Assembly: GCA_963920665.1 (NCBI GenBank)
Contig: OY987272.1
Span: 7,073,001 to 7,137,000 of the forward strand
DNA from: Straminergon stramineum
Taxonomy: Eukaryota; Streptophyta; Bryopsida; Hypnales; Calliergonaceae
Direction of reading: 5' to 3'
DNA: 64,000 bases
Made by a program: the position numbers and the translations under genes. Below, one piece after another: positions 1-64,000 of this stretch. The notes below the pieces were generated by a model. It did no database searches. It had not been told where the DNA came from and worked only from the letters and a program-made list of their open reading frames with translations. Numbering within the stretch: the first letter of the stretch is position 1; the number at the start of each line of letters is the position of its first letter.

Positions 1-1400
1 AGGTAACCACACCTAAAATATCGAGCACTCCTATAAATCAACCCCTCAAATTTGAAGGGAACTTGGAAGGGAAATTGAACAAGGAGGATACCCCCAAATG
101 GTGAGCATTAGAAGGACAAGTAAGGAAGGTGGAGTTGGGAGCCATTTTGGGGTAGTGAGCAACTCTATTTATAGTATTGTGGAGGTGGCAACCTTAAAGA
201 CCATATTCGTTATATTGAGACTTTTCGGAGTCTTTGTTTCATCCTTGACTCGAAGATAAACCACTTCATTTCTTTACTAGTATTTTCTTTTAAATATGTC
301 ACAATACCAACTTTTAGAATTTCATTACAATACCACTATTTGAGCATTATTTATTTTTGGTTTCAATTACTATTTTCTTAAATGAATTTTCCAATAACTT
401 GTATTTTGTCTCAAAGTTTACGAAAAGTCTCAATATAATGAATATGGCCTTTTTACAAGTGGTCAATTTGGGGTATGCTTTCTTTTATTTTAGCTTCTTC
501 TCTATGATATGTGTTGGTACTATATGAAGAATGTCATTTCATCATGTGCATCAAATAAATTTGGGCATCACCTACATTAACATTAGTTACACTTTTAGCC
601 TCCTATGCCTTGCATCTTTCTTTGAAAATTTGTAACAAATTCACCATACTTGCCAAAACTTATGGAACCACTTGCATTTTGATGATAGTTCTTTAATGAT
701 GTGTGAAAATTGTTGTTCATTATCTACAACATATTGGTTATGCCCCAAAGTTTCTTTACACAATTTAAGCTAGTGTATTTTAGCCTTTATACATCCTTTG
801 CTTTTAGAAACAAACAAACCTTTGGGCACTAATGAAAGCCCCATTAAACTCATCCGATAGAGGAGCAATTGTCTTGGAACCAATCTTCACACCTTCGATT
901 CAAGTAGGAGACCCCTATAAGAAGGCAAGGATGTCAATTTCTAATTTATGGTACATTCACACTTGGACTTAGCAAGTGTTCTTTGCACTGATGGTACATG
1001 ATTTTTTCGATAGGTGTTCAAACCATAGTTCCTTTGTATGCTCTAAACCTACATGGCTACAAAGTTGGCAAGAGTTTACGAGTGGTTGTTAATAGAGAAA
1101 AGTCAAGACTATTCATAACTCTTTGACATTGCAAGCTATTGATACGTATGTTTGAATCTTTCCATTTTTTAGATTTTTGAGAACTGATAACAACCTTTCA
1201 TAATGCAAGGGGATATGGGAAATCACATATATAACACTACTTGATTAGATTCAATAAACTACATTACTAGTTTCTAATGTCATTTATTATCTATATAATC
1301 AATGGAGAAGATAAGCTATATATACATATGGGATGGTAGGAAGTTAAACAAACCACATGGGATATGTAAATTATAGAATTAATAGGAGCTCATCCGCTCA
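1..1400. other. AT-rich intergenic sequence, nothing recognised
   Basis: No open frame of useful length, no recognisable protein fragment and no clear repeat boundary was seen. The sequence has the same AT-rich character as the other intergenic parts of the window. Confidence 0.5.
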
Positions 1401-1407
1401 TAGGTAA

Positions 1408-1807
1408 GTCAAAAGTAGGAATTGCATTTGAAGTAGAATTTTAGACCCCATTTGAGCATAGTAGAATCATTTCTTTTGAAAAACTTAGAACTAAACAAAG
1501 TTGTAAAATCAAGTTAAAATTAATCTTCAAAAATTCCTGTAGATGTTTAAATCCTCCAATCAAAAGTTATGGACAAATTTTAGAGAGGGTGTTTGAAACT
1601 GTCAAAGAAAATGTCCTTTCCAACCCCTCTTTGAAATTTGTCCATAACTTTTGATTGGAGGCTCTAAACATCTTTAGGAATTTTTGGAGATTAATTTCAA
1701 CTTGATTTTACAACTTTGTTTAGTTCTAAGTTTTTCAAAAGAAATGATTCTACTATACTCAAATGAGGTCTAAAATTCTGCTTCAAATGCAATTCCTATG
1801 TTTTGAC
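1408..1807. repeat. Long near-perfect inverted repeat (foldback), arms about 185 bp
   Basis: The left arm (about 1408-1590) and the reverse complement of the right arm (about 1625-1807) align over roughly 185 bp with only about a dozen mismatches by eye. About 30 bp of spacer separates them. A transcript crossing it would form a long, almost perfectly paired hairpin. No coding frame runs through it. Possible origins are a foldback MITE, a recent inverted duplication, or a hairpin-RNA (siRNA/young miRNA) locus. The sequence alone does not decide. Confidence 0.85.
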
Positions 1808-2083
1808 AATGAGTGATTAAGCTTTCATCTTCACATTATCCCATACCCTTTGAGGATTCATGATGGAGAATGTATTTCATTATAAATTGATGACCCTACA
1901 TAATTCTCCTACTTTTGTCTATGAAGCATTGATTCTCTTCATGGTGCCACCAATTTTTGATTAATGGTAGATGATCAAATCACACAAGAATTGAAGCTTA
2001 TTTCATTCTCCATAATTTGTGGATGAGTTTTATAGATAAAGACTTTGGAGAGGAAGAGACAACTCTTGTGAATGTGAAGACTA

Positions 2084-2671
2084 AGGTAGTGTCCTCATAA
2101 ATTGTCCATTTCAAGGTTGTTGGGCCTTTTTGATGGTTTTTAGATGTCCAATATATTTTGCCTTATTTTTCACTTGAAGAAAAATTGATGTGGAATCTAA
2201 CACAATTGATTTCATATTTTTTGGAGCATTTTTGAATTACTAATGAATTTCCAAAGAATTTTGTGGTAGGCACCTATTCTTGATCATAGGCCTTGCAAAC
2301 CCCCCCACATAGTCTAAAAAAAGATATGGCTTGACATAAAATAAGCACTGCAACATTCAAAAAATAATACACAAGGTTCCTAAATGTGACCATTACCAAA
2401 CTTAAATGGACCCTATATTCTTTGAACATTTGCAAGAAGGCAATTGGGCAATCAATTCTCATTTAGAAAAATTAAGTGAACACACCCTGGTTTTGAAATA
2501 GACCCTCTTAGGCTCTTATTCCATCCATTGGCAAAGTATGGACTAATACCTAACATATCTTAATTATGCTCTCAAATTGTTGGCAATCCATTTTAGAACC
2601 ATTGACTGTCCATTTTAGAGGTACCTACTCGATTGTTTGAAGAAGATGGTTACAATAACAACATACTACAA
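2084..2671. mobile_element. Diverged long copy of the AGGTAG MITE family
   Basis: The left end reads TAAGGTAGTGTCCTCATAAA and closely matches the left end of the element at 59868. The interior from about 2150 to 2530 aligns with 59940-60475, including the 'gatatggctt' and 'ggctcttattccatcca' stretches. The right end is badly eroded near 2671. It is a relative of the 761 bp copy at 59868-60628. No coding capacity was seen. Confidence 0.65.
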
Positions 2672-3248
2672 TACTGAATCTTATGCCCCTAGTCTAAACA
2701 AAAGAACTCGTAACTTAAGACAGCCTTAATATTCCAATTATACCAAACCAATGCTTGACCAACTCAAAACTAAATAAAACCTACAACTTTATCATTATCT
2801 TTGTCAAAGATATTATGATTTTATTACTGCTATTACCATATGCCAGGTGTAAATAATATACCCAAACATTTCCCTTATCTTCCCTTCCCTTCCCTTAGTC
2901 ACGATTTTTGCAGTGAACCCCACCGGCCTCAGCAGCAGCCCTGAGAGGCTGAAACTCCATGAGCTATGGTAGAACAGTGAAGTAAGCTTAGCGCTCTTTG
3001 GGCGATAAGCTTCCAAGTGGCATGGTTTGTGTGTAGCCATTTGGATTGTTATTCATTTCTCTTTATGTGTTGGGCCAGCAGCAGCAGCAGCAGCAGCAGT
3101 GAGTTCAGTCGGTTGGTTGAAGCCACCTCATCCCCAAATTGCCAATGACTCACCCTGCATGTTCGTACATAGTCAACCACTCAATTCTCTGGGCACGACC
3201 GGGTGGTGTATCTCAAAAGCAAAGGGCCGGGTATAACTTAATAATGTA
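2672..3248. other. Intergenic, small GC-richer patch with CAG and CCCTT repeats
   Basis: Positions 2873-2900 carry a short CCCTT-type repeat, and 3076-3099 is a (CAG)n microsatellite of about eight units. The surrounding 2860-3240 is less AT-rich than its neighbours. A short open frame covers the CAG run, but it resembles nothing I know and the alanine run is simply the translated repeat, so no gene is called. Confidence 0.5.
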
Positions 3249-3556
3249 AGGTAGGAGGTTCATAAAGTGCCCATCTAAGAGCTGAAACTGAATTTTGGGG
3301 AGGGGAAACTTATTGAAATATTTTTCAGTAAATTTTTCTTGAAAGAAAAGAGGAATTGACATCTAACCCAAGTCGTTTCATATTTTTTGGAGCTTTGTAG
3401 AATTAGTTATGAATTTTTGAAGTCGAAATGGCATAGGGCTCTAAACCGCACACCTCCTCAAATGTACACTATTGGTACATCCCTGTAAAGATGAAAAAAC
3501 CCCATGTACACGCAGTCTACATTTGAGGAGCTGTACGGATTTCGAGCCTCCTACCT
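3249..3556. mobile_element. MITE, AGGTAG family, 308 bp copy
   Basis: The ends are inverted repeats: AGGTAGGAGG at the left and CCTCCTACCT at the right. They are flanked by TA on both sides (3247-3248 and 3557-3558), which looks like a TA target duplication as made by Tc1/mariner-type transposases. The inner block 'ctaacccaagtcgtttca' is shared with copies at 51099, 52569 and 59868. It is non-coding and non-autonomous. Confidence 0.85.
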
Positions 3557-3670
3557 TACAGGAAAATTGAAGCGAATTCATCATGATAGACGAATGAACG
3601 GACGGATGGATGGAGCTCTGGAATTTTTAATGCTACAGTAAGTTAGTCCCCCCCTCCCACATCGGCTGGC

Positions 3671-4140
3671 CGGGGTGGATTGACCCCCTTGCTCGTCCCC
3701 CCCAAGTCATTCCAGGGGTGCATGTAAAAAAACATGCTCCCTATTTTGAGCTTCATTAATTTATCTTCTCTACCACTTCCAACTAATTTGGGGCCTCTGA
3801 TTGTAAATATGAATTCAAAATTTAAAAATTTTATCATGCGTGAAAAATAAAAAAAATTCAGGGTTTTTACCTGGGGATGAGCAAGGAAGTCAATACACCG
3901 TGGCCCATTGGGCAGGGTGGATTGATCCCTCGCTCATCCCCAAAATCAATCCAGGGGTGCATGTAAAGAAAAGACCCCCTATTTTGTGCTTCATTAATTT
4001 ATCTTCTACATCTCTCCTAGCTAATTTTGGGGCCTCTGATTGAAAATATGAATTCAAAATTTTCAAATTTTATCACGTGTGACAAATAAAAAATTTCAGG
4101 GTTTTCCCTTGGGGACAAGCTAGGGGGTCAATCCACCCCG
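3671..4140. mobile_element. Tandem dimer of a roughly 240 bp MITE-like unit
   Basis: Two direct copies (about 3671-3900 and 3912-4140) share the inner stretches 'cattccaggggtgcatgtaa' (as 'caatccagg...' in the second) and 'cttcattaatttatctt', ending in a short 'cagggtttt' block. Each copy starts with GGGTGGATTGA(C/T)CCC-type sequence and ends with its inverse, so each could fold back on itself. The junction at 3871-3945 holds both inverted ends back to back. Confidence 0.75.
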
Positions 4141-4159
4141 ACCCTCACATCCACCTATG

Positions 4160-5094
4160 TTAACCCCTAAAGTTCCTTGACTATGTTTTCACCAAAAACG
4201 TTCAAAAACTGCCATTTTTAGCACAAAAACCAAATTTAAGAAAAAAAAACATTTTCGAACACATGTAACCGTAGGATCTTGTAGTAAGTTGTTTTGAAAA
4301 TATGTGAAAAAAATTTCAGAAATTTCCACCATGTGGATTGGAAGATATTAACATTTGAAGTGACAAAAATCAGTTTTTTTGCCCTGCAAATAACCGGGCA
4401 GCAGCACTTCAGAAGGTCACATTTGTATGGAAAAATGTCCAAAATGGTGGTGCATCTTTGAATTCATTCTTCAAGGCAGGTTGGCTATGTTCTTGAAAAA
4501 TTTCGAATCATTTGGAATTGTACATCATATAGGAAAAAAATAGTAAGTAGAAAGAAGTAGAGAATAATTCAAAATACTAAATTGTCAAAATTTTAATTAT
4601 GGAATTGAAAAATGACAATCCCAATGGTTGTAATTTTGTAATAAACAATCTACATCCTATGATTTTATTTTTTTCAAAAAATATGAAAAATTGAGTTAAA
4701 TAAAGGACTTCAAAGTTTATTTTAGAGTAGAGATTCCTTAATTGCCCGCAAACTAAAATTCCTCATAACTTTCATCACATTGATCAAAATGGACTAATTC
4801 AAAGCTTTCCCCATGTATGTAAATCTAGAAAATCAATTTCAAATTTTTATTTTTGAAAAAAGTGATTTTTTCAGATCTGCCCGAGCTGCCCGAGTTGAGA
4901 AATAAACAACATTTTGTATCATAACTTTTTATTTGTATACTCAAATGAAATGAAATTTAGCATGCATGGAAGATATTCCTCGTCCACACCTTGTCAAAAA
5001 ATTTCAGCCTAAATGAGTCAAATCTCTGCTCACATGTACCTGCCCAAAAAAGTTATGTTGCCAAAAACACAAGGTTGGTCCTTTAGGGGGTAAC
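4160..5094. mobile_element. Roughly 935 bp inverted-terminal element, TTAACCCCTAAAG family
   Basis: The left end is TTAACCCCTAAAGTTCC and the right end is GGTCCTTTAGGGGGTAA, an imperfect terminal inverted repeat next to TTA/TAA. The whole element aligns in reverse complement with 37332-38283, and more distantly with 25209-26090 and 31318-31872. A three-base TTA/TAA duplication would fit PIF/Harbinger-type MITEs, which is my inference. No transposase frame was found inside. Confidence 0.75.
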
Positions 5095-5568
5095 TGGTTA
5101 GCAGTGGACAGAACTCAAGTTTGACTTGAGATTCTGTAATAGCACATAACATATAGTATGTAAAACTACCCACAATTTAAGTTAGTGATGGAGGTGCAGG
5201 CCAATTTGCCAAAGATGAACACAATGGAAATCGTCCATGTGTTTCAAGAAAAAAAAAAGAAAAAAAGAATGGGTGAATCTCTCCTTGAATTAAGGAGGGC
5301 CCATTCTTGGAATATTGAGAAGTTTTCAGTTTCCTTATCCTTTGGAGGTGAAGAATATATGGGTTGTGAAGAAGTTTCTCCATTCCTCTCTATTCTCGAA
5401 AGGGGTGTCACACCTTCTTCATAGAGAAGGGCTCCTATTGACTCCTTTTTTCACTCCATACCTTCTCATGCTTCATAGAAGTTTCATTTTTAGAGAAGGG
5501 GTGACAATCCCCTATTGTCAAGTACAAACTTATTTAAAGACTAATGGAACACTGTAAATGTGAAATGT

Positions 5569-5590
5569 AAGGTAGGGAGGGACACTCCAA
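5569..5590 (+). repeat. Solitary AGGTAG-family terminal repeat
   Basis: TA followed by AGGTAGGGAGGGACACTCC matches the left ends of the AGGTAG MITEs, but I found no matching right end in the next 1.3 kb. It sits about 350 bp from the end of a decayed Tc1-like transposase and could be the surviving end of that element. Confidence 0.5.
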
Positions 5591-5939
5591 AGCTACAAAT
5601 TTTTCTACTATAGATGATTTCTATTGTTAGACTAGTGAAGTTTCTACATTTTTCTCATTGGCAAGTGATAGGAGATTTCAATGCACCAAATAATACTATG
5701 ACTCGCAAAATTTGATTAAATGTTTGCAAATACTTCATTCAATCAATATTGGTGGAAAAATAAACAAATGCAATTGGATCTAGTGATTTTATTTACATAC
5801 TAAGCAATATGTTTATACATAGAAGAGGAAACAAATATTGCAAATTAGAATTCTACATAAGACTAAGAAGATTCCAAAGTTCACCCAAGCATTTGAACAG
5901 TTTTGCCAAACCATGAACGATGATCTCTCAATAATTTGT

Positions 5940-6760
5940 CTACTTTCTTCTTACTATCTTTACAATTACAATTCTATGTGGCAGACTTTCTACAAGTCTC
6001 CTCCAATCATTTGTAGTATTAGAGTGGAGAACTTCTACCACATAGTCCCACAATTCTATCAACCTAGCTAGAGGTCTCTCATATTGATTAGGTCTTTGTT
6101 TGAGAATTGACCAAGGATATTCTATGGGATTCAAATTAGGCAACAGAATAGGCCAATGTTGTTGTGAAACCACCCATGAATTGAAGCATCTTCATTGTGT
6201 GAATGGGAGCATTATTTTGTTGGAAGATGATGTAAGAAGGGTCTAATTAAATTGAATTTGGAAATGACCATATAGATGCTTTTCCTCCAAAATGTCATGA
6301 TAATGAATCTCATTAATGCAGCCTTCTAGCTTGCATATCAATCTAAGTCCAAAAATGCACATACACCTCCAAATCACAATTTGCCCACCTCCATGTTTGA
6401 TTGTTTGACTGACAATTGATACCAAAGAGGGCTTTGCTTCTCATGTCCAATACCAAATCCTTTTGTCTAAATAGATATAGTTGATTTTCTTCTCTTTTGA
6501 TAAGATAACTCAACTCCAATAATCTATTGTCTAATGTTTGTAAACTCTAACGAACTCTAAACATGCCCTCACATTTTTTGAAGAATTATGTGTTTTTTTC
6601 ACCTTTGACTACAAATTTACTCCAGCTCTATAAAGTGCATGCTTAAAAGTGTGAGAGTTCACTCTCATTCCCAATACTTGTTGTGTAGACCATGCTACAT
6701 CTACACAAGTACCCACTCTTTCCTAGACCATTTGTAATATAGAACTTGTCAATGTTTGGG
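5940..6760 (-). pseudogene. Dead Tc1-like (DD34E) transposase
   Basis: The reverse strand, read across frames, gives a recognisable Tc1-type transposase. In order it shows: the C-terminal half of a helix-turn-helix region; a stretch matching W-S-x-V-I-L-S-D-E as 'VILSKEKKI'; the block 'KHGGGQIVIWRCM'; 'IFQQNNAPIHT' where functional relatives have QQDN-P-H; and 'LLPNLNPIEYPW', the usual PDLNPIE-LW motif with the catalytic Glu. The first catalytic Asp is Lys and the second is Asn. There are several stop codons and at least one frameshift after the QQNN motif. It cannot be active. The D-to-E spacing fits DD34E. Confidence 0.85.
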
Positions 6761-8800
6761 GTTGTCTTATTATCCATGAGACACAAATCTCATATGACAA
6801 GTACGACTATCCTGAACTTCCGTTGCAAGAAATAAATAAAGAGGATGAACATTATGACGTTATTAGATGACAACAACGGCAATCATGTGACTAACTAACT
6901 AACTAAACTCACCTTCTTCTCATCTCTCAATTGGTTTGCCAGGAACAAACCAAAAATAGGAAAGCATGTGTGTTTCATTGCCTGCACTGCTTCCATCTGG
7001 CAAATGAATGATAATTCATTCATTGGAATAACTTAAGTTTATTACAGAGTAGTCCACCTTGTGTTGCTCATGCTTGTCCTTGGAGGAGAACTGGAGGACA
7101 CTCAAAACTTGACCTGCAGACGCAGGCAATGACTGAGGCAGAGGAGGCAGCAAGAGGGCAGCAAGAGGGCCGCAATCTGCAAGACTTTGTCTGTATTTTG
7201 ACCAGATCAGAAGCGACGGTAGACTGGGCTATGAAAGCAATCAAGGCATAGAAATTGTCCATGTGTTTCCCCAAAAAAAAAGAAAAAGAGAAAGCAATCA
7301 AGGTATGGAAATTGTCCATGTGTTTCCAAAAAAAAAGAAAGAGAAAGCAATCCAGGTTAAACTTTTAAAAAAAAATCAGCCAACACTGGCTCAAAAGCCA
7401 GGCAGAGGAAAAGACAGGGCAGGCTGCAAATTCAACTAAAATTTGGGTCCCCCAGGCCAGTTGCTGTTCTTTTTCCTTGTCAGTCAATGGGAATTGTCCT
7501 TGTGTTTCACTAAAAAATGGAAAAATTAATTAAAAAAGTCGGGGCCCAATTGTTAATGCAAAATTTGAGATTGGAAAATCTTCCCAAAATGTAAGCTTAC
7601 ATAAATGCACCGCACTCACAGAGAAGGCACTGACTGACTGACTGACTGACCAATAGACCGCCGTCAAAGATGAATGAAGTTCGGTTCTGTTAACTAGTAG
7701 TTCGGTTCTGTTAACTGAAGTATATAATACCCCGTATAACTTAACTGAAGTTAAGCTTACCCCACCCACCTGCCTGACTCACTGGCAGTTTCAGAATCTC
7801 ATGCATCCGTCTAATTTCAGCAGAGTCCCATGACGAGGCATTCGGGACGCGTGTCGAACAGAGTTTCACTGCCAAATTTAGCGACGGCAACTCCAGATCA
7901 CTGAAAGAAAGAAAAAGAAAGTATATTAAACTAACTTGGCGGCGAAATTAGCGGAAGTTATTAGATGCATTTTCTTATTTTATTTTGTTGTGCCTAAATT
8001 TGTGGGTTAATATGTAGACAAGACTCATACAAAATCCTAGCCAAGAACAATCGCCACAATTGGTGGTAGAATTAATTGATCACTTTGTACATAGTATTAA
8101 AAGTTTCATTTCCCACAACTTGATAATAACACAATCTTGTAAACAAAATTTGATTTGATAGATTATTTCCGAGATGTGATAGGATCACAAGGAACGATCT
8201 ACCGTCAAAAAAAGACACAAAGGTGAGATTTTTCTTTTCAAAGGTTTGTGAGATTTACATAGTTTTTATCATCTTTGATCAATGAAGAAAAACAATGAAA
8301 TAAATTAGGATCTTGCAAAGTATGTCTTTTTTTCATTTTTCATTTTTCAAAAAAGATGTGAATCACTCTTTGGAGATTAGAAAATGACATCACTTTGAAA
8401 TTTACGTAGTCAAACTACTTGCTTTAGTTGAAAAAGGAAGACAAGAGTATCCATTAGTTCTTTGAAAATAGTATTTAAATATTCTTTTCTTCACTTAGGT
8501 CTTTAGTAGGCACTTGGTGATAGATAACTAAGAAGATTCATTCGGGAATATTTCTTGGAATCGATGCTCTTCTTCAATTGATTCTATTAGATTAGAATAG
8601 GAGGTCTAATTCAATTTAACTTCAGTAGTGTAAATTGAAGAAATGAACAAAAGTAAGAAAGTTGAAAAGATCGAGGAGGATGAATCATAAGGAATCTTCC
8701 CTCCAAAAGGCCAAGGAATCGTCGTAAACAGTTAATACTGTATAGAGAAGGTACAGACAGCAAGGTGAGGAGGACGGAGGGCCCAAGTGATTAATAATAC
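6761..8800. other. Intergenic, short A-tailed direct repeats and microsatellites
   Basis: A block reading 'gaaattgtccatgtgtttcc' followed by a run of A occurs at 7250-7285 and 7310-7340, with relatives at 5228-5262 and 7491-7515. Copies ending in A-runs look like tails of a short retroposon. (TGAC)n lies at 7629-7651, and a direct repeat of 'gttcggttctgttaact' lies at 7679-7720. No gene is supported. Confidence 0.5.
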
Positions 8801-10057
8801 TTGTGGATGACGGAAGTTGTTAGAGGCAATTCTTCCACACAAGGTGGAAAAGCAAAAGGTTCCCGGATCGTGAATGAGAAACCCCTGCCGTGGAAGGGGA
8901 ACGGCCGATCTCACTCCAAGCTTGGGCCAGACGGTTGGCTCAAAAGGCCGGAGCCCCAGCACACCAGCATAACCCCAAACTCATGCTCCGCCATAGCCAC
9001 AATTAAGTTACTCTCTTCTTCAGTTCTCCTTCGACACGGCGGGGGCTTCCCCTTCTTCTCGCTCTTCTCCTCTTCTTTCCTTTCTTTCTCTCTCTTTTTT
9101 TTCCTTTTTTTTTCCTCCGTTTATTTCTACGCTATGTATGCCAATCAATCTTGTGGTGGCCGGCAACTCTCGCTGTAACTTAACTTAACACATCTCCGTC
9201 TCGTCTCGCTTCGAATAGATGTGATGTTCCGTAAGGTGACGTAGCTTTTATGCCTCCTTCGTCTTCCACGGCGACGCGGGGAGCTCCCTGACGCCAATTT
9301 AGTCGAATTTTGTGGAGGAGTGAGTGTTCGTGTTCGTGTTTGTGTGTGCGGTGGTGGAAGTGATTGACTGATTGTGCGTCGGACGGTATTCGCGTCCACC
9401 GGGAGCGGCGGTACGTGATTGTGGAGGAGACGAGACGTGGTTTTGAGAACGCTCGGGAGGAGCCTGTACGGGAGTTTGCCGTCGGGGATCCGAAGGGAAG
9501 CATGTGGCACTTGTGTATGGAGCTTGGCGAGCAGCGTTCGCATTCATCGTAGGTAGCTAGACTCTTGGTGTGCCTGCCACGTTGCGTGTTGTGTATGCGC
9601 CGTTCTTTTTTTTATGCTGCCACTCGGCGGCTGTTGAAGGCGAAGAGTTGGTGACGTGTTTAGGAGGGAGAGAGAGGGAGAGAGAGGGAGTCTTTGGTGA
9701 GGAGGAGAGTGCTTTTTAGGAAGGGAGGGAGTGTTTTGGTTTCCATCGGAACTGAACTGGCCCCTGGAATTGTGTGCTGTGCTTTCCCTGTGTGGTAGCT
9801 TCGGTGCGCCTCACCATGTTGCCCCATGGGAGCAGCACCGGATTGGTGGCGATTCAGTGAAGCAGGTGAGGGAGTCGCGTGTTTTGCGTGCGGTCCTATT
9901 CCTCGGGTCGTGGTTCTTTGTGAGAGTGTCGATTTGACGAGGATGCTTTTCTTTTTCCGCGGAATTGATCGGATTGTTGAGCTCGGGAATTGATGCGCTG
10001 TTCATTGCGTTTGTGGCGCAGAGCTTCGAGATAAGATCTCTTGTCGAGGACAAGATT
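8801..10057 (+). promoter_or_regulatory. Promoter and 5' leader region of the DUF3133 gene
   Basis: GC content rises sharply here compared with the AT-rich upstream sequence. A dense pyrimidine tract (about 9040-9120, CTTCTTCTC and TTTCTTTCTCTC repeats) is typical of plant transcription-start or leader regions. A (GA)-rich tract lies at 9664-9692. Short ATG-started frames occur between them (9364-9552 and 9731-9937). If they are in the mRNA they would be upstream ORFs able to reduce translation of the main frame. The transcription start is not located. Confidence 0.5.
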
Positions 10058-13000
10058 ATGGATCCTAAGCTTCGGATTGTTCAGTGCCCGAAGTGTCGGG
10101 CGTATTTGCAAGAACCTCCCGTTGGCAATCCCTTTTACGAATGCGGCAGCTGCTTCACTACTCTTCAAGGTTTGTGCAATTTCAAATTCGCGCATGCCAA
10201 CAACTGCTCAGTGGACATGCTTCTTAGGGATGAAGGATTTTTTTTCCCCTATTAATTTTAGAAGTCGCGGTGAGATTTATCGAAAAGTGCTGTCGATGTA
10301 GCTTGTGCTCTCGTGCTCGTGCTCGTGCTGTCATATGTCCAGTGATCTTGGATCTTGTAATGTGAACGGTCCATCTTTTCGATTGTACACGCCGCGATTG
10401 TTTCCGACTCATCTGTGCCGCGGTTATCCGGGATCGATATCTCCGACCTGGCCGGCCTTTACTTGGCCGAATCCCTAATGAAAGATTTCTGTGTGACACT
10501 CAGCGATCCACGCTACGCAAGAAGATGTGGAGAGGCGTTTGCAGCAGATGGCTTTGTTCAAGCGAATGGAAATTGACAAAAATACGAAGAGTATCTCATC
10601 TGAGGATGGTTATAAGGTTTTCACCTCAGAGTCTTCTAGCGAAAAGAGTATCGATAAGGAGGAGCACGCTCATTCGGGGGAGGGCTCGCCTTCTTGGTCG
10701 CCTTCACGGCGGGAACCGCATCTTCACGGTTCAAAGCCCGGGCACTCGTCGTCGCAGCTGCAACAGCAAAGGAAAGCGGTTGCATCGTTCGAGAGACCAC
10801 AGTACCATCCTCCAGGTGAAGCTGCCCGAGTTAAGCAAGAAATTAAGCAAGAAATTCCACAAGACAAGGTCGACGTGCTGGACCAGAATGTGCGCCGACT
10901 TGCGATAAAAGATAATGACGAAACACAGTATCATAGTGGGGCAAATATTGAGTGGGCAAACGGTCCTGGTACTCATCATCTTAGCATGAGGCGATCTCGT
11001 CCGGAAGATTCTCAACACGAAATCGATGGTGAAGGTCATCATTCTCAAGTCCACCCTATGCATAAATCAGTCTCTTTTAACGACATTGTGAACAGCCATT
11101 CAGCTGAACTGCGTCGCTCGCCCTCGTTTTCGGAGGATGTTAACCAAGGAACTCGATTGGCTCCGTCTAAGACAGAAGAGACTGTAGAAGATTCTATCCA
11201 CCATATTTTGGACGACTTTCTTTCAGCACGATATGACGCAAGGCCTCAATATTCGAAAGTTGAAGGATACGAAAGCCAGCGGGACATGTACGCTCCTACG
11301 GACGTAGCCGATTATGGAACTAGCAGTCGCACATCGTCAGTCGGTGAGGGAGATACTCCTCATGCTGCGGTGATGGAAAATCAACCAAGGCCACTTTCTG
11401 GCGAACTTGACAGCTATGTGGTTTTGGACCATAGGGTAACAAGACCTGGATCCTACCAACGAAGCTCTTCAGCGAGCAGGCAGGGCCAGCGAAATACGGC
11501 ATACCATCATTCCGCGGACAGTCAAGAGAGAAACCATTCTGATGGAGAGAGGTCTTCTGCACGCACGCACTCAGCTTCTAAATTGCAGCTGAGGTCGACC
11601 CCATATCATGTACAACAGCCCTCTCACATGCCTCACCAACCTGCGGGACAGTCTCCTCCTCATTACGTGTATAGTAAACCTCCAGCAGGACAGACTTATC
11701 ATGTGTCTCATGAGTCGAACCCGCAGCATGGTGCCCTCAAGAGTTACCCGTTACTTCCTCGTCCAGATGAGCCACAGGTTGTGCATTGTCAACATTGTGA
11801 GCAGCTCCTCGGTGTTCCTGCTAATTTACCTCCAACGAAGAAAGCCTATCAAAAGCTGAGGTGCGGGGCCTGTCAAAAGATATCTGTCTTCCTTTTGGCT
11901 GCGGAAGAGCATTGTCCATCCCCCACGATCTCTCCCAGGGGGCATGGTCCCTTTACTGATTTTTCAACCGCGCACGCTCTGCACGTCTCTAGTCCGCTTG
12001 ATGCAGGCAACAGACATGTTAATCTCGGCATAAAGTCGGATTCCGAATCTGGAGATCGGGGATATCCTACAAGTGCTTCTGGAGCATCGCAGCGCCTGCC
12101 ACCTATGTCGAGGAACATCCCGCGAATCCCATCGGGATCAAAACTCTCGGCTATGACGTCAGCTACGACTGTTACTGCGATGATGGGTCATACTGCTGTG
12201 TCGAACGGAGTTTCAAATTTGCACCCATCTACAGGCGCTATGCCATCACGCATGAATAGCTCCACCCATTATGGGGATGGGAAGTCTTATCGTCGTTCCA
12301 ACTCTGCCTACGGACCTAATGGAGAGCATGTGATGTCTTCTTTGGGGCCAAGAGCATCAGCAGGCAGCGATTATGAAAGCTATCACCCGCATGATGGGAG
12401 GTATTTTCAAACAAGTAGTGAATCAGACAACGACTCTCCTAGAATGCGTCCTCCCATGAGCTTTTTCAAGGGTGAGCAGTTTCACGCGTCGTCACGCATG
12501 CCCTTGGATCGTCATGTTGCTCAACAATATTCGAAAGATGAGGGATACATGCAAGAAACAAATATGACTTCTTCAATGAGTCTGAAGGGTATCATGAAGA
12601 AGGGCGCGAAGGAACTGACGAAGCCGAAACAAGAGTCGAGTAACAACCTTTACAGGCGTAAAGTGACAGTCAATGGTTCACCGATTCCTGATGCACTTTT
12701 GAAACGAGCTGAGGCATTGGCAGGACCTATTCATCCAGGGTCATACTGGTAGGTTCTCCTTTAAGTATCCTCTCTTGTGCCGTGCATTAGTTTAGACTTT
12801 CTGTGCGTGTGGTTCGCTTACATAAGATCGCTCACATATTTACTCTATTCCAACCCTGAGCTTCCCCGGCTATATTGTGGTGTAGGTATGATCCTCAAGC
12901 GGGCTTCTGGGGCCTTTCCGGTGGACCATGTTTGGGTATCATTCCGGTAAGTGCTTTTACTGTGTGTTTGGAGGCTCATTTCACTTGTTTGTAAATTAAG

Positions 13001-13534
13001 AATTAGATGAGTGTGATTCGGCATTTTAACCGGTATCTACCTGGATTTGTGGACTTCCTGCAGCCACATATTGAGGAATTGAGTATACAACCGCTACCAA
13101 GAAATTGCTCTGGTGGACAAACCGGAGTTGTGGTGAATGGAAGGGAGTTGCACAAGAGTGACTATGATCTTCTAGTACGTCGTGGTCTTCCCCCTACTCC
13201 GGGAAAGACGTACTTCGTTGACATCGAGGGACACGTTATGGAAGCTGTATCTGGCTATGAGCTCCGTGGTCTTGGTCTTCTTGCACCAACGTGAGTGACA
13301 TCTGCATTCTTTGTATCAACTGAATGCTTACGTGACTCCTTTATTCTACTGCATTCAGGAGTACTTGAATTCATAGTAGAATAATTAAAAAGTCGCTTGA
13401 TTTTTTATTCCTTTACTATTTTCGGATGGGAAATGTTGAGGTCAAATTATTAATAATCTTTCCGTCTATGCAGTTTGGATCAAACAAGTCGAGGGTATGG
13501 AATGCGGGTACCAGGAACCAGCCAGGTTGCTTAA
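10058..13534 (+). CDS. DUF3133 zinc-ribbon protein (EDR4-like / extra-large G-like), 901 aa
   Basis: Five coding exons fit with consistent phases: 10058-10169, 10504-12748, 12886-12946, 13064-13290 and 13474-13534 (TAA). Residues 1-37 form a first zinc ribbon with Cys pairs C10/C13 and C29/C32 (start MDPKLRIVQCPKCRAYL). A long Ser-, His- and Gln-rich low-complexity region follows. The second zinc ribbon, the DUF3133 core, has C466/C469 and C491/C494. The last 130 residues carry the family block GSYWYDPQAGFW, GGPCLGIIP, NGRELHKSDYDLL and RGYGMRVP. Known plant relatives include EDR4, which acts in membrane-trafficking-linked defence, and Arabidopsis proteins labelled 'extra-large G-like'. No GTPase domain is present, so that label should not be read as a G protein. 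The function here is inferred by family only. All key cysteines are present and the gene looks intact. Confidence 0.9.
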
Positions 13535-16500
13535 GTATATAGATTGGTTTCCGAGTACATGCCTACGTTGTGTCTTGAGGCGTTGAAGTGGCAGCTAAAT
13601 ATACAATCCAGTTCCAGCCAAGAAGGGTGCTTTTCAACACCTCGCCAAGTGATGGATCGATATGTTCCTGTTTTGAGGGTAGGCGATATGTCAATATTCT
13701 CTGCCTTTATTCAAGCTTTTAGATATGACAGTATGCTCACTGTCATCGAGAGTAATTTTTTTGAAGAGTTCTCAAGATTTTATCTTGTACTTAAACCGTT
13801 TGTTTGTAATCTGGTTTGTAAAGCTGTACATGCCTGGTCGTGACTTGAAAAGCACAGCACCGTCACGTTCGGTGTTACTACTTGATTGCACTTATTTTTG
13901 TATGACGGGCGCTTGCCTCTTAAGCAATCTTGTGCCATCATGAGATGCGATTATCATGCCACTATTTTTAAGTCGACCGTTGGTTTGCCTTCCTTGAACC
14001 GTTGGATTACGTTACCGTCGTTGTAGAAGTAGCTTCCACGATTGAGATTGTGGTTACGGTGAGCATTGGGATGCGCCTCTGCGCGTTTGTTTGTGTTTGC
14101 ATGCGCCCGTCTTTTCGTATCAGTTATCTGGTTGTGTCATCTCGCTTGCTTAGGTGGTCTTGTATCAGAGTAGGAATTTGGGTGAGTGAAATAGTTGGCT
14201 TAATTGCGTGCTAATTAACGCTTCTTGGTTGTATGTCTGCCGAGTATTTAATGTATTGAGGTCTGTGAACAGGCATCTGACTTTTGTCCGCAGGTGTGTA
14301 GTCACGGATGCAATCCAGCAATTGGAAGTCATTTGTCTTTTCGTTCCATATCTGCTGCTAACTGTGTTTTCGCTCGTTTAATTGATGTTGACTTGGGGGC
14401 TTAGGGGAATATATCGTCCTAGTTTTTCTTTTCTGTTAAACGGTTTGACTGGATATTTTTTCAGATTTTTTGCTTCTGCTCCATCGTTATCTTGTTCATT
14501 GAGCTTTCTGGACTTCGTACTGTTCCGAATTCTGGACATCGCTTGAGATTAGTTGGCGATACGTGACTATGACTTGCCTAGGCTGATTAGAAGACTGATG
14601 ATTGGAAATGTTTGTGCAGGTGCTTGTACATATGAGATGAAGCTACGTTACCTTTCAAGTACAACTGTATATCCATATATATTACCATTCATCGTCAAAT
14701 TTTGTCGGGAAAGATTCTGGATGTATTGGTTCCTTCACTGATCAAATTGTGTTGTGCTGAGCTACTTGCAAGAACTACAAAGTTCTTCATAATGCTGTGA
14801 TTCAAACACGTTATGGTCTCCTTGGCACCATATTTTTGAGATTCAATTCTTTCGCTCTGGTTTTCCTTGAACCTGGGTTGAAATAAAAACGAAGGGCTGT
14901 AACCGATGCACTTCTGAGCCCATCTTGTATATCGGGCTGCAAATATCTGTATGCACTCACTTCCCTCAAGTCTCAAGCCGCTTTTATAGAAAGCTTGTTT
15001 ATTTCTGTAATCTTCAGTTTTCTTCTGTCTAGATCTCTTTGACGAGTTTTTCGTTTTTCGTCCTGCATGCTTGTGCATAGCGTATTGGAGACCTGCTCGT
15101 ACACCTTTTTTGGTACAAGGATTTGTGACTCAAGTCTCTACATCACATAATTATTTCAGTTTGTGTACCCCATTTTTTTTTAACAGAAGATAGATTAAGT
15201 CATATTTTGTTCTTGCTTTCATTAGTTATATCTTCCGGGGTTACATGTAATTATCTCCATTTCAGTGCAGTAGATGCTCGGACTGTTGTTCGAATTAGGG
15301 AACAGGAGCGTCTGACGTTTTTTGTCCTGGGTTGTAGTCAGTGCACCTTAGAGCAACTTCCAGCCGACTTGTGTTGGAATCAGGTGGAGGGCTGTATCTG
15401 TAGACAAGTAGCATTGAGCGTGAATGTTATTATAGAATCCTCCAAGATATCACTGGGAACTTGTCCTTTTGGTCATGGCTTTGAAGGAATTGTCCGTGCA
15501 GATTGAGTACGTGCTGGTATTCTTGGAATCCATCCTTTTTCGAGATCACCGTGACGTCTGACGGTAATAATTCTCTCCTGTGTTTGAAGAAAATTGTTCA
15601 TAAACTGAGGGTCTAGCATTTAGTCCAGTGCTTCTTGTCGATTTCATGCTTTCATTTCAAAGTTGTTCTCTTGACTTAAGCAGGTGTATAGAAAAGCTTG
15701 CCAATGGCAGTTCCTACTGTCAATGTAATTCGAACAATGGATAATAGTACAGTATCTGGTCTCGAATTTCCTTCTCTGCGAGCGACATGCATGTAAGATG
15801 CGGACTCGAATTCTGATCGTCAGTTAGCTTGAATGCGATTTCATGAGGATAGACATAGGGGGTTCAGATCAAGAGCTGTGCTCTGACAGCGAAGGCAATT
15901 TGGAACTAGTGCTAGTGCTTTGAGACGAGACCAGGTATGGGGGCTTAGAATGGCGACTTGATATGGAAACCAATGACAGAATTGAGTCGGAAGTTGCGCT
16001 GGTTATTGAAACAAATGGCACAATCGCAGGGCTCAAATTGCTGACGACGATGCAGACAAAAAAAGGAAGTATCGTTTCAGGGGCTCTATAATTTGTTGGA
16101 TCGAACTGGCTTCAGAAAGTTCCGTAAGGGCTGTGAGTTTTGACCTGGTTTCAGTGCTATTAGATTCTTCACAACTTACAAGTGACATGTCAGGCTGTCA
16201 CCGTGAAAGAATCTAATGCACATGTTATTTGTTTCGTCCTAAGTTGTGTCTTCCCTAAACCACTTGAACTACGTATCATTCTTGAACCAGTGGGAACTAT
16301 CCTCCCGGAAGAAATTGTTTATAAGCTTAGCTCACATGGACCTCTTAGAAGAGCGTTGTGAAGAAGACGGTGAAAATTGAAGATAGCTAAGAGGGGAATA
16401 GAGGACTTATTAGATCCAAAAGACTTCTCTAAGTATTGAAAGGATGTAGTGGGTAAAATTAGACAACTTTAGCTTCATCTGTATATATCAGAACCTTAGT

Positions 16501-16600
16501 ACACAACTTTTGCAAAGCCATTTTCATTATCTCCTTAACCCCTCTAAATCCGTGGTACAGCATTTTGAAGGCCACAATTGCTTCAAAGCATTCTCTCCTA
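13535..16600 (+). other. Gene-like 3' flank of the DUF3133 gene, possibly long 3' UTR
   Basis: Base composition stays near that of the gene for about 3 kb past the stop codon, with no terminal repeats and few long A or T runs. That is unlike true intergenic DNA in this window. No long frame with recognisable content exists on either strand. The simplest readings are a long or spliced 3' UTR, or a noncoding transcript. RNA evidence would be needed to choose. Confidence 0.4.
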
Positions 16601-17033
16601 GAGTATTTTTGTTGGTAACGCTAATTTTTCACCCTCTCCAGTAGTACACTGACCCTCTCCAGTAGTACATATCAGCCTTACTGCATCATGATGTGAATCA
16701 GACGAAGACTTTTACTTGTACCTACTTTTGGCTTGTGGCTAGAAATATTCCACACGGCAAGCAGGAGAAGGAGAAGGTGGGTAGGGGGGCAGAACAAGGC
16801 TTGTGGCCCATGTGAGTGTGAAGGTCCCAATGACAAATGGCGGTCCAACGAACGTACTGCACTAAAAAACGACCTTATCACACCACCACTACTACACCCC
16901 GTCCTTTGTGCTTTCTTACTTGAGATAAGCCTGCATTCTCTATATCCAATGGAACAGTGTCTTTTGCCTTACGTCATTTTACCCTACATGTCCTTGCATC
17001 TGTTGTAAGGTTGAAACATCAATTTTTACTCAT

Positions 17034-17407
17034 TTAATCCTTAAATATCAGGTTGGTGACTGTAGTAATCATCCCTTTTGGTATTGTGTGACACCATGTA
17101 CTTTAAAAAAAACAAAAGTACTCATCGAGATCTAAACTACTATGCAAGATCTCTCTTTTTTGCATATAATTCCAAGGATGAACAATTGCACTTTTGTCTT
17201 ACATAGAAAAGATTCTTTGTCATCCATTGGACAAAAATGTGCTTGGTGTTGTCTATCTAAGTGTTAAGTTAGCATGAGATCTCTCCTTTTTGCACAAAGT
17301 TTTGAGGATGAAGAATTGCACTTTTCTTGTGCACTTTTGACCTACATAGAAAGATTCTTTATCATCCATTGGACAAAAGATGTTCTGGGTGTTGCTTAAG
17401 GGTTAAG
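17034..17407. mobile_element. MITE-like repeat with 'gcacttttg' core (family C), copy 1
   Basis: The ends are TTAATCCTTAAA and TTAAGGGTTAA, an imperfect terminal inverted repeat. The middle contains a partial internal duplication: 'aagatctct...ttgcacttttg...attctttgtcatccattgg' appears twice, near 17146-17242 and 17276-17386. The same core recurs at 19960-20165, 20218-20460 and 44500-44736. Confidence 0.7.
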
Positions 17408-19955
17408 CTAGTGTTTGAAAATTTGAAAGTGTTCAATAGGTGCATGATTGAAGTACCTTGAGAAACTTAGCCCCAAAACCATTCACTAAAAGCTTGCTAC
17501 TTTATACTTATGAAGCACCATTTGTAAAGTAGGCATCTTTGAAAGCAAATGGTTTTTATTACATCAAAATTATGAAGCAACATTTGTAAAGTAGGAGTCA
17601 TTCGAAGCAAATGGTTTGAGGTCAAACTAGTGACATTTCAATAGACATGTATTTGATAGAAATTATTGAAGAAGGGGATGAATAGTATTAGGCGATTCTA
17701 CCTTATTCAATCTTTTACATCCAAAATTGGCTTTAAAGGATTGTCGAGCCCTATTTTATAAATGGTATATTCATTATGGACTCTTTTAATAATTACTTGT
17801 TTAGCTTCATTAGTCCAACATTTTAGTAATTGGGAAGAGGGTCTATTATGGGTATGCCTATCTTAGATGCATGGAAAATAAACTACAAAAATATATGAAA
17901 TATATGAAAGGTAGAATTAGGGATCCTTTTGAATATTCATTATGTCCATTTAAGGGACAATTGGAATTCAAGTAGGCAATGATGAAGTAAAAAATGAATG
18001 GATGTTTATTTATTAAAACTTGACACAAGATGGGGACATTCACCCCCTTCATGCAAATTTAAAAAGAAAAACAATCAAATTCTTGGATCAAAGATATGTA
18101 GCCTAAAAAATCTAGATTGTTTAGGCAATTTTGACATCTTTTGCAAAATTCTTCATCTACTTTTGAAATTTGGCACATAGAAAACTCACATGACATCATG
18201 TGAATTTTTTTTTAAATACTACTTCTAGTACAAGAATCTCATTCCAAAAAGAATCAAAACTCTACTAGCCTAGTCAAACAAGGTTGAAAGAAAAGATATT
18301 CTTCTAACTACAAATGTTTTTTTATCTTGAAATCTCTAGTTTCAAAGTTCTTGAAACCTTTCACATTTATTTCAAATGTTCCTCTCTACATTTTTGTTGT
18401 TTAGATTTCAATTAAAAAAATTCCTCATTGTACAAGAAATCATCAAAAAAATGACTAGTATAATGCAAATTTATGTAACCTCTATGTATTGTAAGGTGAT
18501 TTAGAGTAAGGAAAATCCCTAGTTTGCTTCTAAAATTTTGCATGCATATCCCAATACTTAAGATCTCATTCCATTAGGGTTTTATTTAAATTTATGTATG
18601 AGTTAAAATAGTGTGAGGATCCTTAACTATGAATGTTGGATTAATGTGATTTGATTAGTGTAAACATTTGGATGAATCATAGATGGAAATGTATGGAAGA
18701 TAGATGAATGTAGAATGGAAGTTGGATGACAATCACACTTGTTGAGTAGTTTGAAAATAGTGCAATGTACATTCATTGTATTGATTAATTTTTTATCTAA
18801 AACAAAGTAAATGTCCTTGTAGATCGTCCTTTAAAATTTTCACAATCCAAAATTAGTTCAAGTGAATATCATTGTCATAGGGCACACTCATTGAATTAAC
18901 TTGTGTATTGAGAATATTGTTTGCTTAGACTAGAGAAATTGCCCATGAGTCTCATCTTTCATTAGACTAGTTACAAATGTTCTCATGGGTCATTTGTTTA
19001 GTCCACACTAACCATGGTTTTACTTTGAAGGTTGCACTTTTGTAAGAAGATGAATTGCGGTAAATTTGTATTAAATTTTTGTTCTATTTTATCTTGTATT
19101 TTGACATTATTTTGATGCTACAAATGCCTATTTTGATGCTATAAATGCATCAAATAAATTTTGTATTCACCCAAAATTGAAACTATAACCTCCTACAACT
19201 TTCTCCTTGAAATTCTCAATAAATAGTTAGTTGTTCCTCAAAAATTCATGTAACCACCACTTGTATTGTTGGCTTCAAAAGCATTTCCTAATCTGCAAAA
19301 AAGCTCAACATTCTCTCTTGCTCAAGATGACATAGAGCTTAACTTACAAGTTCAATTTTTCGATCAAGGTTGCTTACCATACCAACAAAGTTCAACCCTT
19401 TCCTTTTCACCATGGACTCTCCCTACTATTAGTAGGGTGAGTCCAATAGTAGTATAGGAGTCATGTTAAACTTGTTGAACTTTTGTACTCACCCTTTCGA
19501 GTCGAGAAGAAAATTCAGCGAGTTTGTTGAACATTTGATCCATTGCCACATGGCATTTGAGGTGTGATTCCCCCTATTGTCTAGACTACAAATTAGATAG
19601 GCCTTTTTCCACCGAAAGGCTAATAAAATTTGACATGGGACCCTCCTTATCTTCTTCTCCAAATGATTCTCCAAATGATTTCTGCTGCTCTCATAGTCAG
19701 TGAGGCACGACGGACCTGTTTCCTTGATTTCCTTCCCATTTTATTGGGGCTTCTCCCAAGTGATTCAAGTGTGAGTACCGTGACAGTACTTCCAATAACA
19801 ACAGAATTCTTTTTCCTACTGAGGTAGGGCTTGGCTATCACCTTGAAGTTATCCCACGATTTGAATTCCAGTTGGAGAAAAAGTCAGGTGGAAAGGGTGA
19901 GGAAATCCAATCCAGAAAATTTTAAATTGTTGAACCCTTCAATGACGCTGAGGAC
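17408..19955. other. AT-rich intergenic, no gene seen
   Basis: One imperfect direct repeat of about 60 bp occurs at 17500-17620 (the shared words 'catttgtaaagtaggcatc' and 'agcaaatggtttttatt' in its first copy). Short open frames exist on both strands but show no recognisable motif. Confidence 0.5.
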
Positions 19956-20460
19956 ATTTTTATGTCTCATGGATGACAAAGAATCATTCTTCCTATGTAG
20001 GACAAAAGTGCAATTGTTCATCTTTGGAGTTTTGTGCAAAAGAAAGACTAAACTTGCACAATAGTTTGACCTTCAATGAGTACTTTTGGTTTTGTTTAAA
20101 AGCAGATGATGTCACACGGTTCCAAAAGGGATGATTTCCACGGTCACCAATCCATCTTTTAAAGGTTATCCCCCTCCATGCTACTGGGGTGGAAAAAATA
20201 GAATTTTAAATTATTTCACTCCCTTAAACACTGGGTTGGTAACCGTAGAATTCATCCTTTTGAGTACTCTGTGACATTATCTACTTCAAAAAAACCCACA
20301 AGTGCTCATTGGAAGTCAAACTATTGTACAAGATCTCCCCTTTTTGTACAAAATTCCAAAGATGAACAAATTGCACTTTTGTCCTCACATAAGACATAAG
20401 AAGATTCTTTGTCATTCATTGGCCCCCAAAATGGCTACAACGTTGTTTAAAGATTAACCC
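19956..20460. mobile_element. Head-to-head pair of family C repeats
   Basis: An inverted copy (about 19956-20165) and a direct copy (about 20218-20460) of the family C repeat face each other across about 50 bp. Both contain the core 'acaaagaatc' and 'caaaagtgcaattgttcatc', or its complement. Together they make a 500 bp imperfect palindrome. Nested insertion or an inverted duplication would explain it. Confidence 0.7.
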
Positions 20461-20689
20461 CCAAAAGGGACAAGGTGCAAAAAACAATGTCGAAAAAGAC
20501 ACATGGTGGTGGTCACACTTATTATTATTGTGCAACGAAACAAATGCAGGGGTGTAGCCAAAGGTGTGTAAAAATAAAGCACCCCTATTTTGTGTTGATG
20601 CCAAACTGACACTATTGCTTGATGCTCAAACACCTCATTTTCAACAACAATTTTAAAAATTCATACTTATTATACTGTGTCCCCAAAAC

Positions 20690-21200
20690 ACATATAAATC
20701 ATTTGTCAGCATGACCCAATAAAGAAAGCACCAGTTGATGGCAGCCCTTTTTCTTCTCTCTGCTGTGTCCGGTTTATTTTAAGGAGGACGTTTGTTACTG
20801 CAGTTGCTCATGATCGACGTTGTCCACTTTTAAACCTTGAAACCCTAAAACAAGAGAGCAGTGTGTGAAGAGGCCTCTTGAAACCTTTCCCTTCAAGCCA
20901 TACTTTTGAAGAAGTTGCTTCTGCTTTGAAGTTTGTGTACAGATGAAGGTTCTGTTTGCAACAGCCTTGCATGTTGGCTAGCTACACTTGGCCGGCTTTC
21001 ATATCAACTAACTTGCTACAAGTCTAGAAGTTGCCAGCTTAGCGTGCACGCAACGAAGAGGTTTTGCCGTACGTTTTCTTCTTGCTTCAATTTTGTGATG
21101 ATATATACATAAATAGTTGTTTTCTGGATTGAGAACCTTCTCATTGGATTCTATGCAGCTTTTAGAACCTGTTTCTTGAGGGAAATTGTAACTGGCGAGT
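20690..21200 (+). other. GC-richer, gene-like island of unknown nature
   Basis: This stretch is clearly less AT-rich than 5 kb on either side and contains few homopolymer runs. A telo-box-like AAACCCTAAA lies at about 20840, a motif common in plant promoters and leaders. No long open frame is present. It might be a noncoding RNA gene, or a leader exon and promoter of the coiled-coil gene that begins 6 kb downstream on the same strand. Both are guesses. Confidence 0.3.
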
Positions 21201-24200
21201 GCATACTAAGTTAATAATACAGCTAGAATCCAACACATGAAAACCCTAAATCACATTAAGAAATGCGATGATTTTACAAGTTTCAATTTTAAGTGGTGGG
21301 ACTTTTTGAGGGTTTGCGTCAAATTTCTTGTGTTGGAAGAATGGCTGTGTAAAGAACTGTCTGTGTAAAGAATCCCATCTTAATTTCTGTATGATTAGAT
21401 TGCGTTGAAATAGAAATTGTTTCGTCCTCGTAAAGAATTTGAGGTTCCTAGAGTGATTTTGTTTGTAACCTCTCTCTCTATTTGGAGCTGATCGAACATG
21501 CATTGTGTGAAACTTTTTTAGTCAGATTCGTTATCACGGCGTACGTGTTTCAGAGAATCAGAATTGCGAAATTCTCTTCAGAGTACAAAAGCTCTTCAAA
21601 CTAGGAAGGGTTTAGGTCTGAGGTTCTAGATGGGTGTCTGGACTGAAGAGCTAGTGCCAATTTGTTGAAATTCAGAGCCTGGCTGTTTCAGCAAAGATAT
21701 TTTGGGTCACATAATACATTGATCATATTGTCAAATCAGGAGTTCTTCAGGAGTTGTGCAGTACTAACAATTTTGTTATATTGGAAAAAATTCCCAACAT
21801 TGGCACGTTCAAGATGGGTGCCTTAAAACCTAATTCTCTAGTAATTATTCAGAGCTTGAGTGTCACTATTTTGGCATTATGAATTGCATCTAAATTGACT
21901 ATCACTTTTAGTTAATACATGGAACTATGAGTCTTGGGAGCTAAATTACCATGAACTTTAATTTTTCTTATGAGCATGCACGAGGAAGGTATTTTTTCTG
22001 TTGAAATAATTTTGAACTAATACAGTGTCACAAAATTACTGAATGATCAATTCTGTTTGCCTTTCTTATGATGTTTAACGAAATTGATGGTACAGGTTTG
22101 TGAATTTTTTTTTGGTTCATTACTAACATGCATGATTAGAATCTTTTTTTTTAGTGTTGGAAGCTCTGAGTGACAATGCTTTTGAACTTTGTGGAAAGAT
22201 TGTCTTTTCTTGGAAAAAATCAAGTGTAGGTTTGTGTGCAGCAATTAAGTTAGAATGATAGAGAGAATTGTGGAAAAGATGGTGGAAGAACTTGATTGAC
22301 TTGGATAGAATGAAAAACCATTGGAGATAAAAAGGCATCTTTGTGAGTTTCCATTCTCTCCATAGACAATATGAAGTGTATCATTGAAATGAATCTTAGA
22401 ATTAATTTGGTTGAATTTTGGGTGTAGACTTTTCATTTGGATACTCATGAGTCCTAATACCCATGGAAACCATAAATGTTATGAAATAGCAATATTTTAT
22501 TTTTAATAGTACTTTATTTTAATTTGTTTTGAAAAATATGGAGCGTGTTTGGAAATGCAAAATACACATTCAATATTAATTTCAAGTACATTAGTACAAT
22601 GTCCTAAAAGTTGCGCTCACATTTGATTTGGATTTGCAACATGTAATGGCAAAACAATATGAATGTTTCATACTTCTACCCTTGTTTAGTTTTTGGTCTT
22701 CACATGGTAAAAGCCATGAGACTTCTTTGAAAGATTGCAATGTTTGTTCCACCCATCCCCCCTTGATCATTTTTGCACCTATTTTGTTCTATCGTATACA
22801 TACTTATTCAAGAGTTGCATTTTATAAGAATGAAAATCTAATTTTTTTCTGGTGAATTTTTTTCAAAAGAATTTCAACTCAATTCTTCAATATCAATTTT
22901 TTTTATTCAAATATATTTTTCAAAATTTATAAGTTAAAAAATATTTAAAGTCTTCAAATCTAAATAGATGAGATTCAAGAAAAAATGTTTTCTTTACTCA
23001 AATGTTTTCTTCAAATGCAAATATCTTGCAATCTACATGATAATTTATTTTTTTTAATTTCTTCCACACAATCTCATTTTAGTTAATTGAAAGATTTTGT
23101 TGTCAAATATGCAATTTTAAAAAAAAGTTTTGCACTTTACAATAGAAATGGTGATTTTGAGTGTCTTTTGCCCCCCCAAAGACCTTGGTCATTTACGATT
23201 TAAACATTATTTAAAACTATATTTTGATTTTATAATTTCAAATTTATCAATTTTTATTGTCTCATTTTATTACATATTCATATTAAAAAATTGTGATTGC
23301 AAAATTTTGTTAATTTAAAGTTTGAACAAAGAATTTGCATTCAATACAAACTATCTAAATTTTTTATTGTAATATTTTATGAATTTAGAATGATGACCAA
23401 CGACCTTTAGGTCACAACAAATTTAGACAATATTTGGTATTGGTAATATATTTATTGTGTATTGACAAATATAGGGGGCACTAGGTGCGAATAGACAATT
23501 AGACATGGCTTGGTCTTAGAGTTTTGAGACCACATGATTAAAGCCATGAAATGAAGCCAAACAAGTGTTGCTTCAAATAATTGGTGTGTTCCCTTCACCT
23601 GCAATTGCATTATTTTTATTTGAGAGAGTCGAAAACAAAAAGATCCATTTCTCATTGAGACACTTCCCTCCAAAGTCAATACTTCACCAAATATCATAAC
23701 TACCTACATATTTTGAAGTTATGAAAGACAAATAAAAGGAATTAAATTTTGAGGCATATCAAACAAAGAAAAAAAATAGTAAAAAAAATAGAAATATTAA
23801 ATTAAAATCATGGTTTTTAGGCATTAGAACAAAGTTGTTTTGAATGCACCACCAATCTATTATCAATTTGATACTAATACATTCTCAATCTACAAGATGC
23901 TTGCTTGATTTGAGGCGGTTTTAGGTTCTAAAGAGAGGTTTAGAGCCTAAGCAATGTTGTTGGATGTTAATTAGGATGATTACAAGAAACACTTGTCCTA
24001 TTTCTTGTCTTCTTGCCCTTGGACAAGTGGTTTTGTGCTCATAACTTTAGCATCTTTGGTCTGTTTGGGTTGAAATTTGGAAGGAAGGTAGATGTGGAAG
24101 TTTCAGACATTCCATAATTTTTTTTAAATAATTTTTTTATTTTTAACCTATCCCCAATTGGATGTCTATTTTGGCCTTGGAGGGGGGTAGTACTATTTTC

Positions 24201-27187
24201 GACCCCAAAATGCAAATTGGAAGCCACAAATTGGATATGTTGAAGGTGTACTACCTTTTCAAAGACTATCGAAGAGTTTTTGTGAAAATAGCAACATGTC
24301 AGTTGTGCACATGGGGTCAAAGTGACCTTCCTTTGCGTGAAGGCTACAAAGAGGTTAAAAATTTCCTACATGAATTTTTTGGTGCAATGGAATACAATCT
24401 TCTCTAGCAAAATGCTTTTTTTTATGGAATTCTTTTGAATTTTTTTGGAATTACTAAAAATGAAAATGTCAATAGACCTTTTTTTTACTAATTTTTGGTG
24501 CCAATGGCTTCTATAGTACTCTGTAGTAATCTATATAGTAATAAATCAACAAATTCATAGTTGCACTATTGACGCGCAAAATTAATAGGTCTTCGTAGTA
24601 TTGCCAATCCTACGACCAAAAACTATGATTTTGATAAAAAAAAAACATGAAGTGTTTCTTACAATCACCCATTACCATGGTACATTCCTTGAAAATTATA
24701 GGAGAAAATTTTTGTTTGGCTAGGGTTAAAAATATGGTAAACCAATTGCCTACAATTTTAATACATTTCTTCCCCCATTCTCAACTTTCAAAATATATAT
24801 AGTGAGTTAAATTTTTTGGTACAAAATTGACTCTATAGAATAGGTCTGTATGAGGAATTTTCTTTTATATAATAAAAAATAATTTGATTTAGAAAGTTGA
24901 AGAATTATATAAGGCACAAATTTATTTATAAATTTATTTTGTGAATTGTATTTTATTGCTAGTACTGACAATATTTTAGTAAGGTTAATCATGAGAGCAT
25001 AGGTCACATTTGAATATACCTATTTTCAACACAACATATCAACACAATACATCAACATTTCAACATGTTTATTTTGAAAATTCATGTAGTTCATTCACTA
25101 GTATTGTATTGCTCTCTACTAATATACAATATTAAGGTGTGAAATTATCATGCAATGCTACAAATAATCAATCTATAATCAACTTTGGAAAGAAATATCC
25201 CATTTTGATAACCTCTAAAGTCCCAAGGTCATTTTTTTGGTCCAAAAACAATAAAAACTGCCATTTCCAATACAAAGAGAAAAATCTCTAAACATTTGAT
25301 TTTTTGCATATCCAACTACTACACTTGTATAAAAATGTATTGAAGAAACTTCAAAATCTTTGAGCAAATATATTGTAAGATTTTTGCATTTAAAGTGATT
25401 AAATAAGATCTTTGCACCTTACTATACTAGATTATAGAACTTTGAATCCTCTTAACTTAAAATTTTTGTGCTATAATTTTTTATGTTGAAGAATTGAGTT
25501 GAGAATTTTCTTTTGAATTCCCAAAATTCATTCTATTTGAAAAAAGTATTAATCAAAAGTAGGTACCAGATTGAAGGAAAAACTAAATTGATAATAGTTT
25601 TAAGATGAACTTGATATACACTAATTCTAGTGGTAAGATTTATTAAATAAGCAAACAAAATTTTTGAAAATTCTTTTTCTTGAAAATTGTGAAAGTTGAG
25701 TTAAAAAATGGATCCAAATTGATATTTTTCCAAGAAGATCATGTTATAACCATCTATAATACAAGATGCTCAATAACTTTCATTGGACTAATCCAAATGG
25801 AATGAATCCATATTTCAATATATCATAAATAATCAATAAGAAAGAAATTTATTTTAAAAAATTGTCTTTTTTTCTAAAAAGAGGGGCATTTGAATGATAT
25901 TGTGCACTAGTTTTTACATTGCAATGCACTATTTTTCATTGTGTTTTAGTATTTCAAATTTTCAAAATATCACCCATGAAATTGTAGTATAATATTTTGC
26001 AAGAAAATCTTTATATGTATAGAGAGAAGATCTTATCACTTATTTGAGAAAATTTTGGAAAGTCCATTTTTTTATAGTTTCAATAAAACGTTGTGTAATT
26101 GGCCATTGTGATAGACGCCTTGGTGCACTCGAAAATCTATTAAAGACAAGAAAAGAGGATTGTAAATGAAATTCTTAGCTCTAAAATTTTCAATATTCAA
26201 ATATGTGGAATGAAATCGTCAAATATATTTAGTTTTAGTTTTAGATATTTGATTTTTATATATTAATATTTTTATTTTTATTCATCATAACTCTAAGTTT
26301 AAAACTTTTTGATGATTTTGGATTTTGGATGTGGCTTAGAATTCAAATCCTTATGTGCATGGTTTCAAATCCTTATGTAGGCTTTGCAATGAAAATTCAA
26401 ATGAAGAAATATAATTGGAATTTTTTAAACTTCAAAGTATTGTAATTGTTTGAAACATTTGTTCATGTTCATTGTAAGTTCCACTATAAGTTTGTTCCCC
26501 ATAGGAAGGTGACCTATTCCAAGGAATACTCTTCACAAATTCCCACATTTGTTTGAGAGTCTAATTTCTACTTCCAAATTATCTTGATACAAAAATAGGC
26601 AGCCAAAACTTTCAATCTTCAATGGGCATCACTAGTAGCACAAAGAGCAATAGAGTCTTAGTTAGAATTTTTGAAAATAAATTAGATCATTGAAATCTTT
26701 TTCAATCAATTGATTGAAAATTCAACATATTTGAAAATTTTAATTCATCACTTCTAAACTATTTGAATTAAGAAGGAAATTTTTTGAAGATTTTTTATTA
26801 TCATTCTTCTAAATAGTAATAGTAGGTTCAAAATCAAAATTATAATGCTTTCTTTATAAGTGCTTCACTTTTTTTATTGATCCATTGGTACCTACAATAG
26901 GACTTTATTTCTTATTGTTGTATAAAAAAATAAAATGAATAAATCCACTTCTAAAATCAACAACAATATTATTTATAAAAAAAATTATAATTTAAACATT
27001 ATTATCTTGCAATTCTACATATTTAGATCCTGGGCAATTGGCACTATGTCACTTTAGGGATTTTTTTAACAATTAATAGTAATTAAATGAAGAAATCATG
27101 TATAAAATAGGTTGTTAGTGTTTGTAGATTATAACAATTCAAATGCAATAGCAAGCTTCCCAGATAATTGGATATTTGTGTTATTCA
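21201..27187. other. Very AT-rich intergenic with a decayed TTAACCCC-family element
   Basis: No gene is supported. Positions 25209-26090 align loosely with the element at 4160-5094: it starts 'ataacctctaaagtcccaag' and contains 'ctcaataactttcatt' against 'ctcataactttcatca'. Its right end is lost. The rest is AT-rich sequence with many T and A runs. Confidence 0.5.
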
Positions 27188-30100
27188 ATGGAGGATAAAA
27201 ATGATGATGAAGAACTCTTGGTTAATGCAATTAGAAAAGAAATTGAATTTAGTAGTTCAATCGAAGAATTTGGAAAACCATCAACACCAAAAGAGTCAAA
27301 ATCAATTCAACAGGTTCATTCTAAAATATCAATGTGGCACCTTCAAGATTTGTTTAGCAACACCTCTTTTTAATAACTATACAAAATGCAAATGTCTATA
27401 GTCTTACAAAGTGATTTATTTTATTAATATAGACATTGGATTGTAGAGTTTACAGTGAAATCTAGGCATCCTATTTTTCAATCATTGTTTTGGCCAAAAT
27501 AACTTACAATTAGATATGGATCATGTAATTTTGAGTTTTTCATTTTGTTAGCCTAAATGAATACAAAATCTCCATTTCAGATTTTTATTTGGAGTGCATA
27601 TGGCCATCACGTTTTTAAATGAAAAAATTATTATATTGAAATTTCATATGTAAACAAAAACTATTGCTAACTCATTGCCAAATTAAAGGAACTACATCCC
27701 TAATAGATTATTATATTTAATCATGTGCATTTGCAATAGATTGTTGTGCAAAATATATGTATCTAAGTATTGATTTAACATGTCATATATATAGATGGAT
27801 ATTGCACAATAAAGCATAAAGAGACTCCAAATGGTGGTGAAAGAAAAAGAAGATATCATTGTGACATTACAAAATGCTCTATCTGAAGCATATCAAGTTA
27901 CATTGCAAGAACAAGTTTATGATCAAGCACAATTAGAGGCTTTTTATGCCATCTTCCTTGCCAATGTTGAAAGTCGTGACAATACAAGTTCTAGTGCTAA
28001 TTTGCACCAAGCATTACAAGTAAGCACATGCTAAATTTTTCCAATTAATAAAATAAATTTGAAATTTGAATACTTATTTTATTTCTAATCAATTTGTAAA
28101 AACTAATATTTTTTTAATCACTAATTTGTAGAACCTAAATATTAAATATTTTATCTTAATACAATAATATAGATTGCTTATTATTTGCAATATGAGTTGA
28201 TTGTTACATATATAATTATCATTTGTAACTCATATTATTCATAGCTAAATTCTACTATATACATAATTTTTATATTCATTATCATGTTCTACAATGTCTT
28301 GGTGTCATTTTTGTTATTAGGATTTTGCAAACCAAGAAATAGAAGCAAAGTTATTGGGTGTTACATCTACAATAATAAAAGCTATTGCTAGATTAATGGC
28401 TAACTACTTGAAACAACTTATCTCATCACATGAACATGACATACAAACTCTTCAAAAAAACAAAGATTTTTATAAAAATCAGTTAATTATATAATTTCTT
28501 AAAATGTTTTTTTATAAAACATTATATACTTAGAGATATTACAATTTTATTGATAATGCCAAACTACCAAAATAAATATAGGTTTAGATAGTAAATTATT
28601 TTATTAGCATTTGTTCATTAGTTTATAAATACTCAAGGTGTGTTAAATGAAACTTAGTTGTACAATAAATATTGCTTCCTCAACTTTTAATTCTATCTTC
28701 AAAACAAAAATTCAAAGATGTTTTTTAGGAATTATTCTTAGTCAAATTCAATAAAGACTCACCAAAACATTTCAAAAATCTACCATTAAATGCCAAATCT
28801 AAAATTTTGGTTTATTTTAGAAAACATAATATTTACATGGTGGAGAAGAATTATATTTTATAATTTTTGATAAAAAAAAAAAAAGAAAAAGAAAGAAAAT
28901 TTGATATGAAAAACATCAACACATTCTTCTAATAGAATTTTTTATACTAAGATCACATTAGACAATGTGTGCTCATTTTGAGTTTTCACATTAAAAATAT
29001 TGATAGTAGTAATTTTTTCTTTTAAAAAAAAAATAACAATAAAACTTATTACATGAAAATGAAAATTATTTTGTACTTGAAAATGATATCAAAAGTAAGG
29101 TACCAATTAGAAAATGATCTGTTCATTAGTGAAGAATTAGATAAGATTAGAAACTTTATTCTTGCCTATGAAAAAACACATACAAATTTATATTAAGTGT
29201 ATTTAAGATATAACTTGAGATATGAATGTTATATTCTATCATTTTGATTTAATATGTCTTGATTTCATAGTACTTTGCATTCTTATATTAACAACTTTTT
29301 TAATTTCAATTTTTATATTATAACATTCTATGAGAGACACATGCTACTTTAAATGTCATATAGGCAATTATTTGCTTATATTTTAGTCATTTTTCTAGGT
29401 ACCAAGCACTTGAAACTCAATGTATAGAGGAAAGATTGCAACATCAATTACAAATCAATAATATAAATGAGGTATACAAATATTGCATTAAAGTTATTTG
29501 CCTTTACTAATGTAATATTTTTTACACATTTTTACTACTTTTCAGCAAAATATAAATCCAAGTAAATTAACCTCTCAAATTAATTATACTTCAAATAAAA
29601 AATATCTATGGCTTCCATGAATATTTAATATATATTTCATATTCAATAATTAGAATTTGATTAAAATCTTAGTGTTCAATTTTTGTATTTGTTAAGTACT
29701 TTTCAATTATGTTTGTAATCATATTCTTAAAACAACTTAAGCTAATTTCTTTTATTAATTTATGTAGAAATTTCAAAATCAAATTCTTAAAGATAATCTT
29801 CAACATCATAATGAAGTAACTATGTACCAAGATCAATTTAGTAGGTTGTCTTTTGCCTACGCCTAGCTGCACTGGGTATTCATTCTTTCATTACTAAATG
29901 TTTCTTTTGTGAAATATTTCTTGCAAATGGTGGTTGTTTGCATGATTTTGAGATGTTGAGCATATTAAGATTGAATTGAAGGGAAAAATCCCCTCAATGC
30001 ATAGATATTTGATATTTCTACTATAATGCTATGGTTTAAATTCCTTTTTGAACATTAATAAAGGTCAATCTAGAAGTCAAACTTTTATATACATGACTTT

Positions 30101-33100
30101 TAAGGTTTTCATATGCCTTCCCAATTGCATCCCCATCTACATAATTATATCTAGCATTTCATGCCTTGATATATTGAACAAAATATATATGAGAAGGCTA
30201 TTAGGAAGAAGGTCCATAATGAATATGCTTATATTAGATACTATAAAGAAGTTCCAAGCACATTGAGATTCCTTTTTTGGATGTTTTTCCATCTTGTTGG
30301 ATTGGCAAACCACAACTTTCTCTACTATGGTCTAAATAACAATTTTTTTATAACATATATTTTTCAACCTTTAAGAAGATAATTCAAGTTTTTCATTTTT
30401 TCCTTATTATGATCATCCAAAAGAATGAAATTGATGACCTGAAAGAGGTGCATACATTCAATATTTCTATTTTGTAAAAATGTCTAATTTCTAGTATTGC
30501 AATTAATAAAATACAAATATTTCTAAGGTCTATATGAGAAAATCATAGAATCTATTAGTGTATTAATTATACTTGTAAAATTTTAGAAAATAAATAAATA
30601 AATTTAGAAGGGTTTATTTTGTATTTATAATAAAATTTGAACAATTGAATAAATCTAAATTCTAAATCATTCAACAAAAAAATTGAATTGAACAAATGAA
30701 TATGGATGTGATCTAAAGCTTCAAGTTTAGAAGTTTGAAAATTTGATTGTAAAATGTATTCAAAAAATAATTTTTTTTCTTAGTTTGTATCCATATAGCG
30801 AGAGTAAAAAATCAAACTTTACAACAAACATCTAAACCTTCATATGTATGCATTAAAGGTAATTTTTTTTCAATGAAAAAATCAACAATGAAGGAAGACT
30901 CAAAGTCATAAACCATTGGCAACAATAATGTTCGAATCTAAATTATTTCACAATTCGATTTTCTTTTGAAATATAAACAAATCATTTTCTTCAATTATGG
31001 TCACTCATACATTTTAAGGTTACATGATGTCAAGTCAAATTACAATGAACAATCAATTTTTGAAAAGATCATTTTAGTAATTTTTAATTTTTTACAATGT
31101 ATATTATGAATTTGGTAAACAAAATTTTAGAATTCATCTTTCCATTATAAGATATGAAATGCAAACTCCAAATTAAACTTGAAAATATCAATGTAGCTAT
31201 TGTAAGGGTTTAACTTTCAAAGTTGGTATAGAATAAAGAAAGCCTCCATATCATATATTTAATGTTGTATTTTTATTTCTATATTGATGATGAGTAATGT
31301 TTGTTTTGAAAATAATATTAACTCCTAAAGGGTTTGGGTACTTTTGGGCAAAATTTGTTAAAATCTACCACTATTTAGGGCAATGGAAAAAAAATGAATT
31401 AATTTTTTTTTTAAAATTCAACCTTTGAAAAGTGTACTAAACTATTGTAGGAATGTAAGGAAAAAATTTCTTAAATTTTGACCTTACAGATTTGAGATTA
31501 TAGTATTTGAAGTTAGAAGAATTTTTTTGGACCCTACCTATCAAAGTCAACAAACTTTAACTCCTAGATTGAGAATTTTGCACTACACTTGCTTTATTTT
31601 CTTACAATTGCATCTTGCATTGTGTTAGTTGCATACTTGCAAAATTAAAAGATGATTTTTCATAATTTGACTAAACTGTCCAAAAAACTCGAGGCAACCT
31701 AACTTACAATGTAGGCACCCAATTGGGAAGAAAATTACATTCCCCAAAAGGGGGTACATGTTCACACTTGTGTCAAATTTTTACAAAAAAATCCATTCAA
31801 AATTGACATTATAGAAACTTGCATGAATATTCAATTGGATGTTCAACAATCACTTGGTCCTCTAGGGGTTAATTTGAGCAAATGCAAACATGAAGTTGAG
31901 TTTCATGTGACAACAATTATGTCAGTGAATCTAGCAAAATCTATCAAATGTGGTAGTAAAATCTTATTATCTTATAAACAATGATACCTTAAGCTTTTGT
32001 TGATATGATATAATATATGAATCATTGATTTCTCCATTTGGGGGAACTATGTAATAGAATTTCTAATTCTTCAAATACAATCCTAAATTGAATTGGTTTT
32101 GCTAATAACAAATGTTTTTTCAAAAGAGCTTGAAAATGGATGTTTACAATTTCAAGAAGATAGAGAACATAAGTATGTCATTTTAGGCATTTTAGGCATT
32201 TAGAAGTTAATTTATGTGATTTCAAAAAATCAATTCAAAATTGATCAAAATATTATGCACTATTTACTACATTTGTAATCTATTTCTAAATCAATTTTCT
32301 ATTTATTATTTACAATATATTATAGAGAATAAAAGCTCAAAATTAAAAGCATTGAAAGAAGAGATGAGATTGGTGGAGCTACGCTTAACTAATGAACAAC
32401 AAAATAATATCAAGAAAAAAGACGAATATGCAAAGATGCATACAAAAGTTAGCCATTTGCAAAACCAAGTTATTACTCTCTCAAATCAATTACGACAAGC
32501 TAAACAATCTTCTATGAATGCTCAACTTGTTGATCATGTTAATTGTCAAGTGGTAAGATGTTATTTATATGAAAAAAATTTCATTTTTGTATTCACTAGA
32601 AATACATATCATTCATTCATTCATTCATTAAATCTTTTTTCATATTACATGCATGTAGTAATACAAATGTTGCACTAAGTATATCAATCTAGTAAATGAC
32701 AATTTATAGCCTTTGAAATAATTCTAGGTTCAGTAGAATAGAACCATTAATTTACTCATTACTTTTATTTGTTTTTGGTCAAAAAAAATATGTTTTATAC
32801 TTTAATTCATAAAGTTTTTTTCATACCTACAACTGTCACTTTGCATTGCTATCTCTTTTGAAATACAAATTTGAAGTTGAAAGTTGAAAACACAACGAAA
32901 TCCAATGTATTCCATTAAACTAAATAGTATAAAACTATCTCAACCTCTAAATGATCTTGGACAAAATTTAGATGTGCTATAGAATTTGTCTTTTACTCCT
33001 TTTCTGAGGTTTTCATTGAAAGAAATTTTGTTATGCTTCATGCATAGAAATAATTTGAATACTAGTAGATGATGGTCTCTAGTGACTAGAGCTCAAGAAT

Positions 33101-36100
33101 ACAAAATTTATAGTAGTCATTTTAGAAGACATAGAGTCCATTTACCAAAAGATAAAGTGGCAACTAGTGTTTGGACTCCTTATTGCTATTGTTTATGTAA
33201 TGTTTAGCAATATTTAGAATGTAAAGCAATTCCTATTGTTCACCAACTATTCAATAATATTCTACATTATAATCCATTATGGACAATATCCTAGACAATT
33301 ACATTGTACAATGTTAATTAGTATTATAACTATTGTACATCCAATCCACTTAACATTGCACATTGTAAGTATTGCATATTCAATTAAGTACATTAATTCC
33401 TATGTCACTATAGCTCCTACTCTGACATACACTGTAGTTCACTATACAACATGGTCAAAATTGCATTACTATACATTAATGCCTATATTATAGCTCCTAC
33501 TCTGACATACACTGTAGTTCACTATACAACATGGTCAAAATTGCATTACTATACATTAATGCCTACATTATAGCTCCTACTCTGACATCTTGTTTGCATT
33601 CTTTTAAGGGAGTTTAATTTTGTAAAGATGACCAACATAGATTTTCATAATAAATTTTTTATGTACACTTACACATATGGAAGATGAGAAGACTCAAACT
33701 CTCCATTGCTATCATAATCCATCAAGGGACTCATTTTTGCTTGTGGAATTGGCTATAATTTATGTGTGTATTAATTAATGTTTAGTGATTTGGTCAAAAT
33801 GGTATATATAATTGTACATTCTAATGAATTAATGATTCATTTTCTTGCCAAAATTTTAACCTCATTGCAAGATAGGTGAAATGATATTAGCTAGGTAAAA
33901 AATTATCATACAATTTATTTATAATCGATGTTGAAAGGTGACAATCTTGACCCAACATTTGACTTTGGTCTTAAGACCAACTTCATGTCATTTGCGTAGT
34001 CAAATGTTTGGTCTTCCAAGACCAAGTATTTGTTAGTAGAATGAACGAATTTGAAAAATAATTTTCAATTTAAAAAAATTAATTCCGAAGGGCTTTATTT
34101 TGACAATTCATTAAAAAGTTGTGTTTTTGACATGGGATATTTTTATAATTCATTAAAATTTCATTGTACATTGATTATTTGATTAGAAATAAATGGTCAA
34201 AAATTTGATTAGAAAAAATCATTATTTTTCCTAAAAAACTTTAAGCCCTTCAATAATATTGTACATGTGTAACTTCCATTTCTTCAAACAAAAATGACAA
34301 TTTCAATGTACATTGTAACTATCATTCAAAGCCAATTTATTTTTCTATTTATAAAAAAACAACTTGAAATGAGTTTTTGGATGGCCAAAAATACTCCTTA
34401 AGGACAAGCAATGACCACAAAATGGTTGCATAGTTCAATAGGGGTTAATGCATCCTTGTTTGTTACTTGATTTACAAGATATTTCATATATACTTGTAGG
34501 CTAAGCAATATTAAAATCTCAATGGAAAAAAAATCAAACTACCAATCAAACTAAAGAACACAAAATTCAAATAATTAATCTCTTTACTATTGTTGATTAT
34601 CCTTATTATGTACTAAACTTGATGCATTGTAGATAAAGTTATTACAAGAAGAGACTACAAAAGGAAAAGAAATAACTTACAAACTTGTTGTTCAATTGGC
34701 ACAATATAGGCACAAAGAAAAAAGAATTGAAGAAATTTCTATAAATAATGATATACCACCACTATTAGAAAACAAAGATACTTTAGACTTTCATGACTCC
34801 AACATAGTACAAGAAAAAACAATACAAGCTACACCACACATCCATGCTTCCCAAGATCATGGTTTTAATGAAAAAGGTGAAGTTTTTTTTAGAAGTTTTT
34901 AAATTTCATCACACCATATGACATAAGCCATATGTACCTAAGTATTTACTTGCAATGGTTTCAACTTACATATTGAAATAATGAACAAAGTCTATAGAGA
35001 TGGTTATTACATATTGATAGAAAATTCATTGGTGATAATTATATATACTTTTAACTTCACCTCAAATAAAATGATAGATTTTTATTTATTTATTTATAGT
35101 TATTATAAATACATTCATAATCAATAACTATATACTAATATAATATATGTAATTCCAAATGGTAGTTATTAAAAAATTCGATACACTTTTATATTATTGG
35201 TTGTTTAGTAAAAAATTAAATGTATCAGTAGATGACATTGCAGGTATTGAACTTGAAATATCCAAAGAAACATTAGCTAAAAAAGTTCAAAATCTACAAA
35301 CAAAATTAAAGAATTGTAGAGACAATTTTAAACAAAGTGAAGAAAATCAAAGACTATGTGAAAAGATGATGCAAGACTATAAAATTGAAGTGCTTGAGAG
35401 TAGGAAAGTAATGTTTGAAAATAAAAAGAATTTACTTTTAGAGAGACGCAAACAAAGATCAAGTATTGATTGTTTGAAGATAAAAAAATTGCTAGAGAAT
35501 TTGCAAGAGGTTGAAAATGATAATAGTAAACTTCAAAAAGTTGTCATGGTTGGTCAAGAATCTACAATAAACAAATTGAAGAAAGAGGTACAATTGTTCA
35601 TCAAATATCACATTATAATCAATGCAAATTCATCCAATTAGTCTTAAATGAAGGTTATTTTTTGAAGATTTAATCATTATTTGGGATGAATAAGAAGTCA
35701 TTTGAACCAAACATCACCTCATAGCACTCTTTTCATCAACTAGAATATGAACTTTGGGGTAAAGAGTTTGTTCATTTAGTCCCCTATGTGAAAATTTAAA
35801 AAATCCAAAATTACAAAACTAATGTATAGAAAGTAGATATTGCATAATGTAACTACCATATGTAACATGGGAGAAAATTGATCTCTATAGACTCTTGCTT
35901 GAAATGTGTACTTTTTGAGCATAAGAGCTTAGAATCAATTTAAGGTACATCTATAATTGACAATCTCAAAATTCATAGTTTGTTCATGCCATGTGCAATA
36001 AATACACTCAACATGAATGTAGAACCTTCTTTCAATTGCCAATAGGACCTATTGAACATTATGATGGTTTTATAGTAGGAACTATAGTTAAATGCTAATT

Positions 36101-39100
36101 TGAATGCTATTAGACAATGTTACATTACTAACAAATGATTACAAGCATTAGGTGACAGAGCTCAAACGCTTTTGTATTGAAATGGGGAAAGAGGATGTGG
36201 AGTGTAACATCCATGAATATGATATACCTAACATGGAAAATGTAAGCATTCTAGATAAAGAAAATGAAATACTTCAACTAAAATTTGATCGTGACCAAGC
36301 TCTTTGGAAGCTCGGCCAATTAGAACGCCGTATGCACATTTTATTTGAAGTTGATGTTCGTGGAAAGTCAGAAGCCACATGTGAATACTTCATTCCACCA
36401 ACAACTGCTCCACATGCATTTGCTGGGAAAAAACTACTAATTCAAGAACCAAATGCAATTTCTCTAATCCACGCATTCATAAAAAAGGTTCTTCCATCTG
36501 GATCATTGCAACGTGAAAAAGAATTAGAATGTGTTGTTGAAGGATTGTTAAGACTAGTGGAGAAAAAAAGACTAGAAGTTGAACATTTACAACAAGCTTG
36601 TCATGATACTATTCTCTACATGGAATGTAGTAAACAACTCCAACAACAATTGAATGAACTTCGAGGAAAATTATGGAATAGTGATGAATGTTGTCAATCT
36701 AGTCCAACACATTTTGATACAGTTACAGGTTTATATCTCAACATATTTAGAAGACCATTTTTAAGAGTAAATGTCTAAATTACAATGCATTGTAAAATTT
36801 TATGTAAATAATTGTGTTTTTAAAATTGAAGGCAAGCTTATACAAATGCCTTGCAGATTTAAAAAAGGATGTTGAAAATTTAAGGCAAGCTAATACAAAT
36901 TTGTTGCATTCTCTTAAAGAAACGGAAGACTCTTACTTGGAGTCACAAGAAAAAGTAAATTCATTCTTTCAAAGGTTTTTTTGATTGCCTACTTCCAAGT
37001 TTTATTGCACATTCATTCTTTGAGGTTCCAATATTTACAACTTGAATGCCACTTGAACAAAAACAAAATCTTACTATACATATTATCATTTTGAAACTAA
37101 AAAAATAAAATTTTCCGTCTTAAATATTATGATTTTGAATCAATATAAACAAATTTTGTCTAAAAGCCCTTATAATAAAGACTTATTCCATTTCAAAGCC
37201 ATATTCGTCTTATAAATTTTGTAATCCTATTGAAACATAGAGTTTAAATGAGTTATATGAAAAAAATACCTCAAATTTCAATCAAATATTGCATTCAATA
37301 ACCATAAAAAGACCTAAATTTGAAAATTTATTTATCTCCTAAAGGTCCAAACAACGATTTTTTTAGCAACATAGCAATTTGGGGCAACTCACTATAGATG
37401 GGATTTTTATTTTTTTCTTTGAAATTTTCATAAAATATGAGCTTGAGGAGTAGCTTGAAGGCCCAACAATTTTCATAACTTTTGACTATATGGTCCAAAA
37501 AATGTTATATGGTATGTAATTTTCATTATTCACTAGGCAATCTAGGCAACTAAAAAAAAATCTTAAAAAATCACTTTTTTAAAAAACATAAATTTGAAAT
37601 TAGCTTCCTAGATTTATATATGCTTGGAAAGCTTTGAATCATTCCATTTTGATTAATGAGATGATAGTTATAAGGAGTTTTAGTTTGAAAGCAGTTATAG
37701 ATTCTTTACTCTAAATTAAACTTTGAAGTCTTTTATTTAACTCAATTTTCAATATGATTTGAAAAAATTAAAGTCATAGGATGTAGATTTTTATTTCAAC
37801 ATTACCACCATTGGGGTTGTCATTTTTCAATTCCATAAAGAAATTATTAACAATTTTGTATTTTGAATCATTTTCTACTTCTTTCTACTTACTATTTTTT
37901 TCCTACATATTATACAATTTCAAATGATCTGAATTTTTTCCAGCACCCAAACAACTTGCTTTGAAAAATGAATTCAAGTAAGCACCACCATTTTGGATAC
38001 TTTTTCATATAAATGAGACCTTTTAAAGTGCAGTTGCCTTTTTTTTCACAAGGTCAAAATAAGGATTTTTGTGAATTCAAAAGTTAATATCTTGCAATCT
38101 ACACGATGGAAATTTCTGATTTTTTTTTCCACATCTATTCAAAATTTCAAACCAGCGTACTACAAGATCCTACGGTGACATGAGACCAAAACTTATTTTT
38201 TTCTAAAATTTGGCACTTGTACTAGAAATGACACTTTTGGAGCTTTTTGGGTGAAAACATAGACAAAATCCTTCAGGGGTTAATCATTAGAGTCAAAAGC
38301 ATTAGGACTAGGAGGGGTGTCATCCCTAAGATTAATTGAATTTATATCTACCATTAAACTAACCTTAATCCCTGATTCAAATAATTTGTTCTCTTTGAAC
38401 ATTAATTTTGAGAGAAACACACTCAACCATCGCATTTCATCCATAGCTTTATTTGTTGAAGAAGATTTGAATGATGAGGGGCAAAATGGCACTAGCTTGT
38501 ATTACTTGAAACGTGTTTGAAACAAATTCAACTATCAATAATATCAATATGAGAATTATTTTATTGGAATTATCAACAATATTTGTATAGATTTCTATTA
38601 ATTTAAAACTTTGGAATTACAAGGACATTGAAAAGATAGATTTGCAATAATTATATATTGAATGGAGATTTTAGAAATAAGAATAAACAAAATACCCTAG
38701 AATATGCCAACCATTGTAAATTCAAAGGATTAGTTTCAAAATCTTTCTTGAAATTTGAATCATAATTTTGAATATACATATTAAATAACTATGTTTTTAT
38801 TTTATTTTAATTTTGTAGTTACGTGAAGCAACCAAAGATAAATTTTCTCCTCAGAAGCGGTGCTCTTTTAATGAAGCCAAACAACATGATTTATCTAATT
38901 CGGACATGCAAGCCCAAGAGATATCTAGACTTCAAAAAGAAATGGGAGAGAAATCACAAACTATTAGTGATTTGAAATCACAACTAGAAGCTTGAGATGA
39001 TGAACTAGATTTTCTACATGGACAACTTGCAATAAAAGAAGCTTTGGAAAGTCACAAAGATGAAGAAATAACCAATGAAGAGATGGCCAAAGAAAATACA

Positions 39101-39417
39101 AATATTGATGATCTTACTCTTGAAAACCTTCAAATGGCAAATTTTGAACTTTCTAAGGTAATATTTTGTAAAAGAATATTTTGTTAATATACTTATTTAT
39201 TATATAGTTTATAAATTTCAAATATTATACAACTAATCTATGATGTAAGTCTTTTTGACTTATTTGCACATATTTTTGGATAGATTCAAACATATAATTT
39301 TGTGTATAATATATAAAATAATGTATATTATAGGTATGTGCTCAATATGAAGAGCTTCTTGAAAGACAAACACAACAATTAGGGATTCCATTTCAATCCC
39401 TTAGAAACATTCTATAG
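27188..39417 (+). CDS. Large coiled-coil protein gene with one in-frame TGA
   Basis: Exons that join with GT-AG borders and matching phase are 27188-27313, 27822-28019, 28321-28481, 29399-29471, 29768-29840, 32326-32552, 34633-34876, 35244-35587, 36152-36721, 36832-36954, 38819-39157 and 39334-39417 (TAG). They give about 853 codons. The joins around 29840-32326 are least certain, because exon-like pieces at 30424-30447 and 32116-32161 could also belong. Nearly every exon is rich in Glu, Lys, Gln and Leu with heptad-like spacing, as in long coiled coils. The most compositionally complex exon is 36152-36721 (for example FIPPTTAPHAFAGKK). A TGA at 38993-38995 interrupts the exon that continues DDELDFLHGQL. 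CGA-to-TGA would explain it. If real, it removes the last 81 residues. I do not recognise the family. A cytoskeletal, centriolar or flagellar role is possible for such proteins but is not shown. Confidence 0.6.
31318..31872. mobile_element. TTAACCCC-family element, 555 bp copy, inside an intron
   Basis: The left end TTAACTCCTAAAGGGTTTGG and the right end GGTCCTCTAGGGGTTAA are inverted repeats. It lies within the predicted intron 29841-32325 of the coiled-coil gene. A very short relative, probably a deletion product, lies at 34390-34448 with similar ends. Confidence 0.7.
33411..33588. repeat. 80 bp tandem repeat, 2.2 copies
   Basis: Positions 33411-33490 and 33491-33570 are identical except for one base. 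A third copy is cut off after 18 bp at 33588. Sequence just before 33411 resembles the unit's end, suggesting an older, decayed copy. A (CATT)n run lies nearby at 32608-32629. Both are in introns of the coiled-coil gene. Confidence 0.9.
37332..38283. mobile_element. TTAACCCC-family element, 950 bp copy, reverse orientation
   Basis: It aligns along its length with the reverse complement of 4160-5094. The ends are TTATCTCCTAAAGGTCC and CCTTCAGGGGTTAA. It lies in the predicted intron 36955-38818 of the coiled-coil gene and accounts for half of that intron. Confidence 0.75.
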
Positions 39418-39934
39418 TTGCAAATTAAATACATTATTTTAAAAAAAGAATATTTTTTTTGTATTTATTTTTGAATTAATTAAATAAATAAAATTTTCGT
39501 TCAAATATTTCAAAAAAAATTATCTATATATTTGCTTTACTAGGTTGACTTAAGTGAAACTTATTTATTTAATATTGAGTAAGCACATATTTTTTTGAAT
39601 TAAAAAAATCACTTGATTTTAGTTATAAATATACAAATTGATATTCAAAATTTCCAATTGCTTAGAACTTTCAATAAAAAAAAAATTCTTATTGAATCTA
39701 CTTTCTAACCCACTTTTAATAGTTTGAATTTTGAAAAGAATTGAAAACTCAAAAATTTATTGCTCTTGTTGTCTTGTTATGATTACAATATATTTATATG
39801 CTACTTTGTCAAACTTTCTAATATAATAATCATATTGCACCACAATTGCCAAGTTAAGATTTGCACTTTGGGGAGAGTGGAAGATTTTTTTAGGTTGTTT
39901 GGTAATTGATATGATTAGAAAAAATGGATGAATG

Positions 39935-40106
39935 CACTAGTAGAAAATTGTGTTGTAGTGAATAAAAGCTAGGTGACATTTTTGTTCACTGTAACACAAT
40001 TTTTAGAAAACTTCGTTGCAATGAATGCAATTTTTAGAAATATGTGTTGCCGTGAAGAAAAATGTCACCTAGCTTTTATTCACTGCAATGTAGTTTTCTT
40101 CTAGGT
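39935..40106. mobile_element. CACTA-type foldback MITE, about 170 bp
   Basis: The left end begins CACTAGTAGAAAATTG. The right arm ends TTTTCTTCTAG and is an inverted copy of the left. The arms pair over about 50 bp (for example 'agctaggtgacattttt' on the left, with its complement at 40065-40081). CACTA-class transposons characteristically start with CACTA. No transposase is present. Confidence 0.75.
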
Positions 40107-43100
40107 ATGTATATAAAAATTCCTTGAATGGGAAGGTACTTCAATTCATTCATCACCTAAAATATGGAGGTTTAGTAGGGTTGTTCCATCAAATGCATTT
40201 TGGGGTCCCGGTGTCATACTGTAGGTTTGATGTAATATGTCATACATAACAAGTGTCGTATATACATGACAATTTTGTCTAATAAGGCCTTATCCTAACA
40301 ACAAAGACAATTTGAAATCTCACTTTAGTTATGATCCAAAATTTAGAATCTAATAAGTGTTTATTAAATTGAGACACTTCAATAAAATGAAACTTTAATG
40401 TGTCAAGATTGAAAATAAAAAGTGCTTTATTTGAAAGTCAACCCTAAAGTTGACATCATGAGATGGACAAGGGGGGCTACTAGACGTGTTTGATGTCATG
40501 TTCATTGTGTTGTCAAGTTGTCTAGGCAAACAACCATGAGGTTTAGGTGTCCAAGGATTTCATTGAATTGTTTTACCAAACAATGTGCAGCATAATATAG
40601 GAAGGTATTTCAATTTATGGTGTTCAAAAATTAGAAAAAAATTAGAGGTTATATACAAAGTACAAATTAATGTACACTCAAATGTAAATAAGAAAGATGT
40701 GTAAATAATATCTCATATTTGAAATTTTTTTAAAAATAGCCTCAAAGATATGGATCATAGAAATTTATTCTAGGTAGGGTTAATTTGTAGGACTATTGAC
40801 CTACTTGGTTGGATAAAAAATTATGTAATGCTCTAATGAAATGGATATTTTTTGTCCATGTGTGGCTTTATAGTCTCATTAGTTTGGTTTTCTCTTTTGC
40901 ACTACTATGGATACTTTCAATGCTTTGAATGTTGTTTCCTACTTCACTTGAAGCACTTCGCTTGCATGCTTTGAATCTTGTTTCTTGTTGCAGCACCGAC
41001 TTCACTTCCCATTTCCTAAACAATGGTTAAAAAATATCCATTTTCATTTGTAGAATCTTCAAGGTGTATTGGGTGTTGTTTGCTTTAGAGTGAGGGTTTA
41101 GGGTTTATGGACTAAGCTTCGGATGTGTTGGTTTACAGTGAGGGTTCATTCTTTGATGTTTTAGATTCAATTCCGGGTATTTTGGTTGAAGATTTGTTTC
41201 AAAGTGAGGATTTAGTCTTTGGGCTCTAGGGTGACAAACTCAAATGTTTGGACATTTTGTACTATGATTGGCAGCTTTGCAAGGTTTACGTAGTGAAGGG
41301 TGAAGATTGGCATAGTTTATAACTCATGTAGGCAACTACTACATCTTGTCTGTGAGTGGATTAAGCATGTAGTTTTGCCTCTTAGATTGGAGCATTTTCG
41401 ATTATGTGGACTTCCATGTAGTGTATGTAGTAGGATTAAGGCAACCATTTACTTTATGTATTTACAATTGTGTTGTGAATACATTTTAGGCTTCAAACAA
41501 TTTGGTGTTATTATTATTGGTGCACCATACATGTTTGAATATTTTTGGTTTAGTTTTTTCTTTTTTTTGGCTTTGTGCATTTTTGACTTATATGTTATTT
41601 CTGTGTTGGATAGTGTATCACCATGTTGATGGAATTACGGTGCTTCATTTTGTTGTTCATATTTTCTTGGATGTGAATGTTGTAATATTATAGTTTCTAG
41701 TTCATTTGTGATGATTTTGTCTTTGCTATGTTTTGTGGACCTTTTTTGGCTGATTTCAGTTTACAATTAATTTTGATGATTCTCATGTAGTGTATGTTTT
41801 CTAGTAGGAAGAAAGCATCAATGTATATTAAGTACTTCAAATTGTGTTAAGTGAATGTTGTGTTTTTAGTTCATTTGTTATGTTTTTGTCTTTAAACTTT
41901 GTATTTCACTTTACTTTTTGTTGTTGTAACAAAGTAAGGGTGTCAAAGATTGCCCTTTTAGAATTCTAAGTAATTGTAGGGGAGCATAAAATACCATGAA
42001 TTGGAAAATTGGGTAATAACGGGGACCATTTAATTGTTCATGGTCATTAAAATACCCTAGAACTTAAAACTCTAGTTGCACATGATGTATGAATCCCCAC
42101 ATGGAGTATCCCTTGAATTTAGGTGTTTAACTTTCTACATAGGCTCCCAATTCATTTTCTATGACATAATTTGAATTTCTGACAAGTACATTACAAGGAA
42201 TGGGACAAGTGTATTATAAAAGATATTCTAGAAGTTATAATTCAACGGTTTGACAGTACAAGAACATTCTTGGGGCTTATTGAACTTGCCCCCCTTTTAC
42301 TATCAGAATTGGCACATCATTAGAACATTAAAATAATATATTAAAGTTATGTAGAAGATCATGTATATGGTACCATATTAGACTCCTACAAATGAATATG
42401 AATTTTATATGGTAAGAGACACACTAGTGCATTGATAATTTAACAATCACTATCTTTCATTTAGAATAAATGACCATTTTTAAGCATCTCAATTCTCAAA
42501 CATGTAAGAGGTGCAATAATAATCCAAATTGGGAGAAACATATATTATTGGATTCAAATTAGAATGAAGATTCACTTTTTCACTAGTATATACCTCAATT
42601 CATATACCTTCTATATCAAATATACAAAAAAAAACATGCGACCAAAATTGGTCTTCCCATACCTTCAAGGGTTAACAATAAATTCATCACTTAAATAGCA
42701 CAAAAAAAAAGTGAATGCCAAAGAATCTCAAAATCATGGATGCATTAATACTCCCTTGAATAGCAAATTGGATTAAGATGTGAGGATCTCAACCCAAGAA
42801 TGTCAATACACTAATGATTCCATACAAAATTTCTCTAGAAAAATGAAAATAACAAATTTTACCAAACTATAAGATAGTGCACCAAATGAATGTGGCTCTC
42901 CTCCAAGCCAAAATCAATTGTTACAATGGTATCACCTCCAATAATATGTTTGACAAGGCCTTTTCCATTCACTAGGTATCCATTTAATTACAAGAACAAT
43001 TTATACATTCTACACACAACCACATAATGTGAAGTCGGGGGGGTCTAGTGTGTTAAAAAAGAAGGATATCAGTGTGAACAACCACCATTTTATAGGGGGG

Positions 43101-43454
43101 TATGAATTATTTTTTTAATTTTATTTTCATATGCTATCATTATATAATTTTCTAATGGGATCTATTATTCCATACCCTATAGTACATTAAAGACGTCCAA
43201 TGCCATTTTTGATACCCTATTTTACTCTAAACCCATTTATAATTTTTTGTCCCCATGTTTTTAGAATACCCTATCATGTGTTCAAACGTATGTTGCTACT
43301 CCAACCACTCACTACCCCCCCAAAGTGTGAAGTCTAGTGTTCAAAGCAACCATGCCATTGTTGCAATGGATAGTCCAATGAGGATAATGATCCACAATCC
43401 TACTCCACCTTCTAAGTCCTCAACTCAATCAAAAAGTTTAACTTGGCAATAGAG
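40107..43454. other. AT-rich intergenic, no gene seen
   Basis: An open frame of about 109 codons at 41300-41629 is rich in Phe, Cys and Tyr, as expected from AT-rich noncoding DNA, and shows no motif. A TTAACCCC-family right end (CTTCAAGGGTTAAC) lies at 42662-42675. Weak repeats of 'gtgagggttta' type lie at 41090-41230. Confidence 0.5.
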
Positions 43455-43915
43455 ATCAATCTTAATAAGTGCAAACACAACACAAGGCAAGATGAAATCA
43501 AAACTTTGCACCAAATTTTACATAAAGCCTTCAATTGGCAGAAACCTCTACTTGAAATTCATCAAGTGCTTAAAGGATACCTCTATATTAAGTCTAATAA
43601 TGCACTTGAGCTTCAATCCCAACTCTCGAACTAAGCCTCGAACAATTTGATAGTCTTTCAATGTCTCAATCGGAGGGCACAAAGAAGAGGAGTCTCATCA
43701 TGATGGAGCAGAGCAACCTAACATTACAAATATCCCTTAAGTAGTGCAAGCACAAAACACAAGGACAAATAAGATTCAAAACTCTACACCAAACATTGCA
43801 CAAAGCTTGCGATTGGTAGAAAGCTCTCACTAGATGAAATTAACTCCACATGAAACTCATTGAGTACTTAACGGATATCTCTATAACGAGCTCAAGCCTT
43901 GATCCCAAGTGAACT
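43455..43915. repeat. Diverged direct repeat, about 180 bp units
   Basis: Positions 43455-43630 and 43737-43915 share blocks in the same order: 'aagtgcaaacacaacacaag' against 'agtgcaagcacaaaacacaa', then 'ttgcaccaaat', 'ggcagaaacctct' and 'ggatacctctat' or close variants. They lie just past the 3' end of the receptor kinase and may overlap its 3' UTR. Confidence 0.6.
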
Positions 43916-43956
43916 CTAAAACGGCATTTCGGACGTTTTGTCCGTCCGTTTGTTGC

Positions 43957-46900
43957 TCATCTATGTCTTGATGCGAGAAGAGGAGGCTCACTACAAGTAT
44001 CAGGAGGGAGCTCGCTGCGAGTATCAGTCCAGGCCTCCAACGCCACCCCAAACTCCACAGCGTGCAAGGACTTGGAATACTCCACCTGCACAAGAGGTCG
44101 CAAGTCCGTCTCCACAATGGGTTCAGTGCCCTGTAACAGGGCAATGACTTGAGGGGTGGTGGGTCGTAAGTCGGGGTTGTCCAGGGTGCACAACAGGGCT
44201 GTTTTCAGGGCCCTCAAAACCTGCTCTTTGTCATACTGGATTTGAAGCCGGGAGTCCACCAGGCATAGCAGCACCTCCTCGTCACTTCCAATTTGGGACT
44301 GCTTGTATATGCATCTCACCTGCAGGGCCATATCACAATGTTTCAATTAGTTAATGGGAGTTTTAATGCACTCTGAGCGAGAAAACATGGTGTTAGAAGT
44401 GGTGTTAGCAAAGTGAATCTAGTTCAAAAGTGCAGCAAAATGTATTTCTGAAGTCCTCACTAACACTATTCTTAACACCAAGTGTGAGCATAGCCTAATG
44501 GTTAATCCTGTAACATCAATGCAAACATCAAGTGTCTGATGGATGACAAAATCTTTCTATGCAAGATAGGAGTACAAATCATGTTCATCCTTAGAATTTT
44601 GTGTGAAAAGGGGAGGTCTTGCACAATAGTTTGACCTCCAATGAATGCTCTTGGGTTCTTTTAAGCAATTGATTCACATGGTACCAAAAAGGATGATTTC
44701 CCCAGTGACTAGCCTGACGTTCTGTTTTGGGGTTAAAGATGCATTCATATCTAGAGGAGGTGTTATATTGGAAGCTTAATGAAGATAATAAAATATACCA
44801 ACCCAAAAAATAGAGACCTTAAAATACAATCATGTGAGTGAAACTAGGTGAAGCAAGCCTCATCTATAATCAGACAAGCGCAAGAGGCCAGAGAATATAT
44901 ACTACCCAAGTGGCTGGATTGTGTATATTCTGCATTTTTTAAGGATAGAATTGTGTGTTTTGAAAATTATTTTAATTGACTAATAACTTCCGAAGTGGAC
45001 TACCGTCTGTCTATTCCGTCTGATCAATTAGAAACTAACAATAGAAAGTCCACTCTTTTGGTGGTCTTTTGGTGGTTGATCAGAAGAAAGTTTACAACTC
45101 ATAATCTTTCTCCTCAATATGAGCCCTCAAATGAGATTGAGACACATAGGTCCTTGAAAATTATGGAGGTGACTAAATCAAAATTATGGCCTGATTCCCA
45201 GCCTAAGTGAAGACGAATTTTAAGAAGATAATTACTTGTAAGCTAGTGCTCATGCTGTTAGTTGAAAGGAGATAGGAAGCAAGATAGGATTTTACTTAAC
45301 CCAATCACCCACTGCAATGGATGATGTATTGAAAACTGCACTTCATTCAATTAATATTCATTGAGGAAGTTTCGAAGAAGATTGTGTAATATATCAATGC
45401 AAAAGAACAAAAATTTACTACGCCTGAAACAATGATATTACTATTTTGGAGACATTTTTTTTATATTTATTCCAATTTTTAAAAAATGAAAACTTACTAT
45501 ATTTAGTTCAAGCACTTTGGGGTTCAGTGCAAATGGCTTAAGTTACTTACCCTGTCAACAAGGAAGAGCAAGGCCCCTGAAGGAGTACGCTTCATGTTCA
45601 CCTCACCAGTAACAATTTCCATCAAAACCACTCCATAGCTGTAGGTGTCCACCTTCTCTGTCAATTGACCTCGGGTGACATACTCCGGTGCAACATACCC
45701 TCTACAATACAGTGGCCAAACATCAGACAATCACTTCAACGAAACAATTTAAAGGACAAATTCAAAAGCACAGATTGAAGCAGTTGTTATGCACACTCAG
45801 CAGAGGTGTTGGTCACTTTCTAGTTTATCGAGTAAATATGGCATAATCTAACTACTTCTTGCGCACCTTCTAGTTGACCTAAATTTGACCAATTCCAAAC
45901 ATGCCAACCATTCATGTTAAAAAAATATAACCTCGAGTCAGCACAATTGAAAGTTTCTCACAATATTATCCAAGGAATAGTAGAATATTATGTCACCGTC
46001 GTGAAGTGCTGAAAATTCAACAATTGAAAGAGGTCCCCAAATGAAAACGAAACCGACATTGACAAGTCAACACAACTATGAATAAATCAAAGAAGAGACT
46101 GAGAACAACAGGTTAAATAATAATATTCTATCCTGTGTTAAAAAGAAGGTCTACCTGAAAAAATATTTTTTTCTCAATGATCGAAAATGACAGTTCGACT
46201 CCATTCCTGAATAATGTTATATAACAAGCCTGATCTCTCAACTGGTTATCTACTTCATACCACGTGCAACACCTCAATTGAAATAACATTTCAACGCTGT
46301 TTTGGTTCAGCATGATGTTGTTTCAACAGCAGGTTTTTGCACTATTCGGTGTACAACACAAGCACTGAAGGAATTTCATTCAGACATTAGATTGGAATCG
46401 AGTAAAAATGGATTTCTACGAAGGGATTTCCATTGCTGGATAATGTTAAGTAACAGCTGAATGATCATCCAGTTCAAAATACGTGCATTCCCCCATTTGG
46501 AACAAACAATGGAATGTTGTTTCAACCAACTGAAACAACATTTCAATGTTGTTTTGGTTCACCATGATACTGTTTCAACAGCAGATTTTTGAACTTAGGT
46601 TGCACTTAGGTTTAGGGTTTAGGGTTTTAGTTTTTTAGGGTTTAGGTTCCCATTGAATTGCGATGAGGGGATTATAGAAATGATCACGTACAAAGTGCCA
46701 GCCACATTGGTGGTGAAATGAGACTGCTCGTCCGGGAACAGCTTGGCCAGTCCAAAATCGGCAATTTTCGCTTCCAAGTTCCGGTCAAGCAGGACATTGC
46801 TGGCCTTGATGTCTCGGTGAATGATTCGAGGTGTGATTTCGTTGTGTAAATATGCCAGTCCTCGGGCAGTTCCCAATGCAATGTTGAACCGGGTGGCCCA

Positions 46901-49900
46901 ATTTATATCGACAGCTTCTTTGGGACCCCCTGCTCAGTCAACAAATACACACAACTTCCAATGGATCAGCTGCTGCGCATTCATAAGAACATTCCTAACT
47001 AACACTGGAGGGAGTCCGTTTTGCTACCCAAGAAAGAAAGAAAGAAAGAGTCCCCAGCATTGCAACTTCCCAGCCAGCTTAGAACTCTTTTGCAACTTCC
47101 CAATCAGTCAATGACATTAGCATTTGCAACTTCCTAATCAACCAATGACTCTCTATGGATTAAACTAAATTCATTCCCAAGGATCCAAGGAGGGACTATA
47201 TGAATCTCCAAGAGGGAATGGTTTAGGTTGGTTAACAATGTTATGTTGCAATGTCAAAAGTTTACACAATATATGGACCAAGATAATCACAACTGAGTGT
47301 AACATTCCTATACAATATATATATTGCAGTAGAACACTCTTCCATGCAATTGTTGTGGACCAAAGTAATTCTAATAAGTTTTTTTTTTAGTTTTAGCTAT
47401 GCATTGGAATTAAAAGTATTATGATTTTATTTGTTTAAAACAAAATGGGTTAGTAAAAAGTCAAGTATGAATTAGCCCTTGATACATTAGAAAAAAATTA
47501 GAAACAAAAACTTACAACAAGATTATAAGCATGATGTGTGTACCTACATGGAAATAGGAAAAATGTTTTGCAAATCCCACATTGAAACAAGTTGAAAAAA
47601 AGAGAATCAATGAAAAAGAATCAATGCTCTACATGAATCAATAAATAGATATTTTAAAGGAGTTTTGCTAGTTGATTATGTTTTCTTAAAGTGGTCTTAC
47701 TCTCTTTATGAGTTCTCATAGTAGGCAGAATGTAGATTTAGAGCTTTTTAAGCAAAAAAATCATGGCATGGGAAGAATCTAGACATCAAGATCATCATTT
47801 TTGCAATCTTCATTTCTTCCCATCCCTACATGAACTCATTCAAAATCTTGTACAAAAATTAAAATTTAAAAAAAAACAAGTGACCAACCTAATCACATCA
47901 TTAAAGAATAGACAAAATTTGCTTTTTGAACATACTTGGATGTACATCATCGATTTTGTACATAGCTCCAACAATAAGTTCTTGAAAGCATTCATAGTCC
48001 ACCTTATGGATGTGGGGTCTAAGTTTAATGAAAGATTATATCCAAAACTGACACTCAAGATTGTTGTTATTCTTTTGATGTCCTGGTGCATAATGTTAGA
48101 TCTCTTAATTTGTTGGTTTTGGGTATATATACCTTAGTTTGAGCACATAGAGGTTCAGCAGATGTGAGGAGCCAAAGAGGAGTGCATTTTTTTCCAACAT
48201 AGGCTATAGTCTGACCCCAAAAGATTGACAAAGGCTTCAATTTTCTAGATACTTTTCAGTTTCTCTTAATTTGTTGGTTTTGATGTTTACTTACCTTAAG
48301 CTTAGCTTAGCTTGAGTATATTGGAGTTGAGCACATGTGAGAAAGGGAAAAGAGGAGCGCATTTAATTTCAAACATAGGCTAGGCTAGAGTCTGACCTAG
48401 CAAAGACTGACGAAGGCTTCGATTTTCCATATACTCGTACACCAGCAAGCGGTGCCTTCCTTCCACACAACATCCACGCAACCTCACCAAGTTGCGGTGC
48501 TGCACTTGACTGATGACCACCACCTCGTTCAAAAACTCTCGCACGCCTTGCTTGGATGTCTCCGACAGCTTCTTCACCGCCACCACGGTGCCATCTTTGA
48601 GCTTCCCCTGATGGATGGTCCACAAGTTAAGCTCCAGAAACATTAGCTCATGTCGCTCCTTGACCTTTAGAAGACTTAAGATATACGCACCAATAATCGT
48701 CACTAATTACAACTGAGTATGAGCATAATTGCTATTATTAAACATAAATTGTTTCATTGTTTCTTATTGGTAAATAAAAGAGGATTCCAACACATTTTAG
48801 AACGCATTGGTTAAACACCGTATGAACAAGTTAAGAACTTCAAAATATTGTCTTTAGATGTATCCCAAACCAACACCAGGCTCTCATATACTCTCATGAT
48901 ACTCATGATCGCATACTCATGTGAGTATGCATATATGAGAAATTTTATGAAATTCAACTGAGGGTTGCACAGAGAGACTTATTTCAACTGTAGAGAAAAA
49001 ACGGTTGGGTTATTCTGAGCATTATGTATAAATCTGAACCAACATAGATGGAAGTGCCACAAATTAATCGAACCTACAGATATGCCACACATAGGATTCT
49101 AATGCTGGTTACACAAAGTGAACAAAAGTGAACATTCAACCAAGTGCAAGATTCTCTTCTTTCTTTCTATTATGATTCTTGTACAATTCTGAACCTCAGA
49201 TCTTCATCAAAAAGAGAAGCCCTCATGAATAGAGTTAAAAAACCTCGCCTGAGATTCAAATCTCTCCATTCTGACACCTCAAATAAGCATCGATTACCCA
49301 CGCAATTAATAAGTTATTCAACAGTGATTTGGAATACCTGGAAGACTTCTCCAAAACCACCTTCACCTAGCTTCATGTCATCGTGAAACTTCTGAGTAGC
49401 AGCTCTCAGCTCCTTGTAAGTGTACTGGTTTGTTGCGATGGACTGCCGTGCAAAATCTGTCACAAAACAACAGGCGGCGACCTCTGTAAGTGGGTGATGA
49501 ATCATAACCTTCTGCACCTAAAGCAGTCAAATTTTGAATGGGAACCAACTTGAAAACCTAGGGTGATGTGTTTCTTATAAGAGAATACGAGAGATAATCA
49601 AAATTGTATCAGAATTTCAATGGTGTATGTCAAATGTAATGTTATGATAACCTTTGCTTCTTATCTACATCAAATCGTTAACCCACTTGTTCCTCAATCA
49701 TTGAGAAAGGGTAAGCCATTCCACTAAGTGCCTTCACTAATGTAAAGCACCTAGGCATGAGAATATAAACCCAAACCTCAATTGCTTTAGATGAGTGACG
49801 TTATGAAATGAAGTGCCTCACCCTGCATCAAAAACTAAGAAAATTGCACCACTCAATGGTCAAGTCTTGGTTTACACCAGTTTCAACTACATGCACATGT

Positions 49901-52900
49901 CTTCTGTTGTCACACACACGAGTGAAGTTATAACCAGTGTAGACAAGACTGGTTATAATGTGTCACGTCCCATGTTGCCCATGAACGCGAATATTCTGTC
50001 CTCGAAAAAAAATTGAGCTTCGTTCTTTGTGATATAGTTTGTGTTCTTTGCAATTCTTCTTTGGGAGGCTGTGCTTTTAACCTGTAAGTACACAGACGAA
50101 TATTAAATAACGCTCAAGAACACTACTGAGGAAGATACTGGGGTTCACAAAAGAACGCCCTCAGTTTGGACAACCTTAATTAGTATTGAGGATTGAGGTT
50201 AGTGTACATATTGTGTGAATAAACTCCAGAAATTGCACTACGTGTATCTTAAGTGATGCTCACTTGTCACATTCACGAGTGAAGCCTACAACCTTAAAAT
50301 TTGAAAACCGTCGCTAAATTATTCCTCTTCGTTACTCTTTGTAAAATATATCTTTGCATTTTTGGAAATTTCGGATTCATCTCACCTGCTTTCGTTTCTC
50401 GAATGGACAACTGAGCAGCTCTCCTCTTGAAATAGAAGTAAAAGAAAATGACGGTCATGAGGACGAGGGGGGCTGGAAGGATGTAGGCCAGCAGCAAGAG
50501 CGTGATGTCTCTCTTCGGAGGGCCTTGGAATGCACAGTTGTCGCAGCACAGGTTCTGCAGGAAGGCAATCCTGGGGGGAACATTCTGGAATGCAGTCTGA
50601 GGGCAAAGGGCTTGGTCATGCGCTTGCACTGGCCTGGTACACTTGGTCAGGTTGACCTGGACATCACCAAAAAAAGGGTGGCTCAGAACTGCTCAAATGA
50701 CAGAGGTTGCTAACTTAGTAGCGTCGGCACTTGACTTGCCTAATAGTTATTTCTTTTCATGCCACGCATGCACTTTTAGAGGTTTCATCCAATCACAACA
50801 TGATATGTGGCAATATCCTAAAGAAGACAAAGGTTTTGGGTAGCGAAAGACATCAGGATTAACGCTGTTTTACTCACTCGGGATTAAAATGGGAGGAGGC
50901 TTTGAATTGATAAAAGCTGCATGTGAGGAAGTTCAAGTAGGACTTTATTCAAAACACAAGCCAGTGCTACTGGGATAGAGCCTCTCGTAGTGTACAGACC
51001 AAGACTTTAACATGACATTCATTACAACGACCTTCTAAAATATTTTAACACGCTTGACACGTAATCATTGACTGAACCACACATTCCACTAAGTCATCAG
51101 GTAGGGTGCTCTAAAAGCGACCCTGCTCTAAAAGTGACCAGAAATTAGAGGTACATTTCGCTTTCTTCAATGTACAAAAAGTACCAAAAGTGTACATTTA
51201 AGGAGGTGGTCGCTTTTAGTGACCACTGCATTTTCAACTTCAAAAATTCGTAACTAATTCCAGGAAGGTCCAAAAAATATGAAACGATTTGGGTTCGATG
51301 CCAATTCCATTTTTCTTCCTAAGAAAATTTACTGAAAATTGTTTCAATTGTTTCAAGGACTTTAGCTTCCCCCCAAATGCAATCAGCTCTTAAAAGGTCG
51401 CTTTCACGCTTTAAGAGCAGACTACCTTAGTCAATCATTCTCGGGGGGACCCATCCAGTGACGAAAAGAACTCAGGGTGTAATACTCAACCTGGTTCAAT
51501 TGACAGGGCAGGGGAACGCTGGCAACGTTTGCATTGATAATTCTCCGGGAAATGGCTTCGGTGATAGTATCTGAGTTCACCACCACATCAATACCCGCAA
51601 CTCCATAAAGAATTCCTTCAATCATAACTGCACAAGGAAGACAACAAAGAATTAGTATTGCAAAGCCTCGGCGTAGAGTTTTGGAACGCAATTCTGAAAT
51701 CGCCATTTAATTTCTACAGGTCAACTCGAACACCCCGTAATGAGAAAACTATAGAGTATGAGTAGCTTAGTCTTCTATTGTGGTTTACAATCACATGCTA
51801 ACTTGGCTTTTATTGGCAAACCTGCAAAACTCCCCAGTTACTTATGTTCAAGGGGCCACTTACAGTTCAATTTCTGTCCAAATGTCCCATAAATTTATAA
51901 AATTGATGAATGGGTAAATATTAGAAGGCGCCAAGACTGACGGCGGACTTGTTAGAATGTGTAAGAGGGTGTCACAAGAGACGAAGGCGAAGGAGAGAGG
52001 TCTCTAACGAGATGTTAGAATGTGTAAGACACCTGTTATTTATACCGTCGAATAATGTAATAAAGCATGGCACCATACCGGCAGATGAAAATGCAAACAG
52101 AGAAATAGAAAAGAAAAAAGGTGCGGACCTGGATACGTGACCGTGGCAACAAGGCCCAGCCCATCAAAGTCATCATACGTGTCGGTCCAGAACGTGCTAT
52201 TCGCAGTGAATCTCAACGCCGCTTGATAATCAAAGTAAGGGCGGATGGCCCACAGGGGATTCCGCAGCGCATCCACAAGCTCCACTCGCGTGACTGTGCT
52301 GTTGAGAAGGCACGACAAGCTGCGGAGCTCACCAAGTGCTGGTGCATTCAGAGTTGGAGCCTCCTCGGCTGCCAAGACGAAGAAGAACACAATAACGCCG
52401 TCCCTGCTGAGGGATGGGAGCTGCTGCAACAGTGATGAATCGTTGCTGAATCCGGGCTGGGCGAAGTTTCCATCTGTCAGCACCAGGAGAATCTGTGCAT
52501 ACGACAGCGAAGATGACCAGTAATTACTGTGAGTCATAGTGTAATCGTTTGCAATCTATATGTTATTAAGGTAGTCTGCTCTGAAAGCGACCTCTTTAGA
52601 GCTGATTGCATTTGGTGGGGGGGAGGTAAACTCCCTGAAATAATTTTTCAGTAAATTTTCTTAGGAAGAAAGATGGAATTGGCATCTAACCCAAGTCGTT
52701 TCAGATTTTTTGGACCTACGTGGAATTATTTACGAATTTTTGAAGGGATCACTAAAAGCGATCACCTCCTGTACACCATTGGTGCATTGAAGAAAGCAAA
52801 ATGTACCTCTATGTTACCAGTCGCTTTTAGAGCAGGGTCACTTTCAGAACACCCTACCTTAGAGAGAAATATATGTAAAGTCAAGTCTAGAGTTGGAGGC

Positions 52901-55900
52901 AACCGTGTCATCGTCTCATTGGCTAGTCAGAAGAGAATTATGATACATAATCTAAGCCCCAAGATCAATTATCAGCACCAGGAGCATCTGACCTTACAGC
53001 ATTGTAAGTAAGCAGATTAAGAACATAGTGAACGCCAAGTCTAGTGTTCGAGGCAACCGTGTCACTGACTTTTTGGCTAGTCAGAAGAGAGTTAAAATCC
53101 ATATTAATCTTTCTCCTCATTGTAAGCCCCAAGATTAATTGTCAGCATCAGGAGCATCTGCCCATACGATACTGTAGGTAAGCAGATAATTAATTGTCGT
53201 GAGGCTTAGTTGTTAGCAATCTATTTGTTGTACGTTAGATAAAAGAACATAAAGTCAAGTATAGAGTTGGAGGCAACCGTGTCAGTCTCATTAGCTGAAA
53301 GAATTCTAATCCATATTAATCTTTCTCCTCATTCAAAGCTTTAGATTAACCAAAATGTATAGATTACGGTAGGACATTCTTGGTTGATTGGAAGGACTTG
53401 GCATTGCGTCTAATAATTCTCTCAAGCTTTTAGCTGACCAGCTTACCTAATCCGTAAGTTCAATGAGGGCTTTGTAGTTTAAAGCAGAAGGATGACATTC
53501 AAGACGAGGAAACTCATTAGGAACCATAATCTGTCCGGTATTTTAATTTCTATTTTTTAACACTCAGTTTCTCAAGATCTGCTCTCTTCACCATTGAATC
53601 ACCCGAAATCGTAGCATCTTCATTGTGATTATTCTAGGTATTGCAAATTAAGAGCATGGCTGTGGAAAAAGTACATCCCTTCACCACGTGCACGGCACAG
53701 CATATACTCTTTTCCAAAACAGGTACCAGATTTCTCCAGAAGTTAGATACACAGCGTGTAACATAATCAAGAATGGATGAAGAATACCTTAAGTTTACTG
53801 GTCGAGTTAAAGGCTGTTCTTGCTGTAGACAACCCACTCGTGATGTTCGACAGCCCTTTGGGGGAGTTAGTCAACCGAGAGATTGCTAAGGTATTGTACA
53901 ATAGGTCCAAATGTTGATCCTCTTGAACAACGATCTGCCATAGAAAGAACATAAATCAGAATATCAATCGTCTCTTCGTGCTCCAAATGTTTGCTAATAG
54001 ATGGATAAACAGTAACAAACACAGCGAGCACTGAACTTATGTTGCAAAAGCAGGATAGTAGTTGGTAACAATAACTACATTCATGTAATTTTATTTCAAC
54101 AAGAGGAGTGAACTGTTATTTTCAATTACCGAGGTCGGTCGTTGTACGGTAGCCCCACTAGCGTCGAACGTAACCACGGTCACACGGTCATCAACTGTGA
54201 AAGTGCCAAAAAGCTCTCTGATGACGTTCTGTGATAATGCGAATGTGGACTCAGAGACTTGCCCTGTATCCAGCAACACTACTAAGTCTTTGACAACAGA
54301 TGTAGCAGTTATGTACCTGCACAAAGGATAAATGTTCCCATTTCAAGGTGTGAAGAACCATGGTGTAATGAGGCAGGGTAGCCACATTTTCACTGGTTTT
54401 AGGCAGGCATAGCCTCAGTGAAGGACGGGCCACACTAGCACAAACGGTATTTGAGAACTGAGAGCTTGCAAAAACAAGTAGCAGCTTTTGTTTTAACAAT
54501 CGCTAAGTTGAAACTTCACTATCAAACTTTTCGTTCCATTTCAATTCTCGTCTTTCCAAAATAACCTCATCTTGAACAGTTGACAAAGCGATAGGCACCA
54601 AACTGCGGGGATCCGTTGGCAGCCACATTACATTACCAGGGCCGTTTCCGAGGGTCATACTCGATGCAGCCCTTCAAGGGATCAGCTTCCTGTGGATTCC
54701 AAAGAATCAACTTCAGTCTCTGCATGAAATTGATATTCCTCGGGAGTCCTTACTCTCGAGGTCCGAAACAAAGCTTTTTTTTGGCAACCCACAGAGGTGT
54801 CGTACAAGCAGGTGGCAAACGGTTACTAAGTAATCCAGAAGAAAGCCACCGGTTGGAAACAATCTTTTCAGAGATGACTCGAAACTTGAAACTTGAAACA
54901 TGAGTTGCGTACCCGTCCAGGATAAATCCGCCAGGCGCCCTCCGCCGATCCGAAATAATTCCAGAACGTGAGTTCGGAGAGGATGGTCTCACTGCTGGCA
55001 GGAAACTGAAGATTCGATTGAGAGCAGATAGATCTCGTCAACTCCGGACTCAAATCGGAGTAATTCCGGAACTGGGGCGGAACACTGTAACCAGCAACAA
55101 AATTAGGGCAACGCAACGATATTTAGGGCTTCATCAATCCAACCCTAACTGCGTCTCAAAACTAACCAATCCACACCACTCATAACAAACTATATACTAC
55201 AAAATCATCTCAAAATAGGACTGCAGCGCGAAACTCTCCATTCCATACCACTCATAAACAAACTAAACACCACAAAATCATCTCAAAAGAAGGACTTCGG
55301 CTCGAAACTCTCCATTCCATGCCACTCATAAACAAACTGCAAACTCAAAATCACTCCAAAAAAGTCCAGCAACTTGAGAAAACATCAAAATTTCGAAAAT
55401 ACAACAAAAATGCAGCCCCATACCGCACGAAGCCGTTTCCCGTGAAGTCGACCTTGATGTGCAAACACGCCTCGCTGCCATTCCCAGGACTCCGACATTC
55501 AGTCACATTACTCGGCGCTGCCACACAAGTGAAATGGTCTTTCTGCGTCGGCGAACACGAATGACGGGAGCATTTGTCGACACAATTCGACAAACCTGCA
55601 GGAGGAGCCTCGCATTCCTAAGCTCAGAAAAAAATCAAAATCAAAATAACATGCAGTACCGAAACTTTCCCAATGGCGGACACAAACAACTCACTGTAAC
55701 CTACTTACCGCAGTCGTTCGCCTCCGCTGCCAGTTGCAAGAAGCGCGCATGGTGGGCTAGCAACTGCACTTTCTTCTCCTTGTCGTTCAAAAAATCCTCA
55801 TCCTGCTGCGCTTGCCCTACAACAATTTCGCACCACAGCAACAGCAACAAACCCAGCAACAGAGGGCGATGATGACGACGACGATGACGACCTAACTTCG

Positions 55901-55907
55901 AGTCCAT
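43957..55907 (-). CDS. Receptor-like kinase with VWA-Cache (alpha2delta-like) ectodomain, 936 aa
   Basis: Fourteen exons read on the minus strand and join in phase: 55907-55709, 55595-55424, 55084-54913, 54689-54637, 54316-54130, 53934-53788, 52492-52129, 51627-51491, 50656-50386, 49483-49338, 48607-48397, 46929-46692, 45701-45551, 44319-43957 (TGA). A signal peptide (hydrophobic 15-30) is followed by a Cys-rich VWA_N-like region ending PRKRPWY (about 194-200). A VWA domain follows (about 205-370), with TDG at 316-318. Then comes a Cache-like region containing [20 protein letters not shown] and [13 protein letters not shown] membrane span lies at about 528-553. The kinase has LGEGGFGEV (606-614), K628, HRD (724-726), DFG (744-746) and APEY, so it should be active. 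The ectodomain parallels animal calcium-channel alpha2delta and CACHD1. The VWA metal motif is DTGQV (D215) instead of DxSxS, so metal binding is doubtful. The acceptor at 49483 could instead be at 49456, nine residues shorter. The ligand is unknown; a small-molecule sensor is inferred. Confidence 0.9.
44500..44736. mobile_element. Family C repeat in the last intron of the receptor kinase
   Basis: It is an inverted relative of the repeats at 17034 and 20218. It contains 'gatggatgacaaaatctttc', 'gcacaatagtttgacctcc' and 'aaaaaggatgatttcccc', each with a close match at 19960-20145. It lies in intron 44320-45550. Confidence 0.65.
46273..46596. repeat. Direct repeat of about 68 bp in a receptor-kinase intron
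   Basis: Positions 46273-46341 and 46527-46596 share about 85 percent of their bases, including 'gttttggttca' and 'gtttcaacagcag'. The second copy lies directly before the telomere-like patch. Both are in intron 45702-46691. Confidence 0.7.
46600..46650 (+). repeat. Interstitial telomere-like patch (TTTAGGG)
   Basis: GGTTTAGGGTTTAGGGTTTT is followed by a second TTTTTTAGGGTTTAGG. This is the plant-type telomere unit, degenerate, about five units, inside an intron 40 bp from the kinase exon 46692-46929. It probably arose by break repair. Confidence 0.8.
47000..48100. other. Long intron sequence, AT-rich, no coding signal
   Basis: This is part of intron 46930-48396. An AAAG microsatellite lies at 47030-47049. 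A 124-codon plus-strand frame at 47763-48137 resembles nothing known and has the composition of AT-rich intron DNA, so it is not called as a gene. Confidence 0.5.
48101..48440. repeat. Tandem duplication copying the end of a kinase exon
   Basis: Two direct units start with 'tctcttaatttgttggtttt' (48101 and about 48262) and run in parallel for about 165 bp. The second unit ends in the real exon 48397-48607, which encodes YEYMENRSL. The first ends in a decayed copy of that exon edge at 48220-48257 (aagattgacaaaggcttcaa against aagactgacgaaggcttcga). The copy is now intronic. Confidence 0.8.
51099..51427. mobile_element. AGGTAG-family MITE in a receptor-kinase intron, 329 bp
   Basis: The ends are AGGTAGGGTGCTCTAAAAGC and GCTTTAAGAGCAGACTACCT. 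The interior holds the family block in reverse orientation ('aaaaatatgaaacgatttgg'). It lies in intron 50657-51490, and one end is 64 bp from the splice donor of exon 51627-51491. The left flank no longer shows a clean TA. Confidence 0.85.
52569..52859. mobile_element. AGGTAG-family MITE in a receptor-kinase intron, 291 bp
   Basis: The ends are AGGTAGTCTGCTCTGAAAGC and CACTTTCAGAACACCCTACCT, flanked by TA at 52567-52568 and 52860-52861. It is the best-preserved target duplication in the family. It lies in intron 52493-53787, next to tandem repeats that include copies of the exon edge. Confidence 0.9.
52868..53345. repeat. Three diverged tandem units including a copied exon edge
   Basis: Units start near 52868, 53029 and 53243, each with 'gaggcaaccgtgtca'. 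The first two contain 'gtcagca(c/t)caggagcatctg', a near copy of the VWA exon border at 52477-52496. So the 5' edge of that exon was duplicated with its intron, and the copies have since decayed. A distant relative lies in another intron near 45070-45160. Confidence 0.75.
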
Positions 55908-56300
55908 GAAGAAAGGCTTAGCTAGATATTTCAAAGCCCTGTATTTGATCTCTTAGAACAAACTCTCCCCTGTTGCAGCAACCCAAAACAAGCTCTGCAT
56001 GCCACTCCATCCTCTGCTCTTCCCTCTCCAACACTCGTCCATTCTCGAAGACTTGTTCCGTATCATCGATCCCTATCAACAATCGAACAACTTCCACTAC
56101 AGCAATGTGTAATGGCGATCGAGCAAGGACGGAAAACTGTTGATTGTAAGGACGGAAAACGCCTGTCACGAGCTATCTACATATCTCACTTGATGCATGG
56201 ACTCCGTTTCTGCTGCAAAAGCTCAGATTTGGGCTACAACTTCTGTTTTGCAAATATGGTCTGTGAAGAAATTAAAGCTGGATGGGTTTGTCAGATTTAG
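55908..56300 (-). promoter_or_regulatory. Leader and promoter region of the receptor kinase
   Basis: It lies directly upstream of the first ATG (55907) and has gene-like base composition. The open frame continues upstream of that ATG for several codons (first possible start a TTG at 55934), but no upstream in-frame ATG exists, so 55907 is preferred. A short ATG-started frame of about 30 codons in another register ends at about 55918, just before the start codon. Confidence 0.4.
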
Positions 56301-58900
56301 TGCGAGGTAGAGGAAAATGGTTATTGTAAGTTAGTCATAATCAGAGCTGTGCTGCTGCTCCACGCATTCCAGGACTCCAGGAGAAGTTGTGGAACTCGTT
56401 CACGTCCAACTGCGCTTTCCGACAGGTTCACTGTTGGTGTGAAATTAGTGTCACTACAAAAAAGAACTTTGTTTTTTCTTTTCCAGGAAGTTGTGTTTTT
56501 CCTTTTCTTTTCCGGGTAGTTGGGTTTTTTCATTTCTTTTCTTTTCCTGGAAGAAGCTGGCTTGTCTATGTCTCAGTTTGAGATATTTTGAGTCTAGAAA
56601 GAGCTCAAGAGGGTCTCAAAAGTGCTCAAGGAGCCTTTGGGGTTGTGTATGTTTGGTTGATGTATGGCTGTCTTTTGTATTTCGATACTCGTAGGAATGT
56701 GGGATTGTGGGTGCATTGCATGTGTAGATTGTAGAGCAAAGAGTGTTAGCATGTGAGCATAGAATCTATGAGTCCATGAGCTTAGGAGTTTATATTATAA
56801 ACACTTTTCATGATTATAGGTGTTTCTTTTACAAGTACTTATATTATAGTTAAATTCTTTCCAAGTTATAGTGTACCTACATTACAAACACTTTTAAATG
56901 GTTGTAAGTACATACCTACAACTAGGTTTAAGGCTTGTAGGCTCATGTCTCTACACTCATGAGCTAGCATCCTTGATTGTAGAGCAAGGAAATGTTTACA
57001 AGAATATTTGCAATTGGGATGGGATAACATGCTATGTGGGTCTTCCCTGGTATTCTATGCATACTTGATTCAACTAATATTTTTGATTATGTTATTGTAT
57101 TGAAGTACAACTTCATGAAGTAGAATTCAATCTATACCTTAAGATAGTTTGTTTGTTCGTTACGTTGAGATCTCTTGGACCATGTATCCCCCAGTCAAGT
57201 TCTTGGTACTGTTGGAAAGCCCTCAGTGAGGAGGGGTGCACAGGCTTTGTTTCACCACATTTGGACTTACAATGTGAAAGTTATGGAATTTTGAAGTTTT
57301 TATGAATAAATAAATTAGAAAAATACTTTTACTTTTATTTTGACTGTGGCAACAGCACAAGGCACACTAGTGTATATGAATACAAAGGTCTTGTTTTAAT
57401 ACTATTTTTATAGGACTTCGTATGAAAAATATATGAAGAGTGAGGGAGATTTAAAATAGTGTAACTTTGGTAAATTAGTGTCACACTCAAAATAAGATAA
57501 ATCCGTGTACTGAGCCCATTGTCGACAGAATTTGTCTGAGCACCACCAATGAAAGTTAACTGCCAAAACTTTAGAAAGTATGTGGATTGAAAAATCAAGT
57601 GCGGTGGTTGTACTGACAAGTCGCAAGTGAGTCATGTGATCAATGGGGGGCAGTTACAATAGAGTTCAGACCTGCTTTAGGCATAGGGCCAGATTGTATC
57701 ACTTCACAATAATTCTCTACTTTGGGTGCTCAAAAACAAGTCTTGCTTTGTCCCAAAAAATCATTTAAACAAATGATGAGGATGCAATTACCAAATTTGG
57801 ATGAAAAATTCATGGAAATAATGAAAAGTGATTATTGTTTGAGAAATGGATTAGATTAGAAATGCAATGTTTCTCCATATATTCATGATCAACATCTTGG
57901 CACTTCTTCTAAAAAATAAAGTAGTGTTGTTCAGAGGGTTGCTATTATGTGAGCCTAGGATCATGAGTCTAGGAATTTTGACACCTATATTATAGGTGTC
58001 AATACTATAGAAACCTCGCATGATATAGTGTAACTATGTAAGCACCTTCAATGGTTGTAGGATATCTATTTAAACCATTGGATTGGTGGCAATTGAGTGA
58101 GCACCATTGGATTTAATGTGGCAATTGTTTGCAACCATAAAATTCAATTGCCAACCTCCTTATTCTTGTGGAGTCCTACAATGAATTCTTCACTCTCTCA
58201 CAAACTCCTACAAATGCAATGCTACTAAGATATGGGCACCTATAATTATTACTAATTACAACTTAGTATAGTTACTATTACTTAACACAAGTTATTTTTA
58301 TTGGATCTTAATGGCATCTAAAAGAAGATTCTAATGCACTATAGCGTCCATTATTTTGACACAAGTGAGGTTAATTTTGCATGTCAATTGTAGGACAAAT
58401 CAATTCAATTAATAATCAAACACCACCCTCTCATTCATGTCTAGTGTAAATGTTTTGGGCAATTTGTTGGCAAAAATCGACCTAGTCAAAGGATCAACAA
58501 GAAGCTTGTACATAGGAAATTAGAGGTTTACTTAAGCAACTTTGTGCTAATTCCATCCAAACTTGGATCTAGAATTCACCAAATCTTTCTAATTACAATG
58601 AATCATGTAACTCTAATGGATCAATAGTGATCGTTGATAGAGTCAAAAATAGTAAAATAAAAGCTTTCTCATCATACAATTTATTGCCACATTTGCAATA
58701 TTGTTATACTATATGAAAAGGTCTAATTTGCACTTAGGTGCCTAAATTGAATTTCCATGTCTACTCAGATTTGTAGGGGTCCACATCACCTTACACCATT
58801 CACAATCACAAGATGACATGTGGCACTTTTTTTATAACAAATACTCCGTATGACTTAATTTTTGCTGAATCGGACCTTCATGTAGGGTATGGCAAAATCT
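56301..58900. other. Intergenic, no gene seen
   Basis: A pyrimidine-rich patch (56470-56560) with repeated 'ttccttttcttttcc' type words is the only notable structure. Further on the sequence is AT-rich with small frames that carry no recognisable motif. Confidence 0.5.
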
Positions 58901-59159
58901 TAAGAAATTCCGTTGCTCGATCATGCCCTTCTAGACTGTCATCATTCCCAATCAATCGGTCAAACAAGTTGGTCCTAGACAGCTGCGTTTAGTAATAAGA
59001 TCATGACAGGCGATGACATTCGAGGAAAGCAGTAGAGATCGATCGATCAGGTGTTTCACGATTCCCCATGTATGACAAATCGTGGATCCCACTTTCTCAC
59101 TTTACTTCCTCTATTTCCTCATCGTCTGCACCATGCGTTAGGCGAGTTTGCATTAACTT

Positions 59160-59400
59160 TCCGACACAATTTCCACTCCCATCAATCAATCTCAATCTCT
59201 AGATCGACAACCAACCACCGCAGGTTTCGATCTGGCGCCGCAGTTGGCACATTGGCGCCTTATTTCTTCTCTTCTGTAGTTAACTCATTCTTGTTCTGCT
59301 GACCCCCTAGGCCGCTTGCGGCTGGGCCTTTGTATTCTTCTCTTGCAGTAAAGGTTCCCTTCATCTGTGTCAAAAAAAATAAAAATCGCAAGATCGACAG
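59160..59400 (+). mobile_element. Possible short retroposon 3' end with A-rich tail
   Basis: A GC-rich stretch with a small hairpin (GGCCGCTTGCGGCTGGGCC) ends in 'tgtgtcaaaaaaaataaaaa'. A compact GC-rich body with an A-rich tail suggests a SINE- or LINE-like 3' end, but no second copy occurs in the window and no 5' boundary was found. Confidence 0.25.
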
Positions 59401-59579
59401 TGTGATCGATCGATAATACAGTAAGTTAAGTTCGATCTTCCGACTCCCTCCACGGCCATTCCGAGCTATTGTGAGTGCACTAGCTGTGAAAGTTAATTAA
59501 ACGAATTAACCGAACTTCATTGCTTCGCAGATTCTAGGAATTGAAATGAAACCCGAAGCTAGCTAGGACTGGGTCGTCA

Positions 59580-59867
59580 TGAAATTATCAATGGAAGAAG
59601 ACGTACCTTGCGTACTGCAGGTGTCCGATATAATCCGGCCGTCCTTCCTGGAACTGTTTGCAACTGCATGTGCAAATTGTGGATGTTTCAAACCGGCCTT
59701 CGGGACTCGGGAGGTGGGACGGATCCGAGGGTGGGTGACGGTTTCTCGAGTTTAGTTCACAAGGACTGCGTTTGTGTGTACTGAAAATGTACTTGTGTAC
59801 TCGACAACCGTACGGGCTGGTGTGCAGTAGAAGTTTTGGTGTTTGCAAGTTTACACGTTTGCACTTA
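59580..59867 (-). other. Exon-like GC-rich patch with a good donor site
   Basis: Reading the minus strand, a GC-rich open stretch ends at GTACGCAAG followed by GTACGTC, a strong splice donor (exon end near 59608). One frame gives TCSCKQFQEGRPDYIGHLQY with no ATG. Another starts with ATG but is only about 21 codons to the donor. It might be a 5' noncoding exon of the receptor kinase (start 3.7 kb downstream) or of an unseen gene. No protein family is recognised. Confidence 0.3.
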
Positions 59868-60628
59868 AGGTAGTCTGCTCATAAACCGTGCGTTTAAGGG
59901 CTGGTCGGCCTTTTCGTTGGTTCTTCGATGCACAAAAATATTTTACCTTATTTTTCACTCAAAGAAAAATTGATGCGGAATCTAACCCAAGTGGTTTCAT
60001 ATTTTTCGGAGCATTTTTGAATTACTTATGAATTTTTAAAGAATTCTGCCATAGGTATCTATTTCTTGATCGTAGGCCTTACAAAACCCACACATGTGTA
60101 GTCTGAAAAAAGATATGGCTTCACCATAAACAAGAGCTGCAGCATGTAGAAAGTAATAGACATGGTTCCAAAATGCGAGCTTTACTAAACTAAACTCCTA
60201 AAGGACCGAGGCCTACTTTTTGACAAAAATCACTCAAAATTGTCATTTCTGCTGTGTTCTTTTAAGAAAGAAAAAAATTTCAAATTTCACAAATCCAACC
60301 ATAGGATCTTGTACTATACTTGTACGAGATCATGTGGTAAAATTTTTTTATCAAGTTTGACCGTATAGATTGAAAAATATTGGCATTCAAAGTTAGGGGA
60401 GAAAAGTTTTTTTGAACATAGGTAAACATTTCATAAATGGACCCACCTTGGCTCTTATTCCATCCACTAGTAAAGTATAAAGGAACTTTTGACAAATTTT
60501 AAACCGCTCTAACATATTGACAAAACATTCAATGCTTTACACATGCATTTTACAACTTGTTAATGTCCATTTTAGAACCTGGCTAGGGACAATCTTTAGA
60601 AGACGAGTGGATTTAGAGCAGACTACCA
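59868..60628. mobile_element. AGGTAG-family element, 761 bp long copy
   Basis: The ends are AGGTAGTCTGCTCATAAA and TTTAGAGCAGACTACCA with TA on both sides. It carries the family block near 59965-60010 and extra sequence in common with 2084-2671. An inner piece from 60196 ('aactcctaaaggaccgagg') resembles the left end of the TTAACCCC family, so the element may have a nested insertion or be a hybrid of the two families. Confidence 0.8.
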
Positions 60629-60787
60629 TATTGTACCCTGAAACCCAGCGCTCCTTGGCCCCCTGCCTGAATTATGAATTAAAAATGAAACACCTAATCC
60701 GGCCTCCCCTCCACAAAAACAAAAAAACTTAGATACGGGTATTGTATATGGAATACATATGGGTATAATATATGCACATGGAGAATG

Positions 60788-60910
60788 GGAGGGTGATACC
60801 AGGGGTACAATATTTCCCTATGTAACTATATCCCCCAAACTTTCTCAAAACAAAAAGTTTTTTGGGATATAGTTACATAATGAAATATTGTACCCCCGGT
60901 ATCACCCTCC
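60788..60910. repeat. Hairpin element, arms 47 bp
   Basis: The arm 60788-60834 (starting GGAGGGTGATACCAGGGGTA) pairs with 60864-60910 (ending CCCGGTATCACCCTCC) with only a few mismatches around a 29 bp loop. It is a compact foldback, probably a MITE remnant. Confidence 0.85.
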
Positions 60911-62723
60911 TGTTCTTTCTATGATGGATTTGGATGCATATATGGAATACTGAAATAATATAACAAATGCTATAGATCAGCACCAATATAGAATACAAAA
61001 TGCTAAAGTTTTACAATATGACATATGGATACATATGTACTATGCACTCAAAAGAGCCAAACAATGTGTCATATAAATACTATTGGGAGACAAATAATAA
61101 GTTGAGTGAGGCCATCTTAGCATGAGTCATAACCCATGAGTAGTATGGGAGACATATTGTAACTCCTAGAATCCATACGCATGCAAAATTCTCCCAACTC
61201 CAAGATGTATTGGCCAAATATGTAAACATCCACATTGAAGGTGCAACAACAATTGATTTTCTCATGTTTTTAAAAAAAAAATAGTGATTCTAGCTATGGA
61301 AATAAATTCACTGTCAAATAAGCATACATAGGTATTTTTAGAGAAATATGTGTATTGCTTGCTTAGACTTGTAGATCCATCCATCCCTTGTGTGCACATC
61401 TTCTACATATATGTGGGTGCGTCAATTTCTAGTAGTTATAGTCGCCTTGGTTGCACCTATAGACCATGACATTTTTAATTCAAAAAGTCTTTTTTCTTCC
61501 ATTCCCTTGAGTTTTCTTGTGCAAAATTCAAACAAGATTTAAGGCTTAGGTTATTTTATGTGTTGATTTTTCAAGGTGTCATATTTGAAGTATGCGATTT
61601 GTTATCCTTAGGGGTTTTCACCTAACATCTTCATGTTGAACAGGTACTTTGTAGGACATGAAATCCAACATTGTGGTGACAAAAGATTGGGTGCATTTGT
61701 AAGATGTGATCAAAATGACTTCAAACAACATGTATGAGGATAAGGTAGGATTTGGTTAGTTTAATTCTACTCTCTATCATATTGCCAGCACACATTTTTT
61801 AGAATGCGCTTTCTAACTTGCATATGCTTTCTAATTTGCATACGGAGTTCTAAGGTTGTTCTCACAATCCACGTTGAATCTTGGGAAGTTGTCATACAAC
61901 AATCAGGACTAGGAGACAACAATTCCACCTTTGAATGGTGGTGATTTGTCTAACCCTTGTTGCTTTGTAAGTAGTGCTTCGTATACATCTTTGTCAACTC
62001 TCCCCAATCAACTTTTGTATTCTTCCTAGCTTGAAAATTGCTTCATCTTGCATAAGTACTATGGGTTCCATCATTCATTAGAAAGAGGCTAATTCGTACT
62101 AACATTCCCTTTCTCGTTTTTGTCATTTGCAAGCTTTTGGATTTAGGATTTTGCATAGGTCCCATTTCGCCTCAAAGAGGGCATTGGTGCTTCACAACTT
62201 AGAAGACTACTATAAGTTACTTACATCCTTGATCATTGGACAACTGATGCCCTCTCTTAAATTTTGGAATCATTTTTTATACACCATTGGACAAATTTTT
62301 CTTTCGTCAAATTTTTCTATAACTTGATGTGTTTTGGTTCTAGGGCAACTAGGTTTATATCAATGAATATAATAGGGTTGCCCAAAGACTTGGTCTAGAA
62401 GGACCTGAACTTGGTATGCTATGAAGTAGTCCTTTCACAAAATGCACTAGTCTAGACAAATTGTTGCCTTGTGGCAAAACTCAACACACATGACCCCCTT
62501 TTGACAATTGCAAATGCATGGAGTCTATGCATAATTGTATTGGATTAATGCAAGTAAAGGAAGATAAGTTAGCTATGTGTCCCGTCAACTCCCATACATA
62601 TCTAGTATGAGGAATTCATACAAGGCATTGACATGATGGACCAATCACAATCAAATTATTCAGTTCTATTATCTACCCATAGATGGTAGCATAGTTTTTT
62701 TCTAGTGGATTATTCCATAATAA

Positions 62724-62773
<50 letters not shown>

Positions 62774-64000
62774 CAATGGAGATGGAAAAGCTACTGCTTC
62801 CCACAAAGAGCCATTTCTAGTTTAATTTGGCCATTGTAGACTATATGGTGAAGGCAACCATAGTGTAGAGGAAAATTCAAATATAAAGAGGACATTTTAG
62901 TAAATATGAGCTTGAACCTTTGAGATCTAGCCTCTAACATTTACATATTGTTTACAAGAAAAAATATCCATTCATATTGTGTAGGTTGTGCACATAGTTG
63001 GATGAGTGGGTTTGAGTGTTTCAACAAGGAATATAGTTGAATGGTAGAAAGTGGCTTGGGGTGATGGTCCCTAAGTTTGTACATTGTTTTTCACATATTC
63101 AAGAAAGTTACTTGATACTGCAATGGTGCACATGTAACAACCACCATCAATCAAGTAGGAAGACATGTTGAAAGAAAATGAACCAAAAACAACATTAAAA
63201 AATTGATAGAGAAGTGAAAGATGGTTTGGGATCAATTCAATATATGAGGTCCAAATTGAATGACATATATGGTTAAGATTTTGTTGTTTCAAGGAGGTCA
63301 AGCATGTTAAGAAGAGGAGGCAAAGAGTCATAGGGACCATGGTTCTTTTTTGCCATCATTTGATTACTATGTTGAATAGAATTATAATACAGTATCTATC
63401 TTTTTTGTTGGTGAATTTTCAAGTGTGTATAGCTTGTGTGCCTACTTTAAATGTTTGCCTCAAAATCCAAAGAAGAATAGTGTAGAATTGTATGGGAGGG
63501 GGAGGGGTGAATGCACTTGTGATGGTATTGCAAATTTTGGAGTTTTTTATTATAGTAAAGGAGGTGTTTGGAGGGGTATAGTTCTATTCTAAGAATATTG
63601 AGGTAGAATATACTAGAAATTGAACAATGCAAGGTACAATATCTAGACCAACTCCACTTGAATTTGTAGATGTAATTCAACTAGGTGCAATTTGTTATAG
63701 GAACTAATACATGGAGTATACATTGAATGCATTAAGATGCTTGTCATTGTTTCAAATGCGCAATGGATGAATGAGAATGATTAATGCAATTGAGGGGGCT
63801 AAGTTTGAAGGTGGCAATTGGTGGGTGACAATTTAGAAGTAGGAAAAACTATCAAATTCAATTGAAAAGGAAAATAACAATAGTATTATAATCATAAAAT
63901 AGTGTGTGATGAGTTTTGAAGGCTGTTTGGAAAGAAAGGATGACCGGACTAGTGAGTGGAATTGTAAGTTGATGACATTGTCTTATATCTCATCCTTAGC
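60911..64000. other. AT-rich intergenic with a TA microsatellite
   Basis: A pure (TA)n run covers about 62727-62769. No coding region or recognisable element border was identified to the end of the window. Confidence 0.5.

What the first reader, a model, noticed from the sequence alone, without database searches (positions are those of the whole stretch)
43957..55907. Plant receptor kinase with an animal alpha2delta-like VWA-Cache ectodomain
The order signal peptide, VWA_N-like, VWA, Cache-like, membrane span, RLK/Pelle kinase is not among the common plant RLK ectodomain classes I know. Seen directly: PRKRPWY just before the VWA domain, TDG in it, [20 protein letters not shown] after it, and GVAGIDVVV further on. 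From recall of the family, calcium-channel alpha2delta and CACHD1 have matching blocks in the same order (RRRPWY, TDG, WTNVYED-GLGLVVT, GVMGVDV). Cache domains bind small ligands, and a Cache amino-acid site has been reported in alpha2delta. Inference: this receptor may couple small-molecule sensing to a plant kinase cascade.
Basis: partly seen in the sequence, partly recalled or inferred. Interest (0 to 1): 0.95.

Follow-up and report, generated by a model that had tools for sequence, protein, structure and literature searches.

The report
Moss receptor kinase with alpha2delta-like sensor
A moss gene encodes a cell-surface receptor kinase whose outer part appears to have the same unusual fold, and the same amino-acid-binding residues, as the animal calcium-channel subunit that binds gabapentin, which suggests that some early land plants may sense amino acids or similar small molecules with a kind of receptor not described in the plant papers that could be searched here.

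The parts
55709..55907 (-). exon 1: start codon, signal peptide (hydrophobic 13-34), N-terminal segment; residues 1-66
   Evidence: spliced junction matched by P0107
55424..55595 (-). exon 2: Cys-rich N-terminal segment (Cys 66-110)
54913..55084 (-). exon 3: start of the dCache membrane-distal half ([17 protein letters not shown])
54637..54689 (-). exon 4: YDPRKRPW, first half of the amino-acid motif (Y192, R197, W199)
54130..54316 (-). exon 5: Y200 of the motif and start of the inserted VWA domain (degenerate MIDAS DTGQV at 215-219)
53788..53934 (-). exon 6: VWA domain
53447..53491 (-). candidate alternative cassette exon [18 protein letters not shown], present in the near-identical public protein P0107; in the window it is preceded by AT, not AG, and followed by GTAAGC
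52129..52492 (-). exon 7: VWA C-terminal half (TDG) and return into the dCache domain ([14 protein letters not shown]416)
51491..51627 (-). exon 8: end of the dCache half with GVAGIDV (D445 of the motif)
50386..50656 (-). exon 9: membrane-proximal Cys-rich segment, transmembrane span (within 526-554), juxtamembrane start
49338..49456 (-). exon 10: juxtamembrane region and kinase glycine loop (LGEGGFG)
48397..48607 (-). exon 11: kinase N-lobe (VAVKK)
46692..46929 (-). exon 12: catalytic loop HRDIK and DFG
45551..45701 (-). exon 13: activation segment end (GYVAPEY) and C-lobe
43957..44319 (-). exon 14: kinase C-lobe, C-terminal tail, stop codon
52582..52859 (+). arm, in intron 6, of a long imperfect inverted repeat that encloses exons 7 and 8
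51099..51406 (-). other arm of that inverted repeat, in intron 8 (five segments 87-93% complementary)

Best explanation
A plasma-membrane receptor-like kinase of mosses whose ectodomain is an alpha2delta/CACHD1-type module: one dCache domain with a VWA domain inserted after its RxWY segment. Shown here by computation: the gene structure, sequence homology to alpha2delta/CACHD1 with the same insertion point, the matching predicted fold of two relatives, a kinase with its catalytic motifs, the bryophyte family, and all six residues of the dCache amino-acid motif (Y192, R197, W199, Y200, Y416, D445). Inferred: an apoplastic amino acid or close analogue is held in the membrane-distal pocket (R197 to the carboxylate and D445 to the amino group; these roles are recalled, not computed). 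The resulting change in the dCache/VWA module alters receptor packing or co-receptor contact, and the cytoplasmic RLK/Pelle kinase starts a phosphorylation cascade. The VWA, having lost its MIDAS serines, more likely acts as a structural or protein-contact module than as a metal-dependent adhesion site.
Against: No ligand, expression pattern, localisation or kinase assay. dCache_1 (Pfam) is matched by only 1 of 30 members at E <= 0.1 and not by the window protein, so the Cache assignment rests on the alpha2delta comparison and the fold. The moss model P0001 has low overall confidence (mean pLDDT 57.3; its membrane-distal Cache part before residue 190 is mostly under 50), so its match there is weak evidence; the better model (77.0) is a liverwort protein 26% identical to P0001. 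The window's own spliced protein was not folded. PMC9901441 prints the motif as YxxxRxWY; here, and in the alpha2delta-1 sequence aligned, four residues lie between Y and R. Clade C mosses lack R197 (Q in 4 of 4), and 7 of 17 complete kinase-less liverwort rows lack D445, so amino-acid binding cannot hold for the whole family. Coupling of such a module to a eukaryotic kinase is untested.
Confidence: 0.58

Rival explanations
1. The ectodomain works mainly by protein contact, as CACHD1 does with Frizzled/LRP6 and alpha2delta with its channel. It is a co-receptor or docking kinase for a cell-wall or plasma-membrane protein; the old pocket is structural or used for folding and trafficking. (Odds of the rivals overlap with each other and with the best explanation.)
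For: CACHD1, among the best fold matches, is solved in complexes with FZD5 and LRP6 (entry titles). The VWA fold is predicted with good confidence. The 19 Riccia and Marchantia relatives carry no listed kinase domain, as accessory receptor-like proteins would. D445 is lost in 7 of 17 complete kinase-less liverwort rows.
Against: The MIDAS DxSxS is DxGxV/Q/E/A in all 13 moss-type rows (window plus P0001-P0012), so metal-dependent contact of the alpha2delta type is unlikely. In clades A and B all six pocket residues are invariant in 8 of 8 complete rows.
Confidence: 0.27
2. The family senses another small molecule (an amine, organic acid or plant metabolite); the amino-acid motif is inherited but re-tuned, most clearly in clade C.
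For: Clade C has Q for R197 in 4 of 4 and G for W199 in 2 of 4, and keeps D445 in 4 of 4. The dCache_1AM amine domains are reported to derive from amino-acid sensors, without the conserved aromatic and positive residues at the start of the motif but with the final aspartate (PMC10104139, passages).
Against: For the window gene the whole amino-acid motif is kept. The extra upstream insertion described for the amine domains was not looked for.
Confidence: 0.25
3. The predicted protein is a gene-model chimera of neighbouring genes and no such receptor exists.
For: The gene is long (12 kb) and its exons were joined here by hand; no full-length transcript of this very gene was seen.
Against: Twelve homologues carry ectodomain and kinase in the same order, seven of them under the names of two mosses, some from single contigs short enough to be transcripts. 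The 13 joins keep phase. P0107 reproduces the joins of exons 1-6, with 4 substitutions in 324 residues.
Confidence: 0.02

Closest known systems
alpha2delta subunits of voltage-gated calcium channels (CACNA2D1-4)
   Different: Here one dCache, no VGCC_alpha2 region found, degenerate MIDAS, a transmembrane span and a kinase instead of a GPI anchor; no calcium channel partner is known
CACHD1
   Same: VWA-in-dCache fold; a transmembrane protein according to PMC9901441 (passage)
   Different: CACHD1 has further extracellular domains and no kinase (recalled; the solved chains have about 1030 residues)
dCache_1AA bacterial chemoreceptors (PctA, PctB)
   Same: Pocket motif (PctA, PctB membership recalled) and weak profile similarity (E 0.004-0.05)
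   Different: No VWA insertion; methyl-accepting signalling output
Bacterial Ser/Thr kinases with a dCache domain (L025, L021, L040, L043, P0049)
   Same: Cache domain and protein kinase in one chain
   Different: Kinase N-terminal, dCache C-terminal, no VWA match; the opposite order
Planctomycetota VWA-dCache protein (L001)
   Same: VWA within a dCache-like domain, YDPRVRSWY, 26% identity over 301 columns
   Different: DxSxS kept (DTSGS), no kinase match; its own dCache_1 match (E 7.7e-7) is below the curated cut-off
Plant RLK/Pelle receptor kinases (BAK1, BRI1 and others)
   Same: Kinase domain, single span, juxtamembrane layout
   Different: None of the usual ectodomains (LRR, lectin, DUF26, LysM, malectin, WAK) was matched by Pfam

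Membership tests
alpha2delta / CACHD1 type ectodomain | VWA domain inserted into a dCache domain directly after the RxWY segment | tested here: met
   sequence; predicted fold of two relatives:
alpha2delta calcium-channel subunit | two dCache domains and the VGCC_alpha2 region | tested here: not met
   The ectodomain ends at about residue 525, after one dCache; no PF08473 match, nor among the 25 of 27 families shown for 30 members
alpha2delta calcium-channel subunit | intact VWA MIDAS DxSxS (as in alpha2delta-1 and -2) | tested here: not met
   DTGQV in the window; Gly at the first Ser position in all 13 moss-type rows
alpha2delta calcium-channel subunit | association with a voltage-gated calcium channel | not testable with these tools
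   needs biochemistry
dCache_1AA amino-acid sensor | motif Y, RxWY ... Y ... D | tested here: met
   Y192, R197, W199, Y200, Y416, D445; motif from passages of PMC9901441, which prints one residue fewer between Y and R than the window and the alpha2delta-1 sequence have
dCache_1AA amino-acid sensor | binds amino acids | not testable with these tools
   needs calorimetry
dCache_1 (Pfam PF02743) | profile match above the curated cut-off | tested here: not met
   no match in the window protein; 1 of 30 members at E <= 0.1, best 6.5e-5
RLK/Pelle receptor kinase | signal peptide, single transmembrane span, cytoplasmic RLK-type kinase with K, HRD, DFG | tested here: met
   two hydrophobic segments only, within 13-34 and 526-554 (Kyte-Doolittle); VAVK, HRDIK, DFGL; BAK1 1.4e-74
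RLK/Pelle receptor kinase | placement in a named RLK subfamily | tested here: inconclusive
   only BAK1, Pto and two LRR-RLK sequences were in the tree
known plant RLK ectodomain classes | LRR, lectin, DUF26, LysM, malectin or WAK domain in the ectodomain | tested here: not met
   no such Pfam match up to E 1

The most novel reading that the evidence does not exclude
Bryophytes have a family of receptor kinases that sense amino acids or GABA-like metabolites through the pocket that binds gabapentin in animal alpha2delta. The module is shared by at least one bacterium, animals and early land plants, is fused to RLK kinases in mosses and a leafy liverwort, is kept as kinase-less receptor-like proteins (probably in gene clusters) in Marchantiales, and changed ligand pocket and kinase type together in one moss clade (pocket R to Q, kinase HRD to HGD).
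Probability: 0.4. Interest if true: 0.9.

Novelty: new variant of a known kind. Interest (0 to 1): 0.78.

Why it matters
A passage of PMC4822843 (2016) states that Cache domains in plants are limited to histidine kinases, and a study of cell-surface receptors in 350 plant and algal genomes (PMC10834447, find search) has neither 'VWA', 'von Willebrand' nor 'Cache' in its main text. A Cache ectodomain on a plant receptor kinase would give land plants a candidate for direct apoplastic amino-acid or GABA perception by a kinase. It comes with named pocket residues, genetically tractable hosts (Physcomitrium, Ceratodon, Marchantia) and ready-made probes (gabapentinoids). It also adds bryophytes to the history of the alpha2delta architecture; within Metazoa, Cache domains are reported only in alpha2delta and CACHD1 (PMC9901441, passage).

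Tried and rejected
Gene-model chimera: rejected on homologues and phases.

Tandem paralogue in the window: tblastn of the model against the whole window gave 14 rows, each on one of its own exons.

Independent kinase fusion in Calypogeia: suggested because the window kinase scores higher with BAK1 (254 bits) than with the Calypogeia kinase (126 bits), and the Calypogeia kinase scores higher with BAK1 (160 bits) than with the moss-type kinases (70-135 bits). A tree does not reject one kinase clade (p-AU 0.221), and the ectodomain alignment runs on through the span to the juxtamembrane start. One fusion versus two stays undecided. P0002 was dropped from that tree because its public isoform lacks part of the kinase; P0024, P0017 and P0018 were left out because the script found no glycine loop in them.

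Ectodomain tree: the fragments P0003, P0107, P0122 and P0124 were left out; the alpha2delta-4, planctomycete and Calypogeia rows are long branches and the tree is unrooted.

Domain content was scanned for 7 of the 57, of which L001 alone has a VWA; the other 50 were only read for motifs. Direction of transfer is not decided.

Own genome: the genome search was asked eight times with the same request and never answered. The five unnamed homologues (P0003, P0007, P0009, P0010, P0012) are likewise called moss-type from the trees. In the structure comparisons dCache chemoreceptors are not among the 50 rows shown; this says nothing about their fold.

Protein searches score only the candidates that share most words (7992, 7993 and 7997), so absence from hornworts, ferns, seed plants and algae is not shown. 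In one search two members of the query alignment itself (P0014, P0015) were not returned, which shows that limit.

Literature: ten full-text searches in an open-licence library listed no description of a VWA/Cache receptor kinase in plants. Several had many more hits than were listed: 20 of 422, 20 of 5,649, 15 of 2,058, 20 of 51, 20 of 43, 20 of 30. The one paper with both 'cache domain' and 'physcomitr' is unrelated. The original dCache_1AA paper (PNAS 2022) is not held; [quoted passage not shown]

Full report
Observation. Reading the minus strand in three frames and joining exons by consensus sites gives 14 exons from 55907 to 43957, all introns GT-AG, phases consistent at each of the 13 joins, and one open frame of 927 codons plus stop. 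(The script cut exon 14 four bases short; the stop TGA ends at 43957 and the full 927 residues were used from then on.) The protein has an N-terminal hydrophobic segment (13-34) and one further one (526-554). Pfam finds VWA at 209-350 and a protein kinase at 592-807.

Identity of the ectodomain. By single-sequence search the best solved relatives of residues 1-572 are alpha2delta-1 (1.3e-11) and CACHD1 (2.4e-7), followed by the dCache chemoreceptor PctB (0.025). A profile of seven bryophyte ectodomains raises this to 3.2e-26 (profile positions 156-429) and 5.5e-19 (157-443). Profile comparison with an alpha2delta-4 gives 99.2% over 297 columns and aligns the final GVAGIDV block with GVVGSDV. 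Pfam's own Cache models are weak here: in 30 family members at E <= 0.1, VWA_N matches 13, MCP-like_PDC_1 10 and dCache_1 one.

Pocket. PMC9901441 (passages) describes the amino-acid motif of dCache_1 domains as a Tyr and an RxWY in the first cache part and a Tyr and an Asp in the second, split by the VWA in alpha2delta-1; an Arg (Arg241) and an Asp (Asp491) are named as key for gabapentinoid or amino-acid binding. That text prints YxxxRxWY, one residue shorter between Y and R than the window and the alpha2delta-1 sequence. The window protein has Y192, R197, W199, Y200, Y416 and D445. Across the family all six are exact in 3 of 3 complete rows of clade A (window, P0001, P0002), 5 of 5 of clade B, 0 of 4 of clade C, 1 of 1 Calypogeia, and 7 of 17 complete kinase-less liverwort rows (10 of 17 allowing Phe for Tyr at 192 and 416). 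P0003, P0122 and P0124 are incomplete at these sites; P0107 ends before the last two and was not counted. In clade C the arginine is Q in 4 of 4 and the kinase HRD is HGD in 4 of 4. The first MIDAS serine is Gly in all 13 moss-type rows.

Family. The full-length search returned 106 proteins. Twelve are moss-type receptor kinases: four named Ceratodon purpureus, three named Physcomitrium patens, five unnamed. Two are Riccia proteins without a listed domain, 24 are animal alpha2delta-4 entries, and the other 68 are listed with kinase domains and match through the kinase or weakly. A search with the ectodomain alignment returned 14, of which P0107 and P0108 were new. A search with three Riccia proteins returned 20: 15 Riccia, four Marchantia and one Calypogeia fissa protein of 1044 aa with a kinase. 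An ectodomain tree puts the 12 moss-type rows (window and 11 others) in one group (100/100), splits them into three clades, and separates bryophytes from alpha2delta-4 and a planctomycete protein (long branches, unrooted).

Transcripts. P0107 (324 aa, one contig of 2088 bp) equals exons 1-6 of the model plus a 45-base segment of intron 6 ending in a stop, with four substitutions. Exon 1 to that segment spans 2461 bases in the window, more than the contig holds, so the contig is most simply a spliced transcript of this or a very close species. The segment is followed by GTAAGC but preceded by AT in the window, so whether this allele can use it is open. Full-length relatives P0007, P0009 and P0010 (945, 926 and 927 aa) come from contigs of 3822, 4092 and 4694 bp, which fits single mRNAs with both halves. 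I read the source label 'lgn' as a public read-assembly collection; no call states this.

Kinase. The window kinase has VAVK, HRDIK and DFG and is nearest in the PDB to BAK1 (254 bits). The Calypogeia kinase is distant (126 bits) and is HLD rather than HRD. The tree does not decide whether the two kinases share one fusion.

Prokaryotes. Of the seven scanned with Pfam, one planctomycete protein (L001) has a VWA domain followed by a dCache-like match (E 7.7e-7, below the cut-off) and keeps DxSxS; the other six have dCache matches without VWA: a chemoreceptor, a histidine kinase and four Ser/Thr kinases with the Cache at the C-terminal end. Profile comparison with L001 gives 99.1% over 301 columns.

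Mechanism. The best-supported reading is a ligand-gated receptor kinase in which the amino-acid-type pocket of the dCache domain controls the kinase. Sequence homology, motif and kinase motifs are computed facts and the fold is a prediction; ligand, gating and downstream signalling are inference. A protein-contact role like that of CACHD1, or a shifted ligand as in the amine-sensing dCache domains (PMC10104139, passages), are the main rivals.

Novelty. [quoted passage not shown] PMC10834447 (find search) names the common receptor ectodomains and contains neither VWA nor Cache in its main text. PMC11968617 (passages) mentions VWA only C-terminal to kinases in wheat, a different arrangement. Ten searches of the open library listed no description (calls and limits under Tried and rejected). 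The proteins themselves are in public databases as hypothetical, uncharacterized, kinase-domain or VWFA-domain entries and, for one, as an 'L-type lectin' receptor kinase, so the sequences are known; the recognition appears to be new as far as these searches reach.

Noticed in passing
window 53447-53491 (-): Candidate cassette exon with a premature stop, present in the near-identical public protein P0107; it would give a truncated ectodomain. The window allele has AT, not AG, before it.
   Followed up: partly
window 51099-51406 and 52582-52859: Two inverted-repeat arms (five segments of 30-101 nt at 87-93% complementarity, a sixth of 31 nt at 71%) in introns 8 and 6 enclose exons 7 and 8; this could favour exon skipping or circular RNA, or mark a mobile element.
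   Followed up: no
P0009-P0012 (moss clade C): Pocket arginine to Gln and kinase HRD to HGD occur together in 4 of 4 members.
   Followed up: partly
P0001 (Ceratodon purpureus KC19_VG339300): The closest full-length relative carries a VG locus tag on a 110 Mb contig, which suggests the V sex chromosome (reading of the tag, not tested).
   Followed up: no
Riccia sorocarpa R1sor_025677-025680 and 025650; R. fluitans R1flu_026147-026492: Kinase-less relatives have near-consecutive locus tags, which suggests tandem expansion.
   Followed up: no
L021, L025, L040, L043, P0049: Bacterial Ser/Thr kinases with a dCache domain at the other end of the chain: a prokaryotic analogue of a Cache receptor kinase.
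   Followed up: partly
P0005: A Physcomitrium member is named L-type lectin receptor kinase IX.1-like in a public database, although its listed domains are VWA and kinase.
   Followed up: no
window 9938-12749 (+): A gene like EDR4: EDR4 zinc-ribbon match above its cut-off, EDR4-like N-terminal match just below; the family name refers to enhanced disease resistance.
   Followed up: no
window 24001-40000: A block of 24-28% G+C against 35% for the whole window, with a 99% identical 80-base tandem repeat (2.2 copies) at 33409-33588.
   Followed up: no
window 55148-55364: Three copies (82% matches) of a 74-base tandem repeat inside intron 2 of the receptor gene.
   Followed up: no
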